From Mycolicibacterium madagascariense (GTDB taxonomy: Bacteria > Actinomycetota > Actinomycetes > Mycobacteriales > Mycobacteriaceae), in contig NZ_AP022610.1 in NCBI RefSeq assembly GCF_010729665.1, positions 310,001 through 374,000 on the forward strand: a DNA stretch of 64,000 nt, written 5' to 3'. Position 1 is the first letter of the stretch. Every line of letters starts with the position of its first letter. The position numbers were made by a program, and so were the translations under genes. The notes under the pieces are model-generated. The model worked only from the letters and a program-made list of their open reading frames with translations. It was not told where the DNA came from and searched no databases. Positions 1 through 64,000 of the stretch are shown piece by piece.

Positions 1-127
1 CCGCGTACCCGGCGGAGGCGCTCATCTCGGCGCGATCGGTGAGGAAGCGGGCGGTCAGATCCATGGCCTGGTCGAGGAGCTCGCCGACGCACTCGCTGAC
101 GTCGCGCTCGACCGCCCGATCTTTCAC
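1..127 (-). CDS. MarR-type transcriptional regulator, N-terminal fragment (cut by window edge)
   Basis: Only the first 42 codons are inside the window. A GTG start at 127 gives VKDRAVERDVSECVGELLDQ, followed by a helix with ARFLTDRAEMSASAGYA. This resembles the N-terminal dimerisation helix and the start of the DNA-binding region of MarR regulators, but the recognition helix lies off the edge. Just upstream is an inverted repeat TACATA-N12-TATGTA (132-155) that could be its own operator. The family call is tentative because so little is visible. Confidence 0.45.
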   Translation of the reverse strand, partial: MKDRAVERDVSECVGELLDQAMDLTARFLTDRAEMSASAGYA

Positions 128-131
128 CCGG

Positions 132-155
132 TACATATATCACGCGACCTATGTA
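132..155. promoter_or_regulatory. Inverted repeat TACATA-N12-TATGTA upstream of the MarR-type gene
   Basis: Perfect 6-bp arms (132-137 and 150-155) begin 5 bp upstream of the GTG start of the truncated regulator, in an AT-richer patch. This placement fits an autoregulatory operator or promoter. The rest of the gap (156-347) shows nothing I can support beyond ordinary GC-rich sequence. Confidence 0.35.
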
Positions 156-347
156 GTAGCTAGTCGAACACGGCCACGACGTGTCGCTAGCGCGTCGATC
201 GGGGGTCTGAGCTAATATCCGGCCGTCATCTGCCCGGTTCCGGGGTGTGCGCCGCCGGTCGGCGGTGCCGAGGCCGATTGGATGAGTCGCGGAATGGTCT
301 GCCGTGCAAGGGTATTCGGCGACCGCAGCCTGATTGCATAGGACGGG

Positions 348-1562
348 CTATGTAGTTCGGCCGAGTTGATCGGCCAGCGCCTCGAGCAGGCGGTCGACGT
401 CGTCGGCGTCGTCGTACGGCGCCAAGCCGATGCGCAGGCCACCGGCACTGCCGAGCCCGAGCACGCGCGACGCCTCGTAGGCGTAGAACGACCCGGCCGG
501 CGCGTTCACCCCGCGCTCGGCGAGTGCGGCGCTGACGGTTGCGGCGTCATGCCCGGCGAAGGTGAGCAGGAGCGTGGGCGTGCGTCGGCGGGCCTTCGAG
601 TGGACCGTCACTCCCGGTAGCTCGGTGAGGCCTGCCTCGATGCGCTGGCGCAGCGCGTCCTCGTGGCGCTCCAGCGCGTGCAGGCCCGCGACGAGTCGGT
701 CGCGGCGGTTGCCGGTCCGCCCCGTCAGGCCGGCCAGGAAGTCGACGGCGGCAGTCGTGCCGGCCATCAGTTCGTACGGCAGGGTGCCGAGTTCGAAGCG
801 CTCGGGCACGTCGTCGGTGGCGGGCAGCAGCTTCGCAGGCCGCAGGTCGGCCAGCACGTCGGGCCGGGCCGCCACCACGCCGCAGTGCGGGCCGAGGAAC
901 TTGTAGGGCGAGCACGCGAAGAAGTCGGCGCCGAGGTCGGCGACGTCGACCACCGCATGCGCGGTGTAGTGCACCCCGTCCACGTACAGCAGGGCGCCGA
1001 CGGCGTGTACACGATCGGCGATGGCCCGCACGTCGGGCATCGTGCCGATCAGGTTCGACGCGGCGGTGACGGCGACGAGCCGGGTGCGCGGGCCGAGTTG
1101 GGCGGCGACGTCGTCGACGGTGAGCTCGGAGGTCGCCGGATCGAAGTCCACCCACCTCACGACGGCGCCCGCCGCCTCGGCGGCCAGGACCCACGGGCGA
1201 ACGTTGGCGTCGTGGTCGAGTCGCGTCACCACGACCTCGTCGCCGGGATCCCATTGGGCGGCAAGCGTTCTCGACAGGTCGAAGGTGAGCGCGGTCATGC
1301 TGCGGCCGAAGATCACCCCGGCGGGGTCGGCACCGAGGATGTCGCCGAGGGCGCGCCGGCACCCTTCGACCACGGCCTCGGCGTGGCGCGCCGCGGCGGT
1401 GACGGTGCCGCGGTTGGACAGCGGCCGCAGCAGGGTGTCGCGGATCGCGTCGGCGACCGCGGTGGGCGTCTGCGAGCCGCCCGGGCCGTCGAAGAAGGCC
1501 GTGCCGTCGTCGAGCGCGGGAAAGCAGCGGCGGATGTTGACGACGTCGAAGGGCTCGGTCAC
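348..1562 (-). CDS. Cysteine desulfurase-like PLP enzyme (SufS/CsdA-like, TIGR01976 type)
   Basis: A 404-residue fold-type I PLP enzyme. The motif FFACSPYKFLGPHCG carries the Schiff-base lysine (K221), preceded by VDGVHYTAH with the cofactor-binding Asp and His, as in the cysteine desulfurase-like subfamily. The start is taken as GTG 1562 (VTEPFDVVNIRRCFPALDDG), because the family begins there and the longer open frame would run into the divergent gene's leader. True desulfurase activity is not certain: the subfamily includes members of unknown substrate, and no Fe-S scaffold genes are nearby. It is divergent from the aminotransferase at 1666, with a 103-bp shared promoter region. Confidence 0.75.
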   Translation of the reverse strand: MTEPFDVVNIRRCFPALDDGTAFFDGPGGSQTPTAVADAIRDTLLRPLSNRGTVTAAARHAEAVVEGCRRALGDILGADPAGVIFGRSMTALTFDLSRTLAAQWDPGDEVVVTRLDHDANVRPWVLAAEAAGAVVRWVDFDPATSELTVDDVAAQLGPRTRLVAVTAASNLIGTMPDVRAIADRVHAVGALLYVDGVHYTAHAVVDVADLGADFFACSPYKFLGPHCGVVAARPDVLADLRPAKLLPATDDVPERFELGTLPYELMAGTTAAVDFLAGLTGRTGNRRDRLVAGLHALERHEDALRQRIEAGLTELPGVTVHSKARRRTPTLLLTFAGHDAATVSAALAERGVNAPAGSFYAYEASRVLGLGSAGGLRIGLAPYDDADDVDRLLEALADQLGRTT

Positions 1563-1665
1563 CGCCGGATTCTCCCACTTGCCCGCGGTCTCCCGGTCTG
1601 TAAGTCTGGTTCGAACATCCCTGACAACGACGCCACCTGGATGCTCCTCCACGAAAAGGCGCGCC

Positions 1666-2913
1666 ATGACGTCGACGATCATCACCCCTACCCATCCCGT
1701 CTCGGACGCTCTGCTGCAGCGGGCTCAGCAGGTCGTTCCCAATGGCATGTACGGCCACCAGATCGCCACCGGGTTATGGCCTGGCGCACCGCAGTTCGTG
1801 TCGCGCACGGCGGGCTCGCGGATGTGGGACGCCGACGGTCACGAGTACATCGACCTGCTGTGTTCGTGGGGCCCGATCATCCACGGTTACCAGCATCCCA
1901 AGATCGAGGAGGCGGTCGAGCGCCAGCGCCGGATCTGCGATACGGCCAACGGTCCGTCCGAGCACTTCGTCGCGCTCGCCGAGAAACTCGTCGACGTCGT
2001 CGAGCACGCCGACTGGGCGATGTTCGCCAAGAACGGCTCCGACGTCACCACGCTGTGCCTCACGATCGCCAGGGCGCACACCGGACGCGGCACCATCCTG
2101 GTCGAGGAGGGCACCTACCACGGGGCGCTGCCCTGGTGTAACCCCGACAAGACCGGTGTGCTGGCGTCGGACCGCGCCGGCCTGGCGTACTACACGTACA
2201 ACGACCTGGCGAGCGTCGAGAAGCTCGTCGCCGAGCACGCGGGTGACCTGGCCGGAATCATCGTGGCCCCGTTCCGGCACGACCCCGCCGGCTCTGATCT
2301 CGAGATGGTGGATCCGGCCTTTGCGCAAGGACTTCGGCGCATCTGCGACGACAGCGGCGCGGTGCTCATCCTCGACGAGGTGCGCACCGGATTCCGGATG
2401 TCCTTCGGCGGCAGCTGGGAGCAGTACGGTGTGCGCCCCGACCTGTCGTCGTGGAGCAAGGCCATCGGCAACGGCTACCCGATCGCGGCCGTGCTTGGCG
2501 CCGAACGTCTTCGGGAGTCGGCGGGCTCGTTCTTCGTCACGGGAACCTTCTGGTTCTCCGCGGTCCCCATGGTCGCGGCCTTGACGTCGATCACCCTCCT
2601 CGAGGAGGAGGACGGGGTGGCCCACATGTTCGCCCGCGGTGACCAGTACGTCGCGGGGCTGCGCGAGCAGGCCGCCTCCTACGCGCTGCCCGTCACCATC
2701 ACGGGCCCGGTGACCATGCCGTACCTGTCGTTCGCCGGCGAGACCGACCACGAGTTCACCATGGCCTGGTCGGCAGAATGCGCTGCTCGCGGTGTCTACG
2801 TCCACCCCAAGCACAACGGGTTCATGTCCACCGCACTCACCGAGGCCGACGTCGACGCGGTGCTGGTGGCCACCGATGGCGCCTTCGCCGAGGTGGCCAA
2901 GCGTTTCTTCTGA
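1666..2913 (+). CDS. Class III aminotransferase, glutamate-1-semialdehyde aminomutase-like
   Basis: A 415-residue class III PLP aminotransferase. Visible motifs are FAKNGSDVTTLCLTIARAHT (cofactor phosphate region), ILDEVRTGFR (the Asp that contacts the pyridine nitrogen) and SSWSKAIGNGYP with the Schiff-base lysine K265. The overall pattern resembles glutamate-1-semialdehyde aminomutases, but the context argues against tetrapyrrole synthesis: it is followed 21 bp later by a dialkylglycine decarboxylase-type gene. ATG 1666 is chosen because AAAAGG lies 8-13 bp upstream; upstream in-frame sequence is antisense to the divergent gene. Substrate unknown. Confidence 0.75.
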   Translation: MTSTIITPTHPVSDALLQRAQQVVPNGMYGHQIATGLWPGAPQFVSRTAGSRMWDADGHEYIDLLCSWGPIIHGYQHPKIEEAVERQRRICDTANGPSEHFVALAEKLVDVVEHADWAMFAKNGSDVTTLCLTIARAHTGRGTILVEEGTYHGALPWCNPDKTGVLASDRAGLAYYTYNDLASVEKLVAEHAGDLAGIIVAPFRHDPAGSDLEMVDPAFAQGLRRICDDSGAVLILDEVRTGFRMSFGGSWEQYGVRPDLSSWSKAIGNGYPIAAVLGAERLRESAGSFFVTGTFWFSAVPMVAALTSITLLEEEDGVAHMFARGDQYVAGLREQAASYALPVTITGPVTMPYLSFAGETDHEFTMAWSAECAARGVYVHPKHNGFMSTALTEADVDAVLVATDGAFAEVAKRFF

Positions 2914-4230
<1,317 letters not shown>

Positions 4231-4231
4231 C

Positions 4232-5155
4232 TCAGGACTGCAGCTCGGCGGCGAGCGCCGCGCCCAGCCGGTGGCCCGACAACCAGGCCGACTCGATGCG
4301 CGGCGCTCCCGATGGGCACCACGAGTCGCCGCAGACACCGAGCGGGCGGCTGCCATGCGCGGTCAGCGCATAGTAATCATCATGTGTGTCAACGGGTTTC
4401 GCGAACGTCCAGCGGTGCGCGTGCGTCCACTCCGGGGGTTGGGTCAGATCGAGGAGGCGCCCGAGCGCGGCGAGTACGGGAGTCACCGCGTCGTACGGCG
4501 TCTCGAGGTGCGCCCTGGCGCGCTCGGCGGTCGTGTGGGCGACCAGCACGGCGGCCCCGTCCCCGCGGCGCGAACCGTCGTCGGCGATCGTGGTGACGTC
4601 GGCGTCGTCGTTGACGAACGCGGCGTCGGCGACCGGCCAGGCGCGCTCGGCCCAGCCGGCGGCGACCGCAATCACCGGTTCGTAGTCGAGCCACTCGACC
4701 GCGTCGGGGGCCAACTTGGCAGCCTGCGGGTCGGGCATCGCCAGGACCACGGCGTCGTGGTCCAGCTCGTCGAGGGCCCCGACCGTCACGCCCGAGCGCA
4801 CGTCGACCGGTAGCGAGGCCCGCACCAGCGAACGCAGCCCGTCGGGTGTGCCGTAGCGCATCGGACCCTGCGTGCGGTCGCGGCCGTCGGGCGAGAACAC
4901 GTCGAACGTGTCGGTCCACTCCCGGACCAACCCGCGGGCGCGCCAGTCGTCGACCACCGCGCGGAAGTCGGGCTCCTTGACCGTGAAGTAGGCCGCTCCA
5001 AGATCGACCCGGCGACCGTGCAGTTCGGGGGAGGACATCCGACCGCCGGGGGCCCGGCCGCGGTCGAACACCTCGACGGTGACGCCGTGCTCGCGCAGCG
5101 CCTGCGCGCACGCCGCGCCCGAGAGACCGGCACCGATGACTGCGACACGGGACAT
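4232..5155 (-). CDS. FAD-dependent amine oxidase/renalase-like oxidoreductase
   Basis: A 307-residue flavoprotein. The N-terminus MSRVAVIGAGLSGAACAQAL is a Rossmann dinucleotide-binding motif (GxGxxG), followed by VEVFDRGRAPGGRMSSPELH, the arginine/GG region typical of renalase and small amine oxidases. The C-terminal CGDSWCPSGAPRIESAWLSG is the second FAD-contact segment. Start at ATG 5155; the longer frame lacks family homology before it. It ends 1 bp from the convergent dgdA stop and starts 10 bp after the stop of the 2-hydroxyacid dehydrogenase, so the two minus-strand genes likely form an operon. Substrate unknown. Confidence 0.75.
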   Translation of the reverse strand: MSRVAVIGAGLSGAACAQALREHGVTVEVFDRGRAPGGRMSSPELHGRRVDLGAAYFTVKEPDFRAVVDDWRARGLVREWTDTFDVFSPDGRDRTQGPMRYGTPDGLRSLVRASLPVDVRSGVTVGALDELDHDAVVLAMPDPQAAKLAPDAVEWLDYEPVIAVAAGWAERAWPVADAAFVNDDADVTTIADDGSRRGDGAAVLVAHTTAERARAHLETPYDAVTPVLAALGRLLDLTQPPEWTHAHRWTFAKPVDTHDDYYALTAHGSRPLGVCGDSWCPSGAPRIESAWLSGHRLGAALAAELQS

Positions 5156-5165
5156 GGTCCCCACG

Positions 5166-6074
5166 TTAGTCGGGGCCCGCCACCAGGTTCGGGGGGCGAC
5201 CACCGTCGGCGAAGACGGCGATCTGTTCCAGCGCGATGCGCCACGCGCGATCCCACGCGCCTTCGGTGCTGCCCGCCACGTGCGGGGTCAGCAGCAGATT
5301 GGGGGCCGACCACAGCGGATGGCCGTCGGGCAGCGGCTCGGGATCGGTGACGTCGAGCGCGGCGCGCAGCCGACCGGAGTTCAGTTCGGCCAGTAGCGCG
5401 TCGGTGTCGACCGCCCCGCCCCGGCCGACGTTGACGACCACGGCGCCGTCGCGCAGCCGGCTCAGGAATGCGGCGTCGACGACGTGGTGGGTCGCCTCGG
5501 TCTCGGGCAGCATCGCGACGACCGCGTCGGCGTCGGGCAGCAGGTCGTCGAGGTCGCTCATGGCCCGCACGCCCTCTCTGGCGTGCGTGCCGACGAGCGT
5601 CACCTCGGTCTCGAACGGCGCGAGCCGGGCCGCGAGGTTCTGGGCGAGGTCACCGGCGCCGAGGACGACGATCCGCTTGCCGATCATCGTCTCGGTGTCC
5701 CGGGGTTGCCACGTGCCCTGCTCCTGGTACCTGCGGAACGTCGCGAGGTCGCGATAGATCGACAGGAGCGCTGCCATCACCCATTCAGCCGACGAACCGC
5801 CATGCGCCCCACGACCATTGGACAGCATGACGCCGTCGGGCAGATGCGGCAGCCACTGCTCGTAACCGGCGTTGAGGGTCTGCACCAGCCGCAGCTCGGG
5901 GAGCTGAGCCAAGCGCGGCCCGATCACCTCCGGGTGCTCCCACCCGACGACGATGACCGACGCGTCGGGATGTTCCTGGGGCCACGGCCCGTCGGGGGAG
6001 TACGGGACGGCGACCAGCTCGCTCGTCGGATCGGGTGCGTGCAGGCCGAGATCGTCTGGGTAGAGGACTTTCAC
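5166..6074 (-). CDS. D-isomer-specific 2-hydroxyacid dehydrogenase
   Basis: About 302 residues. The NAD-binding Rossmann segment is IVVLGAGDLAQNLAARLAPF. The catalytic triad is visible in order: Arg in VNVGRGGAVDTDAL, Glu in DVTDPEPLPDGHPLW, and His in LLLTPHVAGSTEGAW. These enzymes reduce 2-keto acids reversibly with NAD(P)H. The start is uncertain: GTG 6074 (VKVLYPDDLG) matches family N-termini, while GTG 6092 has a better-spaced GGGAGGG. It is followed by the renalase-like gene. The substrate cannot be told from sequence; it is not clearly SerA because no ACT/ASB domain is present. Confidence 0.8.
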   Translation of the reverse strand: MKVLYPDDLGLHAPDPTSELVAVPYSPDGPWPQEHPDASVIVVGWEHPEVIGPRLAQLPELRLVQTLNAGYEQWLPHLPDGVMLSNGRGAHGGSSAEWVMAALLSIYRDLATFRRYQEQGTWQPRDTETMIGKRIVVLGAGDLAQNLAARLAPFETEVTLVGTHAREGVRAMSDLDDLLPDADAVVAMLPETEATHHVVDAAFLSRLRDGAVVVNVGRGGAVDTDALLAELNSGRLRAALDVTDPEPLPDGHPLWSAPNLLLTPHVAGSTEGAWDRAWRIALEQIAVFADGGRPPNLVAGPD

Positions 6075-6101
6075 GCCAACCACGCTAGCCACTGCGCTCG
6101 T

Positions 6102-6177
6102 GACCCTCCCGCGAGCAGCCGCAAATAAGCCCGACACGCCGCGGAAAAGTGCACGTTTGCGGCTGTTCGCGAGGGTC
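6102..6177. terminator. Long imperfect inverted repeat between sthA and the 2-hydroxyacid dehydrogenase
   Basis: Arms 6102-6125 and 6156-6177 read GACCCTC..GCGA.CAGCCGCAAA and its complement with a 30-base loop. The element lies just downstream of the sthA stop (6187) and over the probable leader of the next minus-strand gene. There is no T-tract, as is common for mycobacterial terminators. It could be an intrinsic-like terminator or a dispersed palindrome. Confidence 0.4.
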
Positions 6178-6186
6178 TCGAGCCCG

Positions 6187-7638
6187 TCAGGCGTCGGCGG
6201 GCTCCTCCTCCTTGTCCGCCATGGCCTTGTGGAAGGACTCCACCGAACGCATCTTGTTCATCACGTCCAGGGCGGCGACCTTGTAGGCCTCGGAGAACGT
6301 CGGGTAGTTGAACACCGCGTCGACGAGGTAGTCGACCGTGCCCCCGCAGCCCATCACGGCCTGGCCGATGTGGACGAGCTCGGTCGCCGACGAGCCAAAG
6401 ATGTGGACTCCGAGCAGCTTTCGGTCCTCGGTCGACACCAGCAGCTTGAGCATGCCGTACGAGTCGCCCGCGATCTGGCCGCGCGCGAGCTCCCGGTAGC
6501 GCGACACCCCGAACTCGTAGGGGATGGCCTTCTCGGTCAGCTCGGACTCGGTGGCCCCGACGAAGGACACCTCGGGAATCGTGTAGATGCCAATCGGCTG
6601 GAGATCGGTCATGTCGTGAACCGGCTCGTCGAATGCGTGATAAGCCGCAAGCCTGCCCTGGTCCATCGACGTCGCCGCCAGCGCGGGGAAGCCGATGACG
6701 TCGCCGACGCTGAAGATGTGCTTGACCTTGGTGCGGAATTGGTCGTCGACTTCGAGCAGGCCGCGCCCATCGGCTTCCAGGCCCGCAGCCTTCAGGTCGA
6801 GCGCTTCGGTCCGCCCCGTTCTCCCGGCGGAGTACATCACGGCCTCCGCGGCGATCTGCTTGCCGCTCGCCAGACACGTCAGGGTGCCGGTCGGCGAGAC
6901 GTCGACGCTGGTGACCTCCTCGCCGAACCGGAAGGTCACCTTGGACTCGCGAAGGTGAAATGCCAACGCCTCGACCACTTCCGGGTCGCAGAAGTCGAGC
7001 ATGGTGTCGCGCTTCTCGACGACGGTCACCTTGGTGCCGAGGGCGGCGAAGATTGACGCGTACTCGATGCCGATCACGCCGGCGCCGACCACCACCATCG
7101 AGGTGGGGATGAAGTCCAGGCTGACGATCTCGTCGGAGTCGAGCACGCGCTCGGCGTCGAAGTCGATGCCGTCGGGTCGGCGCGGGGTGGTGCCCGTGGC
7201 GATGACGATGAAATCGCCTGTCAGAGTGCGGTGTTCGGATTCGTCTCGACCCTCGACCGTCACGGTGTTGGCATCGGCGAAGCTGGCGCGGCCGAGGTAG
7301 AGGTCGACGCGGTTGCGGACGAGCTGGTCGCGGATCACGTCGATCTCGCGGCGGATGACGTGGGAGGTGCGCTCCTGCAGATCGGCCGGGGTGATCTTCT
7401 CCTTGACCCGGTAGCTCGAACCGTACAGCTCGCGCTGGTTCATGCCCGTGAGGTACATGACCGCCTCACGCAGCGTCTTGGACGGAATGGTGCCGGTGTT
7501 GACGCAGACGCCGCCGAGCATGTGTCCATGCTCGACGACGGCCACCTTCTTCCCGAGTTTGGCTGCCGCCACGGCCGCCTTCTGCCCCCCGGGCCCGGAA
7601 CCGATCACGATCAGGTCGTACTCAGTCTCAGTCGCCAT
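6187..7638 (-). CDS. sthA: Soluble (Si-specific) NAD(P)+ transhydrogenase
   Basis: A 483-residue flavoprotein of the pyridine nucleotide-disulfide oxidoreductase family. The FAD site is [21 protein letters not shown]; the redox region reads [19 protein letters not shown], so the second cysteine of the CxxxxC disulfide is Thr. This matches SthA/UdhA and excludes lipoamide or mycothione reductase. The NAD(P) site is [21 protein letters not shown], and a C-terminal dimerisation domain runs from about residue 340. It equilibrates NADPH and NADH pools in the cytoplasm. ATG 7638 matches the family start. The mycobacterial homologue is Rv2713. Confidence 0.92.
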
Positions 7639-7669
7639 GGGTCCGGTGTACCCAATCGACCGTCACATC

Positions 7670-7734
7670 GCGCCGAAACTACGGTAGATGACGGAAATCG
7701 GGCCAAAGCCGTCCAGAACCGTAGTGTCGGCGGC
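7670..7734. terminator. Inverted repeat, family A copy 1
   Basis: Arms 7670-7685 (GCGCCGAAACTACGGT) and 7718-7734 (ACCGTAGTGTCGGCGGC) are near-complementary; the inner part also carries ATGACGGAAA. It sits 7 bp below the stop of the omega-aminotransferase and upstream of sthA, so it could end that transcript. The same arm and the same ATGACGGAA inner word recur at 12351-12418. Confidence 0.45.
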
Positions 7735-7741
7735 ACTCCTC

Positions 7742-9154
7742 CTAGACGACGTGCCCGTCAGCGACCGTCAGCGCGGCGTCGAGGATCTTCAAGCCCTCGG
7801 CGACCTCGGCGTCGGAGATGTTGCAGGCGGGCACCGCGTGGATGCGGTTGAAGTTGGCGAACGGCAGCAGGCCGCCGGACTTGCATGCGGCGATCACTTC
7901 GTTCATCGCCGGGCTGGAGCCGCCGTAGGGCGCCAGCGGCTCCCGGGTCTGCGGATCCTTGACCAGTTCGATGGCCTGGAAGACGCCCAGCCCACGGACT
8001 TCGCCGACGGACGGATGCTTGGCCGCCAGCTCGCGTAGGCCGGGCCCCAGGACGTCGGATCCGATGCGGGCGGCGTTGGCCACCATGCCCTCGTCCTCCA
8101 TCGCGTTGATGGTCGCGACGGCGGCCGCGCACGCCAGCGGATGACCCGAGTACGTGAGCCCACCGGGGTAGGCGCGGTCGGCGAACGTCGCGTAGATCGC
8201 GTCGCTGATCGCCACGCCGCCGAGCGGAACGTAGCCGGAGGTGACGCCCTTCGCGAAGGTCATCAGATCGGGGATGACGTCGAAATGCTGTATGGCGAAC
8301 CACTTTCCGGTCCGTCCGAAGCCGGCCATCACCTCGTCGGCGATCATCACGATGCCGTACTTGTCGCAGATCGCCCGGACGCCCGCCATGTACCCCGGCG
8401 GCGGCACCATGATGCCCGCGGTACCCGGCACGGATTCCAGGATGATCGCCGCGAAGGTGGCCGGGCCCTCGTGCTGGATCAGCCGCTCGAGGTAGTCCAG
8501 TGCACGCTCGGTCTCCTGCTGCTCGTTCTCGGCGTGGAACGACGTCCGGTACAGGAACGGACCGTTGAAGTGGACGACGCCGCTGCTGGCGTAGTCGTTC
8601 GGGTAGCGGCGCGGGTCGCCCGTGAGGTTGATCGCGGTGTCGGTGCCACCGTGGTAGGAGCGGTAGCGCGAGAGCACCTTGTAGCGGCCGGTGTGCAGGC
8701 GCGCCATGCGGACCGCGTGTTCGACGGCGTCGGCGCCGCCGTTGGTGAAGAACACGTGGTCGAGGTCACCGGGGGTGCGCTCGGCGATCAGCCGGGCGGC
8801 TTCCGAGCGGGCGGCGTTGACGTGCTGCGGCGCGACCGTGCACAGCTTGGCGGCCTGTTCTGCAATGGCCTTGACGACTTTCGGATGCTGATGGCCGATG
8901 TTGGTGAAGACCAGCTGTCCGGAGAAGTCGAGCAGCTTGTTGCCGTCGCCGTCCCAGACGTACTGGCCCTGCGACGCCACGATCGTCATCGGGTTGATCT
9001 GCGCCTGCGCCGACCACGAGTGGAAGACGTGCTTGCGGTCGAGTTCGTAGGCGCGGGCGCCCTCGGCCTTCGCGGTGGCGAGGTCCTGGCCGCTGGGGAG
9101 GAGGTCCTGGGGCGAGCGCAGCGACGGGGTGTTGCCGGTGTCGAAAGTCGTCAT
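7742..9154 (-). CDS. Class III omega-amino acid aminotransferase (beta-alanine/taurine type)
   Basis: A 470-residue class III aminotransferase. Visible are DFSGQLVFTNIGHQHPKVV, FTNGGADAVEHAVRMARLHT (phosphate-binding), MIADEVMAGFGRTGKW (Asp to the pyridine N) and MTFAKGVTSGYVPLGG with the lysine K302. It lies 18 bp downstream of an MmsA-type semialdehyde dehydrogenase, so the pair would convert an omega-amino acid to a semialdehyde and then an acyl-CoA. Beta-alanine (to malonate semialdehyde, then acetyl-CoA) is the simplest substrate; taurine or 3-aminoisobutyrate remain possible. The divergent PucR regulator probably controls it. Confidence 0.8.
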   Translation of the reverse strand: MTTFDTGNTPSLRSPQDLLPSGQDLATAKAEGARAYELDRKHVFHSWSAQAQINPMTIVASQGQYVWDGDGNKLLDFSGQLVFTNIGHQHPKVVKAIAEQAAKLCTVAPQHVNAARSEAARLIAERTPGDLDHVFFTNGGADAVEHAVRMARLHTGRYKVLSRYRSYHGGTDTAINLTGDPRRYPNDYASSGVVHFNGPFLYRTSFHAENEQQETERALDYLERLIQHEGPATFAAIILESVPGTAGIMVPPPGYMAGVRAICDKYGIVMIADEVMAGFGRTGKWFAIQHFDVIPDLMTFAKGVTSGYVPLGGVAISDAIYATFADRAYPGGLTYSGHPLACAAAVATINAMEDEGMVANAARIGSDVLGPGLRELAAKHPSVGEVRGLGVFQAIELVKDPQTREPLAPYGGSSPAMNEVIAACKSGGLLPFANFNRIHAVPACNISDAEVAEGLKILDAALTVADGHVV

Positions 9155-9172
9155 GAATCCAGTCTTCCTGAG

Positions 9173-10681
9173 TCAGCTGTTCTGCGGGAAGCCGAGGTTG
9201 ATTCCGCCGTGCGACGGGTCCAGCCAACGGGTGGTTACCACCTTGCCACGCGTGAAGAAGTGGACTCCCTCGGTGCCGTGGGCGTGGGTGTCGCCGAACA
9301 GCGAGCTCTTCCAGCCGCCGAAGCTGTAGTAGGCGGTGGGCACGGGGATCGGCACGTTGATGCCGATCATGCCGACCTCCACCTCGTTCTGGAACCGACG
9401 GGCCGCGCCCCCGTCGTTGGTGAAGATCGCGGTGCCGTTGCCGTAGGGGTTGGCGTTGATCAGCGCGAGCGCCTCGTCGTAGGAGTCGACGCGCACGACC
9501 GACAGCACGGGCCCGAAGATCTCGTCGGTGTAGACGCTCATCTCGGGGGTGACGTGGTCGATCAGCGTGGGGCCTAACCAGAACCCGTCGGACTCTCCGT
9601 CGACGGAGATGCCGCGGCCGTCGACCACGATCGTGGCGCCGTCGGCCTCGCCCGCGTCGACGTAGGAGGCCACCCGGTCGCGGTGCGCCTTGGTGACCAG
9701 CGGTCCCATGTCGGCGTCGCGGGTGCCGTCACCGGTCTTGAGTCCCTTGGCCCGGTCGGCGATCTTGCCGACGAGCTCGTCGGCGATCGGGCCGACCGCG
9801 ACGCACGCCGAGACGGCCATGCAGCGTTCGCCCGCCGAGCCGAAGCCGGCGTTGACCATGGCGTCGGCGGCCAGGTCCAGGTCGGCGTCGGGCAGCACGA
9901 TCGCGTGGTTCTTCGCGCCACCGAGGGCCTGCACGCGCTTGCCGTGCTGGGTGCCGGTGGCATAGACGTACTGCGCGATCGGCGTGGAGCCGACGAAGCT
10001 GATGGCCTTGACCTTCGGGTTGGTCAGCAGTTCGTCGACGGCGACCTTGTCGCCCTGCAGCACGTTGAAGACCCCGGCGGGCAGGCCTGCCTCGGCCCAC
10101 AGCTCGGCGATCCACAGCGCGGCCGACGGGTCCTTCTCGCTGGGCTTGAGGACGACGGTGTTGCCCGCCGCGATGGCGATGGGGAAGAACCACATCGGCA
10201 CCATGGCCGGGAAGTTGAAGGGGCTGATGATGCCGACGACGCCGAGCGGCTGGCGGATCGAGGCCACGTCGACGTTGGTCGAGGCGTTCTCCGTCATCCC
10301 GCCCTTGAGCAGATGCGCTATGCCGCAAGCGAATTCGACGACTTCCTGGCCGCGGCTGACCTCGCCGAGCGCGTCGGACACGACCTTGCCGTGCTCGCTG
10401 GTGATGATCTCGGCCAACTCGTTCTTGCGGGCGTTCAGCAGTTCCCGGAACGCGAAGAGGATCTGGGTGCGCTTGGCGAGCGAGGTGTCGCGCCAGGCCG
10501 GGAAGGCCGCCGCGGCGGCGTCGATGGCGGCGCGCGCGTCGGCCACGTCGGCGAGGGCGAGTTCACCGGTGACCTGACCGGTCGCCGGGTTCGTCACGGG
10601 TGAGGTGCGGTCGCTGGCGCCGGCGAAGCCCTTGCCGTCGACCCAGTGCGCGATGGTCCGAACGCGGGTGCTGAGTGTCAT
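9173..10681 (-). CDS. mmsA: Methylmalonate/malonate-semialdehyde dehydrogenase (CoA-acylating)
   Basis: A 502-residue aldehyde dehydrogenase. The catalytic cysteine is C287 in GERCMAVSACVAVG; GVVGIISPFNFPAMVPMWFF and the C-terminal SFGGWKSSLFGDTHAHGTEG with FFTRGKVVTTRW are diagnostic for MmsA rather than general ALDHs. It oxidises malonate or methylmalonate semialdehyde to acetyl- or propionyl-CoA with CoA and NAD+. ATG 10681 is chosen (MTLSTRVRTIAHWVDG); the upstream in-frame stretch lacks homology and enters the divergent promoter. First gene of a two-gene operon with the omega-aminotransferase. Confidence 0.9.
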   Translation of the reverse strand: MTLSTRVRTIAHWVDGKGFAGASDRTSPVTNPATGQVTGELALADVADARAAIDAAAAAFPAWRDTSLAKRTQILFAFRELLNARKNELAEIITSEHGKVVSDALGEVSRGQEVVEFACGIAHLLKGGMTENASTNVDVASIRQPLGVVGIISPFNFPAMVPMWFFPIAIAAGNTVVLKPSEKDPSAALWIAELWAEAGLPAGVFNVLQGDKVAVDELLTNPKVKAISFVGSTPIAQYVYATGTQHGKRVQALGGAKNHAIVLPDADLDLAADAMVNAGFGSAGERCMAVSACVAVGPIADELVGKIADRAKGLKTGDGTRDADMGPLVTKAHRDRVASYVDAGEADGATIVVDGRGISVDGESDGFWLGPTLIDHVTPEMSVYTDEIFGPVLSVVRVDSYDEALALINANPYGNGTAIFTNDGGAARRFQNEVEVGMIGINVPIPVPTAYYSFGGWKSSLFGDTHAHGTEGVHFFTRGKVVTTRWLDPSHGGINLGFPQNS

Positions 10682-10749
10682 GGTTCGAGTGTGGGCGCGC
10701 CTCGGTGACGCGTACCCCGTCACTCCGTAACGAAGATCGCCGTTTGCCT

Positions 10750-10761
10750 TACGCTGTGTAA
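10750..10761 (+). promoter_or_regulatory. Candidate -10 box of a leaderless pucR-type transcript
   Basis: TACGCT (10750-10755) matches the mycobacterial TANNNT -10 consensus and lies 7 bp before the ATG at 10762, so transcription would begin at or next to the A of the start codon. No Shine-Dalgarno sequence precedes this ATG, which supports a leaderless mRNA. The 80-bp divergent gap also holds TTAC-N5-GTAA (10749-10761), a possible PucR site. Confidence 0.35.
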
Positions 10762-12336
10762 ATGCTGCCCACCGTGCGGGAGGTCCTCGCGCTGCCGGTC
10801 CTGCAGGCCGGTGCCCCCGAGATGGTGTGCGGCGCCAACGGCTCGCTCGACCGACCGGTGCGCTGGGTCCACGTCAGCGACCTGCCGGACCTGTCGAACC
10901 TGCTCGAGGGTGGCGAACTGGTCCTCACCACCGGGCAGGCGCTGGCCGACGCCGAGCACCGCGACGACTACCTTCCCCGGCTCGCGCGGGCCGGGGCCGT
11001 CGCGGTGGTGCTCGAGCTCGGCGTCCACGTCGACGCGGTGCCGCAGTCGGTGCGGGAGATCGGCGCGACGTTGGACCTGCCCGTCGTCGCGCTGCACCGC
11101 GAGGTCCGCTTCGTCGAGGTCACCGAGGAGGTGCACCGGCGGATCGTCGCCGAGCAGTACGCGGAGGTCGACTACGCGCGGCGCGTGCACGAGGCGTTCA
11201 CCAACCTCAGCATGCGGCGTGCCTCGGTCGACGACATCGTCGCCGCGGCGGCCGACATGCTCGACACGCCAATCGTGTTGGAGGACTTGAACCGTCAGGT
11301 GCTCGCCTTCGTGGGACGCGGCGTGCCGCCGACCGAACTGCTCGCCGACTGGGAGCGCCGGTCGCGGCTCGACACGGGTGCGTGGGTGGCCCGACCGGTC
11401 GGCCCGCACCGCCACGAGTGGGGTCGGCTGGTGGCTCCTCGCGGCCGCACGGCCGACGAGCGCACCGTGACCACCCTGGAGCGCGCGGCCCAGGCGCTCG
11501 CGCTGCACCGCATGGTCGAGAGGGACCGGACGTCACTGGAGCTGCGGGCGCAGAGCGGCCTGGTCGACGAGCTCCGCCGCGGCCTCATCCGCGACGAGGG
11601 CGAGGCCACCGCCCGCGCACACGCCCTCGGGTTGCGGCCCGCGCTGAGCTACGTCCCGATGACCGCGCGCCTGCGCGAGACCGCCACCACCAACCCGTTG
11701 CTGACCCAGCAGCGCAGAGCCCGCACGCTCGATGCCGCGGTGCACGCGATCCGGTCCGGCGGCCACAGCGTGCTGACTGCCAGCCGCGACGACGGCCGCA
11801 TCGATCTGCTGCTTGCGCCGTCCCGTCGGACCGACGACCGCATCCTCGACGACGTGGCCACGGCGATCCGCCGCGCGGTGTGCCACGTCGACGGGGTGTC
11901 GCGGTGCGTGATCGGCGTGGGGCCCGAGTCGGGCCGGCTCATCGATGCGGCGGGCGGGCTGCCCGAGTCCGCGCACGTCGCCGAGGCGGCGCTGGCGATG
12001 ACGGACGATCGCCCGTTCCACCGCTCCGCCGACGTCCGGCTGCGCGGGCTGCTCGCGCTCCTGCGGGCCGACCCGCGCGTGCAGGCCTTCGCCGAGACGG
12101 AGCTGCGCGGGGTGCTGGAGCGTCGGGCCAAGTACGGCGACGACATGTTCGACCTGCTGGCCGGCTTCCTCGAGGTCGGCGGCAACAAGGCCGAGCTGGC
12201 GAAGCGGCTGCACGTGTCGCGGCCGACCCTCTACGCCCGGCTCGCCGCCCTGCAGCGACTGCTCGGCGTCGACCTCGCCGACGCGGAGTCACGCACGTCG
12301 CTGCACGTCGCCATGATGGCGCTCGCGCGCGGGTGA
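10762..12336 (+). CDS. PucR-family transcriptional regulator
   Basis: A 524-residue regulator. The N-terminal PucR domain runs from about 6 to 125 (MLPTVREVLALPVLQAGAPE, with VRWVHVSDLPDLSNLLEGGE). A central GGDEF-related region is poorly conserved, and the C-terminal HTH_30 domain reads GGNKAELAKRLHVSRPTLYARLAAL (about 475-500). PucR-type proteins commonly control neighbouring amine or purine catabolic genes. It is divergent from mmsA with 80 bp between starts, so the omega-amino acid operon is the likely target. The effector cannot be deduced. Confidence 0.85.
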   Translation: MLPTVREVLALPVLQAGAPEMVCGANGSLDRPVRWVHVSDLPDLSNLLEGGELVLTTGQALADAEHRDDYLPRLARAGAVAVVLELGVHVDAVPQSVREIGATLDLPVVALHREVRFVEVTEEVHRRIVAEQYAEVDYARRVHEAFTNLSMRRASVDDIVAAAADMLDTPIVLEDLNRQVLAFVGRGVPPTELLADWERRSRLDTGAWVARPVGPHRHEWGRLVAPRGRTADERTVTTLERAAQALALHRMVERDRTSLELRAQSGLVDELRRGLIRDEGEATARAHALGLRPALSYVPMTARLRETATTNPLLTQQRRARTLDAAVHAIRSGGHSVLTASRDDGRIDLLLAPSRRTDDRILDDVATAIRRAVCHVDGVSRCVIGVGPESGRLIDAAGGLPESAHVAEAALAMTDDRPFHRSADVRLRGLLALLRADPRVQAFAETELRGVLERRAKYGDDMFDLLAGFLEVGGNKAELAKRLHVSRPTLYARLAALQRLLGVDLADAESRTSLHVAMMALARG

Positions 12337-12350
12337 CCGCGGGTGACACT

Positions 12351-12418
12351 GCGCGCCGAGACTACGGTCGTTGCGCGGAAATGACGGAATTCGCGCAACA
12401 ACCGTAGTCTCGGCGCGC
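12351..12418. terminator. Long inverted repeat, family A copy 2 (convergent-gene terminator)
   Basis: Two 27-bp arms (12351-12377 and 12392-12418) pair with one mismatch around a 14-base loop; the arm begins GCGCGCCGAGACTACGGT. It fills the gap between the pucR-type gene and the convergent DUF808 gene, whose stop begins at the next base. A bidirectional terminator is the simplest role. It shares arm and loop words with copy 1 at 7670-7734. Confidence 0.6.
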
Positions 12419-13333
12419 CTACGCGTGCTTCCTGCCGAACGGCAGCACGTGCACGATGCCCACGACGATCGCGCCGACGACGAGCCCGATGACCGCCGAG
12501 ATGCCCGTCTCGACCAGCCACGCCAGCGCGGGGGCCAGTCCCTCCTCCAGGTGGTGGACGACACCGTAGGGCGCGTGCCAGCCCAGGGTGTTCGTCCCGA
12601 CGAGCAGGATGTGGCCACCGACCCACAGCATGGCGACCGTGCCGACGGCCGACAGCGTGGCGAGCACCTTCGGCATCGCCGCGACCAGGCCGAGGCCGAC
12701 CCGCTGCGCGACGCGCGACGAGCGCTGCGCCAGGTTGAGGCCGATGTCGTCCATCTTCACGATGAGGCCGACGACGCCGTACACCGCGGCCGTGATGACC
12801 AGCGCCACGATGACGAGGATGACCAGGCGCGGCACGAACGCCTGATCGGTCACCTCGTTGAGGGCGATGACCATGATCTCGGCGGACAGGATGAAGTCGG
12901 TGCGGATCGCGCTCGAGGTCATCTGGCGCTCGAGGTCCGCTCCGGCTGCGGCCGCCGGCGCCGCATGGCCGTGATTCCCGCGGACCATGCCCACGACCTT
13001 CTCGGCGCCCTCGAAGCACAGGTACGTCGCACCGACCATGAGGATCGGCGTGAGCAACCAGGGCACGAACTGACTCAGCAGCAGCGCCGCGGGCAGGATG
13101 AACACCAGCTTGTTGCGCAGCGACCCGAGCGCGATCCGCTTGATCATCGGGAGTTCGCGTTCGGCGGTAATGCCGTGCACGTACTGCGGGGTCACGGCGG
13201 TGTCGTCGATGACGACGCCGGCGGCCTTCGCGGTCGCCCGGCCCGCCGCGGCCCCGATGTCGTCGACCGAGGCCGCGGCCAAGCGCGCCAGCGCCGCGAC
13301 GTCGTCGAGGAGCGCGAACAGCCCGGCACTCAT
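12419..13333 (-). CDS. DUF808 (YedI-type) integral membrane protein
   Basis: About 304 residues, starting MSAGLFALLDDVAALARLAA at ATG 13333. The first 80 residues are Ala/Asp-rich and cytoplasmic-looking (DDTAVTPQYVHGITAERELP). After that come several hydrophobic spans: LVFILPAALLLSQFVPWLLT, LVILVIVALVITAAVYGVVG, AVGTVAMLWVGGHILLVGTN and AVIGLVVGAIVVGIVHVLPF. This arrangement and the ITAERELPMIKRIALGSLRN block match the DUF808 family. Function is unknown. It is convergent with the pucR-type gene and divergent from the flavin oxidase. Confidence 0.85.
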   Translation of the reverse strand: MSAGLFALLDDVAALARLAAASVDDIGAAAGRATAKAAGVVIDDTAVTPQYVHGITAERELPMIKRIALGSLRNKLVFILPAALLLSQFVPWLLTPILMVGATYLCFEGAEKVVGMVRGNHGHAAPAAAAGADLERQMTSSAIRTDFILSAEIMVIALNEVTDQAFVPRLVILVIVALVITAAVYGVVGLIVKMDDIGLNLAQRSSRVAQRVGLGLVAAMPKVLATLSAVGTVAMLWVGGHILLVGTNTLGWHAPYGVVHHLEEGLAPALAWLVETGISAVIGLVVGAIVVGIVHVLPFGRKHA

Positions 13334-13467
13334 CGGATCCCGCTCATGGCACCCCACGATACGGGGATCTGGCAGGGCGCTGGCAGCGCACCTGCGTGCC
13401 GTGGCGGCCCGCGCATCCCTGCCCGTCCAGTCAGCCGTGGCACGCCGTGTCGCGTAGTTTCACTGCG

Positions 13468-14610
13468 GTGAGCGCGTCCGACACCACCGCCGACGTCATC
13501 GTCGTCGGCGGCGGCATCGCCGGGGTGTCGGTGGCCTACGAGCTGTCCGGCTCCGCGCGCGTCGTGCTGCTCGAGATGGAGTCGACGCTGGCCTATCACA
13601 CCACCGGACGGTCGGCCGCGTTGTTCCTGGAAACCTATGGCGGAGAACAGATCCGAGCCTTGACGACGGGCAGTCGCTCGTTCTTCGAGCAGCCGCCCGA
13701 CCACTTCGATTCGGCCTTGGTCTCCCCGCGGCCGCTGCTGGAGTTCGGCGTCGTGGGGCGCGGTCACCTCGTCGAGAGCCTGCACCGGTCGGTGCTGCCG
13801 TTGGTCGCCGACGCCGAACTGCTCGATGCCGACCGCTGCTGCGAGTTGTTTTCGCTGCTGCGGCGCGACGTGGTCGAGTGCGGCATGTACGAACCGAGGG
13901 CGCTGGCGCTCGACGTGGCCGCCCTGCATCAGGGTTTCGTGCGCGGGGCGCGGTCGAACGGCACCGAGATCGTCCGCGATTCCGCGGTTGCCGCTCTCGA
14001 GCGGGGCGCGAGCACGTGGACGGCGACCACCCGCGACGGCAGCCGGTTCCAGGCTCCGGTCGTCGTCGACGCCGCAGGCGCATGGGCCGACGTGGTCGCC
14101 ACCGCCGCGGGCGTCCCCGGCGTGGGCCTGCGACCGCTGCGCCGGACGATCTTCATGGTGGCCTCACCGCTCGGCGAGGCGAGCCGGGACTGGCCGAACT
14201 TGAGCGACGTCGAGGAGTCCTTCTACGCCAATCCCGAAGGTGCGCAGTTCTTGTGCTCGCCGGCGGACGAAACACCCTGCGCGCCAAGCGATGCCAAGCC
14301 CGACGAGCTGGAGATCGCCCGCGCCATCGACGCGATCGATGCGACGACCACGCTCGGCGTGCGCAGCGTCTCCTCGTCGTGGGCCGGTCTGCGCACCTTC
14401 ACCGCGGACCGGAACTTCGCCCTCGGCGAGGATCCCGAGGCGCCGGGCTTCTTCTGGCTGGCGGGTCAGGGTGGGTACGGCATCCAGACCGCGCCGGCGA
14501 CCGCCAGACTGGCCGCGGCGCTGGTGCTCGGACGGCAGGCACCGCCGGACCTCGTCGACCGGGGTCTGGACGTGGAGCGGCTGGCGCCGCGCCGGGTCAT
14601 GTCGTCGTGA
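13468..14610 (+). CDS. FAD-dependent D-amino acid/glycine oxidase-family dehydrogenase
   Basis: A 380-residue DAO-fold flavoprotein. ADVIVVGGGIAGVSVAYELS is the FAD-binding dinucleotide fold, AYHTTGRSAALFLETYGG contacts the flavin, and GFFWLAGQGGYGIQTAPATA is the C-terminal FAD segment. The pattern is closest to D-arginine dehydrogenase-like enzymes, which oxidise amino acids to imino acids. The start is GTG 13468 (VSASDTTADVIVVGGG), where homology begins. Its last 14 bp overlap the 3' end of the convergent S9 peptidase. Whether it acts with the adjacent peptide-compound operon is unknown. Confidence 0.75.
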   Translation: MSASDTTADVIVVGGGIAGVSVAYELSGSARVVLLEMESTLAYHTTGRSAALFLETYGGEQIRALTTGSRSFFEQPPDHFDSALVSPRPLLEFGVVGRGHLVESLHRSVLPLVADAELLDADRCCELFSLLRRDVVECGMYEPRALALDVAALHQGFVRGARSNGTEIVRDSAVAALERGASTWTATTRDGSRFQAPVVVDAAGAWADVVATAAGVPGVGLRPLRRTIFMVASPLGEASRDWPNLSDVEESFYANPEGAQFLCSPADETPCAPSDAKPDELEIARAIDAIDATTTLGVRSVSSSWAGLRTFTADRNFALGEDPEAPGFFWLAGQGGYGIQTAPATARLAAALVLGRQAPPDLVDRGLDVERLAPRRVMSS

Positions 14611-16462
14611 ACGCCTCGACGAGCCATTCACGGATCGACTTCACCAGTACGGCGCGGTTCTCGCGCTTCACGATGCCGTGGCCGTCGTCGTCGAACAGCA
14701 GGTATTCGACCCGACGATTCAGCCGTCGCAGCGCGTCGAACATCTGACGGGACTCGTGGGCGGGCACGTTGGTGTCGTTGCCGCCGTGCACCAGCAGCAG
14801 GGGAGCGGTGAGCGCCTCGACCCGCAGCAGCGGGGACAGCCGGTCCAGCAGGGCCCGATCGTTGATGGGGTGGCCGTACTTCGGATATGCCTCGGCTGCG
14901 ATCCACGGATCGGTGTTGCGATAGAACGTCGCGAGATCGCTCATACCGCAGATGCTGACCCCCGCCGCGAACAGCTCCGGATGGAACGCCAGCGCGGCCT
15001 GGGTCAGATAGCCGCCGTAGGACCAGCCACAGCACGCGATGCGGTCCGGATGGGCCAGGCCCTCGGCGACCAGGAAGTGGACGCAGTCGGCGACGTCGTC
15101 GAAGGCGCCGAACCGCAGGTGCCGGTCGTCGGCGTGAGAGAACGTCCGCCCGAACCCGCCGGAGCCGCGAACGTTGGGGCTCAGCACGGAGATTCCCGCG
15201 TCGAGCAGTTCGGGGAACACCTCGCTGTAGTCGGGTCGGGCCTGCCCCTCGGGGCCGCCGTGCAGATAGATCATCGCGCCGACGTTCGCACCGCCGGGCG
15301 CCTCGTAGAGCCAGCCCGTGAAGTCGAGGCCGTCGCGGGCCTTCATCTGCACCAGCCGCGGATCGGTCGACGCGTCACCGCCGCTCGGCGCGCGGTCGAC
15401 GCGCTCCCAGGTGCGGGACCGGGGGTCGACCAGTTCCACCGTCCGCGGCGTCGAGGGCCCCTGCACGGTCATCGCCACCATCGACCCGCCCGCGCTGATG
15501 CTGAGCTCGCTGGCCACCGGACCGGGCAGCGGGATGGGCTCGCCGAGCGTGTAGTCGGCGTACTCGAGGATCTGTAACTCGCTGAGCCCGTTGATGTTCC
15601 ACAGCAGGGCGACCGTCGACAGGTCGTCGCTGACCGCGAATTCGTCGAGGTCGTAACCCGGCCGCTCGGCGACGACGTGATAGGACACCCCGTCCTCGGT
15701 GGTGGTCACCTCGACGAGCCGGGTGTGCTCGGCCCCGTTGTCGGTGCGGACGAGGGCCCGCACGTAGCCGCGCGGGCTGTTGATCGGGTAGGTCTTGGCG
15801 GGGCGATACAGCTGTAGGACGTCACCGTGCGGACCGGACCTCAGCCGCCGCGGGTGGTGGTCGTCGAGGATCACCCCGGCATCGGTCGTCGACCCGGGAT
15901 CCGAAGGCAGGAGGGCGATCTCGGTCAACCCGTGCAGCATGATCAGCTCGCGGTAGCCGCGGGGTCCGACCCGGACCAGCGAGGCGCCCGCCCACGCGTC
16001 GATCAGCTTGCCGCCGGAGCGGCGGTCCAGCACCGTGGTGGCGCCGTCGGCCGGATCGATGAGACACGACGTGCCCACGCCGTCGTCGCCGGTGAGGATC
16101 GCGGCGACCCTGGTGCCGTCCCAGCCCACCAGTTCCGCGGTGCCCTCGGGGACGCCGGGGCTCCAGCGGTCGATGCGACGGGCGTCGCGATCGTCGGGAT
16201 CGGTGGTGACGCACCAGATTTGGCTGCGGTTGCCGCCGCCGGGAGCGACCTCGCAGGCCAGCCAGTGCCCGTCGGCGGAGTGGATGACCCTGGTGACCGA
16301 GCCCTCGACGGGCAGGTCCACGTCCCGCGACCGGCTGGCGTGCCTGCCTCGCAAGAAGCGCTGCACCGCACGGGGATACCCACCGTCGTCGACGAGGTGT
16401 GCGAACGCGGTCGCATCCGGGGACACCGACGCCCCGTAGGTGGCGCGGACGTTGCGGTCCAC
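14597..16462 (-). CDS. S9-family prolyl oligopeptidase-like serine peptidase
   Basis: A 621-residue protein with an N-terminal seven-bladed beta-propeller region (about 1-370) and a C-terminal alpha/beta-hydrolase domain. The catalytic triad is visible: Ser481 in CGWSYGGYLT, Asp563 in HGGNDTNVP and His595 in DDDGHGIVKREN. The oxyanion region is MIYLHGGPEGQARPDYSEVF. There is no signal peptide, so it acts in the cytoplasm on short peptides or amides. GTG 16462 starts 4 bp after the amidotransferase stop, so it is the third gene of the operon from 20859. By analogy with NAGGN clusters, which also carry a peptidase, it may degrade the compound made by its neighbours. Confidence 0.82.
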   Translation of the reverse strand: MDRNVRATYGASVSPDATAFAHLVDDGGYPRAVQRFLRGRHASRSRDVDLPVEGSVTRVIHSADGHWLACEVAPGGGNRSQIWCVTTDPDDRDARRIDRWSPGVPEGTAELVGWDGTRVAAILTGDDGVGTSCLIDPADGATTVLDRRSGGKLIDAWAGASLVRVGPRGYRELIMLHGLTEIALLPSDPGSTTDAGVILDDHHPRRLRSGPHGDVLQLYRPAKTYPINSPRGYVRALVRTDNGAEHTRLVEVTTTEDGVSYHVVAERPGYDLDEFAVSDDLSTVALLWNINGLSELQILEYADYTLGEPIPLPGPVASELSISAGGSMVAMTVQGPSTPRTVELVDPRSRTWERVDRAPSGGDASTDPRLVQMKARDGLDFTGWLYEAPGGANVGAMIYLHGGPEGQARPDYSEVFPELLDAGISVLSPNVRGSGGFGRTFSHADDRHLRFGAFDDVADCVHFLVAEGLAHPDRIACCGWSYGGYLTQAALAFHPELFAAGVSICGMSDLATFYRNTDPWIAAEAYPKYGHPINDRALLDRLSPLLRVEALTAPLLLVHGGNDTNVPAHESRQMFDALRRLNRRVEYLLFDDDGHGIVKRENRAVLVKSIREWLVEAFTTT

Positions 16463-16466
16463 GACG

Positions 16467-18251
16467 CTACCGTTCCATGCTCTGCAACCACATCTCCAGC
16501 ACCGCGAGCTGCCACAGGGCGTTGGAGCCCAGGGTGGTGCGAGTGTCGTTGGGAGCGGCCAGGAGTCGTTTCACGGTCTCCGGACGGTACAGCCCGCGCC
16601 TGCGCGCCGCATCGTTGGTCAGCGCATCGTGCACCATGTCGAAGATCTCGCCGTGCAGGTGCCGGATGCCCGGCACCGGAAAGTACCCCTTGGTGCGGTC
16701 GATCACCTCGGCGGGCAGCAGCGTGCGCGACGCCTCCTTGAGCACGCCCTTGCCGCCGGAGCCCAGCTTGAGGTCGGGCGGGCAGGTCGCGGCGAGTTCG
16801 ACGAAGTCGTGGTCGAGGAACGGCACCCTGGCCTCCAACCCCCACGCCATCGTCATCGTGTCCACCCGCTTGACTGGATCGTCGACGAGCATGACCTGCG
16901 TGTCCAACCGCAGTGCGGCATCGACCGCGGTCTCCGCGCCGGGTGCGCTCTGATGCTCGGAGGCAAATCGCCAACTCGAATCATTCTCGGCGGCAACGTA
17001 GTCGGGCGAGAAGATGTCGAGGACGTCCCGATGGCTCCGGTCGAAGAACACCTTGGCGTACTCCGTCGTCGTCTGATCGCGCGGCACGTTCGCCAACGGG
17101 GGATACCAGTCGTAGCCGGCCAGGATCTCGTCGGCGCCCTGCCCGGACTGCACCACCTTGACGTGCTTGCTCACCTCTTCGGACAACAGGTAGAAGGCGA
17201 CGCAGTCGTGGCTGACCATCGGTTCGCTCATCGCCGCAATGGTCTTGGGCACCGCGGGGACGAGTCGTGAACCGTCGATGTGGATGCGGTGGTGATCGGT
17301 GTCGAAGTGTTCGGCGATGAGGTCGGAGTACGAGTACTCGTCGCCGGATTCGCCTCCGGCGGAATCGAATCCGATCGAGAACGTCGCCAACCCGTGCTGG
17401 CCGCCCTCGGCGAGCAGGGCCACGACGAGGGACGAGTCGATGCCGCCCGACAGCAGCACGCCGACGGGAACGTCGGCCACCATGCGCCGGGACACCGCGG
17501 TGCGCAGCGCGTCCATCACGGCGTCCTGCCAGTCGTGTGCGGTCCAACCGGCGCGGGCCGGGTCGCGCTCGAACGTCGGTGTCCAGTAGACGGTGTCGGT
17601 GTGCGAGCCGTCGGGACTGATCACCCGCACGGTCGCGGGCGGCAGCTTGCGCACCCCGCGGTAGATCGTCAGCGGGGCCGGGACCACCGAGTGAAAGGTC
17701 ATGTAGTGGTGCAGCGCCGAGCGGTCGAGGTTGGTGTCGACGTCACCCGCGGCGAGCAGTGCCCGCACCGTCGACGCGAAGCGGATCCGGCCCGGCGACT
17801 CGGCGAGGTAGAGCGGCTTGATGCCGAGCCGGTCCCTGGCCAGGGTGACCACCCCGGTGGCGCGGTCGGCGATCGCGAAGGCGAACATGCCCTTGAAGTG
17901 ATCCACGCAGTGGGCGCCCCACCGGTGGAACGCCTTGATGACCACCTCGCTGTCGGCGCCGGAGAAGAACCCGTAGCCCGCGGCTTCGAGTTCGCGGCGC
18001 AACTCCTGGTAGTTGTAGATGCAGCCGTTGAAGACCAGCGTCAGGCCGAGATCGCTGTCGACCATCGGCTGCTCCCCGCACGCGGACAGGTCGATGATCG
18101 ACAATCGCCGGTGGCCCAACGCAATTCGGCCGTGCGCCACCAGGCCGTCGGAGTCGGGTCCGCGGGTCGCCATGGCGTCGGTCATCCGGCCTACCGCCGC
18201 GACGTCGGCCGAGTGGCCGTCGATGCGGATCTCACCGCAGATTCCGCACAC
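16467..18251 (-). CDS. Asparagine synthase-type amidotransferase, N-acetylglutaminylglutamine (NAGGN) amidotransferase family
   Basis: 594 residues. GTG 18251 is chosen because it places the nucleophilic cysteine at position 2 (VCGICGEIRIDGHSADVAAV), required for class II glutaminases. The glutaminase half includes RGPDSDGL, LGHRRLSIIDLS and FNGCIYNYQELR. The synthetase half has the PP-loop LLSGGIDSSLVVALLAEGG and GQGADEILAGYDWYP. The detailed pattern follows the NAGGN amidotransferase subfamily (TIGR03104) better than AsnB. It would amidate a carboxylate using glutamine and ATP. Its first 20 bp overlap the end of the GCS2/ATP-grasp gene, implying translational coupling. Confidence 0.82.
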   Translation of the reverse strand: MCGICGEIRIDGHSADVAAVGRMTDAMATRGPDSDGLVAHGRIALGHRRLSIIDLSACGEQPMVDSDLGLTLVFNGCIYNYQELRRELEAAGYGFFSGADSEVVIKAFHRWGAHCVDHFKGMFAFAIADRATGVVTLARDRLGIKPLYLAESPGRIRFASTVRALLAAGDVDTNLDRSALHHYMTFHSVVPAPLTIYRGVRKLPPATVRVISPDGSHTDTVYWTPTFERDPARAGWTAHDWQDAVMDALRTAVSRRMVADVPVGVLLSGGIDSSLVVALLAEGGQHGLATFSIGFDSAGGESGDEYSYSDLIAEHFDTDHHRIHIDGSRLVPAVPKTIAAMSEPMVSHDCVAFYLLSEEVSKHVKVVQSGQGADEILAGYDWYPPLANVPRDQTTTEYAKVFFDRSHRDVLDIFSPDYVAAENDSSWRFASEHQSAPGAETAVDAALRLDTQVMLVDDPVKRVDTMTMAWGLEARVPFLDHDFVELAATCPPDLKLGSGGKGVLKEASRTLLPAEVIDRTKGYFPVPGIRHLHGEIFDMVHDALTNDAARRRGLYRPETVKRLLAAPNDTRTTLGSNALWQLAVLEMWLQSMER

Positions 18252-20859
18252 GGTGTCCCCCTTCCTGTTTCGTCGTGTTCGACGTCCCACCGGTGAGTAT
18301 CCAGGTGTCCTTGCTGCCCCCGCCCGACGACGAGTTGACGATGCGCGAGCCGTGCGCCGCCACCCGTGTCAGCCCCGCGGGCATGACGTGCGCGGTGACC
18401 GGGCCGCCGTTCTCCGAGCGCAGGTGCACGAACGCGCGCAGGTCGACGTGATGGGGGTACATGCCCTCGCCGTCGAACGTCGGGTGGGTGGACAGCGCGA
18501 TCGTCTCCTGGGCGATGAAGCGCTCGGGCTGCGTCTCCAATTCGCGGCGGCGCTGCTGCAACTCCGACGCCGACGCGTCGGGGCCGATGACGACGCCCGC
18601 GCCGCCGAAGCCGTCGATGGGTTTGACGACGAGTTCGGCCAAGTGCTCCAGGACGTAGTCACGCTGGGCCCGTTCGGCGCAGATCCACGTGGGCACCTGG
18701 GCCAGCTTCGGCTTCTCGCCGAGGTAGTACTCGATCATGGCGGGCACGTGGGCGTAGATCGCCTTGTCGTCGGCGATCCCGTTGCCGAGCGCATTGGCGA
18801 TAGTCAGCCTCCCGCCGGCGACCGCGGCGAGCAGGTCCTCGCGCAGGACGACGTCGTCGTAACCGGTCGACGACAGCAGCATGTCCTCGTCGAGCCGCGC
18901 GTACAGCACGTCGACGCGACGAACGCCGGAACCGATGTGGCGCACGAGGTTTCCGTCGCGGAACGACAGGTCCGTGGTCTGCACCAGGGGAATGCCCATC
19001 TCGCTGGCGAGGAAGGTGTGTTCGAACCACGCGGAGTCCTCCCAGCCGCCGCTGAGCACCGCGACCGCCGGTTCGTCCGCGCAGTGCGCCGGCGCGGCCG
19101 CGCGCAACGTCTCCAAGAGCAGCGCGGGCACCTCGTCGACGCTGCCGAGGTCGGCGGGCCTGCCGAGCTCGCTCAGATGTCGGTCCAGCAGTCGACGGTT
19201 GGCGATGGCGTACGCGATTCCCGACGGGACGCGCAGATTGTCCTCCAGCACTTGCCAATTCCCCGCGCGGTCGCACACCAGGTCGGTGCCGCACACGTGG
19301 GCCCGCACCGGCGCGGTCGACATGCGCCCGCCCGATCGGAAGCCCGGCGCGCGGTCGAGGGCGTGCACGCCGATCACCCCGTCGGCGATGATCGCCTGGT
19401 CGGAGTACACGTCGCGGAGGAACTCGTTGAGCGCCCTGGCCCGCTGGCCGAGACCCTCGGTGAGCGTGGCCCATTCGTCGGCCGCGATCAGCCGCGGGAC
19501 GAGGTCGAGGGGGAACACCTGGGCGCGGCTCTGACCGCTGACCCGGAAGGTGATGTTCTCGGCGCGCTGGTCCTGCTCGACGTCACCCTCGCGGGCCCGC
19601 AGCGCCGGCACCCCGAGTGCGGCGATCGTGCCCAGGATGTCGTCGTAGGCCGGGCGGGGTCTGCCGTCTGCGTCGACGGCCTCGTCGTGCCCGGTGGGGC
19701 GGTCGGCGTGGTAGCCGAACAGCAGCCGCGGATCGGCGACGGTGGCCGCGGCCGTGTCGGGGACGGTCCCCGCCGTCTCGTCGATCAGCTGGTCGACGAC
19801 GTCGCTGAGCCTGCCCCTGCGGCGCAGCGCCCTGCGCTGGCGGGCGGCGGACGTGCCCGCCAGCAACACCCGCTGGGTCAGCTCGCTCACCACCGCCCAG
19901 TCGCCGGCCGCTTCGAGCTGGGGTCGCAGCAGGTCCACCAGCTCGGTGACGACCTCGGCGGCGGGGCGCCCGCGCGGGCCTGCGACGTCCACCAGGTCGC
20001 CCTCGAGACCGGACCTGGCCGCGCGCCAGAGCGCGGCCCGCCCGAGGGGCGCGGACACCGTCACCGCGGGTGTGCCCGACCGCAGGCCGGTGAGCTCGCG
20101 CTCGACGAGGGCGCGGAACAGCCCGGCGATCAGCACGATGGTGTCGACGGACGGGCAGCTGTCGCACACCCGCAACTCCACGGTCGGCGTCGCCACCGCG
20201 GGCCGGACGTCGAAGTAGACCATGCCCCCGTCGGCGATGGCGCCGCTGTGGACGAGGTCGGAGACCAGCTCGTCGTACTCGGCTGCCGAGGACACCGGCG
20301 CGGCGAGGCCCGTCGTCGGCCAGCGCTGCCAGACCAGCGTGCGGCCGCTGGCGTAGCCGGTGTCGGAACCGTCGGCCCAGAACGGCGAACTCGCGCTGAG
20401 CGCAAGCAGCGTCGGCACGTAGGGCGCGACCCGGTTCGCGACGGCGACCGACTCGTCGCGATCGGCGACGCCGACGTGGACCTGCGTGCCGCAGATGAGC
20501 TGTTCCCGTGCCAGTAGCTGATAGTCCGCGAGCATCCGCCGGTACCGCGCGGTCTGGGTGACCTGCATCTCCGCCGGCACCGAGAGGGGCACCGAGCCCG
20601 CCGCGACGACGCCCATCCCGAGGCCCGCCGCGGTGTCCACCAGCACCCTGCGGTGGCGCTGCAGGTCCGCCCGCAAACCGTCGAGGGTGTCGACGACCCC
20701 GCTGTTCAGCTCGATGACGCAGCGCTGCAGTTCGGCGACGTAGTTGTCGGACAGTTCGGCGAGCAGTTCGGGTGCTCGCGCCGTGAGCCGCCTGGTGCGC
20801 AGATCGACGAGGTGAAACTCCTCTTCCACGCCGAGCGTCCGCCTCGCGATGGCAGTCAT
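18232..20859 (-). CDS. Fused carboxylate-amine ligase (GCS2/YbdK) and circularly permuted ATP-grasp protein
   Basis: 875 residues, two enzymes in one chain. Residues 1 to about 370 are GCS2/YbdK type: RRTLGVEEEFHLVDLRTRRL, CGTQVHVGVADRDESVAVAN and VELRVCDSCPSVDTIVLIAG. From about 420 to the end is a circularly permuted type-2 ATP-grasp: VLEDNLRVPSGIAYAIANRR, VVKPIDGFGGAGVVIGPDAS and SSSGGGSKDTWILTGG. Both halves activate a carboxylate as acyl phosphate for amide formation. It leads an operon with the NAGGN-type amidotransferase and S9 peptidase, in the place where classical NAGGN clusters carry a GNAT/ATP-grasp synthetase. Product unknown; a capped di- or tripeptide amide is inferred. Confidence 0.85.
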   Translation of the reverse strand: MTAIARRTLGVEEEFHLVDLRTRRLTARAPELLAELSDNYVAELQRCVIELNSGVVDTLDGLRADLQRHRRVLVDTAAGLGMGVVAAGSVPLSVPAEMQVTQTARYRRMLADYQLLAREQLICGTQVHVGVADRDESVAVANRVAPYVPTLLALSASSPFWADGSDTGYASGRTLVWQRWPTTGLAAPVSSAAEYDELVSDLVHSGAIADGGMVYFDVRPAVATPTVELRVCDSCPSVDTIVLIAGLFRALVERELTGLRSGTPAVTVSAPLGRAALWRAARSGLEGDLVDVAGPRGRPAAEVVTELVDLLRPQLEAAGDWAVVSELTQRVLLAGTSAARQRRALRRRGRLSDVVDQLIDETAGTVPDTAAATVADPRLLFGYHADRPTGHDEAVDADGRPRPAYDDILGTIAALGVPALRAREGDVEQDQRAENITFRVSGQSRAQVFPLDLVPRLIAADEWATLTEGLGQRARALNEFLRDVYSDQAIIADGVIGVHALDRAPGFRSGGRMSTAPVRAHVCGTDLVCDRAGNWQVLEDNLRVPSGIAYAIANRRLLDRHLSELGRPADLGSVDEVPALLLETLRAAAPAHCADEPAVAVLSGGWEDSAWFEHTFLASEMGIPLVQTTDLSFRDGNLVRHIGSGVRRVDVLYARLDEDMLLSSTGYDDVVLREDLLAAVAGGRLTIANALGNGIADDKAIYAHVPAMIEYYLGEKPKLAQVPTWICAERAQRDYVLEHLAELVVKPIDGFGGAGVVIGPDASASELQQRRRELETQPERFIAQETIALSTHPTFDGEGMYPHHVDLRAFVHLRSENGGPVTAHVMPAGLTRVAAHGSRIVNSSSGGGSKDTWILTGGTSNTTKQEGGHRVRNLR

Positions 20860-20936
20860 CGCCCCACGCTAAGTGACGTGAAAGTCAATCGTGTTACGTC
20901 GGGAGAAGCGCCCCTCGGGTAGCCAGCAAGCCGGCG

Positions 20937-21947
20937 TCAGCGATGGAAGGCGGGCGGCAGGGGCATGCCCCGCGCGGCGAGCACCGCGCGCAGTCGCGAG
21001 GGATAGTCGGTGATGATGCCGTCGGCACCCGCATCGATCTGCGCATTCATCGCGGCGGGGTCGTCGATCGTCCACGGGATGACCGTGAGCCCCGCGGCGT
21101 GGGCGCGGTCGACGAAGGACCGGTCGGCGACGAGGTGGAAGTCGGGGTCGCGTGGCGTGCGGTCCGGCGGTACCGAGTAGCCGGGGGACAGGATGTTCGC
21201 CCCGACCAGCTGGGCGCCCTCGATGGGATCGGGGACGTCGGCGGGGTTCACGCCGCCCAGCCACGGCGAGTCGGGCACATAGGTGGTCTCGTCCCACAGC
21301 GCGACCAATGGGATCGACGGCTCGGCCTCGCGCACCATCGGCAGCGTGCGCCAGTCGAAGCTCTGGATCTCGACCTCGCCGACCTTGCCCGCCGCGCGGA
21401 CCGCCGCCAGGATGACGTCGACGAATTCCCTTGGCGGCGCTGATGCCTCGGGGGCGGCCGCCTCGACCTTGGTCTCGACGTTGTACCTGACGCCTGCGTG
21501 ATAGGTGTCGGCGAGCGAGAAGACCTCCGGCAGCGTCGCGATCCGGTTGCCCCTGACCACCTCGGCCGTGGGGAACCCGGCGAGCAGCTTGCCGCAGTCG
21601 AGGGTGCGCAGCTGCGCCAGCGTCAGGTCGTGAACCAGCTTGCCCACGTAGGGATACTGCGGATCGCCCGCCACCGCGGGCCGGGTGTCGGAGCACTTCG
21701 TGGGATCGATCTTCGGGTCGTGCCACACCAGGGGTTGGTGGTCCTTGGTGATGACGATGTCGAGTTCGAGGGTCGAGACGCCGAGTTCGAGCGCCTTCGC
21801 GAACGCCCGCAGCGACTCCTCGGTCGTCTCGCCGCGACCGCCGCGGTGGGCCTGCAGATCGAAGGTGTCGGCGGCCGCGGCGCAGGGTGCGGTGACGAAC
21901 GACGCTGCGGCGCAGCCCAGCACGGCCAGCAGGACTCGTAGGCGCAT
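20937..21947 (-). CDS. Secreted glycerophosphodiester phosphodiesterase
   Basis: 336 residues with a Sec-type signal peptide (MRLRVLLAVLGCAAASFVTA, cleavage probably after the AAA near residue 26). The GDPD signature follows: LQAHRGGRGETTEESLRAFA with the catalytic His and Arg, TLELDIVITKDHQPLVWHDP with the metal-binding Glu/Asp and second catalytic His, and VIPWTIDDPAAMNAQIDAGA near the C-terminus. It would hydrolyse glycerophosphodiesters outside the membrane to glycerol-3-phosphate and an alcohol. Transcribed alone on the minus strand; 77 bp separate it from the upstream peptide-compound operon. Confidence 0.88.
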   Translation of the reverse strand: MRLRVLLAVLGCAAASFVTAPCAAAADTFDLQAHRGGRGETTEESLRAFAKALELGVSTLELDIVITKDHQPLVWHDPKIDPTKCSDTRPAVAGDPQYPYVGKLVHDLTLAQLRTLDCGKLLAGFPTAEVVRGNRIATLPEVFSLADTYHAGVRYNVETKVEAAAPEASAPPREFVDVILAAVRAAGKVGEVEIQSFDWRTLPMVREAEPSIPLVALWDETTYVPDSPWLGGVNPADVPDPIEGAQLVGANILSPGYSVPPDRTPRDPDFHLVADRSFVDRAHAAGLTVIPWTIDDPAAMNAQIDAGADGIITDYPSRLRAVLAARGMPLPPAFHR

Positions 21948-22032
21948 GGAGGAAGACTAGTCAGCCGGGCCCGGGCGGCACGGGCTCTGTGCAGGTGAAC
22001 ACCGGAGTCGTCATCCGCCGTTCGCCCCCCGC

Positions 22033-22896
22033 TCACTCCAGCAGCTCGGTGCGGCGCTGGTCCTCCCAGAGCGCCATCCGGGTGCGGGCCGGCTCGCCGA
22101 TCTCGTCCATCACCAGCGGCACCAGCAGTTCGGTGAGCAGGAACCCGGCGGCCATGCTCTGGTAGGTCGTGTCGACGGTGCTGGACGCCGCCAGCACCAC
22201 CTCGGCCTCCGGTGCGACCGGGCACGCCAGGTCGTCGGTGATCAGCAGGACCGTGGCGCCTGCGCGATGCACGCGCGCGGCGAGGTCGGCGGCGCTGCGC
22301 TGATAGCGGTGGTAGTCGAACAGGACGACGACGTCGCGCCGGGTCAGCTCGATCATCGCGCCGAGGTCGCGTCCGCCGGGCTCGGTGAGCACCCGCACGC
22401 CGGGGCGCAGCTGCTCCAGGTGCATCGCGAGATGCAGGGCCAGCAGGTGGGAGAAGCGGCCGCCGTGCAGATACAGGGTCCGGCTGGTGTCGGCGAGCAG
22501 CGCGATGGCGGCCTCGAGTGCGGAGCCGGGCAGCTCCGCGAGAGTGGCTGCGGCACAAGCGTTCTGCGCATGCGCCTGTCGCAGTAGACGGTCCAGCGGG
22601 CCGTCGGCCGGAGGTGCGCTCGGCAGCCGCGTGATGGGTCCGCTGGACTGGGCGGTGAGTTCGGCGCGCAGCGCGACCTGCAGGTCGGCGAAGCCTTCGT
22701 AGCCCAGCGACTGCGCGAACCTGAGCACGGTCGGCGGGCTGACCTCGGCGCGTTCGGCCAACCGCGCGGCGCTTGCCAGACCGGCGCTCGGATAGTCGGC
22801 CAGCAGCGCCCGGCCGACGCGGCGTTCGGCTCGACTCAGCGTCGGCAGGGCGGACGTGGCCCTGGCGGCGACGGTCTCTCCGAGCGCCGGTGTCAC
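22033..22896 (-). CDS. MurR/RpiR-family transcriptional regulator
   Basis: 287 residues. The N-terminal HTH_6 domain (about 12-90) includes LSRAERRVGRALLADYPSAG and AERAEVSPPTVLRFAQSLGY; the C-terminal SIS domain (about 120-255) includes TLYLHGGRFSHLLALHLAMH and VVVLFDYHRYQRSAADLAAR. SIS domains usually bind a phosphosugar, but RpiR proteins near amine pathways also occur. GTG 22896 gives a GTGA overlap with the stop of the class II amidotransferase, so the two are translationally coupled. The divergent GlnA3-like operon at 23816 is the likely target. Confidence 0.82.
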   Translation of the reverse strand: MTPALGETVAARATSALPTLSRAERRVGRALLADYPSAGLASAARLAERAEVSPPTVLRFAQSLGYEGFADLQVALRAELTAQSSGPITRLPSAPPADGPLDRLLRQAHAQNACAAATLAELPGSALEAAIALLADTSRTLYLHGGRFSHLLALHLAMHLEQLRPGVRVLTEPGGRDLGAMIELTRRDVVVLFDYHRYQRSAADLAARVHRAGATVLLITDDLACPVAPEAEVVLAASSTVDTTYQSMAAGFLLTELLVPLVMDEIGEPARTRMALWEDQRRTELLE

Positions 22897-23687
22897 GGCG
22901 GGTCGAGGGGAAGGTGGGTCTGCGACGCGTCGCGCAGCGAGAACGCGATGACCGACTCCTGCGGCAGTGGTTCCCACGGGAGGTCACCGAATCCGGTCGA
23001 CCCAATCGCCACGACGTCGCCGAGGCGGGCCATGCGCAGGGAGAAGTAGTCCTCGAGGTGTTCGACGGGCAGGTCGGTGGCGCCGATCTCGGCGAGGTCC
23101 TCGTCGGGCAGCCGGCTGCGGGCGTGCGCGTGGACGACGATCAGCTGATCCTCACCGAGCAGGAGTGCGTTGAGGCTGGCCTCGGGGTAGCGGCCGCGCA
23201 GTTCGGCGACGGCGCGGCGGACGGCCTCGGCGAGGTTCGGGGCGGTCCGGCGATGCTGACGAATGATGGCGAAGTAGCGCTCGCTGTCGGTGGTGCCGCG
23301 CAGTGCGGCCAGGCTGTCTGACTCGAGGAACTCGCTTAGGGGCCCCATGGGTTTGATGGAACCGTTGTGCGCCATGGCGATTCCGTCGGCCAGGAACGGA
23401 TGGGAGTTCTGGGGCTCGACGGCGAGACCGCTCGTCGCCCACCGCAGGTGCAGCACGCTCGCCGTGGACCGCACGTCGTGGGTGGCCGAGACGAAGTCGC
23501 CGTCGTCGACCGCACTGTTGGCCGAGACCCGCACGTGCGGTCGATCTCCGAGACCGTCGACGCCGGCCAGTCCCCAGCCGTCGCCGTGGATCTTCGTCAG
23601 GGCGACGAAGTCCCTCAACACGTCGCTGCCCACGGCGTCGGCGATCGAGATCGGTCCCGCGGACACGACACCCAGCAGCCGACACAT
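22893..23687 (-). CDS. Class II glutamine amidotransferase-like hydrolase (EgtC/YafJ type)
   Basis: 264 residues. ATG 23687 puts the nucleophile at Cys2 (MCRLLGVVSAGPISIADAVG). Other Ntn-glutaminase elements are KIHGDGWGLAG, LHLRWATSGLAVEPQNSHPF (substrate-binding Arg and His) and GIAMAHNGSIKPMGPLSEFL. No synthetase domain is attached, so it resembles EgtC, which hydrolyses a gamma-glutamyl amide. Beside a GlnA3-like gamma-glutamyl ligase, a gamma-glutamyl hydrolase role analogous to PuuD is plausible; this is inferred. It is the first gene of the pair with the RpiR regulator. Confidence 0.8.
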   Translation of the reverse strand: MCRLLGVVSAGPISIADAVGSDVLRDFVALTKIHGDGWGLAGVDGLGDRPHVRVSANSAVDDGDFVSATHDVRSTASVLHLRWATSGLAVEPQNSHPFLADGIAMAHNGSIKPMGPLSEFLESDSLAALRGTTDSERYFAIIRQHRRTAPNLAEAVRRAVAELRGRYPEASLNALLLGEDQLIVVHAHARSRLPDEDLAEIGATDLPVEHLEDYFSLRMARLGDVVAIGSTGFGDLPWEPLPQESVIAFSLRDASQTHLPLDPP

Positions 23688-23754
23688 GCCACGCATCCTC
23701 TCAACCGGTCGTCTTATGAATCAACCAACAATCGTCGGTTTTAAAGATTCTGAA

Positions 23755-23771
23755 ACATACATGACATACAT
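23755..23771. promoter_or_regulatory. Tandem ACATACAT repeat in the divergent amidotransferase/GlnA3-like promoter
   Basis: ACATACAT occurs at 23755-23762 and again at 23764-23771, separated by one G, within an unusually AT-rich stretch of the 128-bp divergent region. It may contain promoter elements or the RpiR operator. The same region holds a weak AACCG...CGGTT inverted repeat at about 23703-23740. Confidence 0.35.
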
Positions 23772-23815
23772 TCCTCCCAGACTCACTGTTCGACTGCGAC
23801 GTGGAGGGATGCACG

Positions 23816-25165
23816 ATGGCCAGGGCGAGCGACGCCACGGGGACCTCGGCTGCCGACGACCTGGCCCGCGATCTGCGCGCCAACGGCGTTCGGCTCATCG
23901 CCGGTTCGCTGACCGACCCCGCCGGCGTGACGCGGGCGAAGTACGTTCCGGTGTCCCGGCTCGGCGCCTTCGAGCGGTCCGGCATGGGGGTGTCCCCCAG
24001 CTGGAGCGTGTTCTGCGTCGACTCGGGCATCGCCTTCACGCCCACCATCGGCGTCACCGGTGATCACCGGATCCGCATCGACCGCCGCGACGTGCGGGTC
24101 ATCGACGACGGCATCGGTTGGGCCCCAGGCAATCTCAACGATCAGGCCGGGACGCCGGTGCCACTGTGTCCGCGGTCGCTGCTGGCCCGGGCCGAGCAGT
24201 CCGCGGCCGACCGGGGGCTCTCCGCACGCGTCGGCGCCGAACTGGAGTGCACGATGGTCGCCCTCGACGGCGGCCCCGCCACGACCGATCCGTGGTCGCC
24301 CTACGGCATCCGCACGTCGCTCGACCGTTCGGCACTGCTCGTCGACCTCGCCGAGACCGCCGAGACCGCGGGGCTCGACGTCGAGCAGATCCATACCGAG
24401 TACGGACACGACCAGCTCGAGGTGTCACTGGCCCCGACGACGCCGGTCGCCGCGGCCGACGCGGTGATTCTGACCAGGATCGTGCTTGGCCGCGTGGCCG
24501 CCAGGCACGGGCTGCGCATCTCGTTCGCCCCGGTGCCCTTCGACGGCGCGGCGGGCAACGGCGCGCACCTGCATCTCTCGCTGGCCGACGCCGCGGGTCC
24601 GCTGTTCTCCGGCGGCGACGGACCGCACGGCATCCGGACCGCGGGCGGGTCGGCGATCGCCGGGGTCGTCGAGGCGCTACCCGACCTGCTCGCCGTCTAC
24701 GCCGGTTCGGTGCTGTCGGCGGCGCGGCTGCGGCCGGGGAACTGGGCGGGCGCCGCGGCCTGCTGGGGACTCGAGAATCGCGAGGCCGCAGTCCGATTCG
24801 TGGCGGCCACCGCGGGCAGCCCGCACGGCGCCAACGCCGAGCTGAAGCTGATCGACCCGAGCGCGAACCCGTATCTGGCGGCGGCCGCGTTCCTCGGCAG
24901 CGCGCTGCGCGGCATCGACCTCGGGCTCGACCTGCCGCCTGAGATCCCCGAGAACCCCGCGCAGTCCGACGTGGCGACGCGACCGCTGCCCTCCGATCAA
25001 CGCGCAGCGCTCGATGCGTTCGAATACTCCAGCGTCGCAGCGGAATTGCTCGGACCCGAGGTCGTCGAGGCGCTCGTCGCCGTGCGGCGCTACGAGCTGA
25101 AGACCTATGGCGAGCTCACCCTCGCCGACACCACCCGGGCGTTGCGCCTGGCGTGGAGCTGTTGA
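23816..25165 (+). CDS. GlnA3-type glutamine synthetase-like gamma-glutamyl-amine ligase
   Basis: 449 residues, a full-length glutamine synthetase fold close to mycobacterial GlnA3 (Rv1878). N-terminal beta-grasp: IAGSLTDPAGVTRAKYVPVS. Catalytic domain: RVGAELECTMVALDGG (metal Glu), HTEYGHDQLEVSLAP, GNGAHLHLSLADAAGPLFSG and RPGNWAGAAACWGLENREAA. Members of this branch in Streptomyces ligate glutamate to polyamines or ethanolamine rather than ammonia. ATG 23816 has GGAGGG 7 bp upstream. First gene of an operon with an APC permease, aminotransferase, amidohydrolase and decarboxylase, which supports an amine substrate. Confidence 0.82.
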   Translation: MARASDATGTSAADDLARDLRANGVRLIAGSLTDPAGVTRAKYVPVSRLGAFERSGMGVSPSWSVFCVDSGIAFTPTIGVTGDHRIRIDRRDVRVIDDGIGWAPGNLNDQAGTPVPLCPRSLLARAEQSAADRGLSARVGAELECTMVALDGGPATTDPWSPYGIRTSLDRSALLVDLAETAETAGLDVEQIHTEYGHDQLEVSLAPTTPVAAADAVILTRIVLGRVAARHGLRISFAPVPFDGAAGNGAHLHLSLADAAGPLFSGGDGPHGIRTAGGSAIAGVVEALPDLLAVYAGSVLSAARLRPGNWAGAAACWGLENREAAVRFVAATAGSPHGANAELKLIDPSANPYLAAAAFLGSALRGIDLGLDLPPEIPENPAQSDVATRPLPSDQRAALDAFEYSSVAAELLGPEVVEALVAVRRYELKTYGELTLADTTRALRLAWSC

Positions 25166-25188
25166 CCACCCACGAGAAGGAGACATCG

Positions 25189-26691
25189 ATGAGCACCAAC
25201 ACGCCATCGGCGGGCCCGTCCGAGCGGGCCGACCAGATCCCGCACCGCAGGCTGCCGTTCTGGGTGGCGCTCGCGATGTCGGTCGCCCTGGTCGGCCCGA
25301 CGCTCGCGATGTCCGGCAACGGGCAGGGCCTGATCGCGACCGTGGGCAAGGCCATCCCGCTGGTGTTCCTGATCGGTCTGATCGGGGTCTCGCTGGTCGG
25401 GTACAGCTTCGTCCGCCTGACCCGCCACCTCAACCACGCCGGCTCGGCCTACGGTCTGGTGGGCGGAACCATCGGGCCGCGGACCGGGTTCTTCTCCGGC
25501 TTCGCGATGCTCGGTGCCTACGTCGGCTTCGCGATCGGCACCCTGGCGCTGACGGCGGCGTTCGTCAACGCATTCATCGCCGAACTACAACCCAACGACC
25601 CCAACCCCTTTCAGGTGCCGTGGCTCATCGTCGTCGTGATCGGCGCGCTGATCTCGTTCCTGCTGTCGGGCCGCGACGTGCGACTGCTGGCCAAGATCCT
25701 GCTCGCCATCGAGGGCGTCGGCATCGTGTCCATGATCGTGCTGGTGGTGGTGATCTTCGCCAAGGGCGGCGCACCGACCACCGGCGTCGACTTCAGCGCG
25801 TTCTCCTTCGACGGGGTTTCCGCGTCCGCGGTGTTCAGCGCCGTCGTCGCGGCCTTCCTGTCGTGGGCGGGCTTCGAGGCCTGCGCGTCGATGGGCGAGG
25901 AGACCGACGACCCCGGCCGCAACATCCCGCGCGCGCTGGCCGGGACGCTGATCCTCACGGGCGTGCTCTTCGTGGTCGTGATGTTCGCCCAGGTCGTCGG
26001 CTTCGGCACCGACGCGGCCGGGTTGTCGTCGTTCCAGAACGCGGGAAACACGCTGGGCGCCTTGGGTAGTACCTACGTCGGGCAGTGGTTCAGCCTGCTG
26101 ATCATCTTCACCGCCATCGTGTCGGCGTTCGGCTGCCACCTGGCGTGCTCGGCGACCTCGGGCCGGATGTTGTACGCGTTCGGCCGCGACGGATTCGGTC
26201 CGAAGTCGTTGGCACACATCCACGAGGGCACCGGCGGACCCCGCTTCGCCACGTGGTTGGTCGTCGGCGTCTCGCTGGTCGTCGACCTGATCTGCGGCGC
26301 CGTCGGCTGGCCCGACATGGGCACCGGCAACCCGGCGATCAACACCTACTTCCTGTTCGCGGTCGCGGGCTCGGTCTGCCTGATGGTCTGCTACCTGCTC
26401 GTCGAGATCGCCGCCATCTACTTCGTCGGTGCACGCAAGTTCCTCGACGTGCACGGGGGCAAGGGCAAGATCCCGGGGCTGGTGCTGCCCGCCCTCGGCG
26501 CGATCGTCATCGCGGTCGTGCTGTGGTTCAACGTCAAGGGCGCGACCAGTTGGGCGGATGCCCCGCTGCTCGGATTGTATTGGTGCGTCGTCGGATTGGT
26601 GATCGCCGTCGCCGCCTCGGGCATCGCCAAGCGCGTGGGGGAGTCGTTGACCGCCGAGCTGGCCGACACCCCCGCGACCCGAACCGAATGA
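25189..26691 (+). CDS. APC-family amino acid/amine permease
   Basis: 500 residues, about 12 membrane spans. The N-terminal LPFWVALAMSVALVGPTLAM is span 1, and FLSWAGFEACASMGEETDDP carries the conserved GFE region followed by the acidic loop PGRNIPRALAGT. Other spans include LLIIFTAIVSAFGCHLACSA and LVLPALGAIVIAVVLWFNVK. The start is ATG 25189 with AAGGAGA upstream. It lies 23 bp after the GlnA3-like gene and overlaps the next gene by ATGA. It would import the amine or amino acid that the operon degrades, like PuuP. Confidence 0.85.
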   Translation: MSTNTPSAGPSERADQIPHRRLPFWVALAMSVALVGPTLAMSGNGQGLIATVGKAIPLVFLIGLIGVSLVGYSFVRLTRHLNHAGSAYGLVGGTIGPRTGFFSGFAMLGAYVGFAIGTLALTAAFVNAFIAELQPNDPNPFQVPWLIVVVIGALISFLLSGRDVRLLAKILLAIEGVGIVSMIVLVVVIFAKGGAPTTGVDFSAFSFDGVSASAVFSAVVAAFLSWAGFEACASMGEETDDPGRNIPRALAGTLILTGVLFVVVMFAQVVGFGTDAAGLSSFQNAGNTLGALGSTYVGQWFSLLIIFTAIVSAFGCHLACSATSGRMLYAFGRDGFGPKSLAHIHEGTGGPRFATWLVVGVSLVVDLICGAVGWPDMGTGNPAINTYFLFAVAGSVCLMVCYLLVEIAAIYFVGARKFLDVHGGKGKIPGLVLPALGAIVIAVVLWFNVKGATSWADAPLLGLYWCVVGLVIAVAASGIAKRVGESLTAELADTPATRTE

Positions 26692-27943
26692 GCACGCTCT
26701 ACGAGCGCGACGAGGCCGCGGTCGCCGGCATCGAGAAGCTGCGCTTCTTCCCGCTGGAGGTCGTCTCGGGCCACGGCTGCACGCTGGTCACCCCCGACGG
26801 CCGCGAGCTGCTCGACCTGTCGGCCACGTGGACGGCCAGCGGGCTCGGCCACGGCCACCCGGCGATCGTCGAGGCGGTCAGCCGGGCGGTCCGCACCGCA
26901 CCGGGCTCCGGCGGACTGTCGGCCGTGCACCCGGATTCGGTGGGGTTGGCCGAGGATTTGCTGGCACTGGTGCCGGGCACCGGTGCACGCCGGGTGTACC
27001 TGGGGCACGCCGGATCCGACGCCAACGACGTCGCGCTGCGCGCCTGCCGCCATGCGTCGGGCCGACGGACCGTCATCGCCTTCGAGCACAGTTACCACGG
27101 CGGTGTCGGCGTCGCGATGGGCGTGTCCGGCGTCCACGTCGACGCGGGCGCGCCCGCCGACCCGGACGCGGTATTCCTGGCCTACCCCAACCCCTTTCGG
27201 CCGGGACCGGACGGCATCGAGGCGGACGTCGACGCCTGCCTCGCCCGGGCCCAGGAATACCTGGCCGGCGGAACCATCGCCTGCCTCATCGTGGAGCCCA
27301 TCCTGTCCGACGGCGGGCTCGTCGTGCCACCCGACGGCTTCCTCGCGCGGCTGCAGGAGCTGTGCACGGCTGCCGGCGTGCCGCTCATCTGCGACGAGGT
27401 CAAGATGGGTCTCGGGCGGCCGGGCACGCTGCACGCCTTCGAGCACGACGGCATCACGCCCGACATCGTCACCTTCGGCAAGGTGCTCGCCGGCGGGTGG
27501 CCGCCCTGCTCACCACTGCGGGCAACCCGGTGTGCGCGGCAGCGGGGCGCGCGGTGCTCGCCACCATCGTCGGCGACCGCCTTCCCGAGCACGCGGCCAC
27601 GGTCGGCGGACTGCTCGCCGACGGCCTCCGCGGACTGACCGGATCCCCAGGTGGCGAGCACGTCGGCGACGTCAGGGGGCGCGGGCTGGCGATCGGTCTC
27701 GAACTGGTCGATCCCCACACCGGCGAACGCGACGCGCGGATGGCCGCCCAGGTGGTCTACCGTGCCTGGGAGTTGGGTGCGGTCGTCTACTACGTCGGCG
27801 GCAACGTCCTGGAGATCACGCCACCGCTCGTCCTCACCGAGGCTGAGGCCGGGCGGGCCGTGGAGATCCTCGGCGCGGCCATCGCCGACGCGGCCGCCGG
27901 ACGAGTCGACGCGCAGGAGGTGGCCCGATATGCCGGCTGGTGA
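26688..27943 (+). pseudogene. Class III aminotransferase disrupted by an internal deletion/frameshift
   Basis: ATG 26688 opens a normal class III aminotransferase: LDLSATWTASGLGHGHPAIV, YLGHAGSDANDVALRACRHA, PLICDEVKMGLGRPGTLHAF and TFGKVLAGG with the PLP lysine K265. Just after this, at about 27490-27502, the frame shifts: frame 1 runs into nonsense until a stop at 27638, while homology continues in another frame as ALLTTAGNPVCAAAGRAVLA to the stop at 27943. Some 15-20 residues usually found between LAGG and ALLTTAGNP are missing, so this is a deletion not divisible by three. Either a real inactivation or a sequencing/assembly error. It overlaps its neighbours normally (ATGA upstream, 14 bp downstream). 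Confidence 0.8.
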
Positions 27944-29105
27944 ATTGCCCGACGTCTTCGACGGCGTCGAGGCCGCGGTGCCCCCCGCACTCGCCGACCA
28001 CCTGCGCGGCATCGGGCTCATCGACCACCACGTCCACGGCGCGTTCGTCGCACCGGTCGACCGGGCGGCCTTCGAAGCCTCCATCAACGAGGGTTCGACC
28101 GACCCCGTGCCGGCGTTCATGACCCAGTTCGACTCTCCCCTGGGCCTTTCCATTCGCCGCTGGTGCGCACCGCTGCTCGGGCTCGAGCCGTTGGCACCCA
28201 CCGACGAGTACTGGGCCCGGCGGGCCGAGCTCTCCTCCAAGGAACTGGCCCGCACCATGCTGCCTGCCGCGGGGGTCTCGCGCTGGATCGTGGACACGGG
28301 ATTCAAGGGTGACCTGATCTGCACGCCGGAGCGGCTGACCGAGCTCAGCGGGGTGGCGTCGTCGGAGATCCTGCGGTTGGAACGGCTCACCGAGGATCTG
28401 CTCGACGACGGCACCGCGCCGGAGGACTTCCCGGCCGCCTTCCGCGCCGCACTGGCGAAGGCCGTCGACGACCCGAACGTGTTGGGCACCAAGACGATTG
28501 CGGCCTACCGCATCGGCTTCGACGTCGACTGGTCCCGGCCGACGGATGCCGAGGTGGTCGAGCACGCCCGCACGCTCGGCGCGGGCACCCACCCGGTGCG
28601 CGTGGCCGACCCCGTGCTCATCGCGTTCGGCGTGCACGAGGCGGCCGCGCACGGGTTGCCGATCCAGGTGCACGTCGGCTTCGGCGACCGCGACATGGAC
28701 CTGCACCGCAGCGACCCGATGCTGCTGCTGCCGCTGCTGCGCACGATGACGCCGGTACCCGTTCTGCTGTTGCACTGCTACCCCTTTCAGCGCCAGGCGG
28801 GCTATCTGGCGCAGGCCTTCGACCACGTCAACTTCGACGTCGGCCTGGCGATCAACTACCTCGGCGTGCGGTCGACCGGGCTGGTCGCCGAGGCGCTCGA
28901 GACCGCGCCCTTCGCCAAGCAGCTGTTCTCCTCCGACGCGTTCGGGCCGCCCGAACTGCACGTGCTCGGCGCGGTGCTGTGGCGGCGGGCGATGGGTCTG
29001 GTGCTGGGGGAGTGGATCACGGCCGGGGACTGCGGCGTCGCCGACGCCATCCACCTCGTCGACCTGATCGGCGTGCGCAACGCCGAGCGCGTCTACGGGC
29101 TGTGA
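27930..29105 (+). CDS. FluG-like amidohydrolase (amidohydrolase_2 family)
   Basis: 391 residues. The metal-binding HxH is at H34-V-H36 in GLIDHHVHGAF. Further elements are GLPIQVHVGFGDRDMDLHRS (His near the barrel centre), PVLLLHCYPFQRQAGYLAQA and LFSSDAFGPPELHVLGAVLW with a likely catalytic Asp. FluG-type proteins fuse this kind of amidohydrolase to a glutamine synthetase; here the two halves are separate genes in one operon. It could hydrolyse an amide such as a gamma-glutamyl amine. ATG 27930 overlaps the preceding reading frame by 14 bp. Confidence 0.75.
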   Translation: MPAGELPDVFDGVEAAVPPALADHLRGIGLIDHHVHGAFVAPVDRAAFEASINEGSTDPVPAFMTQFDSPLGLSIRRWCAPLLGLEPLAPTDEYWARRAELSSKELARTMLPAAGVSRWIVDTGFKGDLICTPERLTELSGVASSEILRLERLTEDLLDDGTAPEDFPAAFRAALAKAVDDPNVLGTKTIAAYRIGFDVDWSRPTDAEVVEHARTLGAGTHPVRVADPVLIAFGVHEAAAHGLPIQVHVGFGDRDMDLHRSDPMLLLPLLRTMTPVPVLLLHCYPFQRQAGYLAQAFDHVNFDVGLAINYLGVRSTGLVAEALETAPFAKQLFSSDAFGPPELHVLGAVLWRRAMGLVLGEWITAGDCGVADAIHLVDLIGVRNAERVYGL

Positions 29106-29115
29106 CCTGGTCGTC

Positions 29116-30564
29116 GTGAACCACGGGGCCGCACCGCTATTCGACTCGCTGAGGCGGTTCGTCGAACGCGGGCAGGCGCCGTTCTACAGCCCGGGCCACA
29201 AGGGCGGCCGGACGCTGGACCCCTGGTTTCGCGACCACCTCGCCGACGTCGACCTGAACAACCTGCCCGACACCGACACCCTGCACTGCCCCGAGGGTCC
29301 GATCGCGGAGGCCGAGGCGTTGATCGCCGACGCGTGGGGCGTCGGCAAGAGCTTCATCATGGTTCAGGGGTCGACGAGCGGGAACGTGGCGGTCGCGCTG
29401 TCGGCGCTGCGCCCCGGCGAACCGGTGCTGGTGGCCCGCAACGCGCACAAGTCGGTCCTCGCGGGCCTGGTCCAGGTCGGCGCGCGGCCGGTCTGGCTCG
29501 AGCCGCGCTGGGACGACCGATTCGGGGTCGCGCACGGCGTGGACGTCGACGTCGTGGAGCGGGCGTTCGGCGAGAGCGGAGCCACCGCCCTGTGGATACT
29601 GCACCCGACCTACTACGGCACCACCGGTGACGTCGCCGCGCTGGCCGACTCCTGCCGCCGCCACGGGGCCGTCCTCCTCGTCGACGGCGCGCACTCACCG
29701 CACTTCGCCTTCCACCCCGACCTGCCGACGGCCGCCGAGACGGCGGGGGCCGCGGCGACGGTGCAGTCGGTGCACAAGATCCTGTCGGGTCTGAGCCAGG
29801 CGGCGGTGCTGCACGTCGACCCGGCGGTGCTGGAGGAGGCAGCCGTGCGGCGCGCCCTGCAGCTGATCCAGACCACCAGCCCGCACTTCGCGATCATGGC
29901 GTCGATCGACCTCGCGCGCCGCCAGATGATGCTCGACGGCCGAGACATGTTGCAGCAGAACCTCGTTCGCGCCCGCGACACGGCCGACCGGCTGGCCGCC
30001 ATCCCGGGTCTGACGGTGCTACGGCCCGAACACCTCGCCGGCGCGGGCACGGGACTGCACCAGCTCGACGAGACCAAGCTGCTCGTCGGGACGGCGGGCC
30101 TGAACCAGCCAGCCAGGGACGTCCTGCGGCGGCTCAACGACGTGCACGGTGTGCAGCCCGAGCTCAGCGGTGCCGGGCACGTCCTGTGCATCACGACGAT
30201 CGGTACCACCGCGTCGGACCTGGACCGGCTGGTGGCCGGTTTCGCCGAGGTCGCCGAGCACGCCGGTCGGCGGCGGGGCGACGGCCCGCCCGCGGTGCGC
30301 CCCGAGTTGCTGACCATGCGGCCCGAACAGGTGCTGACGCCGCGGGAGGCCTACTTCGCCGCCGCGGAGACGGTCGACCTGACCCGCGCCGCGGGCCGCA
30401 TCTCGGCCGAGGCCATCACGCCCTACCCGCCGGGCATCCCCCTGGTGATGCCGGGGGAGCGGCTCGACCGCGACGTGCTCGACCTGTTGACCGCGCTGCG
30501 CGACGCGGGCAACCCGATCAGCGCCGCGGACCCGACGCTGGAATTCCTCACCGTCGTGCGCTAG
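29116..30564 (+). CDS. Orn/Lys/Arg decarboxylase-family PLP enzyme
   Basis: 482 residues. Characteristic elements: FYSPGHKGGRTLDPWFRDHL at the N-terminus, MVQGSTSGNVAVALSALRPG, VLLVDGAHSPHFAFHPDLPT (Asp and His contacting PLP) and VQSVHKILSGLSQAAVLHVD with the Schiff-base Lys221. The C-terminal ITPYPPGIPLVMPGERLDRD is also typical. Shorter than enterobacterial inducible decarboxylases, lacking their wing domain, and similar to Gram-positive SpeA/CAD-like enzymes. It would make a di- or polyamine from a basic amino acid. GTG 29116 is 10 bp after the amidohydrolase stop; last gene of the amine operon. Confidence 0.82.
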   Translation: MNHGAAPLFDSLRRFVERGQAPFYSPGHKGGRTLDPWFRDHLADVDLNNLPDTDTLHCPEGPIAEAEALIADAWGVGKSFIMVQGSTSGNVAVALSALRPGEPVLVARNAHKSVLAGLVQVGARPVWLEPRWDDRFGVAHGVDVDVVERAFGESGATALWILHPTYYGTTGDVAALADSCRRHGAVLLVDGAHSPHFAFHPDLPTAAETAGAAATVQSVHKILSGLSQAAVLHVDPAVLEEAAVRRALQLIQTTSPHFAIMASIDLARRQMMLDGRDMLQQNLVRARDTADRLAAIPGLTVLRPEHLAGAGTGLHQLDETKLLVGTAGLNQPARDVLRRLNDVHGVQPELSGAGHVLCITTIGTTASDLDRLVAGFAEVAEHAGRRRGDGPPAVRPELLTMRPEQVLTPREAYFAAAETVDLTRAAGRISAEAITPYPPGIPLVMPGERLDRDVLDLLTALRDAGNPISAADPTLEFLTVVR

Positions 30565-30636
30565 CCGGTCACCGGCCGCGTCCGCAGGTAGCCTCGGCGG
30601 GAATCCCGCAGCAACCCGGAACGAGGCTCCCCGCTG

Positions 30637-31821
30637 ATGTCAGACACCCCGGCAGTCGTCGTGGAGACCGCCGCGCGCGAACGCCGTCGCGGCCTCGTCC
30701 GCCGCGTCGTCGTCTTCGTGATCGCGTTCGTCCTGCTGGGAGTGCCGTGGTGGACGCTGCTGTCGGCCGGGACCCACTGGCCGACGCCGGTGGTGATCGT
30801 CGGGACCGTCGCATTCGCCGCGGCGTTCGTCGGCCTGCCCGTGGCGATGGCGCTGGGGCAGGGCAGGCGCCACCTCGACGGCGCGGCGGTCACCGGCGAC
30901 ACGCTCCTGGGCGCGATCTGGGTGCTGTTCGTCTGGTCGGTGCTGGCGCAGTTACTGCGGCTGGCGTTGGCCCTGGCCGGCGTCGCTGATCCGGCGCGGT
31001 CGCGGGTCGTGGCGCTCGCGGTCGTCGTCGTGGTGGCGGTCCTGCTGATCTGGGGCTTCGTCGAGGCGATGCGGCTGCCGCGGACGAAGCGCGTCGACGT
31101 GGTGATCCCCCGCCTCGGCGAGGGTCTCGACGGTCTGTGCGTCGCCATGATCACCGACACCCATTACGGCCCCATCGACCGGACCCGATGGTCGACGCTC
31201 GTCGCCGACCGGGTCAACGAGATCGACGCCGACGTCGTGTGTCACGTCGGCGACCTCGCCGACGGCATGCCCGCCGTGCGCGATCAGCAGGTGCGTCCGC
31301 TGGCCGCGGTGCGGGCGCGGCTGGCCCGCGTGTACGTGACGGGCAACCACGAGTACTTCAGCGAGGCGCAGTCCTGGCTCGACTACATGACGGGCATCGG
31401 CTGGAACGCGCTGCACAACGCGCACGTCGTCGTCGAACGCGGGGGTGACCGGCTGATCGTCGCGGGTGTCGACGACGCGACCGCGCGCGGATCGGGCACC
31501 GCGGGCCACGGCGCGGACCTGCCGAAGGCGCTCGCGGACGCCGACCCGGAGCTGCCGATCCTGCTGCTCGCCCATCAGCCCAAGCAGATCCCCGCCGCCG
31601 TGCGGGCGGGGGTGGACCTGCAGATCTCCGGGCACACGCACGGCGGGCAGATCTGGCCGTTCAACGTCCTGGTCCGGCTCGACCAGCCCGTGGTGCACGG
31701 TCTGAGCCGGCACGGCGAGCGCACGCAGCTCTACACCAGCCGCGGTACGGGATTCTGGGGTCCGCCGTTTCGGGTCTTCGCACCGAGTGAGATCACGGTG
31801 CTGACCCTGCGCAGGGCGTGA
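30637..31821 (+). CDS. Membrane-anchored calcineurin-type metallophosphoesterase
   Basis: 394 residues. Four hydrophobic spans in the first 150 residues include VVVFVIAFVLLGVPWWTLLS, VVIVGTVAFAAAFVGLPVAM and VVALAVVVVVAVLLIWGFVE. A metallophosphoesterase domain follows with the full motif set: DTHYG, GDLADG, GNHEYF, AHQPKQIP and GHTHGGQIW. The topology suggests a phosphodiesterase facing either side of the membrane. ATG 30637 is 72 bp downstream of the decarboxylase, so it may start a new unit with the EEP protein 7 bp further on. Confidence 0.85.
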   Translation: MSDTPAVVVETAARERRRGLVRRVVVFVIAFVLLGVPWWTLLSAGTHWPTPVVIVGTVAFAAAFVGLPVAMALGQGRRHLDGAAVTGDTLLGAIWVLFVWSVLAQLLRLALALAGVADPARSRVVALAVVVVVAVLLIWGFVEAMRLPRTKRVDVVIPRLGEGLDGLCVAMITDTHYGPIDRTRWSTLVADRVNEIDADVVCHVGDLADGMPAVRDQQVRPLAAVRARLARVYVTGNHEYFSEAQSWLDYMTGIGWNALHNAHVVVERGGDRLIVAGVDDATARGSGTAGHGADLPKALADADPELPILLLAHQPKQIPAAVRAGVDLQISGHTHGGQIWPFNVLVRLDQPVVHGLSRHGERTQLYTSRGTGFWGPPFRVFAPSEITVLTLRRA

Positions 31822-31828
31822 CGCGCGG

Positions 31829-32713
31829 GTGAGGTCGCGTCGCGTCGACGTGCCCGTCGCGAGGTTCGACGCGACGGCCAACCGCTGGGTGCCCGCGGGC
31901 CGGACCGCGGGGCCCGGCGCCACCGACCGCGACGAGCTGGTGCTGACGACGTTCAACATCTGGTTCAGCGACTTCCACGCGCAGGACCGCTGGCGGGCCA
32001 TCGCACAGCTGCTGTCGCGAAACCCCCCGGACGTCATGGTGTTTCAGGAGGTGACCCCCGAAGCGCTGGCGCTGTTCCTCGAGCAGCCGTGGATCCGGGT
32101 GCGCTACCGCCGTGCCGCCGTCACGGGCCGCGCCGTCGGCAACTACGGCCTGCTGCTGCTGTCCCGCCTGCCGCTCGACCGGGTCACCTACACGCGGCTG
32201 CCGACGCGCCTGCAGCGCGGGTTCCTGGTGGCCGAGCTGACGGTCGGCGGCCGGCCCGTCGTGATCGCCGGCGTCCACCTGGAGAGCGGCAAGGCGTCGA
32301 CGCGGTTGCGCGAGCGGCAGCTCGGCCGGGTGTTCGGCGCACTGCGACGGGCCGAGAGTGCCGTCGTGCTCGGCGATTTCAACATGCGCGACTCCGAGAA
32401 CGGCATCATTACCCACCCGTTCTGCGACGTGTGGCCCGCGCTGCGCCCGCGCGAGGACGGCTACACCGAGGACACGTCGATCAACCTGATGCGCTACGAC
32501 AGCAAGAACAAGCACCGCCACGTCCGCTTCGACCGCGTGCTGGTCAAGGGTGACCGCTGGGCGCCGACGGACATCGAGCTGCTCGGCACCGAGCCGCTGT
32601 CCGCCGACCTGCCGCGGGTGTTCCCGTCGGACCACTTCGGCGTGCGGTGCCGCCTGCGACGCCGTGACGTGCTCGCCGAAGACGTTCGGCACCAATGGTT
32701 CTGGCGACGCTAG
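31829..32713 (+). CDS. Endonuclease/exonuclease/phosphatase (EEP) family protein
   Basis: 294 residues with a DNase I-like fold. Motifs: LTTFNIWFSDFHAQDRWRAI (Asn), DVMVFQEVT (metal Glu), GNYGLLLLSRLPL, VIAGVHLESG (His), VLGDFNMRDSENG (Asp-x-Asn) and the C-terminal FPSDHFGVRC (Asp-His). No signal peptide. Family members include phosphodiesterases, nucleases and tyrosyl-DNA phosphodiesterase 2-like proteins, and the substrate cannot be told here. GTG 31829 lies 7 bp after the metallophosphoesterase stop. Its end overlaps the convergent CobW gene by 4 bp. Confidence 0.83.
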   Translation: MRSRRVDVPVARFDATANRWVPAGRTAGPGATDRDELVLTTFNIWFSDFHAQDRWRAIAQLLSRNPPDVMVFQEVTPEALALFLEQPWIRVRYRRAAVTGRAVGNYGLLLLSRLPLDRVTYTRLPTRLQRGFLVAELTVGGRPVVIAGVHLESGKASTRLRERQLGRVFGALRRAESAVVLGDFNMRDSENGIITHPFCDVWPALRPREDGYTEDTSINLMRYDSKNKHRHVRFDRVLVKGDRWAPTDIELLGTEPLSADLPRVFPSDHFGVRCRLRRRDVLAEDVRHQWFWRR

Positions 32714-33723
32714 AGGCTGAGCCGCCGGTGGCGCTGGAGCCGGCGCAGGCCCACCGCGTCGGCAGGGCCGTCGTGCGCCTGCAGCGCGGCCCGCACCCTG
32801 GCGCGCACGGCGTCGGCGTCGAAGTGCGTGCCGATGGCCACCAGCGTGTTGGGCCCGTTGTTCTCGCGCGCCGTGGCGACGTGCACCGACGTGCCGACGA
32901 CGTTCACCACGTAGCGGCGGACCCGCCTGCCCCGGACGGCGACGGTGCCCTTCATCCGGTAGACCCCCGCCGGCGGATCCTCGAGGAGGTCGAGCAGCGC
33001 GCCGGGGTCGACGCAGCCGTCGCTGCCGACGGTCACCGCCGCGGCGTGGACGTGGTGGTGGTCCTCGGCGTGGGCGTCGAGCAGCAGCTCGCGGATCGAC
33101 AGCTGACCCGAGCCGTCGTCGGCGTCGGCGACGTCGTAGAGCAGTGCGGGATCGATCCGCGCGCCGATCGCGCCGACCACGTGGGCCTGCGGATTGCGTT
33201 CCCGGATGCGAACTTCGATGCGCTTCAGTTCCTCGTCGCGGGCGTCGTCGGGGAGCTGGTCGAGCTTGTTGACGACGATGAGCGATGCCGCCCCGTAGCG
33301 CGCGAGCGGTGCGCCGCCGCGGTCGACGACGTCGAAGTGGGTGACGGCGTCGATGACGTCGACGACGCCGCCGTGGCGCACCCCCTCGACGCCGCTGAAC
33401 CGCAGCATCCGCGACACCGCGACGGGGTCGGCGAGGCCGCTCGCCTCGACGATGATCGCGTCGAGCGCCAGGCGTGGGTCGGCGAGCTTCTCCAGTGCCG
33501 CGTCGAGTCCGTTCTCGTCGTCGAGGCAGCAGACGCAGCCGCCCGCGATCGACACGGGCTCGTCGACCTGGCCGGTGACCAGTCCGGCGTCGACGTTGAC
33601 GTCGCCAAAGTCGTTGATCACCACGCCGATTCGGGCATCCGGCGCCCGCAGCACGTGGTTCAGCAGGCTCGTCTTGCCTGCGCCGAGATATCCGGTCAGC
33701 GCGATGACGGGGATGGCGGGCAC
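32710..33723 (-). CDS. CobW/COG0523-family metal-chaperone GTPase
   Basis: 337 residues. Walker A is LTGYLGAGKTSLLNHVLRAP, the metal-binding motif is GGCVCCLDDENGLDAALEKL (CxCC), the G4-type motif is VVNKLDQLPD, and a CobW C-terminal domain follows from about 225. A His-rich stretch AEDHHHVHAAA (around 215) could bind metal. These GTPases insert or traffic zinc, cobalt or nickel. GTG 33723 starts the family N-terminus. It is divergent from the Ddn-family gene with a 56-bp gap. I do not see a clear Zur box, so zinc regulation is not claimed. Confidence 0.85.
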   Translation of the reverse strand: MPAIPVIALTGYLGAGKTSLLNHVLRAPDARIGVVINDFGDVNVDAGLVTGQVDEPVSIAGGCVCCLDDENGLDAALEKLADPRLALDAIIVEASGLADPVAVSRMLRFSGVEGVRHGGVVDVIDAVTHFDVVDRGGAPLARYGAASLIVVNKLDQLPDDARDEELKRIEVRIRERNPQAHVVGAIGARIDPALLYDVADADDGSGQLSIRELLLDAHAEDHHHVHAAAVTVGSDGCVDPGALLDLLEDPPAGVYRMKGTVAVRGRRVRRYVVNVVGTSVHVATARENNGPNTLVAIGTHFDADAVRARVRAALQAHDGPADAVGLRRLQRHRRLSL

Positions 33724-33779
33724 CCGCAGAGTGTAGGCGGGTCAGTAGTGTCGGGTCCGAGACCGAGGAGGACACGCCC

Positions 33780-34256
33780 ATGACCGAGGTGGACGCCGCA
33801 TCGACCCGTGACTGGGTCACCGATCATCTCGAGGAGTACCTGAGCTCCGGCGGAGCCCGCGGCCACGTCCTCGACCTCACCTCGGTCGGTGGCCACGCGT
33901 TCACCACGCACTGCCTGATCAAGGTGGTCGGCCGCACGTCGGGCCGGGTCTACGTCACCCCGCTGATCTACGGCAACGTCGCCGGGGAGATCGTCATCGT
34001 GGCGTCCAAGGGCGGTGCCGACACCGACCCGCAGTGGTACCGCAACATCGTGGCGAGCGAGACCATCGGCGTCCAGATCGCCACCCAGGCCTTCGAGGCG
34101 ACGTGGCGCGAGCCGGAGGCCGAGGAGCGCCACCAGGTGTGGGCGTACATGACGCACCTCTATCCGCCCTACCTCGGCTATCAGACGGCCACGACGCGCC
34201 ACATCCCGGTGGTCATGCTGCGGCCGGGACGCCCGATCGACGTCTTCACCGCGTGA
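33780..34256 (+). CDS. Nitroreductase/deazaflavin (F420)-dependent oxidoreductase-like protein (DUF385/Ddn family)
   Basis: 158 residues of the split beta-barrel family that includes Ddn of M. tuberculosis. Visible: HCLIKVVGRTSGRVYVTPLI (the VGRxSG motif that contacts F420), IVIVASKGGADTDPQWYRNI and QTATTRHIPVVMLRP near the C-terminus. This family is greatly expanded in mycobacteria. ATG 33780 is the start. Its stop codon is part of a 17-bp sequence that also ends qsuB at 46238, because both genes run into a copy of the same inverted repeat. Confidence 0.75.
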   Translation: MTEVDAASTRDWVTDHLEEYLSSGGARGHVLDLTSVGGHAFTTHCLIKVVGRTSGRVYVTPLIYGNVAGEIVIVASKGGADTDPQWYRNIVASETIGVQIATQAFEATWREPEAEERHQVWAYMTHLYPPYLGYQTATTRHIPVVMLRPGRPIDVFTA

Positions 34257-34303
34257 TTCGTGGAGTTTGGGGAGCGGCGAGCGCTCCCTAGACTCCACAA
34301 GTC
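34246..34303. repeat. Palindromic intergenic element, family B copy 1
   Basis: TCACCGCGTGATTCGTG (34246-34262) is followed by a hairpin. Arms 34255-34276 and 34282-34303 match at 18 of 22 positions, with all four mismatches of G:U-compatible type, and the centre is GGAGCGGCGAGCGCTCC. The stop codon of the Ddn-family gene (34254-34256) and of pcaJ (34288-34290) both fall inside the element, so it is well placed as a bidirectional terminator. A second copy is at 46228-46285. Confidence 0.6.
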
Positions 34304-34938
34304 GCGGAGATTTCGGCGGCGGTCGAGCCGAACGTCTCGAGGACGCGCACGCCGTCGGCCGCGATCTCGAACAGGGCGTGGTCGGTGTAGACGCGGCTGA
34401 CGCACCGCAGACCCGTGAGCGGATAGGTGCATTCGGGGACCAGCTTGGCCGTGCCGTCCTTCGCGAACAGCGTCATCATCACGAAGACGTCCTTCGCGCC
34501 GATCGCGAGGTCCATCGCACCGCCCACGGCGGGGATGGCGTCCGGCGCGCCGGTGTGCCAGTTGGCCAGATCGCCGCGATGGCTCACTTGGAACGCCCCG
34601 AGCACGCACACGTCGAGGTGGCCGCCGCGCATCATCGCGAACGAGTCGGCGTGGTGGAAGTACGACGCGCCCGCGGTCTCGGTGACGGGGATCTTCCCCG
34701 CGTTGGTGAGGTCGGGGTCGATGGCATCGCCGGACGCCCGGCCCCCCATGCCCAGCATGCCGTTCTCGGTGTGCAGCACCACCCCGGCCGCGGGGTCGAG
34801 GTAGTCGGCCACCGACGTCGGCTGCCCGATGCCGAGGTTGACGTAGGACCCGGCGGGGATGTCGCGGGCGACGAGCGCCGCAAGTTCGTGGCGGTCCAGC
34901 GGCCCGCGGTCGAGATGCTCGACGGGAGTCGCCGTCAC
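34288..34938 (-). CDS. pcaJ: 3-oxoadipate CoA-transferase, beta subunit
   Basis: 216 residues. The catalytic glutamate lies in VVLHTENGMLGMGGRA, and NLGIGQPTSVADYL and GGAMDLAIGAKDVFVMM are typical of type I CoA-transferase beta subunits. With PcaI it transfers CoA from succinyl-CoA to 3-oxoadipate. GTG 34938 overlaps the pcaI stop (GTGA). It is the last gene of the pca operon; the thiolase gene pcaF that would follow in the pathway is not in this window. Its stop lies inside the palindrome at 34255-34303. Confidence 0.88.
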   Translation of the reverse strand: MTATPVEHLDRGPLDRHELAALVARDIPAGSYVNLGIGQPTSVADYLDPAAGVVLHTENGMLGMGGRASGDAIDPDLTNAGKIPVTETAGASYFHHADSFAMMRGGHLDVCVLGAFQVSHRGDLANWHTGAPDAIPAVGGAMDLAIGAKDVFVMMTLFAKDGTAKLVPECTYPLTGLRCVSRVYTDHALFEIAADGVRVLETFGSTAAEISATCGV

Positions 34939-35627
34939 GACGCCAGCCCCGAGCGGTGCGCGGGCGAGAGGTTCAGGATGCGGTCGACGAAGATGCCCGG
35001 CGTGACGACGATCTCGGGGTCGACGTCACCGGCGGGCACCACGCGGTCGACCTCGGCGATGGTCAGCGCGGCGGCGGTGGCCATCACGGGCCCGAAGTTG
35101 CGAGCGGTCTTGCGGTACAACAGGTTTCCCGCCGTATCGCCGAGATGCGCGCCGATCAGCGCGACGTCACCGTGGATCGGGTACTCCAGGACGTAGTCGC
35201 GGCCGTCGATGGTGCGGGTCTCCTTGCCCTCGGCCAGCGGGGTGCCGACGCCCGTGGGGCAGAAGAACGCGCCGATGCCCGCGCCCGCCGCGCGGATGCG
35301 TTCGGCGAGGTTGCCCTGCGGCACCACCTCCAACTGGACCCGGCCCGCCCGGTACAGCTCGTCGAAGACGTAGGAGTCGGTCTGGCGCGGGAACGAGCAG
35401 ACGACCTTGTCGACCCGCCCTGCGGCCAGCAGGGCGGCCAGCCCGGTGTCGCCGTTGCCGGCGTTGTTGCTGACGATGGTGAGTCCGCGGGCACCCTGGG
35501 CGATCAGCGCGTCGATGAGCGTGGTGGGCATGCCCGCCATCCCGAAACCCCCGACGAGGACGGTCGAACCGTCGGCGATGCCCGCGACGGCGCCGGCGGC
35601 GTCGTCGTGAATCTCGGTGCGGCTCAC
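34935..35627 (-). CDS. pcaI: 3-oxoadipate CoA-transferase, alpha subunit
   Basis: 230 residues. The glycine-rich CoA-binding segment is STVLVGGFGMAGMPTTLIDA, then LTIVSNNAGNGDTGLAALLA and VVPQGNLAERIRAAGAGIGA, all standard for alpha subunits of succinyl-CoA:3-ketoacid CoA-transferases. Identity as PcaI rather than ScoA rests on its place in the pca operon. GTG 35627 (VSRTEIHDDAAGAVAG) overlaps the pcaL stop by 4 bp, and its own stop overlaps the pcaJ start by 4 bp. Confidence 0.88.
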   Translation of the reverse strand: MSRTEIHDDAAGAVAGIADGSTVLVGGFGMAGMPTTLIDALIAQGARGLTIVSNNAGNGDTGLAALLAAGRVDKVVCSFPRQTDSYVFDELYRAGRVQLEVVPQGNLAERIRAAGAGIGAFFCPTGVGTPLAEGKETRTIDGRDYVLEYPIHGDVALIGAHLGDTAGNLLYRKTARNFGPVMATAAALTIAEVDRVVPAGDVDPEIVVTPGIFVDRILNLSPAHRSGLAS

Positions 35628-36784
35628 TGCTCTTCCTCCAGCACGCGGGTGGCGATCCGGAACGCGGTGTTGGCGTCGGGGACCCCGCAGTAGATGGCGG
35701 TCTGCATCAGCAACTCCTTGATCTCGTCGAGGGTGACCCCGTTGCGGCGCGCGGCGCGCAGGTGCATCGCGAGTTCCTCGTGGTGGCCGCGGGCGACGAG
35801 CGCGGTCAGCGTGATCAGCGACCGGCTGCGGCGGTCCAGGCCGGGTCGGGTCCAGATGGTGCCCCAGGCGTACTCGGTGATCATGCGCTGGAAGTCGGCG
35901 GTGAGGTCGGTGGTGGCGGCGATCGCCCGGTCGACGTGCGCGTCGCCGAGCACCGCACGGCGGACGGCCAGGCCCGCGTCGTGGACGGCGTCGGTGGTGG
36001 TGGGCCGCCCGCCCGGGATGCCGCAGTGCGCGGCGATGAGTTCGGCGACCCGCGTGGGCGCCTCGGCGGGCGCCAGGTGCCCGACGCCGTCGAGCACCTC
36101 GAGCCCACGGTTGCGCACGCCAGAGGCGATGCGCGCCAACGACTCCGGTGGGGTCGGCACGTCGGCGGCGCCCGCGACGGCCAACACGGGAGCGCCGATC
36201 TCCGGTAGCCGCGCGGTGACGTCGAAGGCCGCCAGGGCGTCGCAGACCTGGGCGTAACCCTCGGCGTCGGTGTCGCGCAGGGCGGCGAGCAGGGCCGCCG
36301 CCCGCTCGGGCTGACGGTCGGCGAAGCCGGGGGCGAACCAGCGCTGCACGGCGCCGCCGAGCAGTGCGGTCGTGCCCTCCGCGCGGACCGTGGCGGCGCG
36401 CTCGCGCCAGCCCGCCGCGTCTCCGATCGACGCTCCCGTGCACAGCAGGGTGGCCGTGCGCACGCGGTCCGGCGCATCCAGCAGCAGCTGCAGGCCGATG
36501 CAGCCGCCGACGGAATCACCGGCGTAGTGGAACGTGTCGGCGCCGAGGCGGTCGGCCAGCGCGAGCACCCCGGCGGCGAGGTCGGCGATGGTGACGGGCG
36601 CCCCGACGGGGCTGCGGCCGTGACCGGGCAGGTCGAACGCGACGACGCGCAGGTGCGCGCGCAGGTGCTGGGCCGCGCGGCTCCACAGCGTGTCGGCGGA
36701 CGTGCCGAGCGACGGCCCGAGCAGCAGCACGGGGGCGTCGGCCGGACCGCCGACGTCGGTGCCGACGAGGCGTGGGACAGTCAC
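35624..36784 (-). CDS. pcaL: Fused 3-oxoadipate enol-lactonase / 4-carboxymuconolactone decarboxylase
   Basis: 386 residues, two consecutive pathway enzymes in one chain. Residues 1 to about 255 are an alpha/beta-hydrolase (PcaD): VVAFDLPGHGRSPVG, Ser91 in YAGDSVGGCIGL, Asp in LAVAGAADVP and His in DGVGHLAP. From about 270 on is the carboxymuconolactone decarboxylase (PcaC): YAWGTIWTRPGLDRRSRSLI and GVTLDEIKELLMQTAIYCGV. Such PcaL fusions are typical of actinobacteria. The fusion produces 3-oxoadipate from 4-carboxymuconolactone. GTG 36784 overlaps the pcaB stop by 4 bp. Confidence 0.9.
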   Translation of the reverse strand: MTVPRLVGTDVGGPADAPVLLLGPSLGTSADTLWSRAAQHLRAHLRVVAFDLPGHGRSPVGAPVTIADLAAGVLALADRLGADTFHYAGDSVGGCIGLQLLLDAPDRVRTATLLCTGASIGDAAGWRERAATVRAEGTTALLGGAVQRWFAPGFADRQPERAAALLAALRDTDAEGYAQVCDALAAFDVTARLPEIGAPVLAVAGAADVPTPPESLARIASGVRNRGLEVLDGVGHLAPAEAPTRVAELIAAHCGIPGGRPTTTDAVHDAGLAVRRAVLGDAHVDRAIAATTDLTADFQRMITEYAWGTIWTRPGLDRRSRSLITLTALVARGHHEELAMHLRAARRNGVTLDEIKELLMQTAIYCGVPDANTAFRIATRVLEEEQ

Positions 36785-37986
36785 GAGGGATCCTTTCGGT
36801 AGCGGCTGGCACGGTCGAGCGCCGCAGCGACGACGAGGTCGGCGGCGCCGAGGTAGGACGACTCTGGTTCGCGACCAACCAGTTTCGCCATCGTGGACTG
36901 TTCGGCGCGCAGGTCGGCCGCCGCGGCGAGGTTGGCGGCCGCGCGGTCGGCGTCGACCCGCAGCCCGGTCACCAGCGCGGTGGCGTGTGCGGCGGCGACG
37001 ACGGTGCGGCGCGCGAGGGTGCGCACGGTGGCCCACTCGGCGTGCCAGGCGCCGTCGGCGCGCTCGTCCACGGTGAGCGCCGCGGCCGTGTGCAGGGTGG
37101 CGGCCAGCGGGGCGGCGGTCAGCGCGGTCCGCCGAAGCAGGACCGCCGCGACGGGATTGTGCTTGTGCGGCATGGTCGAGGATCCGCCCCCGGTCCCCTC
37201 GACGAACTCGCCGATCTCGCTCCTGCTGCCCGTGGCGACGTCGGTGGCGAGGTGCCCCCAGGCGTCGCAGAGCCCGACCAGCAGGTCGCCGATGCGGGTC
37301 AGCGGCGCGCGCGTGGTGTGCCACGGCAGCGCCGGGGCCAACCCCAGCGCGACGGCCACGGTGTCGCTCAGCGCGACCGCGCCCTCGACCGAACCGGCCA
37401 GCTCGACGATCGCGGCCAGCGTGCCGACCGCACCGCCGAGCTGGACGGGTAGCGAGTCACGAAGCCCGACAACGGGTGTCGCGGCGTCGAGCAGACCGGT
37501 CAGCCACGCGGCGACCCGGACTCCGACGGTGCTGGGCAGCGCGGGCTGAGTCAGGGTGCGGGCGAGCATCGGGGTGCCGCGGTGCGCGTCGGCTAATGCA
37601 GCCAGCGCGTCGACCTGTTCGGCGATCTGCTCGGCGAGGCGGTCGAGCGCGTCGCGCAGGCACAGCATCAGTGCAGTGTCGACGACGTCCTGACTGGTCA
37701 GCCCGCGGTGGATCCAGCGCGACGTCGGTTCGGCCGTGCGCTCGCGCAGCAACGCGACCAGGGCCGAGACGGGGTTGCCATCGGAATCCGCCTGGCGCGC
37801 AGGGGTTTCCCCGTCATCGTCGTCCACCAGGCCGGTCAGGGTAACCCGCGCCGCGGCCGGTGCGATGCCCCCGTCGACGAGGGCGTCGAGCCACGCCTGC
37901 TCGACGGCCAGCATCGCGCGCAGGAAGGCGCGGTCGCTCATCAGCTCACCGGCGAGGTGGTCCCCCGGCCAGAACAGGTCGGTCAC
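36781..37986 (-). CDS. pcaB: 3-carboxy-cis,cis-muconate cycloisomerase
   Basis: 401 residues of the fumarase/aspartase superfamily. The signature GGGSSTMPHKHNPVAAVLLR is intact, with HRGLTSQDVVDTALMLCLRD upstream and TLTQPALPSTVGVRVAAWL-type substrate regions. It lactonises 3-carboxy-cis,cis-muconate, the product of PcaGH, to 4-carboxymuconolactone. GTG 37986 (VTDLFWPGDHLAGELMSD) overlaps the pcaG stop by 4 bp. Slightly shorter than many PcaB proteins (about 450 residues), but complete at both ends. Confidence 0.9.
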   Translation of the reverse strand: MTDLFWPGDHLAGELMSDRAFLRAMLAVEQAWLDALVDGGIAPAAARVTLTGLVDDDDGETPARQADSDGNPVSALVALLRERTAEPTSRWIHRGLTSQDVVDTALMLCLRDALDRLAEQIAEQVDALAALADAHRGTPMLARTLTQPALPSTVGVRVAAWLTGLLDAATPVVGLRDSLPVQLGGAVGTLAAIVELAGSVEGAVALSDTVAVALGLAPALPWHTTRAPLTRIGDLLVGLCDAWGHLATDVATGSRSEIGEFVEGTGGGSSTMPHKHNPVAAVLLRRTALTAAPLAATLHTAAALTVDERADGAWHAEWATVRTLARRTVVAAAHATALVTGLRVDADRAAANLAAAADLRAEQSTMAKLVGREPESSYLGAADLVVAAALDRASRYRKDPS

Positions 37987-38543
37987 GGGCGGTGGCCGGG
38001 GTAGCGCAGGAACACGGTCTCCCGGTCGCCCTGCAGGGCGATGTCGAATCGCAGCCCGCGGTCGTCGGGCACCGCGACGAGGGTATCGCGACGGTCGGCG
38101 GGCAGCGATGCCAGCAGCGGGTCGTTGGCGAGCTGGGCGCCGGGTACGTAGACGCGGGTGAACAGGCGGTTCAGCAGGCCCCGGGCGAAGACGACCATCG
38201 CAATGAACGGTGCCGCATCGGGTTTCGACGGTCCGGGCAGCACGGTCGAGAAGGAGTATCGGCCCTCGCCATCGGTGGCGGCGCGACCCCACCCTGTGAA
38301 GGTCCAGCCGTCGCGGCGCAGCCCACCGGTCGCGGTCGGGACGCGGCCGTCGGCGTCGGCCTGCCAGATCTCCAGCAGCGCATCGGGAACGGGGTGACCC
38401 GCACCGTCGGTGACCACGCCGTGCAGCCGGATCGCGCCGGGTGAGCCGGGCGGGACCAACTCGCTGCCCCGCTCGTAGGGCAGGGCGTACCCGAAGAACG
38501 GGCCGACGGTCTGGCCGGGGGTCGCGGTGAGCACGGTGTTCAC
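37983..38543 (-). CDS. pcaG: Protocatechuate 3,4-dioxygenase, alpha subunit
   Basis: 186 residues. The N-terminus has TATPGQTVGPFFGYALPYE, the core GHPVPDALLEIWQADADGRV is the intradiol dioxygenase signature, and FIAMVVFARGLLNRLFTRVY follows. The iron ligands are contributed by the beta subunit; as expected, the alpha chain lacks the second ligand pair. GTG 38543 overlaps the pcaH stop by 4 bp. With PcaH it cleaves protocatechuate between the two hydroxyls. Confidence 0.92.
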   Translation of the reverse strand: MNTVLTATPGQTVGPFFGYALPYERGSELVPPGSPGAIRLHGVVTDGAGHPVPDALLEIWQADADGRVPTATGGLRRDGWTFTGWGRAATDGEGRYSFSTVLPGPSKPDAAPFIAMVVFARGLLNRLFTRVYVPGAQLANDPLLASLPADRRDTLVAVPDDRGLRFDIALQGDRETVFLRYPGHRP

Positions 38544-39319
38544 GAATCCTCCATGGGGGTGCGGGCAGAACCGGTCAGCACGACGTCCCACCGGTATCCG
38601 GTGGCCCACTCGTGGGTCGTGACGTCGTGGTCGTAGGTGGCGACCAGGCGGTCGCGCGCCTTCTGATCGGTGATCGACTGGTAGATCGGATCGAGCGCGA
38701 AGAGCGGGTCGCCGGGGAAGTACATCTGGGTGACCATCCGCTGGGTGAATTCCGTTCCGAACAGCGAGAAGTGGATGTGTGCGGGCCGCCAGGCATTGTG
38801 GTGGTTCTTCCACGGATACGGGCCGGGTTTGATCGTCGTGAACCGGTAGTACCCGTCGTCGTCGGTCAGGCACCGTCCGACGCCGGTGAAGTTCGGGTCG
38901 AGGGGGGCGGGGTGTTGGTCACGTTGATGGATGTAGCGACCCGCGGCGTTGGCCTGCCAGATCTCGACGAGCTGTCCGCGCACCGGCCTGCCGTCGCCGT
39001 CGACGACCCGTCCGGTGACCACCATCCGCTCGCCGATCGGGGAGCCCGCGTGCGCGATGGTGAGGTCGGACTCCAGTGCGTCGACGTCGCGCCTGCCGAA
39101 GCAGGGCGTCCAGAGCTCGATGCCCTCGGGGTCGGTGGGCTGGAGGTCCTTCGTCGGGTGGCGCAGCAGGCTGCTGCGGTACGGCGGGTAGTCCAGCCGG
39201 GGCTGCGTCTCCTCGACGCCGGCGCGCTGATAGGCGGTTTCGGCCGCGGCGATCTCGGCGCTGACGTCCGCCTGGCTGGCCAGGGCGCTGTCGGACGAGG
39301 TGGTGGTGGCTGGCGTCAT
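38540..39319 (-). CDS. pcaH: Protocatechuate 3,4-dioxygenase, beta subunit
   Basis: 259 residues. All four non-haem Fe(III) ligands can be placed: Tyr129 (GRYIHQ), Tyr168 (GPYPWKNHH), His181 and His183 (AHIHFSLFG). Their spacing of 39, 13 and 2 residues equals that of the Pseudomonas enzyme. The N-terminal domain has LDYPPYRSSLLRHPTKDL. It is the first gene of the six-gene pca operon pcaHGBLIJ. ATG 39319 faces the divergent IclR regulator across 79 bp containing the TTCCGCTGAGCGGAA palindrome, a likely operator. Confidence 0.94.
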   Translation of the reverse strand: MTPATTTSSDSALASQADVSAEIAAAETAYQRAGVEETQPRLDYPPYRSSLLRHPTKDLQPTDPEGIELWTPCFGRRDVDALESDLTIAHAGSPIGERMVVTGRVVDGDGRPVRGQLVEIWQANAAGRYIHQRDQHPAPLDPNFTGVGRCLTDDDGYYRFTTIKPGPYPWKNHHNAWRPAHIHFSLFGTEFTQRMVTQMYFPGDPLFALDPIYQSITDQKARDRLVATYDHDVTTHEWATGYRWDVVLTGSARTPMEDS

Positions 39320-39362
39320 GACTCGAGGCTAGGGCCGGCCGACGTGGTGCGGAACACACGGC

Positions 39363-39377
39363 TTCCGCTGAGCGGAA
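39363..39377. promoter_or_regulatory. Palindrome TTCCGCTGAGCGGAA, candidate IclR operator at pcaH/iclR promoter
   Basis: A perfect 15-bp palindrome (arms TTCCGC/GCGGAA, spacer TGA) in the middle of the 79-bp divergent region. An almost identical sequence, including the preceding CGGC, occurs upstream of pobA at 41381-41395. Sharing between the two aromatic promoters on either side of an IclR gene makes it the likely binding site of that regulator. Confidence 0.6.
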
Positions 39378-39398
39378 GGGCCATGCGATAGTGGCACG

Positions 39399-40172
39399 GT
39401 GTCAGGCAACGCGACCACACCGGGTGCCACCGTGACGTCGAAGGCGTTGGCGCTCCTTGGTGCGTTCGACGCCGGCCACCGTCGGCTCACCCTGACCGAG
39501 ATGGCGCGCCGGGCCGTCGTTCCTGTGCCCACCGCACACCGCCTGATCGGCGAGCTGCTGGAGTGGGGCGCGGTGTGGCGGGAACCCAACGGGCAGTACG
39601 TGATTGGTCAACGGCTATGGGACCTCGGCCTGCTCGCCCCCGTGCACACCGGCCTGCGCGAACTGGCGTCGCCGTTCCTGCACGACATCTACGGCGCCAC
39701 GCTGGCGACCGTGCACCTGGCCGTGCGCGACGGGGTCGAGGTGCTCTACCTCGACCGGTTGTCCGGGCACGCGTCGGTGCCCGTCGTCAGCCAGATCGGA
39801 TCGCGGCTGCCGCTGCATGCCACGGGTGTCGGCAAGGTGCTGCTGGCCCACGCCCCCGACGCCGTCCAGCGCCAGGCCTTCACCATGCTGACGCGGGTCA
39901 CGCCCTACACCGTCGTGCATGCCGGGGTGCTCGGCGAGCAGTTGCGGCGGGTCCGTCGCGACGGGTACGCCGCGACCCAGGAGGAGATGACGCTCGGCGC
40001 GTGTTCGGTTGCGGTGCCGGTGTTCTCGGAGGACGACGACGTCGTTGCGGCGCTCGGAATGGTGGTCCCGTCCCTGCGCCGCGACAAGCAGCGGCTCGTC
40101 ACCGCACTGCAGGTCGCGGCTCGCGGCGTGACGCGCACCCTGGCCGCCCGCGACCGCGCCTCACAGGTCTAG
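39399..40172 (+). CDS. IclR-family regulator of protocatechuate/4-hydroxybenzoate genes
   Basis: 257 residues. The winged-helix domain (about 10-75) includes TLTEMARRAVVPVPTAHRLIGE; the C-terminal effector domain (about 80-250) includes HLAVRDGVEVLYLDRLSGHA and LPLHATGVGKVLLAHAPDAV. The family includes PcaR, PcaU and PobR, which respond to 3-oxoadipate, protocatechuate or 4-hydroxybenzoate. It sits between pcaH (divergent) and pobA (convergent, 12-bp overlap). A shared palindrome at both promoters supports control of both units. Whether it activates or represses is not visible. Confidence 0.88.
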   Translation: MSGNATTPGATVTSKALALLGAFDAGHRRLTLTEMARRAVVPVPTAHRLIGELLEWGAVWREPNGQYVIGQRLWDLGLLAPVHTGLRELASPFLHDIYGATLATVHLAVRDGVEVLYLDRLSGHASVPVVSQIGSRLPLHATGVGKVLLAHAPDAVQRQAFTMLTRVTPYTVVHAGVLGEQLRRVRRDGYAATQEEMTLGACSVAVPVFSEDDDVVAALGMVVPSLRRDKQRLVTALQVAARGVTRTLAARDRASQV

Positions 40173-41336
40173 CGGCAACCCGGCGTAGTTCTCGGCCAGC
40201 CCGGTCGCACCCGCGGTGCTGCTGAAGAGCCAACGCAGCTGCGACATTTGGAGCTGTGCGTCGAACGGGTCGCCCGAGGTGTGCAGCATGCTGGTCATCC
40301 ACCAGGAGAAGTGCGTACAGCGCCACACCCGGCGCAGCGCGGTCTCCGAGTAGGCGTCCGCGGGTCCTGCGTCGCCGTCGACGAGCAGGGCGGCCAGCGC
40401 GCGGGCCAGCAGCGCCACGTCGGCGACCGCGAGGTTGAGGCCCTTGGCCCCGGTGGGCGGCACGATATGCGCGGCGTCGCCGGCCAGGAACAGCCGGCCG
40501 TGGCGCATCGGACTCTGCACGAAGCTACGCATCGGCAGGACGGCGGCCTCGGTGATCGGACCCGCCGCGAGCTCCCAACCGGTGTGGCCGAGCCGCGTCG
40601 ACAGTGCCTCCCAGATGCGGTCGTGCGACCACTCGTCGACGCGGGTGCCGTTGGGCACCTGGAGGTAGAGCCTGCTGACCTGCGCCGAGCGCATCGAGTG
40701 CATCGCGAACCCGTCGGGATGCCAGGCGTAGATCAGCTCGTCGGTCGACGGTGGCACCGACGCCAGGACGCCCAGCCACGAATACGGGTAGGTCCGCTCC
40801 CAGACGCTCGTGACCGCGGCCGGAATGGCGGCCCGGCTGGGTCCGAACGACCCGTCGCAGCCGGCCACCGCGTCGGCCTCGAGCGTGCGCTGCACGCCGT
40901 CGGCGTCGGTGAACCGCACCGTCGGCCGGTCGGTCGTCAGGTCGTCGAGTTCGACGTCGGCGACGCCGTAGTAGACCGCCTGCCCGGCGCGCGTCCTGGC
41001 CGCCACCAGATCCTTCTGCACCTCGGTCTGCCCGTACACCCAGACCTGGCGCCCGACGAGGTCGACGAAGTCGAGGTGATGACGCTCCTGCGGGGTCTGC
41101 AGGTAGATCCCGCGGTGGGGCAGTCCTTCGGCGTCGAGCCGGTCCCCGAGTCCGACCGACCGCAGCAGTTCGACCGTGGAGTGTTCGAGGATGCCCGCCC
41201 TGATCCTGGCGAGAACGTATGCCTGCGAACGGGTCTCGACGATCACCGACTCGATGCCGTGCGCGTCGAGCAGGTGGGCGAGCAGCATTCCGGCCGGGCC
41301 GGCTCCGACGATGGCGACACGGGTCCGCTGGCGCAT
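40161..41336 (-). CDS. pobA: 4-hydroxybenzoate 3-monooxygenase
   Basis: 391 residues, group A flavin hydroxylase. FAD-binding RVAIVGAGPAGMLLAHLLDA, the DG motif AGCDGSFGPSRAAIP and the GD motif RLFLAGDAAHIVPPTGAKGL are all present, with RAGILEHSTVELLRSVGLGD and HTGWELAAG-type regions matching PobA length and order. It hydroxylates 4-hydroxybenzoate to protocatechuate with NAD(P)H and O2, feeding pcaHG. ATG 41336 is chosen over the longer frame because MRQRTRVAIVGAG matches the family start. A TTCCGCTGAGTGGAA site lies 45 bp upstream. Confidence 0.9.
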   Translation of the reverse strand: MRQRTRVAIVGAGPAGMLLAHLLDAHGIESVIVETRSQAYVLARIRAGILEHSTVELLRSVGLGDRLDAEGLPHRGIYLQTPQERHHLDFVDLVGRQVWVYGQTEVQKDLVAARTRAGQAVYYGVADVELDDLTTDRPTVRFTDADGVQRTLEADAVAGCDGSFGPSRAAIPAAVTSVWERTYPYSWLGVLASVPPSTDELIYAWHPDGFAMHSMRSAQVSRLYLQVPNGTRVDEWSHDRIWEALSTRLGHTGWELAAGPITEAAVLPMRSFVQSPMRHGRLFLAGDAAHIVPPTGAKGLNLAVADVALLARALAALLVDGDAGPADAYSETALRRVWRCTHFSWWMTSMLHTSGDPFDAQLQMSQLRWLFSSTAGATGLAENYAGLPLDL

Positions 41337-41380
41337 GGCTGCAGTCAAGACCACCGGCGCGCGACAGCGATAGACGCGGC

Positions 41381-41395
41381 TTCCGCTGAGTGGAA
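41381..41395. promoter_or_regulatory. Palindrome TTCCGCTGAGTGGAA upstream of pobA, candidate IclR operator
   Basis: Differs from the site at 39363-39377 in a single base (T for C at position 12). It lies in the 61-bp gap between the transporter stop (41398) and the pobA start (41336), where a pobA promoter would be expected. Confidence 0.55.
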
Positions 41396-41397
41396 CC

Positions 41398-42741
41398 TCA
41401 GTGGTGGACGAGGTCCTGCGTCGCGGTCGGCGCGGTCTTGCCGAGCAGGACCGTCGGGACGCCGCTGGTCTCGCGGGCGGTCAGCGCCGCCGCGGCGGCG
41501 ATCACGCATACCACGGCGGTGAACACGCTGATGACGACCCAGCCGCCCTCGCGGACGCCGCCGAGGGCGGTGACGATCGTCGGCGCGAAGCCCGCCACCA
41601 GGAACCCGAGTTGGGTGCCGATCGCGACCCCCGAGAAGCGCACCTCGGTGCTGAACATCTCGTTGTAGAACGAGGGCCACACGGCGTTGGCGGCGCCGTA
41701 GCCCAGCGCGAAGGTCGCCACGGCGAGCACGAACGTCCACGTGTGGTCGGGGTTGCTCATCGACAGCATGTAGAACGGCATGAGCGCGGCCGAGGCCAGC
41801 GCGCCGTAGACGAAGACCGGCTTGCGGCCGATCCGGTCGGCGAGCATGCCGAACAGCGGCTGCGTGCCCAGGGCCACGACGTTGGCCACGACGACGAGCC
41901 ACAGCGTGATGTCCGCGGGCAGCCCGACCTTCTTGCCGTAGGCGATGGCCAGCGTGCCGAACACCGTGGACACCGCGGCGATGAACGCGCACACGATGAC
42001 CCGCAGCACGTCGCGCCAGTGGTCGCGCAGCAGCGGCTTGAGCGGCACGCGCGCCAGCGTGCCCGCGGCCTTGGCCTCCTCGAACTCCGGCGTCTCGTGC
42101 AGCTTGCGGCGGATGAAATAGGCGACGAGGACGACGATTGCGCTGAGCCAGAACGGAACTCGCCAACCCCACGCCAGTTCGGCGTCGTCGGACAGCGTGA
42201 CGAACGGGATCAGCACCAGCGAGGCGAGGATCAGACCGCCCTGGGTGCCGGTCAGCGTCCACGACGTGAAGAACGCGCGGCGGTGGTCGGGCGCGTGTTC
42301 CAATGTCAGCGAGCTGGCGCCCGCCTGCTCGCCGGCGGCCGAAAAGCCTTGCAGCAGACGGCAGAGCACCAACAGGCCGAGGCCGAGGTACCCGGCGGTG
42401 CCGTACGTCGGGAGACAGCCGATCGCGAAGGTCGACAGACCCATCAGGACGATCGTGAACATCAGCACGCGCTGGCGGCCGATGCGGTCGCCGAAGTGGC
42501 CGAGGACGAAAGCCCCGAAGGGACGCGCGAAGTAGGCGACGCCGAACGTCGCGAACGACATCACCAGTGCGCCCTCGCTACCGCCGGACGGGAAGAAGAC
42601 CCTTGGGAAGACGAGCGCGGCGGCCTGTCCGAACAGGAAGAAGTCGTAGTACTCGACGGCGCTGCCCATGAAGCTGGCCAGCGCGGCCCGGCGCGGCGTG
42701 CGCGCGGGACCCCCTGCTGCGACGGGGTGGGTGGCGGTCAT
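41398..42741 (-). CDS. MFS transporter of the metabolite:H+ symporter (MHS) type, probable aromatic/hydroaromatic acid uptake
   Basis: 447 residues with about 12 membrane spans. MHS-family features are SFMGSAVEYYDFFLFGQAAA at span 1, the loop FGHFGDRIGRQRVLMFTIV-type motif between spans 2 and 3 (GHFGDRIGRQR), QGFSAAGEQAGASSLTLEHA and FIRRKLHETPEF. ShiA (shikimate) and related dicarboxylate/aromatic acid carriers belong here. Context, between qsuD and pobA, suggests quinate, shikimate, 4-hydroxybenzoate or protocatechuate as cargo. ATG 42741 is 33 bp downstream of the qsuD stop. Confidence 0.82.
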   Translation of the reverse strand: MTATHPVAAGGPARTPRRAALASFMGSAVEYYDFFLFGQAAALVFPRVFFPSGGSEGALVMSFATFGVAYFARPFGAFVLGHFGDRIGRQRVLMFTIVLMGLSTFAIGCLPTYGTAGYLGLGLLVLCRLLQGFSAAGEQAGASSLTLEHAPDHRRAFFTSWTLTGTQGGLILASLVLIPFVTLSDDAELAWGWRVPFWLSAIVVLVAYFIRRKLHETPEFEEAKAAGTLARVPLKPLLRDHWRDVLRVIVCAFIAAVSTVFGTLAIAYGKKVGLPADITLWLVVVANVVALGTQPLFGMLADRIGRKPVFVYGALASAALMPFYMLSMSNPDHTWTFVLAVATFALGYGAANAVWPSFYNEMFSTEVRFSGVAIGTQLGFLVAGFAPTIVTALGGVREGGWVVISVFTAVVCVIAAAAALTARETSGVPTVLLGKTAPTATQDLVHH

Positions 42742-42774
42742 CTGCGGTCCTCCTGGTCTGGAAGCGGGGGTGAA

Positions 42775-43632
42775 TCAGCCGACGAGGCTGCGGAAGTGCC
42801 GTGACATCCTGGCGGCGTCCGCGGCGCGGCCGGTGATCAGTTCGAAGGCGGTGGTCGCCTGGTGGACGGCCATGTGTCCACCGTCGAGCGTGCGACAGCC
42901 GAGCCGGCGCGCCGCGGTGAGCAGGGCGGTGTCCAGCGGTCGGTACACGATGTCGGCGACCCAGAGCCCCGGGTGCAGCAGGCCCTCGTCGAGGGGTAGG
43001 CCGGGGTGTTCGGCCATCCCGGTGGGCGTGGCGTGCACGAGGCCGTCGGCCTGGGCCAGCAGGACGGCGAGCTTGTCGAAGGCCGACGCGTCGACGCGGG
43101 CGTTCGGATGCCGCGCGGACAGTTGACCCGCCAGCGCGGTCGCGCGGTCGACGTCGAGATCGACGACCACGAGGTGGTCGGTGCCGAGTTCGAGCAGGGC
43201 GTGCCCGACCGCCGCGCCCGCTCCGCCCGCGCCGAGCAGGACGACGTCGTCGGTGTCCGCCCCCGGCAGTCCCTCGGCGAATCCGGTGCCGAACCCGGGC
43301 GCATCGGTGTTGTAGCCGACCGTCCGGTCGGCCTCGAAGACGACGGTGTTGACCGCGCCGAGCGCGGCGGCCGCGGCGTCGACGGTGTCGAGGTGGGGGA
43401 TGACGAGTTGCTTGCAGGGGTGCGTGACGTTCAGTGCGTCATAGCCGAGGGCCCGCGCCCAGGTGAGGATCTCGCCGATGCGTTCGGGTGCGACGCCGAC
43501 GTCGTCCAGGTCGATGGTCCGGTACACGTAGTCGAGGCCGTGCGCCCGGCCCTCGGCCATGTGCAGCGCGGGCGTCAGGGACGGGCCGACGCCCGTGCCG
43601 ACGAGCCCGACGAGGAGGGGTCTGCCGCCCAT
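42775..43632 (-). CDS. qsuD: Quinate/shikimate 5-dehydrogenase (catabolic type)
   Basis: 285 residues of the shikimate dehydrogenase family. VGPSLTPALHMAEG and DALNVTHPCKQLVIPHLDTV replace the SxS and NVTxPxK of biosynthetic AroE in the way seen in corynebacterial QsuD, which oxidises quinate and shikimate. The NAD site is DDVVLLGAGGAGAAVGHALL, and catalytic Lys/Asp are in NVTHPCKQ and VGYNTDAPGFG. Together with qsuB it would route hydroaromatics to protocatechuate. A dehydroquinase gene (qsuC/aroD) is not visible here. ATG 43632 is preceded by a TetR-type operator at 43653. Confidence 0.85.
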   Translation of the reverse strand: MGGRPLLVGLVGTGVGPSLTPALHMAEGRAHGLDYVYRTIDLDDVGVAPERIGEILTWARALGYDALNVTHPCKQLVIPHLDTVDAAAAALGAVNTVVFEADRTVGYNTDAPGFGTGFAEGLPGADTDDVVLLGAGGAGAAVGHALLELGTDHLVVVDLDVDRATALAGQLSARHPNARVDASAFDKLAVLLAQADGLVHATPTGMAEHPGLPLDEGLLHPGLWVADIVYRPLDTALLTAARRLGCRTLDGGHMAVHQATTAFELITGRAADAARMSRHFRSLVG

Positions 43633-43652
43633 GCCGTCCGCCTTCCGTCTAT

Positions 43653-43666
43653 GTACTAACTAGTAC
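43653..43666. promoter_or_regulatory. TetR-type operator upstream of qsuD (GTACTA-AC-TAGTAC)
   Basis: Perfect 6-bp inverted arms with a 2-bp spacer, 21 bp upstream of the qsuD start codon, in an otherwise GC-rich gap. The left half-site TGTACTAA (43652-43659) matches the half-sites of the longer palindrome at 44421-44448 on the other side of the TetR gene. Confidence 0.55.
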
Positions 43667-43730
43667 GTACGGAAGAGTAGACCAGTGTGGCGTGCGTCTC
43701 GTCAAGACGCGGAGGTGAGCCGGATCTCGT

Positions 43731-44375
43731 TCACCGGTTTACGAGCCACCCGACGACCACGTCGCCGATCATCCGGCGCAGGTGCGCACGATGGCCGAGT
43801 TCGGTGAAGTCCACGCCGAAGAGGAAGCCGAACGTATGCCGGTTGGCCACCTGGAACACGCAGTAGGAGCTGATCACGATGTGCACGTCGAGGGCGTCTA
43901 CGTCGGTGCGGAAGGCGCCCTGCGCGCGACCCCGCGCCAGCAGGTCGTCGAGCAGTGAGGTGGCCGGCTGCGACAGCGTGCGCAGCGAGTCCAGGCGGCT
44001 GATGTATTCGCCCCGGTGGATGTTCTCGATCGAGACCAGCCGGATGAAGTCCTGGTGGTCGAGGTGGTGGTCGAAGGTCAGCTCGGCCAGGCGGCGCATG
44101 GCCTCCACGGGGTCGACGTGATCGACCTGGAGCTTCTGCTCGGCGTCGCGGATGCCCCGGTAGGCGTTCTCGAGGACGGCGAGGTAGAGCTGCTCCTTGC
44201 CGCCGAAGTAGTAGTAGATCATCCGCTTGGTGGTGCGGGTTCGCTCGGCGATCTCGTCGACCCGCGCGCCGGAGTAGCCGGATTCGGCGAACACCTCGGT
44301 CGCGACGGCCAGGACCTCGGCGCGCGTCCGCTCGGCGTCGCGCTGCGGTTCCCGTTTCGGCTGGGCGGCGGTCAC
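43731..44375 (-). CDS. TetR-family regulator, probable control of the qsu (quinate/shikimate) genes
   Basis: 214 residues. The N-terminal HTH (about 15-60) includes VLAVATEVFAESGYSGARVD and AERTRTTKRMIYYYFGGKEQ. The C-terminal ligand domain has FDHHLDHQDFIRLVSIENIH. It lies between qsuD (same strand, 98 bp) and divergent qsuB (93 bp between starts), and both gaps carry palindromes with the half-site TGTAyTAA. This supports control of both genes and autoregulation. Corynebacterium uses an unrelated LysR protein (QsuR) for this job. Start GTG 44375. Confidence 0.85.
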   Translation of the reverse strand: MTAAQPKREPQRDAERTRAEVLAVATEVFAESGYSGARVDEIAERTRTTKRMIYYYFGGKEQLYLAVLENAYRGIRDAEQKLQVDHVDPVEAMRRLAELTFDHHLDHQDFIRLVSIENIHRGEYISRLDSLRTLSQPATSLLDDLLARGRAQGAFRTDVDALDVHIVISSYCVFQVANRHTFGFLFGVDFTELGHRAHLRRMIGDVVVGWLVNR

Positions 44376-44420
44376 CCGGGCAGCTTAGTGCCGCAGCGAA
44401 CCGTTCGACGGGGCGGCTTC

Positions 44421-44448
44421 CCAATGTATTAACCGTTTAGTACATTGG
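44421..44448. promoter_or_regulatory. TetR-type operator in the tetR/qsuB divergent promoter
   Basis: CCAATGTA (44421-44428) and TACATTGG (44441-44448) form perfect 8-bp arms around TTAACCGTTTAG, itself partly symmetric. The half-sites read TGTATTAA and TGTACTAA, the same word as at 43652. It lies 20 bp upstream of the qsuB ATG, suited to repression. Confidence 0.6.
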
Positions 44449-44468
44449 TGTGTGATTGGAGGCACACC

Positions 44469-46238
44469 ATGAAGACGTCCATCGCAACGGTGTCCATCAG
44501 CGGGTCCCTCGTCGAGAAGCTGCACGCCTGCGCGGCGGCCGGTTTCGACGGGGTCGAGATCTTCGAACCCGACCTCATCGCCAGCGATCACAGCCCCGAG
44601 GAGATCCGCGCGCTCGCCGAGCGACTGGGCCTGTCGCTGGATCTCTATCAACCGCTGCGCGACGTCGAGGGCGTCGACGAGGCGACGTTCGCCGAGAACC
44701 TCCGGCGCGCCGCCGCGACGTTCGCGACGGCCCGGCGCCTCGGCATCTCGACCGTCCTGGTGTGCAGCAACGTGGCGACCGCGACCGTCGACTCCGACGC
44801 ACACTCCGCCGCGCAGCTGCGCCGCCTCGGCGACGTCGCCCGGGAGCACGGTGTGCGAATCGCGTTCGAAGCGTTGGCGTGGGGGCGCTTCGTCGACGAC
44901 TACCGACGGGCCTGGCGCATCGTCGAATTGGCCGACCATCCGGCCGTCGGGGTGTGCCTCGACAGCTTCCACGTCCTCTCGCGCGGTCACGACCCGGCGG
45001 CCATCGAGGACATTCCGGGCGACAAGATCTTCTACCTGCAACTCGCCGACGCCCCCGCACTGTCGATGGACGTGCTGTCGTGGAGCCGCCACCACCGGCT
45101 GTTCCCCGGCGAGGGCGACTTCGACCTGGCGACCTTCGTCGCGCACGTGCTGGCCACCGGATACGACGGCCCGCTGTCGCTGGAGGTCTTCAACGACACC
45201 TTCCGGCAGACCGATCCCGATCGCACCGCGGTCCACGCCCTGAGGTCGCTGGTGTGGCTGCACGGCAACGTCACCGATGCCAAGCCGCCGGTGGGTTTCG
45301 ACTTCGTCGAGCTGAAGGCCGAGGACACCAGCGAGGTCGAGATCCTGCTCGACCAGCTCGGCTTCACGTCGCGCGGGCGGCACCGCACCAAGCCCGTAAC
45401 CCTTTGGGCCGCAGGCGATGTTCGCATCGTGCTCAACGGGCACCAAGCGCGCGACGTGGCGCCCCGGGTCGCGTCGGTGGGCCTGCTGGTGCCCGACGCG
45501 GCGGCCACCACCCGCCGCGCCGCCGACCTGATGGCGCCGACGGCCTACCGGCGGACCTACGCCACCGAACAGCCCCTCGACGGCGCGGTCGGACCCGACG
45601 GCACCGAGTTCTTCTGGGTCGGCGCACCACCGGCGGGCAGCGCGCCGGCGTGGGTGTCGGAGTTCGAGAACGGGCTCCCGCCGCGGCCCGACCATGGCGT
45701 CTGCGCGATCGACCACGTCAACCTCGCCGTGCCGTGGCAGACCGCCGACGAGGCCGTGCTGTTCCTGACGAGTGTGTTCGGGCTGTCCGCCGACGCGCCG
45801 ACGGAATTCGCCGGGCCCACCGGGCTGGTGCGCAGCCAGGTCATGCGGACCGCGGACGGCTCGATTCGCTTGCCGCTCAACGTCGCACCGCAGGTTCTCG
45901 AAGCGGCCGCCATGCCGCAGCACGTGGCATTCGCCTGCAGCGACGTGATTGGTCTCGCCCGCGCGGCGCGAGCGCGAGGGCTGCGGTTCCTGTCGGTCCC
46001 CGACAACTACTACGACTACGTGGCGGGGAGGTTCGGCGTCGACGCGGAGACCGTCGCCGAGTTGCGCGAGCTCGACCTGCTCTACGACCGCAGCGCCGAC
46101 GGCGCGTTCGTCCACTTCTACACCCGCACCGTGGGCACGGTGTTCTTCGAATTCCTCCAGCGCATCGAGGGTTACGACGGCTACGGCACGGACAATGCAC
46201 CCGTGCGGTTGGCTGCGCAGCGCTCCGTCACCGCGTGA
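44469..46238 (+). CDS. qsuB: 3-dehydroshikimate dehydratase fused to a 4-hydroxyphenylpyruvate dioxygenase-like domain
   Basis: 589 residues, the two-domain layout of QsuB/QuiC. Residues 1 to about 270 are a xylose-isomerase-like TIM barrel (MKTSIATVSISGSLVEKLHA, GVEIFEPDL, VGVCLDSFHVLSRGHD, FYLQLADAP), which converts 3-dehydroshikimate to protocatechuate. Residues from about 285 on are a vicinal-oxygen-chelate HPPD-like region with metal-ligand motifs CAIDHVNLAVPW, PQHVAFACSD and VFFEFLQRIEGY; in the known homologues its own catalytic role is unclear. ATG 44469 follows GGAGGCACACC (SD GGAGG). Its stop lies in a family B palindrome. Confidence 0.9.
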   Translation: MKTSIATVSISGSLVEKLHACAAAGFDGVEIFEPDLIASDHSPEEIRALAERLGLSLDLYQPLRDVEGVDEATFAENLRRAAATFATARRLGISTVLVCSNVATATVDSDAHSAAQLRRLGDVAREHGVRIAFEALAWGRFVDDYRRAWRIVELADHPAVGVCLDSFHVLSRGHDPAAIEDIPGDKIFYLQLADAPALSMDVLSWSRHHRLFPGEGDFDLATFVAHVLATGYDGPLSLEVFNDTFRQTDPDRTAVHALRSLVWLHGNVTDAKPPVGFDFVELKAEDTSEVEILLDQLGFTSRGRHRTKPVTLWAAGDVRIVLNGHQARDVAPRVASVGLLVPDAAATTRRAADLMAPTAYRRTYATEQPLDGAVGPDGTEFFWVGAPPAGSAPAWVSEFENGLPPRPDHGVCAIDHVNLAVPWQTADEAVLFLTSVFGLSADAPTEFAGPTGLVRSQVMRTADGSIRLPLNVAPQVLEAAAMPQHVAFACSDVIGLARAARARGLRFLSVPDNYYDYVAGRFGVDAETVAELRELDLLYDRSADGAFVHFYTRTVGTVFFEFLQRIEGYDGYGTDNAPVRLAAQRSVTA

Positions 46239-46285
46239 TTCGTGTCGGTTCAGGAGCGGCGAGCGCTCCCCAAACGACACGAATC
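46228..46285. repeat. Palindromic intergenic element, family B copy 2
   Basis: Begins with the same TCACCGCGTGATTCGTG (46228-46244) as copy 1, then arms 46237-46258 and 46264-46285 (19 of 22 complementary) around the same GGAGCGGCGAGCGCTCC centre. The qsuB stop (46236-46238) is inside it, and the convergent small gene ends at 46292. It is well placed as a bidirectional terminator. Confidence 0.6.
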
Positions 46286-46291
46286 GCGGGA

Positions 46292-46567
46292 CTAATCCTC
46301 GGTCGCGACGAAGACGGTGACGTAGCCGATCGGGATGCCGGTCTTCGCGGCGATGCACTCGCGCGCCGCCAGCTCGACCGTGGCGCGGCGGCGGGCGTGG
46401 GTCACGGCGGCGATCTCGGGGATCCGGACCGTCCAGCCGTCGAGCTCGCGGGTGACCTCGATGTCGAAGCACTGACCGACGGTGGGGCAGCTGACCCGGG
46501 GAGCGAAGCTCATCCGGCGGTTGCTGCGAAGGGTCTGCGAGTGACGCAGAGTGGACTGAATGGGCAT
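46292..46567 (-). CDS. Small conserved protein, HicB-like
   Basis: 91 residues from ATG 46567, chosen because AGGAAA lies upstream; ATG 46513 (MSFAPRVSCPTVGQC) is an alternative. The C-terminal half, FDIEVTRELDGWTVRIPEIA then VTHARRRATVELAARECIAA and TGIPIGYVTVFVA, looks like the HicB/partial RNase H fold, with the pattern of a strand pair reading 'W.v.iPei' followed by a helix. No HicA toxin gene lies beside it, so a toxin-antitoxin role is not claimed. Similar small proteins are common in mycobacteria. Confidence 0.55.
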   Translation of the reverse strand: MPIQSTLRHSQTLRSNRRMSFAPRVSCPTVGQCFDIEVTRELDGWTVRIPEIAAVTHARRRATVELAARECIAAKTGIPIGYVTVFVATED

Positions 46568-46718
46568 GAGAGGTTTCCTGGGTCGACGACGAGCCGCGCG
46601 CAAGAGTAATGCGTGGATAGCCCGATCGCCTAATCGCTTGACGACGGTGATATGCGCCGGTCAGAGGCCCTCGGCACGGGGGCGTCAGGGTGCCGACGCC
46701 AAGGTTTCACCCAGCGTT

Positions 46719-47282
46719 TCACCCGCAGTAGGAACGCGTCGCGAACGCGAGCGCCCGCCCATAGCGGTCGTCGAGGCGGCGCTCGGCGACGACGGCGTCC
46801 CTGGCGACCGCGAGCTCACCGTCGCAGGCGGGGGAGTGCAGTGAACCCCATTGGCTCGCAATCTCATTCACGATGGTGCGGTTGAGCGTGTCGATCGTGG
46901 TGCGTGAGGCCGCGAGGTCCGGCGCCGTCGTCGGGGCGCCGGCGGGGTCGAGCTTCCAGTCGCTGAAGAGCCCGTATTCGACGGCCACCGTCGCGTCGAT
47001 CTGGTCGCGGAACGCCCGCCGCACGACGTCCTGGTCGACGCCGCGGTCCCTGGCCTCGGCCGAGACGGCGTCGAGCACCTGGCGCTCCCGGGGTGGGTCC
47101 TGGATCGGGCCGCCGGTGATCCACTTGGACGCGGCCACGTCCTGGGCCGTCTGCAGCCGGTGCGCCGCGGCGTCGACCAACGCGTAGAGCGGACTCGGGT
47201 CGTCGGCCCTGGCGGCCGGCGCTACGGCCGCGATCGCCAGCATCGCGCCGACCGTCGCGCCCACCACCGCAGCCGTCCGCAT
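46719..47282 (-). CDS. Secreted AroQ-gamma chorismate mutase
   Basis: 187 residues. The N-terminal signal peptide MRTAAVVGATVGAMLAIAAV ends in APAARA-DD. The mature part is all-helical: ALVDAAAHRLQTAQDVAASK with the catalytic Arg and Lys, DPPRERQVLDAVSAEARDRG and FRDQIDATVAVEYGLFSDWK, matching the exported mutase Rv1885c of M. tuberculosis. The two cysteines (HSPACDG and the C-terminal RSYCG) can form the disulfide known in that enzyme. ATG 47282; the open frame continues upstream but without homology. It converts chorismate to prephenate outside the cytoplasm; the physiological role there is unsettled. Confidence 0.88.
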   Translation of the reverse strand: MRTAAVVGATVGAMLAIAAVAPAARADDPSPLYALVDAAAHRLQTAQDVAASKWITGGPIQDPPRERQVLDAVSAEARDRGVDQDVVRRAFRDQIDATVAVEYGLFSDWKLDPAGAPTTAPDLAASRTTIDTLNRTIVNEIASQWGSLHSPACDGELAVARDAVVAERRLDDRYGRALAFATRSYCG

Positions 47283-47423
47283 CCCCGTCTCCCGCCATCC
47301 GGTCACCGACCCGTCGGGTCGAAGGATAACCGGGCCGGCGACCTCCCGCGTCCAGCAAATGAACGACCGGACCAGGGATCGCCGACTATGTTGGTGCCCC
47401 CGGGGGTAACGACAGGAGACGTC

Positions 47424-48635
47424 ATGCGGCGCAACCAACAGATCGGTGTCATCGGTGCCTGTGCGCTGATCCTGGCCGCCTGTGGCGGCGGGGGCACCGA
47501 TCACGCGACGGCCACCGAGAAGAACTCGGGCACCGCCGTCAGCTCGCCGCCGCCGCGGCCCGTCATCAGCGCGTCTCAGCTCGACGTCGGCACGTATCCG
47601 ACGAAACCCCGCCCGCCACTTGGGGTCTCGGGCAACCCCGGCCTCGGGGCGGTCGCCGACGCCGAGCACATGGCCGACTTCGTGGTCGGCCCGTGGGAGG
47701 TCGACGACGCGCTCATCGACACGTACCTCGGCAGCTTCTACGTCCTCGGAACACCGGACGTACTGCAGGATCTCGGGCCCGAGTCGATCGCGGCCGCCGC
47801 GAAGCAGCACGGCATGATCAACGGGTTCGCCTCGGCCCGGCAGGACCCCGACAAGACGTCGATGCTCAACGCGGTCATGCGGTTTCCCGATCCGGCGGCC
47901 GCGGCGGCGGCGGCGACCGCGATGGGCGCGGCATCGGCCGCCCAGCCCGTCATGGGCGTGACGCCGACGATCGTGCCCATCCCCGGTCATCCCGAGGCCG
48001 TCGCGGCCACCTATCCCTTCACCCCGCACGGATCGACCCGGGTGAAGGCGACCGTCAGGTCCTTCGCCGCGCACGGACCCTACGTGTTCATGCAATTCAT
48101 CCAGTCGGTCGACGGCGTGGACCGCGCCACCGCGCTGGCGGCCAAGGCCATCGACACCCAGGCCCCGGTGATCGACCAGTTCACCCCGGCTGCCGACCTG
48201 GCCGCCGTGCCACTGGACCCGACCGGGCTGCTGGCGAAGACCCTGCCCGCGGTGGCGGGGCAGAACGCAAAGAACGGGGTCTACGCCCCGCGCGGGGCCG
48301 AGCACTTCCAGAGCAACCCGAAGGCGTCGGCCACGCTCTTCAAGGACACCGGTACGACGGCGGTCGCCATCGGCGCGACGAACGTCTACCAGACCAGGGA
48401 CGAGGGCTCGGCGCTCATGGTCACCAATGCCTTCGACAAGGAGGTCTCGAGCGACGGTTCCGCCAAGCCGGCCGACGGGGTCAAGGTCCTGCCCGACAAC
48501 CACTGCTACCAACTCCCGAAGGCGTTCTACTGCGTGGTCCCCGCCGGACGGTATGCGATCGAGGCGCTCGCAGGCACGCTCGACGACGCACGGCAGCAGC
48601 TGTCCGCCCAATACGTCCTGCTGACCACCAGCTGA
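47424..48635 (+). CDS. Mycobacterial lipoprotein (DUF7373-like)
   Basis: 403 residues. MRRNQQIGVIGACALILAAC is a lipoprotein signal with lipobox LAAC; Cys20 would be lipidated. After a Ser/Pro/Thr linker (SSPPPRPVISASQLDVGTYP) come two similar-looking segments that include AEHMADFVVGPWEVDDALID and a C-terminal cysteine pair CYQLPKAFYC. This matches a family of abundant mycobacterial lipoproteins of unknown function. ATG 47424 has AGGAG at 47414-47418. Its stop lies in the first copy of a perfect 23-bp tandem duplication. It is divergent from chorismate mutase with a 141-bp gap. Confidence 0.75.
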   Translation: MRRNQQIGVIGACALILAACGGGGTDHATATEKNSGTAVSSPPPRPVISASQLDVGTYPTKPRPPLGVSGNPGLGAVADAEHMADFVVGPWEVDDALIDTYLGSFYVLGTPDVLQDLGPESIAAAAKQHGMINGFASARQDPDKTSMLNAVMRFPDPAAAAAAATAMGAASAAQPVMGVTPTIVPIPGHPEAVAATYPFTPHGSTRVKATVRSFAAHGPYVFMQFIQSVDGVDRATALAAKAIDTQAPVIDQFTPAADLAAVPLDPTGLLAKTLPAVAGQNAKNGVYAPRGAEHFQSNPKASATLFKDTGTTAVAIGATNVYQTRDEGSALMVTNAFDKEVSSDGSAKPADGVKVLPDNHCYQLPKAFYCVVPAGRYAIEALAGTLDDARQQLSAQYVLLTTS

Positions 48636-48658
48636 ACGTCCTGCTGACCACCAGCTGA
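48613..48658 (+). repeat. Perfect 23-bp tandem duplication across the lipoprotein stop codon
   Basis: The unit beginning ACGTCCTGCTGACCACCAGC and ending TGA occurs at 48613-48635 and immediately again at 48636-48658, with a partial third copy (GCGTCCTG). The first copy codes for the last residues (LLTTS) and stop; the second is untranslated. It looks like a recent slippage or duplication event. Confidence 0.8.
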
Positions 48659-48765
48659 GCGTCCTGTGCAACCGACGCGCTAGATCCAGCGTCGGCGCGT
48701 AACGTACGCGTGCCGAGGGGACACCACCACCTGTCCGCCCCGTCCACGGCAACGAATGGGTACAC

Positions 48766-50097
48766 GTGCGCAGCGAACCCCCCGAACTCGACGAGAACCC
48801 CCGGCACGGCTTTCCGGCCGTGCTGTGGCGAACGCTGGAGAACCATCCTCCCCCTGGGCTGTCGCGGATCCGCTGGCGTAGCCCATTGCGCGGGCCGTGG
48901 CTGACGTCGGTCTTCGGCGCCGTCCTGCTGGTGGTCCTGCCGATCGTGATCATCACGGGGCTGCTGTCCTACATCGCCTACGGGCCGAAGTTCGGGATGG
49001 CCATCCCCTTCGACGTCGGTTGGCTGAAGCTGCCGTCATTCGACTGGCCGAGCAATCCGAGCTGGCTGTACCGCCTGACCCAGGGCCTGCACGTCGGCCT
49101 CGGGTTGATCATGATCCCGGTGGTGCTGGCCAAGCTGTGGTCGGTCATTCCGCGGTTGTTCGCCTGGCCGCCGGCCCGTTCGGCGGCCACCGTGCTGGAA
49201 CGCATCTCGCTGCTGATGATCGTGGGCGGCGTGCTGTTCGAGATCGTCACCGGCGTGCTCAACATTCAGTACGACTACATCTTCGGGTTCAGCTTCTACA
49301 CCGCGCACTACTTCGGTGCGTGGGTGTTCATCGCCGGGTTCGTCTCCCACGTGGCGATCAAGCTGCCGACGATGATCCGCAGCCTGCGCTCGCGGTCGTT
49401 CCTGGCGGTGCTGCGCACCTCGCGTGCCGACACGGTGCCCGAACCGCTTGACCCCGACGGGCTCGTCGCCCCCGACCCGGACCCGCCGACGTTGAGCCGA
49501 CGCGGCATCCTCGCCGTCGTCGGGGGTGGCGCCCTGCTGGTGGCGGTGCTGACGGTGGGGCAGACCGTCGGCGGCTGGACGCGCCACCTGGCGATCCTGC
49601 TGCCGCGGGGCCGCAGCTATGGCAACGGCCCTAACGACTTTCAGATCAACCGCACCGCCGCCACGGCGCGCATCGACCCCGCGCTGACCGGTGAGCGGTG
49701 GCGGCTGCAGCTGCTGGGCGGGCCCGCTCCGGTGGTGCTGGACCGCGCGGCGCTGGCCGCCATGCCGCAGCACACCGTCGAGCTGCCGCTGGCCTGCGTG
49801 GAGGGCTGGTCGACGGTGCAGACGTGGTCGGGCGTGCGGCTGGCGGACCTGGCCGCCGCCGCGGGCCGCCCGTCGCCCGGTTCGGCGGTGGTGTCCTCGC
49901 TGGAGCGCTTCGGGGCGTTCAATCATGCTCGGCTGCAACGCAATCAGGTGCTCAACCCGCAGGCGCTGCTGGCGCTTCGGGTCAACGGCGCCGATCTGTC
50001 GCTGGATCACGGTCATCCCGCGCGCATCATCGTGCCCGCGCTGCCCGGTGTGCACTGCACCAAGTGGGTCGCCTCGATCGAATTCCGGGAGGTGTGA
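48766..50097 (+). CDS. Membrane-bound molybdopterin oxidoreductase (cytochrome b561-like domain fused to sulfite oxidase-type Mo domain)
   Basis: 443 residues. The first 200 hold about four membrane spans (LTSVFGAVLLVVLPIVIITG, LHVGLGLIMIPVVLAKLWSV, ISLLMIVGGVLFEIVTGVLN, AHYFGAWVFIAGFVSHVAIK) with histidines suited to haem, as in cytochrome b561-like proteins. A further span (SRRGILAVVGGGALLVAVLT, around 245-265) leads to a Mo-pterin domain with the likely Mo-ligand Cys344 in LACVEGWSTVQTW and VHCTKWVASIEF at the end. It probably transfers electrons across the membrane to or from a periplasmic substrate. Start GTG 48766; substrate unknown. Confidence 0.75.
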   Translation: MRSEPPELDENPRHGFPAVLWRTLENHPPPGLSRIRWRSPLRGPWLTSVFGAVLLVVLPIVIITGLLSYIAYGPKFGMAIPFDVGWLKLPSFDWPSNPSWLYRLTQGLHVGLGLIMIPVVLAKLWSVIPRLFAWPPARSAATVLERISLLMIVGGVLFEIVTGVLNIQYDYIFGFSFYTAHYFGAWVFIAGFVSHVAIKLPTMIRSLRSRSFLAVLRTSRADTVPEPLDPDGLVAPDPDPPTLSRRGILAVVGGGALLVAVLTVGQTVGGWTRHLAILLPRGRSYGNGPNDFQINRTAATARIDPALTGERWRLQLLGGPAPVVLDRAALAAMPQHTVELPLACVEGWSTVQTWSGVRLADLAAAAGRPSPGSAVVSSLERFGAFNHARLQRNQVLNPQALLALRVNGADLSLDHGHPARIIVPALPGVHCTKWVASIEFREV

Positions 50098-50099
50098 TC

Positions 50100-50594
50100 G
50101 TGTTCCGGCGCCTCTACGGCGATCACGTCCTGCATCTGCTGGTGCTGGTGGCCGCGTTGGCCCTCGGTGCGTACACGATCTCGGTGCTCGGCATCGATGC
50201 GCTGTTCAACCCGGCGGTGTGGTGGCAGTCGATCGCGGTGTGGTTCGCGGTCGCGGTGATCGGTCACGACCTCATCCTGTTCCCGCTGTACGCCCTGGCC
50301 GAACGGCTGCTGCCGAAGGGGCGACGTGACGATCCCGGCGAGCAGCGCCGCGTTCCGGTGACGAACTACCTCCGGATGCCCACGCTGGCAACGGGTTTGA
50401 CGTTCTTCCTCTTCCTGCCCGGCATCATCGAGCAGGGCGCGTTCACCTATCACGCCGCGACGGGGCTCACCCAGCAGCCGTTCCTCGGGCGGTGGCTGCT
50501 GCTCGTCGCCGGCTTCTATCTGGTCAGCGCAGTCTGCTACGCGGTGCGCAGCGTCATGACCAGGACTCGTCCAGCTCGCCCAGCGACTCGATGA
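50100..50594 (+). CDS. Small integral membrane protein, partner of the molybdopterin oxidoreductase
   Basis: 164 residues with about four hydrophobic spans: LHLLVLVAALALGAYTISVL, SIAVWFAVAVIGHDLILFPL, TLATGLTFFLFLPGIIEQGA and WLLLVAGFYLVSAVCYAVRS. GTG 50100 (VFRRLYGDHV) is preferred because GGGAGG lies 7 bp upstream; GTG 50094 would give a GTGA overlap but the ribosome site is too close. Immediate coupling to the Mo protein suggests a shared role. I do not recognise the family. Its last 41 bp overlap the convergent TPP-enzyme gene. Confidence 0.7.
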   Translation: MFRRLYGDHVLHLLVLVAALALGAYTISVLGIDALFNPAVWWQSIAVWFAVAVIGHDLILFPLYALAERLLPKGRRDDPGEQRRVPVTNYLRMPTLATGLTFFLFLPGIIEQGAFTYHAATGLTQQPFLGRWLLLVAGFYLVSAVCYAVRSVMTRTRPARPATR

Positions 50595-52203
50595 GCGCAC
50601 CGTTGGCGGAGTAGTCGACGGGGCACGCGACGACGCTGACGGTGTGGGCGCTCAACGCTTCTCGCAGGGTCGGCAGCAGCTCGTCGGCTGCGGTGATGCG
50701 GTAGCCCTTGGCGCCGAAGCTCTCGGCGTAGGCCACGAAGTCGGGGTTGGCGAACCGGGTGTCGACGTTGTGTCCGATCTCCAGATCCATCTTCCAGCTG
50801 ATCAATCCGTACGCGTCGTCGACCCAGACCAGGATGACCATGGGGGTGCCGACGCGCAGCGCCGTCTCGATCTCCTGGGAGTTCATCAGGAACGCGCCGT
50901 CACCGGTCGCGACGAGCACGTTCGCATCGGGCCGGGCGATCTTGGCGGCGACGGCGCCGGGCAGCGTCCACGCCATCGTCGACAGCCCGTTGGAGATGAG
51001 GCACGTGTTGGGTTCGTAGGTCGGGTACAGGCGCGCCATCCACATCTTCAGCGCACCGGTGTCCACCAGCACGATGTCGTCGCGGTCCAGCGCGGCCCTG
51101 GTGTCGGCGACGATGCGGGCCGGCGCGAGTGGGAACCGGTCATCGGTGCGGCCGCGCTCGAACTCGTCGGCCAGCAGCGCGCGGATGCGCTCCTGCCCCG
51201 AGATCGCCTGGTGGTCGCGCTGCACGGCGGCGGCGAGCTCGTCGAGGGAGCGGCCGATGTCGGCGTGCAGGCCGACGGCGACGTCGTAGTGCGCATCGAC
51301 CTCGGCCGGAAACCGGTGCACGTGAATGATCTTCGTGTCACCGCGCGGGTTGATGCGCACCGGGTCGAACTCCTGCAGTTCGTAGCCCGCGGCGACGATG
51401 ACGTCGGCCTGGTCGAAGCCGAAGTTGACGTAGTCGTGGCGCATGAATCCGACGGCGCCGAGCGCCAGGGGGTGGTCGTCGGGCATCACGCCCTTGCCGT
51501 GGAACGTGGTGGCCACCGGAATGCCCAGCGTCTCGGCGAAGCGGCGAACGGCGTCGGAGGAATCGGTGCGCGCCGCGCCGTGGCCCGCCAGCACCACCGG
51601 GTTGCGGGCGCCGCGGAGGATGTCGGCGGCGCGGGCGATCTGCGTCGCCGACGGGTCGTCGGGGCGAGGAACGTTGACGGGCAACGGGTTCGAGCCCTCC
51701 GGGGCGTCGGCGGACTCGACGTCCTCGGGCACGGCCAGGTACACCGCGCCCGGCCGCTCGGTCTGGGCGAGCTTGAACGCCTTGCGGACCATCTCCGGCA
51801 CCGCCCCCGGCGTGGCGACCAGCGCCGACCACTTCGTCACCGGTTCGAACATCGAGACCAGATCGACGCCCTGGTGGGATTCCTTGTAGCTGCGCTTCAT
51901 GCCGACCTGGGCCGAAAGGGCAAGCACGGGAGTCGAATTCGTCGTGGCATCGGCGACACCGAGCAGCAGGTTGATGGCGCCCGGGCCGAGGGTCGCCGAG
52001 CAGACGCCGGCCTTGCCGGTGAGGCGGCCGTACACCTCGGCCATGAACGACGCGCCTTGCTCGTGGCGGGTCAGCACGTACTCGATCGACGACCGCGACA
52101 GCGCGTCGACGAGCCGGATGTTCTCCTCGCCGGGGATCCCGAACACGTGGGTGACGCCCTCGTTCTCCAGGCATTCGACGATCAGTTCCGCGGTGCTACG
52201 CAT
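50554..52203 (-). CDS. Acetolactate synthase-like thiamine diphosphate enzyme
   Basis: 549 residues, three-domain TPP enzyme. The catalytic Glu48 is in YVLTRHEQGASFMAEVYGRL; CSATLGPGAINLLLGVADAT and the C-terminal TPP/Mg motif VATGDGAFLMNSQEIETALR (GDG...N) are intact. The lack of the IlvB N-terminal extension and of an adjacent small-subunit gene suggests the catabolic AlsS type, making acetolactate from pyruvate, but other decarboxylases of this branch cannot be excluded. ATG 52203 (MRSTAELIVECLENEG) is the family start. Its 3' end overlaps the convergent membrane-protein gene by 41 bp. Confidence 0.8.
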   Translation of the reverse strand: MRSTAELIVECLENEGVTHVFGIPGEENIRLVDALSRSSIEYVLTRHEQGASFMAEVYGRLTGKAGVCSATLGPGAINLLLGVADATTNSTPVLALSAQVGMKRSYKESHQGVDLVSMFEPVTKWSALVATPGAVPEMVRKAFKLAQTERPGAVYLAVPEDVESADAPEGSNPLPVNVPRPDDPSATQIARAADILRGARNPVVLAGHGAARTDSSDAVRRFAETLGIPVATTFHGKGVMPDDHPLALGAVGFMRHDYVNFGFDQADVIVAAGYELQEFDPVRINPRGDTKIIHVHRFPAEVDAHYDVAVGLHADIGRSLDELAAAVQRDHQAISGQERIRALLADEFERGRTDDRFPLAPARIVADTRAALDRDDIVLVDTGALKMWMARLYPTYEPNTCLISNGLSTMAWTLPGAVAAKIARPDANVLVATGDGAFLMNSQEIETALRVGTPMVILVWVDDAYGLISWKMDLEIGHNVDTRFANPDFVAYAESFGAKGYRITAADELLPTLREALSAHTVSVVACPVDYSANGALIESLGELDESWS

Positions 52204-52225
52204 GTCCTGGAGCCTAACGATGCGT

Positions 52226-52283
52226 CGAGCGCACGCTTGTTGACGGGGTCTCTCGGCGAACGCGTTCATCAAGCGTGCGCTCG
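52226..52283. terminator. Inverted repeat upstream of the TPP-enzyme gene
   Basis: Arms 52226-52243 (begins CGAGCGCACGCTTG) and 52266-52283 match at 17 of 18 positions around a 22-base loop. The right arm overlaps a 21-bp word GGCGAACGCGTTCATCAAGCG (52255-52275) repeated at 53023. It may be a regulatory stem in the TPP-enzyme leader or the edge of an inserted cassette. Confidence 0.4.
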
Positions 52284-52371
52284 GCGCCCATCGGGTCGGA
52301 ACCTTGCGGGGGGTATGAGTGGAGTCCTAGGATGGCAGCCGTAGCCAGCCCATTGTGGTGGGTGTGGAAGT

Positions 52372-52420
52372 GAGCCACAGGACGACTCGCCGGACGACGA
52401 GGCCTGTGGCTCGCGTCTTT
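52372..52420 (+). terminator. Hairpin followed by a short T-run
   Basis: GAGCCACAGG (52372-52381) pairs perfectly with CCTGTGGCTC (52403-52412), followed by GCGTCTTTTCC. On the plus strand this resembles an intrinsic terminator, yet no plus-strand gene lies upstream. It could end a small unannotated RNA or be part of the cassette that holds the DUF3800-like gene. Confidence 0.35.
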
Positions 52421-52426
52421 TCCGGT

Positions 52427-52978
52427 TCAGATCGAATGAATCTCCATGGCGCTGCCGAGAACACGCAGATGAGAGCAATTCCCGATTCTGGCTTGGACGA
52501 CGGCACCGCACAGGATGTCCGCGGCCCACAGAGCTGGTTCCACGCGGCCGACGGCGTGTTCGATCCGCAGGGTGGGTTCGATGACTCGTCGCGATCTCAG
52601 CAGCTGCAGGGTCGCAAGATCGCTCGCGTCCAGCTGCCCGCGTGATTCGAAGGTGATCCTCGAGCAGGGGATGTTGGCGAGGTGCGGCAGCAGGAACTCC
52701 ATGCACTTACGCCGATGTCGGCGATCGTTGGCGCCGGTGTCGACGTGGACGACGGCGAATCCAGTCACGGGCAGGCGGGACACGGCCGCGACGAACTCGG
52801 CGCGTCGCGCCTCGCTGCTCCCGTGCCAATGGAGCTTGGCTTCACCGATGCGGAGGCATTCCATGGCGCGGCGCAATTCGGCGACGTCGTCGTCTTCGCA
52901 CAGAATGGCCGCGAGGAGATAGGCACCGGCGTCCAAGTCGGGACGTGACCCACTCTCGTCAGCCCAGGCCGTCAACAC
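52427..52978 (-). CDS. DUF3800-like protein
   Basis: 183 residues from GTG 52978 (VLTAWADESGSRPDLDAGAY); a TTG at 52996 would add six. The opening W-x-D-E-S-G-S and the acidic loop CEDDDVAELRRAMECL, with later EHAVGRVEPALWAADILCGA, fit DUF3800, a family with an RNase H-like fold often found on mobile or defence-linked DNA. Codon use looks less GC-biased than in neighbours (ATG AGA, AAT, GAA, TCT codons). It lies within a segment bounded by 21-bp direct repeats. Function unknown. Confidence 0.6.
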   Translation of the reverse strand: MLTAWADESGSRPDLDAGAYLLAAILCEDDDVAELRRAMECLRIGEAKLHWHGSSEARRAEFVAAVSRLPVTGFAVVHVDTGANDRRHRRKCMEFLLPHLANIPCSRITFESRGQLDASDLATLQLLRSRRVIEPTLRIEHAVGRVEPALWAADILCGAVVQARIGNCSHLRVLGSAMEIHSI

Positions 52979-53022
52979 ACCGCCTAGCGTAGTCAATGGC
53001 GTTGGGAGCGTTGATCACTGGC

Positions 53023-53043
53023 GGCGAACGCGTTCACCAAGCG
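53023..53043 (+). repeat. 21-bp direct repeat flanking the DUF3800-like gene (second copy of 52255-52275)
   Basis: GGCGAACGCGTTCACCAAGC continues with G and differs from the copy at 52255-52275 (GGCGAACGCGTTCATCAAGC) at one position. The two are in the same orientation and bracket the DUF3800-like gene and its hairpin. Confidence 0.6.
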
Positions 53044-53044
53044 A

Positions 53045-53114
53045 GGCGCCCCTCGAAACTGCGGGGAGATCGTGATCTCCGCCGATATCGCGATCTCCCA
53101 GCAGTCTCGGCGCC
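53045..53114. terminator. Inverted repeat, possible family A copy 3
   Basis: Arms 53045-53072 and 53089-53114 pair imperfectly (GGCGCC..GA.ACTGC.GGGAGATCG). The arm start GGCGCCGAGACT resembles the GCGCCGAGACT of the copies at 7670 and 12351. It lies 11 bp downstream of the GntR gene stop and could terminate it. Confidence 0.4.
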
Positions 53115-53125
53115 CAGGCCCCCAG

Positions 53126-53863
53126 CTACGGCCCCGACAGGTCCACCGTCACCTCGAAGGACGCCCGGTCGGCGCGGTAGACGTCGCGGGCGAACTCCAC
53201 CCGCCGCTCGCCGGCGCCGAACGTGGTGCGGGTGAGCAGCGTGCCCGCCGAGCCGGGCCTGACGTTGAGCTGAGCACTGGAGGAGTCGTCGAGCACGATC
53301 GACTCGAGGACGGCCGTCGAACGGGTCAGCGCGATGCCGTAGTGGTCGCGCAGGGTCGCCCACAGCGATCCCTCGTCGGCGAGCTCGAGGATGCCGGGCG
53401 TGAGATCGACTGGCAGAAAGGTGGTTTCGAGCGCGAACGGGACGTCGTCGACGGTGCGCAGGCGGTGGAAGGCGTGCACGGACGCGCCGTCGTCGAGGTC
53501 GAGCGCCAGGCGGACCGACGGCGTGGGCTCCTGGACCTCGGCCCACAGCAGCCGCGCCGCGGGATGGCGACCGAGGCGCGACACCTCCTCGGAGAAGCTG
53601 CCGACGTGGAATCGCACCCGCGGCTCGGCCACGAACGTTCCTCGCGGCGGCCTGCGGTAGACGACGCCCTCGCTCTCCAGGAGCGACAGGGCCTGCCGAG
53701 CGGTCATGCGGCTGACGCGGTGCTGTTCGGCCAGCTCGCGCTCGGAGGGCAGCAGCGTGTGCGGTCCGAGCTGGTCGACGACGATGCGATCGCGCAATTG
53801 CGCGGCTATCGCGAGGTAGCGCGGCGTGGCGGCGGCCCTGCGCTCACCCCCGGACGCCGTCAT
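53126..53863 (-). CDS. GntR/HutC-family transcriptional regulator
   Basis: 245 residues. The winged helix (about 12-80) contains LPSERELAEQHRVSRMTARQ and LLESEGVVYRRPPRGTFVAE; the UTRA effector domain follows (about 90-240) with FHRLRTVDDVPFALETTFLP. ATG 53863 is the start; the longer frame lacks homology. It is divergent from the permease/kinase operon with 124 bp between starts, and that gap holds TGGTATATACCA, which contains the HutC-type consensus GTnTAnAC. It most likely represses the operon until a substrate or intermediate binds. Confidence 0.87.
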   Translation of the reverse strand: MTASGGERRAAATPRYLAIAAQLRDRIVVDQLGPHTLLPSERELAEQHRVSRMTARQALSLLESEGVVYRRPPRGTFVAEPRVRFHVGSFSEEVSRLGRHPAARLLWAEVQEPTPSVRLALDLDDGASVHAFHRLRTVDDVPFALETTFLPVDLTPGILELADEGSLWATLRDHYGIALTRSTAVLESIVLDDSSSAQLNVRPGSAGTLLTRTTFGAGERRVEFARDVYRADRASFEVTVDLSGP

Positions 53864-53962
53864 GACAGCAGGGTATCGCCGCCTCGCGCTGCCGTGGCCC
53901 ACCTGGTCTGGTCCATCGGTTGACGATCGGTGTTCGCTGTCACATACTTTGGTTCGACCGCA

Positions 53963-53974
53963 TGGTATATACCA
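53963..53974. promoter_or_regulatory. GntR/HutC operator TGGTATATACCA
   Basis: Perfect 12-bp palindrome whose core GTATATAC fits the HutC-subfamily operator GTnTAnAC. It ends just before the GGAGG ribosome site of the permease gene, where a bound repressor would block the promoter. Confidence 0.65.
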
Positions 53975-53987
53975 AATGGAGGAACCA

Positions 53988-55502
53988 ATGTCCGATCCGT
54001 CGTCAGGCGTCAGGGGAGCGGGTGACGAAGCCGAGTTGGCCCAGTTCGGCTACTCGCAGTCCATGGCCCGCCACACCGGCAGATTCGCCTCGTTCGCCGT
54101 GGCCTTCGCGTTCGTGTCGATCGCGACCGGAATCTTCACCACCTATGGCGCGGTGCTGAATTCGTCTGGCCCGGTGGGTATTTGGACCTGGCCGATCGCC
54201 GTCGTCGGCCAGCTCGCCGTGGCGTTCGTGCTCGGCACCATCGCCTCGCGGATGCCGGTCACCGGGTACGCCTATCAGTGGATGTCGCGGCTGGCCAACC
54301 CGGTCCTCGGCTGGATCATCGGCTGGATCTCCTTCACGTTCCTCGCCATCGTGGTCGTCGCGGTCGACTACACGATCGCCTCGACGGTCCTGCCCGTCCT
54401 GCTCGACTATCAGGGCAGCGGCACCGTCACCTGGGGCGTGACCGCGGCGGTGCTGCTCGCTCAGTCGGTGCTGCTCGCGCTGTCCACGAAGTGGAGTGAG
54501 CGGGTGAACAACGGCGCGGTGTCACTGGAGTTGGTCGGCATGGTGGCGTTGACGGTGCTGCTGCTCGTCGTCGCGGCCGTGCGGGGGGACATGAACGTCG
54601 GCAACCTCGTCAGCAAGGGGGCCGTGGCGGCCGAGGGCTTCTGGAGTTTCGGCGGCTGGACCTCGGCCGGGCCGTGGATGCTCGGCTTCCTGCTCGGTGC
54701 CTTCACCATCGTCGGATTCGAGTCGGCGGCCAACCTCGCCGAGGAGACCAACGACCCCGAGCGGGTGGTGCCACGTGCCATGTGTCAGGCCGTGATCGCC
54801 TCCGGCGTCTTGGGATTCGTGTTCCTCGTCGCGGTCACGCTCGCCGCGGGTGACCCGGTGGCGCTGGCCACGTCGTCGACGCCGATCGCCGACGTCATCA
54901 AGCACACCCTGGGTTCGGCGGTCAGCACGCTGCTGCTCCTGATGGTCGTCATCGCGATCTTCGCGTGCGGGCTCGTCATCATGATGACCGGAGTTCGGTT
55001 GACGTGGGCCATGTCTCGCGACGAACGCTTCCCCGGCTGGCAGCAGTGGAACCGGATCTCGCCGCGCTTCCACACCCCGCTGCGGGCGACGGTGCTGTTC
55101 GTCGTGCTCGCCGAGCTGATCCTCGCGGCGTTCTCGCAGTCCTCGGACGCCCTGTTCACGCTCTTCGGCGCCGCGACGCTGCTGCCCGCCGTCATCTATG
55201 CCGCGACCGTCGTCCTGTATCTGGTGAAGCGCAAGGAGCTTCCCGTCAACGGCAAGTTCGACCTCGGCGCGTGGGAGAAGCCGATCCTCGTCGTCGCCGT
55301 GGTGTGGCTGGTGTTCGAGCTGGCCCTCTTTCGCGACGCCAGCTTCAAGGACGCCTGGCTCTATGTCATCGTGATGGTCGTGATCGGTGCCACCTACCTG
55401 GGCTATCTGCTGGCCCGGCGCGGGCGGCGCGGGCTGGCCATGCCGGACCAGCATTCGATCGACGCGGTCCTCGACGAGGAAGCGGGCACGGCGCGGCCAT
55501 GA
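53988..55502 (+). CDS. APC-superfamily permease
   Basis: 504 residues with about 12 spans, starting FASFAVAFAFVSIATGIFTT and including LGAFTIVGFESAANLAEETN, the conserved GFESAANLAEE region of the amino acid-choline branch. ATG 53988 has GGAGG 5 bp upstream. It is the first gene of a kinase/flavoprotein operon and overlaps the kinase by ATGA. A choline/ethanolamine- or amino-alcohol-type transporter next to a polyol-type kinase is unusual; the substrate may be an amino alcohol or a related nitrogen compound. Confidence 0.82.
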   Translation: MSDPSSGVRGAGDEAELAQFGYSQSMARHTGRFASFAVAFAFVSIATGIFTTYGAVLNSSGPVGIWTWPIAVVGQLAVAFVLGTIASRMPVTGYAYQWMSRLANPVLGWIIGWISFTFLAIVVVAVDYTIASTVLPVLLDYQGSGTVTWGVTAAVLLAQSVLLALSTKWSERVNNGAVSLELVGMVALTVLLLVVAAVRGDMNVGNLVSKGAVAAEGFWSFGGWTSAGPWMLGFLLGAFTIVGFESAANLAEETNDPERVVPRAMCQAVIASGVLGFVFLVAVTLAAGDPVALATSSTPIADVIKHTLGSAVSTLLLLMVVIAIFACGLVIMMTGVRLTWAMSRDERFPGWQQWNRISPRFHTPLRATVLFVVLAELILAAFSQSSDALFTLFGAATLLPAVIYAATVVLYLVKRKELPVNGKFDLGAWEKPILVVAVVWLVFELALFRDASFKDAWLYVIVMVVIGATYLGYLLARRGRRGLAMPDQHSIDAVLDEEAGTARP

Positions 55503-56911
55503 CCCACGTGTTGGCCATCGACCAGGGCACGTCGGGCACCAAGGCCATCGTCGTCGACGACGCCGGGCGGGTGGTCGCGATCGCGGAGAGCGCGCTGCGG
55601 CCCGACTACCTGCCGGGCGGCGGCGTCGAGCAGGATCCCGAGGCGCTGTGGCACTCCGTCGTCGAGACCGGTCGCCGCGCCATCGCCGAGGCCGGCGTCA
55701 CCGTCGCCGCGGTCGCGCTAGCGAACCAGGGGGAGACCGTGCTGGCGTGGGATCGCGCCACGGGTCTGCCGCTGAGCCGGGCCATCGTCTGGCAGGACCG
55801 CCGCGCCGAGACCCTCTGCCAGGGGCTCGCCGACGCGGGGGAGATGGTCGCCGCCAGGACGGGTCTCGTCCTCGACCCGTACTTCTCCGCGCCGAAGATG
55901 GCGTGGCTGCGGGCCAACGTCACCCGGGACGGCGTCATCACCACCACCGACACGTGGCTGGTATACCGGCTGTGCGGCGCGTTCGTGACCGACGTGTCGA
56001 CCGCGAGCCGCTCCCTGCTGCTCGACCTCGACACCGGCGCGTGGGACGCGGAGCTGCTCGCGCTGTTCGGCCTGACGGACGAGGCCATGCCCGACGTCGT
56101 GTCGTGCGATCAGTTCGTCGGTGAGACAACGGCTTTCGGCCCGCAGCCGATACCGGTCGCCGGGCTCGTCGTCGACCAGCAGGCTGCGCTGCTCGCCCAG
56201 AGCTGTCTCGATCCTGGCGCGGCGAAGTGCACGTTCGGCACCGGCGCCTTCCTGCTGGCGCAGCTCGGCGGGAACGCCGCGCGATCGGGGGCCGGTCTGA
56301 CGACCTCCGTGGCGTGGACGCTGCGCGGCCGTACGTCGTATTGCGCCGACGGGCAGGTCTACACCGCGGCCTCGGCCGTGCGGTGGGCCATCGACCTCGG
56401 CCTGGTGCCCGCCGCCGACCAACTCGACGCCGTCGCAGCCACCGCCGCGGATTCCGGTGGCGTGCTCTGCGTGCCCGCGCTGGCGGGGCTGGCCGCGCCG
56501 TGGTGGGACGCCACGGCCACCGCGTCGCTCACCGGCATGACGCTCAGCAGTGGCCGTGGACAGGTGGTGCGCGCGCTGCTGGAAGGCATTGCGGCGCAGG
56601 TCGCCTGCCTCGCCGAGCTCGTCGCGAGCGATCTCGGGCAGCCGTTGACGCGACTGCGCGTGGACGGCGGGCTCACCCGTTCGGCGGTGCTGATGCAGGC
56701 GCAGGCCGACCTGGCCGGCATCCCCGTCGACGTCTATCCCTCGGCCCACGCCACGCCGCTCGGGGCCGCCGCGTGCGCCCGCCTCGCCATCGACCCCGCA
56801 CTGAATCCGGTCGACGTCGTCGGCACCTGGACACCGCAGCGCACCTACGAACCCGTCTGGTCCGCGGATCGCGCCGCCGATTACCTCAATCGCTGGAAGG
56901 CCCGAACATGA
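55499..56911 (+). CDS. FGGY-family carbohydrate kinase (glycerol kinase-like)
   Basis: 470 residues. Start HVLAIDQGTSGTKAIVVDDA (phosphate 1 loop), VWQDRRAETLCQGL (substrate region), DTWLVYRLCGAFVTDVSTAS, and C-terminal FGTGAFLLAQLG, LLEGIAAQVACLAELVASD and RVDGGLTRSAVLMQAQADLA (adenosine site). It is closest to glycerol kinases in order of motifs but shorter than GlpK, and the surrounding genes replace GlpF with an APC permease. It would phosphorylate a polyol or hydroxy compound. ATG 55499 overlaps the permease stop and its own stop overlaps the next start (ATGA both times). Confidence 0.85.
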   Translation: MTHVLAIDQGTSGTKAIVVDDAGRVVAIAESALRPDYLPGGGVEQDPEALWHSVVETGRRAIAEAGVTVAAVALANQGETVLAWDRATGLPLSRAIVWQDRRAETLCQGLADAGEMVAARTGLVLDPYFSAPKMAWLRANVTRDGVITTTDTWLVYRLCGAFVTDVSTASRSLLLDLDTGAWDAELLALFGLTDEAMPDVVSCDQFVGETTAFGPQPIPVAGLVVDQQAALLAQSCLDPGAAKCTFGTGAFLLAQLGGNAARSGAGLTTSVAWTLRGRTSYCADGQVYTAASAVRWAIDLGLVPAADQLDAVAATAADSGGVLCVPALAGLAAPWWDATATASLTGMTLSSGRGQVVRALLEGIAAQVACLAELVASDLGQPLTRLRVDGGLTRSAVLMQAQADLAGIPVDVYPSAHATPLGAAACARLAIDPALNPVDVVGTWTPQRTYEPVWSADRAADYLNRWKART

Positions 56912-58290
56912 ACTCCGACAACCACATCCGCGACGTCGTCGTCGTCGGGGCCGGCATCGTGGGCAGCGCGATCGCCCGCGTGCTCGGCGGCACCGGCCTG
57001 AGCGTGACCCTCGTCGAGGGCCGCGACGACGTCGGCGACGGCACCAGCAAGGCCAATACCGCCCTGCTCCACACCGGATTCGACGCCACGCCAGGCACGT
57101 TGGAGTCCCGGCTGGTCGCCCGCGGCTACCACCTCCTCGGCGCGTACGCCGAGGAGGTCGGCATACCCGTCGAGCGGACCGGTGCGCTGCTGGTGGCGTG
57201 GACCGACGAGGAGCGCGACGCGCTGCCCGGACTCGCAGACAAGGCCGCGCGCAACGGCTACCACGCCTGCGAGATCGTCGCGGGCGACGAGGTGTACCGC
57301 CGCGTGCCCGATCTCGGTCCCGGCGCGCTGGCGGGCCTGACCGTGCCCGGCGAGTCGATCATCTGCACCTGGACGACGAACCTCGCGCTGGCGACCGACG
57401 CCGTGCGGCGCGGTGTGGAGTTGCGCCGCGGGCAGCGCGTCACCGACGTCGTCGTGGGACCGGACCACACGACCGTCGTCACCACCGCGGGCCGGATCGA
57501 GACGCGGTGGGTGATCAATGCGGCCGGGCTGGGCGCCGACCACCTCGACGCGGCGTTCGGCTACCACCGTTTCACCGTCACGCCGCGGCGCGGCGAACTC
57601 CTCGTCTTCGACAAGCTGACCCGCCCCATGGTGCCGTGCATCGTGCTGGCCGTGCCGTCGTCGCGTGGCAAGGGGGTGCTGATCAGCCCGACCATCTACG
57701 GCAACGTCATGGTGGGGCCGACGTCGGAGAACCTCACCGACCGCACCGCGACCGGCACCTCCGAGGAGGGCTTGGAGTTCCTGATCGGCAAGGGTCGCGC
57801 ACTGATGCCGACGCTGTTCGACGAGGAGGTCACCGCGACCTACGCGGGATTGCGGGCCGCCGCCGACCGCGACGACTACCTGATCGACGTCGATGCCGCC
57901 CAGCGGTACGTGCTCGTCGGGGGCATCCGATCCACCGGCCTGACGTCGGGGATGGCCGTGGCAGAACACCTTTCGGGTCTGCTGGCCGACACGGACCTCG
58001 ACCTGACGCCGCGCGCGGACCTACCGCCCGCGCCGAGGATGCCGAACATCGGCGAGGCGACGACGCGGCCGTACCAGGACGCGCAGCGCATCGCCGAGGA
58101 TCCGGAGTACGGCCGCATCGTGTGCTTCTGCGAGCGCGTCACCGCGGGGGAGCTCCGCGACGCGTTCGGATCGGTGATCCCGCCGCGCGACCTCGACGGG
58201 CTGCGCCGCCGTACCCGCGTGATGAACGGCCGGTGTCAGGGTTTCTACTGCGGTGCGCACACGGCGGCACTGCTCGAGGCGGCCCGGTGA
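56908..58290 (+). CDS. FAD-dependent glycerol-3-phosphate dehydrogenase-like oxidoreductase with C-terminal BFD-type [2Fe-2S] domain
   Basis: 460 residues. The N-terminal DAO domain has DVVVVGAGIVGSAIARVLGG and a flavin segment VGDGTSKANTALLHTGFDAT. After about residue 395 comes a bacterioferritin-associated-ferredoxin-like [2Fe-2S] domain with C406-x-C408 (VCFCERVTAG) and C443-x4-C448 (RCQGFYCG). This is the layout of GlpA, the anaerobic glycerol-3-phosphate dehydrogenase catalytic subunit. It would oxidise the phosphorylated product of the upstream kinase and pass electrons through the Fe-S centre, probably together with the next gene. Start ATG 56908. Confidence 0.83.
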   Translation: MNSDNHIRDVVVVGAGIVGSAIARVLGGTGLSVTLVEGRDDVGDGTSKANTALLHTGFDATPGTLESRLVARGYHLLGAYAEEVGIPVERTGALLVAWTDEERDALPGLADKAARNGYHACEIVAGDEVYRRVPDLGPGALAGLTVPGESIICTWTTNLALATDAVRRGVELRRGQRVTDVVVGPDHTTVVTTAGRIETRWVINAAGLGADHLDAAFGYHRFTVTPRRGELLVFDKLTRPMVPCIVLAVPSSRGKGVLISPTIYGNVMVGPTSENLTDRTATGTSEEGLEFLIGKGRALMPTLFDEEVTATYAGLRAAADRDDYLIDVDAAQRYVLVGGIRSTGLTSGMAVAEHLSGLLADTDLDLTPRADLPPAPRMPNIGEATTRPYQDAQRIAEDPEYGRIVCFCERVTAGELRDAFGSVIPPRDLDGLRRRTRVMNGRCQGFYCGAHTAALLEAAR

Positions 58291-59525
58291 GCGAGGTCAG
58301 TGTCGTCGTCGTGGGCGGCGGTCCGTCCGGGCTGACGGCGGCCGCCGCGTTGGCGCCGATCGTCGACGGCCGGGTGCTGGTCCTCGAACGCGAAGCGCAG
58401 ACCGGCGGAATCCCCAGGCACAGCGACCATCTCGGCTACGGGCTGCGCGATCTGCACCGCTTCGTCTCGGGCCCCGCGTATGCGCGCCGGCTGACCGACG
58501 CCGCCCGGGACGCGGGTGCGGAGTTGGAGACCGGGGCCATGGTCACCGGCTGGTGCGGGGAGCGCGCCCTGGAGGTCACGTCACCGCGTGGGCGTCGGGT
58601 GGTGACGGCCGACGCCGTCGTGCTGGCCACCGGCGCGCGGGAGCGACCGCGGACCGCCCGGCTGATTCCCGGTGACCGCCCCGACGGGATCTACACCACC
58701 GGGCAGCTGCAGAACCTCGTCCATCTGCACCACGCGGACGTCGGCACGCGGGCCGTCGTCGTCGGTGGCGAACTGGTCAGCTGGTCGGCGGTGCTGACCC
58801 TGCGCGAGGCGCACTGCGCGACCGTCGCGATGGTCACCGGGCAGCCGCGCTCGGAGTCCTACGCCGCCTTTCGGATTCCCGGCCGGGCGCTGTTGCGCGG
58901 GCCGGTGCTGACCCGTCACCGCGTGGTGCGCATCGACGGCAAGCGCCGGGTGCGGTCGGTACTCGTCGAGCATCTCGACACGGGCGCCCGGACGTCGATC
59001 GACTGTGACACCGTCATCACCACGGGCGACTGGATCCCCGACCACGAGCTGGCGCGGACCGCCGGCCTCGCCATGGACCCGGCGACCCGGGGACCGCTCG
59101 TCGATGCCGCTCTGCGGACGAGCAGCCCGGGGGTCTTCGCGGTCGGCAATCTGCTGCACCCGGTCGACACCGCCGACTGCGCCGCCCTGGACGGCAGCCA
59201 CGTCGCCCCGCGGGTGCACGACTGGCTGGCGGGAAAGTCATTCGGCCACAGCGCAATTCGGATCACGACCACGGCGCCGCTGCGGTGGGTGACCCCGCAG
59301 CTCGTCGCGGCGGACGGGGGCGTGGCGCCGCGGGGCAACCTGCTCTTCTGGGTCGACGAGTACCACCGTGCGCCGCGGCTACGCGCCACCCAGGACGGCC
59401 GCGTCATCGGCCGCACGCGCACGCCGTGGCCCGCCGCGCCGGGCCGGATCTACCGGGCGCCGTGGACCCTGGTGGCCGACGCGGATCCGTCGGGTGGCGA
59501 CGTCGTCGTCGAACTCGAGGTCTGA
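58287..59525 (+). CDS. Pyridine nucleotide-disulfide-type flavoprotein (GlpB/HcnB-like partner)
   Basis: 412 residues. VSVVVVGGGPSGLTAAAALA is the FAD site, VLEREAQTGGIPRHSDHLGY carries the GGIPRH motif of this subfamily, and RAVVVGGELVSWSAVLTLRE is a degenerate second Rossmann fold (GGELVS in place of GxGxxG). SSPGVFAVGNLLHPVDTADC binds the flavin ribityl. Similar proteins pair with a DAO/BFD subunit in heteromeric amine or hydroxy-acid dehydrogenases. GTG 58287 overlaps the previous stop by 4 bp. No redox CxxC is visible, so it is probably an electron-transfer subunit. Confidence 0.78.
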   Translation: MSEVSVVVVGGGPSGLTAAAALAPIVDGRVLVLEREAQTGGIPRHSDHLGYGLRDLHRFVSGPAYARRLTDAARDAGAELETGAMVTGWCGERALEVTSPRGRRVVTADAVVLATGARERPRTARLIPGDRPDGIYTTGQLQNLVHLHHADVGTRAVVVGGELVSWSAVLTLREAHCATVAMVTGQPRSESYAAFRIPGRALLRGPVLTRHRVVRIDGKRRVRSVLVEHLDTGARTSIDCDTVITTGDWIPDHELARTAGLAMDPATRGPLVDAALRTSSPGVFAVGNLLHPVDTADCAALDGSHVAPRVHDWLAGKSFGHSAIRITTTAPLRWVTPQLVAADGGVAPRGNLLFWVDEYHRAPRLRATQDGRVIGRTRTPWPAAPGRIYRAPWTLVADADPSGGDVVVELEV

Positions 59526-59560
59526 AAGGGTGGAGGCACCCGAGAACGTCAGGAGAACCC

Positions 59561-59854
59561 ATGTCCGTCACCGTGTTGCTCGAGCTGAAGTTCAAGCCGG
59601 AAGCGGTCGCGCAGGCGCGCGCCGTCTTCACCAGGGAGTTGGTCAAGACGCGCGCCCACGACGGCTGCCTGCAGCTCGACGTGCTGGTCGACGAGGACGA
59701 CGACACCCACTGGCTCATCTACGAGGTGTGGGACACCGTCGAGCACGACGAGGCCTACCGGGCGTTCCGCGCCGGCGACGGCCAGATCACCGACCTGCCG
59801 CCGCTGCTCGCCGCACCTCCCGTCAAGACCAGGTACGTGACCAGCGACATCTGA
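59561..59854 (+). CDS. Antibiotic biosynthesis monooxygenase (ABM)-domain protein
   Basis: 97 residues, a single dimeric alpha+beta barrel: VTVLLELKFKPEAVAQARAV, THDGC-like RAHDGCLQLDVLVDEDD and HWLIYEVWDTVEHDEAYRAF. Family members include quinol monooxygenases, LsrG-type isomerases and proteins that handle reactive metabolites. ATG 59561 has AGGAGA 5-10 bp upstream. It is the last gene of the operon, 35 bp after the flavoprotein; it may rearrange or detoxify the oxidised product. Exact activity unknown. Confidence 0.82.
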   Translation: MSVTVLLELKFKPEAVAQARAVFTRELVKTRAHDGCLQLDVLVDEDDDTHWLIYEVWDTVEHDEAYRAFRAGDGQITDLPPLLAAPPVKTRYVTSDI

Positions 59855-59899
59855 GCTGCCATGTCGAGTGGCCGCTCGATGAACGTCGTCGCGCGGACC

Positions 59900-59953
59900 G
59901 CGTGACGTGGGTGGCCATTCAGTTCTTTACAAACGGGATTGGCCACGTCACGC
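59900..59953. promoter_or_regulatory. Inverted repeat GCGTGACGTGG...CCACGTCACGC upstream of crp-like gene
   Basis: Arms 59900-59917 and 59940-59953 pair as GCGTGACGTGG/CCACGTCACGC with a 3-base bulge; the loop holds TTCTTTACAAACGGGA. The position is after the ABM gene and before the Crp-like start, so it may terminate the operon or act in the crp leader. It does not fit the Crp consensus TGTGA-N6-TCACA well. Confidence 0.4.
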
Positions 59954-59987
59954 TCACAAGCATGCGTGCGCGAACTGCGAGCCAGCC

Positions 59988-60689
59988 GTGAGACCGGTCG
60001 CCGATCCCGGGGACGTCGCCGACGTCCTGGCCCGGTCCGGCATCGTGCAGGGCGTCGAGCCCGACGCGATCGTCGCCCTCAGTGCCCAGTTGAAGCCCAT
60101 CGACTTCCCCAAGGGCCACACGATCTTCGTCGAGGGCGAGCCCGGTGACCGGCTGTTCATCATCGTGTCGGGCAAGGTCAAGATCGTGCGCAGCGCGGCC
60201 GACGGCCGGGAGAACCTGCTGACGGTGATGGGACCGTCGGACATGTTCGGGGAGCTGGCGATCTTCGATCCCGGCCCGCGCACGTCCAGTGTCACCACCA
60301 TCACCCAGGTCCGTGCGGTGTCGATGGACCGGGAGGCTCTGCGCTCCTGGATCGCCGGGCGGCCCGAGATCGCCGAGCAATTGCTGCGGGTGCTCGCCCG
60401 CCGCCTGCGACGCACGAACGACAACCTGGGTGACCTCATCTTCACCGACGTGCCCGGCCGCGTCGCGAAGCAACTGTTGCAGCTGGTCCAGCGGTTTGGC
60501 GCGCAGGAGGGCAACGCCCTGAGGGTGACCCACGACCTGACGCAGGAGGAGATCGCGCAGCTGGTCGGCGCGTCCCGGGAGACGGTCAACAAGGCGCTCG
60601 CCGACTTCAGCCAGCGCGGGTGGATTCGCGTCGAGGGCAAGAGCGTGATCATCCTCGAACCGGAGCGTCTCGCCAGGCGCGCCCGCTGA
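59988..60689 (+). CDS. Crp/Fnr-family regulator, paralogue of mycobacterial Crp (Rv3676)
   Basis: 233 residues, nearly the same length and motif set as Rv3676. The cyclic-nucleotide-binding domain has [40 protein letters not shown] (the cAMP phosphate cassette GEL...R-S) and the C-helix [17 protein letters not shown]. The HTH reads [23 protein letters not shown] 59988 ([18 protein letters not shown]) is the first plausible start near the family N-terminus; the ribosome site is weak. Some fast-growing mycobacteria carry two Crp proteins, and this may be the second one. It is followed 96 bp later by an alpha/beta hydrolase gene. Confidence 0.85.
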
Positions 60690-60785
60690 TTCGCGTTGAC
60701 GCTGCCGCAACCATGGGGCAGTGTCGAAGTTACCGGCGGGTAGCACGCTGACGTGATCGACGGAGACGAAGCGGAGAGACCGACC

Positions 60786-61685
60786 ATGAACGACCTGAAA
60801 TATCTCGACCTGCACGGCGACCGCGTCGCCTACCGCGACGAGGGCTCCGGTGAGGTCCTGCTCCTGATCCACGGCATGGCGGGCAGCTCGGACGCCTGGC
60901 GGGAGCTGATCCCTCGGCTGGCGAAGTCCTACCGGGTGGTGGCGCCCGATCTGCTCGGCCACGGCCAGTCGACGAAGCCGCGCGGGGACTACTCCCTCGG
61001 CGCGTTCGCGGTGTGGCTGCGCGATCTGCTCGACGAGTTGGGCATCGCGCAGGCCACGATCGTCGGCCATTCGCTCGGCGGCGGTGTGGCGATGCAGTTC
61101 ATCTATCAGCACCCCGACTACTGCGAACGGGTCATCCTCATCAGCAGCGGCGGCCTCGGCAACGACGTCGGCTGGATCCTGCGGCTGCTGTCGGCGCCCG
61201 GTGCGGAGTTCGTGCTGCCGATCATCGCCCCGACCCCGGTTCTCAAGGCGGGCAACAAGATTGGGTCCTGGTTCACGTCGATGGGCATGCGCAATCCCCG
61301 GGCCAGCGAGATTTGGCGCGCCTATTCGTCGTTCTCGGACAAGCCGTCGCGTGACGCGTTCCTGCGCACCCTGCGCTCGGTGGTGGACTACCGCGGCCAG
61401 GCCGTCAGCGCGCTGAACCGTCTGCACGTGCGCTCCGAGCTCCCGACGCTCGCCATCTGGGGCGAGGACGACGAGATCATCCCGGTCGAGCACGGATATG
61501 CCGCGCAGCACGCCCGGCCCGGCAGCCGGCTGGAGGTGCTGCCCGGCGTCGGCCACTTCGCGCACGTGGAGGCGCCCACCGAGGTCGCCGACATCATCGA
61601 CGACTTCATGAAGACGACGCGCGACGGCGGCGGCGTCGACATCGCGACGCTGTTCACCCCCGTCACGGACGACGACACGCCCTGA
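60786..61685 (+). CDS. Alpha/beta-hydrolase
   Basis: 299 residues. LLIHGMAGSSDAW is the oxyanion region, Ser96 lies in VGHSLGGGVAMQF, the acid in IWGEDDEIIP and the base in LPGVGHFAHVEAP. No signal peptide. ATG 60786 (MNDLKYLDLHGDRVAYRD) is preferred over GTG 60753 because GGAGAG lies 8 bp upstream. The substrate is not recognisable. It is between the Crp-like regulator and the fatty-acid desaturase pair and could act on a lipid ester; this is only suggested by position. Confidence 0.83.
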   Translation: MNDLKYLDLHGDRVAYRDEGSGEVLLLIHGMAGSSDAWRELIPRLAKSYRVVAPDLLGHGQSTKPRGDYSLGAFAVWLRDLLDELGIAQATIVGHSLGGGVAMQFIYQHPDYCERVILISSGGLGNDVGWILRLLSAPGAEFVLPIIAPTPVLKAGNKIGSWFTSMGMRNPRASEIWRAYSSFSDKPSRDAFLRTLRSVVDYRGQAVSALNRLHVRSELPTLAIWGEDDEIIPVEHGYAAQHARPGSRLEVLPGVGHFAHVEAPTEVADIIDDFMKTTRDGGGVDIATLFTPVTDDDTP

Positions 61686-61772
61686 CGACACCCGAGGTGT
61701 GAACCGCGCCACGGTTGGGTATTCGGTGTACATGCGTTCACCAATGACCCGTTCCGACGTGCGCGGTGCAGC

Positions 61773-62909
61773 ATGGCGCTGAAGCTGCGCGACCTCACCC
61801 GGTGGAGCGCCGCGCCGGCGAAGGACGTCGAGACGGCCACCAGTCCGAAGCTCAACCTGCTGCGCGGGCTGGCCGCCCGCGCCACGACACCGCTGCTGCC
61901 CGACGACTACCTCAAGTTGGTCAACCCGCTGTGGTCGGCGCGCGAACTCCGTGGCGAGGTCATCGACGTGCGGCGGGAGACCGAGGACTCCGCGACCGTC
62001 ACCATCAAACCCGGTTGGGGCTTCTCCGGGGACTACCGCCCGGGCCAGTACGTGGGCATCGGGCTGCGGATCGACGGCCGGTGGCACTGGCGGTCGTATT
62101 CGCTGACGTCGGTCCCGGAGCGCGACGAGAAGCTGATCTCGATCACGGTCAAGGCCACCCCGGAGGGCTTCCTCTCGACCCACCTCGTCAACGGCGTGAA
62201 ACCCGGAACGATCGTTCGCTTGGCCTCGCCGAAGGGTGACTTCGCCCTCCCCGATCCGCCGCCGGCCAAACTGCTCCTGGTGACCGCGGGCAGCGGCATC
62301 ACCCCCGTGATGGCGATGCTGCGCTCCATGGCCCAGCGCGGCCAGACACCCGACGTGGTGCACATCCACTCCGCCCCGTCGGCGCAGGACGTGATCTTCC
62401 ACGACGAGCTGCAGACGCTGAACGACGGCGACACCGACTACGTCCTGCGGCTGCACCTCACCGATGACCGGGGCCATCTCGACTTCGAGACCGAGCTGGA
62501 CGAGCTGGTGCCCGACTGGCGGGACCGCCCGACGTGGGCGTGCGGACCACCCGCCATGCTCGACGCGATCGAGAAGGTCTGGACCGACGCAGGCGTCCCC
62601 GAGGATCGACTGCACATGGAGCGCTTCGTCATCGCCAGAACCGACAAGGGCGGTGAGGGAGGCACCGTCACGTTCGCGCTGTCGGACAAGACGGTCGAGG
62701 CCGACGGCGCCACGTCACTGCTCGAGGCCGGTGAGCAGGCCGGCATTCAGATGCCGTTCGGCTGCCGGATGGGAATCTGCCAAAGTTGCGTGCTGCCACT
62801 GGAATCGGGCCACGTTCGCGACTTCCGGTCCGGTGCCGAACACGGCCCGGGCGACCGCATCCAGACCTGCATCTCCGCCGCATCCGGCGACTGCACCCTC
62901 AACGTCTAG
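61773..62909 (+). CDS. Flavin- and [2Fe-2S]-containing ferredoxin-type reductase (Rv3230c-like), electron donor for the desaturase
   Basis: 378 residues. FAD-binding region [20 protein letters not shown] with [16 protein letters not shown](P)H region [20 protein letters not shown] and [17 protein letters not shown], then a C-terminal plant-type ferredoxin domain with C331, C336, C339 and C366 ([14 protein letters not shown] ... QTC). This is the order seen in Rv3230c, which feeds electrons from NADPH to the stearoyl-CoA desaturase DesA3. It is 11 bp upstream of the desaturase, so the pair is one operon. Confidence 0.9.
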
Positions 62910-62920
62910 GGAGAATCAGC

Positions 62921-64000
62921 ATGGCCATCACCGACATCAAGGAATACGCCCATCTCACCCCCGAGGACGTCGAGCAGCTCGCTCGCGAACTCGACGACAT
63001 CCGCACCGACGTCGAGGAGTCCCGCGGCGAACGGGACGCCCGCTACATCCGGCGGGCCATCCAGCTGCAGCGGGGCCTCGCCGCGGGCGGGCGGGTCGCG
63101 CTGTTCGCCAGTCACCGCAGGATCCCGCGGGTGCTCGGCACGGGAATGTTGGCTGCCGCCAAGATCATCGAGAACATGGAGCTGGGGCACAACATCACCC
63201 ACGGTCAGTGGGACTGGATGAACGATCCGGAGATCCATTCCACGGAGTGGGAGTGGGACACCACCTCGCCGACCGAGCACTGGAAGAAGTCGCACAACTT
63301 CATCCATCACAAGTACACCAACGTCGTCGGCCTCGACGACGACATCGGTTACGGCATCATGCGTCTCACGCGCGATCAGCGCTGGGAGAAGTGGATGATC
63401 TTCAACCCCGTCATCAACCTGACGCTGGGCACGCTCTTCGAGTGGGGTGTCGCGCTGCACGGCGTGGAGACCACCAAGTACCGCAAGGGCGACAAGTCGC
63501 TGGCCGAGGTCCGCAAGGACCTCAGGATCATCGGGCGCAAGGTCGGCAAGCAGGTGGGCAAGGACTACGTGGTGTTCCCCGCGCTCGCCGGGCGCAACTG
63601 GAAGTCGACGCTGAAGGCCAACGCCGTCGCGAACCTGATCCGCAACTACTGGTCGTATGCGGTGATCTTCTGTGGGCACTTCCCCGACGGTGCCGAGAAG
63701 TTCACCCGCGACGAGTTCGAGACCGAGACGCACGCCGAGTGGTATCTGCGTCAGATGTTGGGCTCGGCCAACTTTCACGCCGGTCCGGTGATGGCGTTCA
63801 TGAGCGGCAACCTCTGCTACCAGATCGAGCACCACCTGTTCCCCGACCTGCCGAGCAACCGGTACGCCGAGATCAGCGAGCGGGTGCGGGCGCTGTGCGA
63901 CAAGTACGACCTGCCCTACACCACCGGCTCGCTGGCGCGGCAGTACTCGCAGTCGTTCTGGACGATCGCGAAGCTGGCACTGCCCGACAAGCTGCTCAAG
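62921..64000 (+). CDS. desA3: Membrane fatty acyl-CoA desaturase, DesA3-like (3' end outside the window)
   Basis: 360 codons visible; the frame is open to the last base. The histidine boxes are H90-x3-H94 (HNITHGQWDW), H125-x3-H129-H130 (HNFIHHKYTN) and the third box Q301-x2-H304-H305 (QIEHHLFPD), which bind the di-iron centre. VKNMELGHN-type and FCGHFPDGAEKFT regions match Rv3229c. It introduces the Delta-9 double bond into stearoyl-CoA to give oleoyl-CoA. ATG 62921 is preceded by AGGGAGAA. Perhaps 50-70 residues are missing at the C-terminus. Confidence 0.9.
   Translation, partial: MAITDIKEYAHLTPEDVEQLARELDDIRTDVEESRGERDARYIRRAIQLQRGLAAGGRVALFASHRRIPRVLGTGMLAAAKIIENMELGHNITHGQWDWMNDPEIHSTEWEWDTTSPTEHWKKSHNFIHHKYTNVVGLDDDIGYGIMRLTRDQRWEKWMIFNPVINLTLGTLFEWGVALHGVETTKYRKGDKSLAEVRKDLRIIGRKVGKQVGKDYVVFPALAGRNWKSTLKANAVANLIRNYWSYAVIFCGHFPDGAEKFTRDEFETETHAEWYLRQMLGSANFHAGPVMAFMSGNLCYQIEHHLFPDLPSNRYAEISERVRALCDKYDLPYTTGSLARQYSQSFWTIAKLALPDKLLK

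Follow-up and report, generated by a model that had tools for sequence, protein, structure and literature searches.

The DNA analysed here (the window: 64,000 nucleotides of Mycolicibacterium madagascariense, contig NZ_AP022610.1, positions 310,001 to 374,000) contains a minus-strand operon of three genes whose ligases probably make a small peptide amide other than NAGGN, capped by the amidotransferase AsnO2. By computation, the three proteins belong to recognised families and have intact sites, the operon is conserved, and Ngg is absent from most of the carriers tested.

A three-gene operon with a two-domain ligase

The original prediction described three tightly coupled minus-strand genes, and we found its coordinates exact, including the 20-bp overlap between the fusion ligase and AsnO2 and the 4 bases from the AsnO2 stop to the S9 start. 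The features are the following:

18232..20859, minus strand: fusion ligase, GCS2 plus circularly permuted (CP) ATP-grasp, 875 aa (domain searches, AF2 model)
19762..20847, minus strand: GCS2 half of the fusion, YbdK/plant glutamate-cysteine ligase-like, residues 5-366, with invariant sites
18292..19698, minus strand: CP-ATP-grasp half of the fusion, glutathione synthetase/GspS-like, residues 388-856, with invariant sites
16467..18251, minus strand: AsnO2, class II glutamine amidotransferase, TIGR03104, 594 aa, GTG start at 18251, Cys2
16512..16556, minus strand: C-terminal loop of AsnO2, R571-x-x-L-G, residues 566-580, which tracks the ligase partner
14597..16462, minus strand: S9 family peptidase, acylaminoacyl-peptidase-like, 621 aa, GTG start at 16462, Ser481/Asp563/His595
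20860..20897, minus strand: candidate upstream element, 38 bp, with a -10-like TAGCGT six bases 5' of the ATG

All parts are under purifying selection, with pairwise dN/dS values of 0.09-0.20 against four related loci.

In the fusion, Pfam detects GCS2 (PF04107, 182 bits) and CP_ATPgrasp_2 (PF14403, 414.8 bits for a cut-off of 32), and TIGR02050, the model of YbdK/GCS2 carboxylate-amine ligases, gives 276 bits, above its cut-off of 176.4. The structure alignment kept 61 fusion loci and omitted 17 (matches running beyond a stop, or separate genes); invariance was scored on the window fusion and 40 of the 61 remaining loci, that is 41 fusions. In this set E12, E14, E43, E50, H128, R173, E228 and R230 of the GCS2 half are invariant, and from what is known of the GCS family we assign E12, E14, E43, E50, H128, E228 and R230 to the metal and substrate site. 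D526, E539, N541, K746 and G753 of the other half are also invariant, and E539, N541 and K746 belong to the ATP/metal motif of PF14403. The original prediction depended on catalytic residues being retained in both ligase halves; indeed, none of these metal- and ATP-site residues is missing, and both halves should therefore act.

The window GCS2 differs from the YbdK family carboxylate-amine ligases (1r8g, 1tt4) by its fusion to CP-ATP-grasp and by its operon with AsnO and S9. The C half is 42% identical over 437 residues to the CP_ATPgrasp_2 protein Mfla_0391 (3n6x), which, unlike the fusion, is a single-domain chain and is annotated only as a 'putative glutathionylspermidine synthase'. The two-domain order is analogous to that of GshF, where GCS and an ordinary, non-permuted ATP-grasp share one chain, but Pfam assigns the C half of the fusion to the permuted type, and in fold comparison this half matches permuted-type GS best. 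By sequence, GshB matches the ATP-grasp half weakly (E 0.7). The closer fold matches of the fusion are small-molecule ligases. The peptidase matches PF00326 with 163 bits, and Ser481/Asp563/His595, the intact triad expected for it, are all present; we assign them as the triad from the alignment and from what is known of the S9 family.

AsnO2 and the residue at position 571

AsnO2 scores 950.4 bits against TIGR03104 (N-acetylglutaminylglutamine amidotransferase, equivalog; cut-off 570.1), shares 59.7% identity with the AsnO of S. meliloti, and has the PP-loop SGGIDSS as well as the predicted Cys2. We kept 157 of 171 AsnO rows; 13 loci were dropped as shorter copies of loci represented elsewhere or, in the case of L041, as frameshifted, and L162 was too short. 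At the active-site Glu position of the SGEG motif, all 157 rows, AsnO2 included, have Gln, whereas 1ct9 and the AsnB of the same genome have the Glu of asparagine synthetase B.

After five more identical rows had been collapsed, leaving 152 distinct ones, we observed that position 571 is Leu or Ile in 56/56 AsnO next to Ngg, a feature found in the present analysis and not a published criterion. AsnO2 has Arg, as do 67/67 AsnO beside a fusion, 10/11 beside GCS2 only and 7/10 beside ATP-grasp only, and the residue is unlike the Ngg type in every non-Ngg row tested. The C-terminal loop of AsnO tracks the ligase partner.

In the AsnO trees the Ngg label appears to change 3 to 5 times. Since the AU test is compatible with all non-Ngg AsnO forming a single clade (p 0.117, 62 rows), we dropped the idea of independent ligase swaps. 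The S9-type AsnO group has an SH-aLRT of 95 in the 91-row tree, a thinned set with one row as AsnB outgroup. When the loop columns are removed from the 62 rows, the best tree splits this group (2 changes), the Streptomyces GCS2-only rows leaving it, and a single S9-type clade is not rejected (p 0.403). Because of this split and the p of 0.117, the correlation between loop and ligase may rest on few events.

Conservation of the operon and variation of its ligase

The three-gene order was expected to recur across actinobacteria, and 51 of 60 fusion loci retain it, more than chance would give. In an even sample of 296 genomes across the phylum, counting that of the window, 10 of the 32 genes scoring as 'NAGGN amidotransferase' adjoin GCS2 or CP-ATP-grasp instead of Ngg. 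The three-gene unit occurs in many soil actinobacteria, where its glutathione-synthesis-like ligases probably yield a different peptide amide. A search for a conserved fourth gene (regulator or transporter) among 723 neighbour genes at 96 loci yielded lineage-bound groups only, the largest covering 17 loci on the opposite strand. Our literature search, which did not cover Iyer et al. 2009 or Sagot et al. 2010, listed no account of this operon; the former study, on amidoligases, may already show this gene neighbourhood.

The predicted double ligase is present here but is not invariant among such operons: the ligase part may be the fusion, GCS2 alone or CP-ATP-grasp alone. AsnO is found with GCS2 but without ATP-grasp at L084, L085, L088, L145-L147 and L199, and with ATP-grasp but without GCS2 at L124, L125, L127, L129, L130, L143, L186 and L194-L196, mostly with S9 in both versions. 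A GCS2 homologue (31-45% identical) lies elsewhere in nine of the ten ATP-grasp-only genomes, and none was detected at E 1e-20 in the tenth, G019. Given G019 and the varying partners, not all of these operons can follow one fixed two-step route to a tripeptide. As the fusion also occurs without an adjoining AsnO (L023, L037, L065, L138, L139, L140, L141), amidation may not be obligatory.

These single-ligase versions, and the Arg571 that they largely share with the fusion type, are what one would expect if one ligase half made a dipeptide amide while the other was structural or formed an unrelated bond, GCS2 or CP-ATP-grasp giving, by species, the same kind of X-amino-acid amide. We regard this as rather unlikely, since neither half shows any variation at its metal and ATP residues in the 41 fusions.

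Relation to the NAGGN pathway

The NAGGN pathway (AsnO-Ngg-M42 peptidase; S. meliloti, P. aeruginosa), whose AsnO and Ngg were reportedly studied by Sagot et al. 2010, has in common with the window operon the TIGR03104 amidotransferase, the logic of ligase, amidotransferase and peptidase, and the single-strand layout. It has Ngg (GNAT plus ordinary ATP-grasp) in place of GCS2 plus CP-ATP-grasp; the window operon is without an N-acetyltransferase, none being found by Pfam in its three proteins, and its AsnO loop differs. The peptidase differs as well, being S9 and not M42. The double ligase occupies the place of Ngg in the operon, but the genome keeps a complete classical NAGGN trio, to which the operon is additional: the only Ngg (TIGR03103) above cut-off adjoins AsnO1 (G000:C1:2246180), and none lies beside AsnO2.

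We surveyed 39 selected genomes, 38 with the new type and G203 as Ngg control, and Ngg was absent at E 1e-100 from 35 of the 38. With the ligase pair in the place of Ngg and most of the tested carriers devoid of it, the product should differ from NAGGN. It is accordingly quite improbable that AsnO2 is just a redundant AsnO copy and the operon a second route to NAGGN or some trivial variant of it, and we ruled this out as the main reading; the TIGR03104 score, the identity to S. meliloti AsnO and the common acceptor-site Q371 would suit it, but the Ngg survey, the missing acetyltransferase and residue 571 do not. Ngg absence and residue 571 are also indirect evidence against N-acetylglutaminylglutamine as the substrate of AsnO2.

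An 'asnO-dipeptidase-ngg' cluster of Frankia isolates from Casuarina has an AsnO >60% identical to others and a peptidase between it and a 'putative Ngg' of <15% identity, the third gene being named Ngg by the authors (PMC5563000). It may have the AsnO-S9-ligase order of L125, L127, L129, L143 and L083.

Upstream region

A pattern related to the candidate 38-bp element recurs ahead of the fusion gene at many loci of mycobacteria. The pattern TTAACRC-N3-GGTAAY matches many of the fusion operons in this group, the window showing a recognisable first half only. With one mismatch it occurs at six places in the genome, one of them 107-92 bases before AsnO1. We considered control shared with NAGGN and dropped it, since a looser form precedes only 2/60 Ngg-type AsnO rows and a reversed control pattern is equally common in the genome. 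A scan of 14000-22500 detected no sigma-70-type promoter or terminator-like site.

Proposed pathway and implications

We propose a sister pathway to NAGGN synthesis. By analogy with the bifunctional glutathione synthetase GshF, the GCS2 half would activate a carboxylate as an acyl phosphate, the gamma-carboxylate of glutamate being the likeliest, and join it to an amino acid, and the CP-ATP-grasp half would then add a second amino acid or an amine. AsnO2 would take NH3 from glutamine and amidate the C-terminal carboxylate via an acyl-adenylate, in the way AsnO acts on N-acetyl-Gln-Gln. Hydrolysis of the unneeded product would fall to the S9 peptidase, a role that has been suggested for the NAGGN-cluster dipeptidase (PMC5563000). 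The gamma-glutamyl tripeptide version, taken alone, is a more tentative proposal than a peptide amide in general.

Another reading is that a protein or larger peptide is tagged or modified and no free metabolite is made. This was reportedly proposed by Iyer et al. 2009 for CP-ATP-grasp/alpha-E systems, and pupylation enzymes of the GCS2 fold are known protein taggers. Here it is very improbable, as neighbours of the operon are conserved only within lineages, the closer folds are those of small-molecule ligases, and the characterised AsnO works on a dipeptide (PMC8070244).

Returning to the peptide amide, we suggest, as a possibility we hold tentatively, that TIGR03104 amidotransferases cap peptides in general and that their ligase modules can be swapped (Ngg, GCS2, CP-ATP-grasp, fusion), each giving a peptide-amide family of its own. 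The fusion would then give an amide-capped, glutathione-like gamma-glutamyl tripeptide, which would form a new class of compatible solutes or nitrogen stores, in some bacteria, including the window's, beside NAGGN. Residue 571 offers a simple sequence test for the AsnO type. If the peptide-amide reading is correct, annotating NAGGN on the basis of AsnO by itself gives the wrong name to a considerable part of the actinobacterial cases, and a peptide amide of a new kind is to be discovered; there are cultured carriers, e.g. Gordonia, Williamsia, Actinomycetospora, Microlunatus and Kitasatospora, in which the metabolite would be directly testable.

The operon and its flanks

Three minus-strand genes, joined by a 20-bp overlap and then a 4-base gap, form the operon:

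20859-18232, minus strand: GCS2/CP_ATPgrasp_2 fusion, 875 aa (Pfam: GCS2, residues 9-285; CP_ATPgrasp_2, 455-834)
18251-16467, minus strand: class II amidotransferase (AsnO2), 594 aa; its GTG-TGC start exposes Cys2
16462-14597, minus strand: S9 peptidase, 621 aa

The original prediction had described this unit exactly, including the length of the fusion, Cys2 and spacing. AsnO2 scored 950 bits against the amidotransferase family TIGR03104 (cut-off 570) versus 437 against asparagine synthase TIGR01536. Pairwise dN/dS against four related loci was 0.09-0.20 for all operon parts, so the three genes are under purifying selection.

In many mycobacterial fusion operons we observed TTAACRC-N3-GGTAAY, which to our eye resembles GlnR boxes, then TA[GC]CGT and, a few bases on, the ATG, a leaderless-type start. 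In the window (20860-20897), the first half of TTAACRC-N3-GGTAAY and the -10-like part are clear, the rest not. About 1 kb beyond the upstream GDPD gene, positions 22033-30564 encode an RpiR/SIS regulator, an EgtC-like class II amidotransferase, an amino-acid permease, aminotransferase-like and PLP-decarboxylase-like proteins and a glutamine-synthetase-like protein nearest to gamma-glutamylputrescine synthetase, under the cut-off of the latter; together they resemble a gamma-glutamyl amine cluster distinct from the operon.

Conservation of the gene order

Genome contigs were scanned with the fusion as query, and the best 80 of 146 matches gave 77 loci, the closest from Mycobacterium; 60 hold both ligase halves together. 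Conservation of the order fusion-AsnO-S9 had been proposed as a check, and it is kept on one strand in 51 of these 60. It is also kept in L041, with a frameshifted AsnO; in L024 and L069 AsnO is present and S9 is not next; L023, L037, L065 and L083 have no AsnO directly downstream despite available DNA (in L083, AsnO and S9 lie upstream instead); and the sequence ends too soon in L018 and L025. Across 249 genomes sampled evenly from the order, 123 carry TIGR03104 and 24 the full-length fusion. Of these 24 fusions, 19 have a TIGR03104 gene no more than about 250 bases away. Four fusions are not near such a gene (G054, G121, G193, G247), and in G177 the two are on different contigs. In the window's genus the fusion is sporadic (3/29 sampled genomes).

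Other arrangements are AsnO-S9-fusion (L083/L128, same contig), AsnO-S9-GCS2-ATPgrasp as separate genes (L126), AsnO-S9-ATPgrasp without GCS2 (L125, L127, L129, L130, L143, L186) and GCS2-AsnO-S9 without ATP-grasp (L084, L085, L088, L145-L147, L199). L190 (G081:C34:17000-31000) keeps AsnO and S9 without the fusion; the gene just upstream of its AsnO is from the neighbour group that Gordonia and Williamsia loci have ahead of the fusion, as though only the ligase gene had been lost. Four loci of other mycobacteria (L068, L070, L072, L073) carry a stand-alone GCS2, 73-74% identical to the N half of the fusion, with no AsnO, S9 or ATP-grasp beside it in the available DNA. A bin labelled Nevskia (L020) shares the fusion operon, down to an identical AsnO protein, with a Mycobacterium bin from that study (L021); this probably reflects a mis-binned contig, not a transfer to another phylum.

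Two kinds of TIGR03104 genes

We compared 171 TIGR03104 rows, a set in which some loci recur as shorter copies and L012-L088 were obtained via the fusion. Ngg is the neighbour in 62 of them, M42 being visible in 9 of these; in the other 109 the neighbours are GCS2, CP-ATP-grasp and/or S9. Ngg co-occurred with GCS2, CP-ATP-grasp or S9 in none of the 171, the flanks of the 62 Ngg rows showing 4 kb on both sides in 12 and 1.6 kb or less in 49; M42 occurred only with Ngg. In a phylum sample of 296 genomes, the window's own included, 10 of 32 TIGR03104 genes were of the second, non-Ngg kind. A genome-wide search provides stronger evidence than these counts: in 38 hand-picked survey genomes with second-kind TIGR03104, Ngg was absent at E 1e-100 from 35, while the same search detected it in the control genome G203. 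As a rule, therefore, the second kind cannot require the product of Ngg. The other three genomes (G000, which is the window's own, plus G186 and G241) have Ngg and carry both kinds.

Besides AsnO2, the 5.94-Mb genome of the window has another TIGR03104 gene (964 bits), adjoining Ngg (TIGR03103, 794 bits) and a peptidase that we take to be of M42 type, a complete classical NAGGN trio. The predicted replacement of the GNAT/ATP-grasp enzyme by a double ligase thus holds at the operon but not strain-wide, where the operon is an extra pathway. Of 157 AsnO genes, 156 start with ATG, GTG or TTG; this classical one (L089 8331, G000:C1:2244330) is read from ATT, a rare start codon, and its tree branch has about twice the length of that of its nearest relative, L188.

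Amidotransferase tree and C-terminal loop

Judged by sequence, the amidotransferase itself carries the difference between the two kinds. A 91-row tree unites 52 rows that have S9, GCS2 or ATP-grasp neighbours in a single group (SH-aLRT 95). With the loop columns (AsnO2 residues 566-580) removed, the best 62-row tree splits off the six Streptomyces-type GCS2-only rows (2 changes), although one clade of S9-type rows was not rejected (p 0.403). The loop thus accounts for some of the support for the single group.

Among conserved columns, the two kinds diverge most sharply in a single stretch, ahead of the C-terminal LWQ motif: L-T-P-L-x-G in 55 of 59 Ngg-neighbour rows, and R-x-x-L-G, R-x-x-x-G or unlike forms in non-Ngg AsnO. 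At position 571, 55 of the 56 distinct Ngg-type proteins carry L and the remaining one, S. meliloti AsnO on pSymB (L144), carries I; 96 other distinct proteins have R (85) or another residue (11), never L or I. R was also found in 116 of 120 further AsnO proteins retrieved by a fusion-type query, many of which NCBI annotates as NAGGN amidotransferase. L194-L196 fall among Ngg-type proteins in both trees, yet lie beside CP-ATP-grasp and lack the classical loop. Since the test did not reject that all non-Ngg rows arose once (p 0.117), this is only suggestive of a loop that follows the ligase partner. Position 371 is Gln in 157/157 AsnO rows and Glu in asparagine synthetase, a residue important for forming the aspartyl-adenylate in E. 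coli AS-B. The shared Gln and differing loop would fit a common amidated end on a different substrate remainder.

Seven loci form a third AsnO group (L142, L175, L177, L179, L192, L200, L201; six from f15 genomes), with a more distant GCS2 nearby in opposite orientation and a loop of their own that has neither R nor L at 571.

A predicted sister pathway of NAGGN

We found no paper describing the fusion-AsnO-S9 operon in our literature search; Iyer et al. 2009 reportedly surveyed such neighbourhoods, and NCBI already names the fusion 'carboxylate--amine ligase/circularly permuted type 2 ATP-grasp protein'. For Frankia, PMC5563000 describes an asnO-dipeptidase-'ngg' order whose 'Ngg' is under 15% identical to others, which we read as a putative unrecognised case of the second kind. 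NAGGN was isolated from a Micromonospora with predicted asnO and ngg (PMC8146288); helpfully consistent with this, the f15 genomes, taken for Micromonosporaceae, include Ngg-M42 loci of the classical type whose AsnO has the classical loop (L176, L178, L180, L181, L187).

In the classical route, according to PMC8070244 and PMC5563000, Ngg acetylates Gln and ligates a second Gln to give NAGG, which AsnO amidates. In the window operon, the GCS2 half would convert Glu, X and ATP to gamma-Glu-X, the CP-ATP-grasp half would add Y with ATP to give gamma-Glu-X-Y, AsnO2 would amidate the C-terminus with glutamine as donor, and the S9 peptidase would turn the product over. Operons with only GCS2 or only ATP-grasp suggest that one ligation may be enough in certain lineages. 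A GCS2 homologue lies elsewhere in 9 of 10 ATP-grasp-only genomes; the complete, one-contig G019 has none at 1e-20. Given these operons and G019, the gamma-Glu tripeptide amide is a tentative proposal, rated below the broader statement that these ligases make a different peptide amide, which we consider probable. The operon is real, conserved and functionally coherent: a predicted sister pathway of NAGGN, in which the fusion and S9 stand in place of Ngg and M42.
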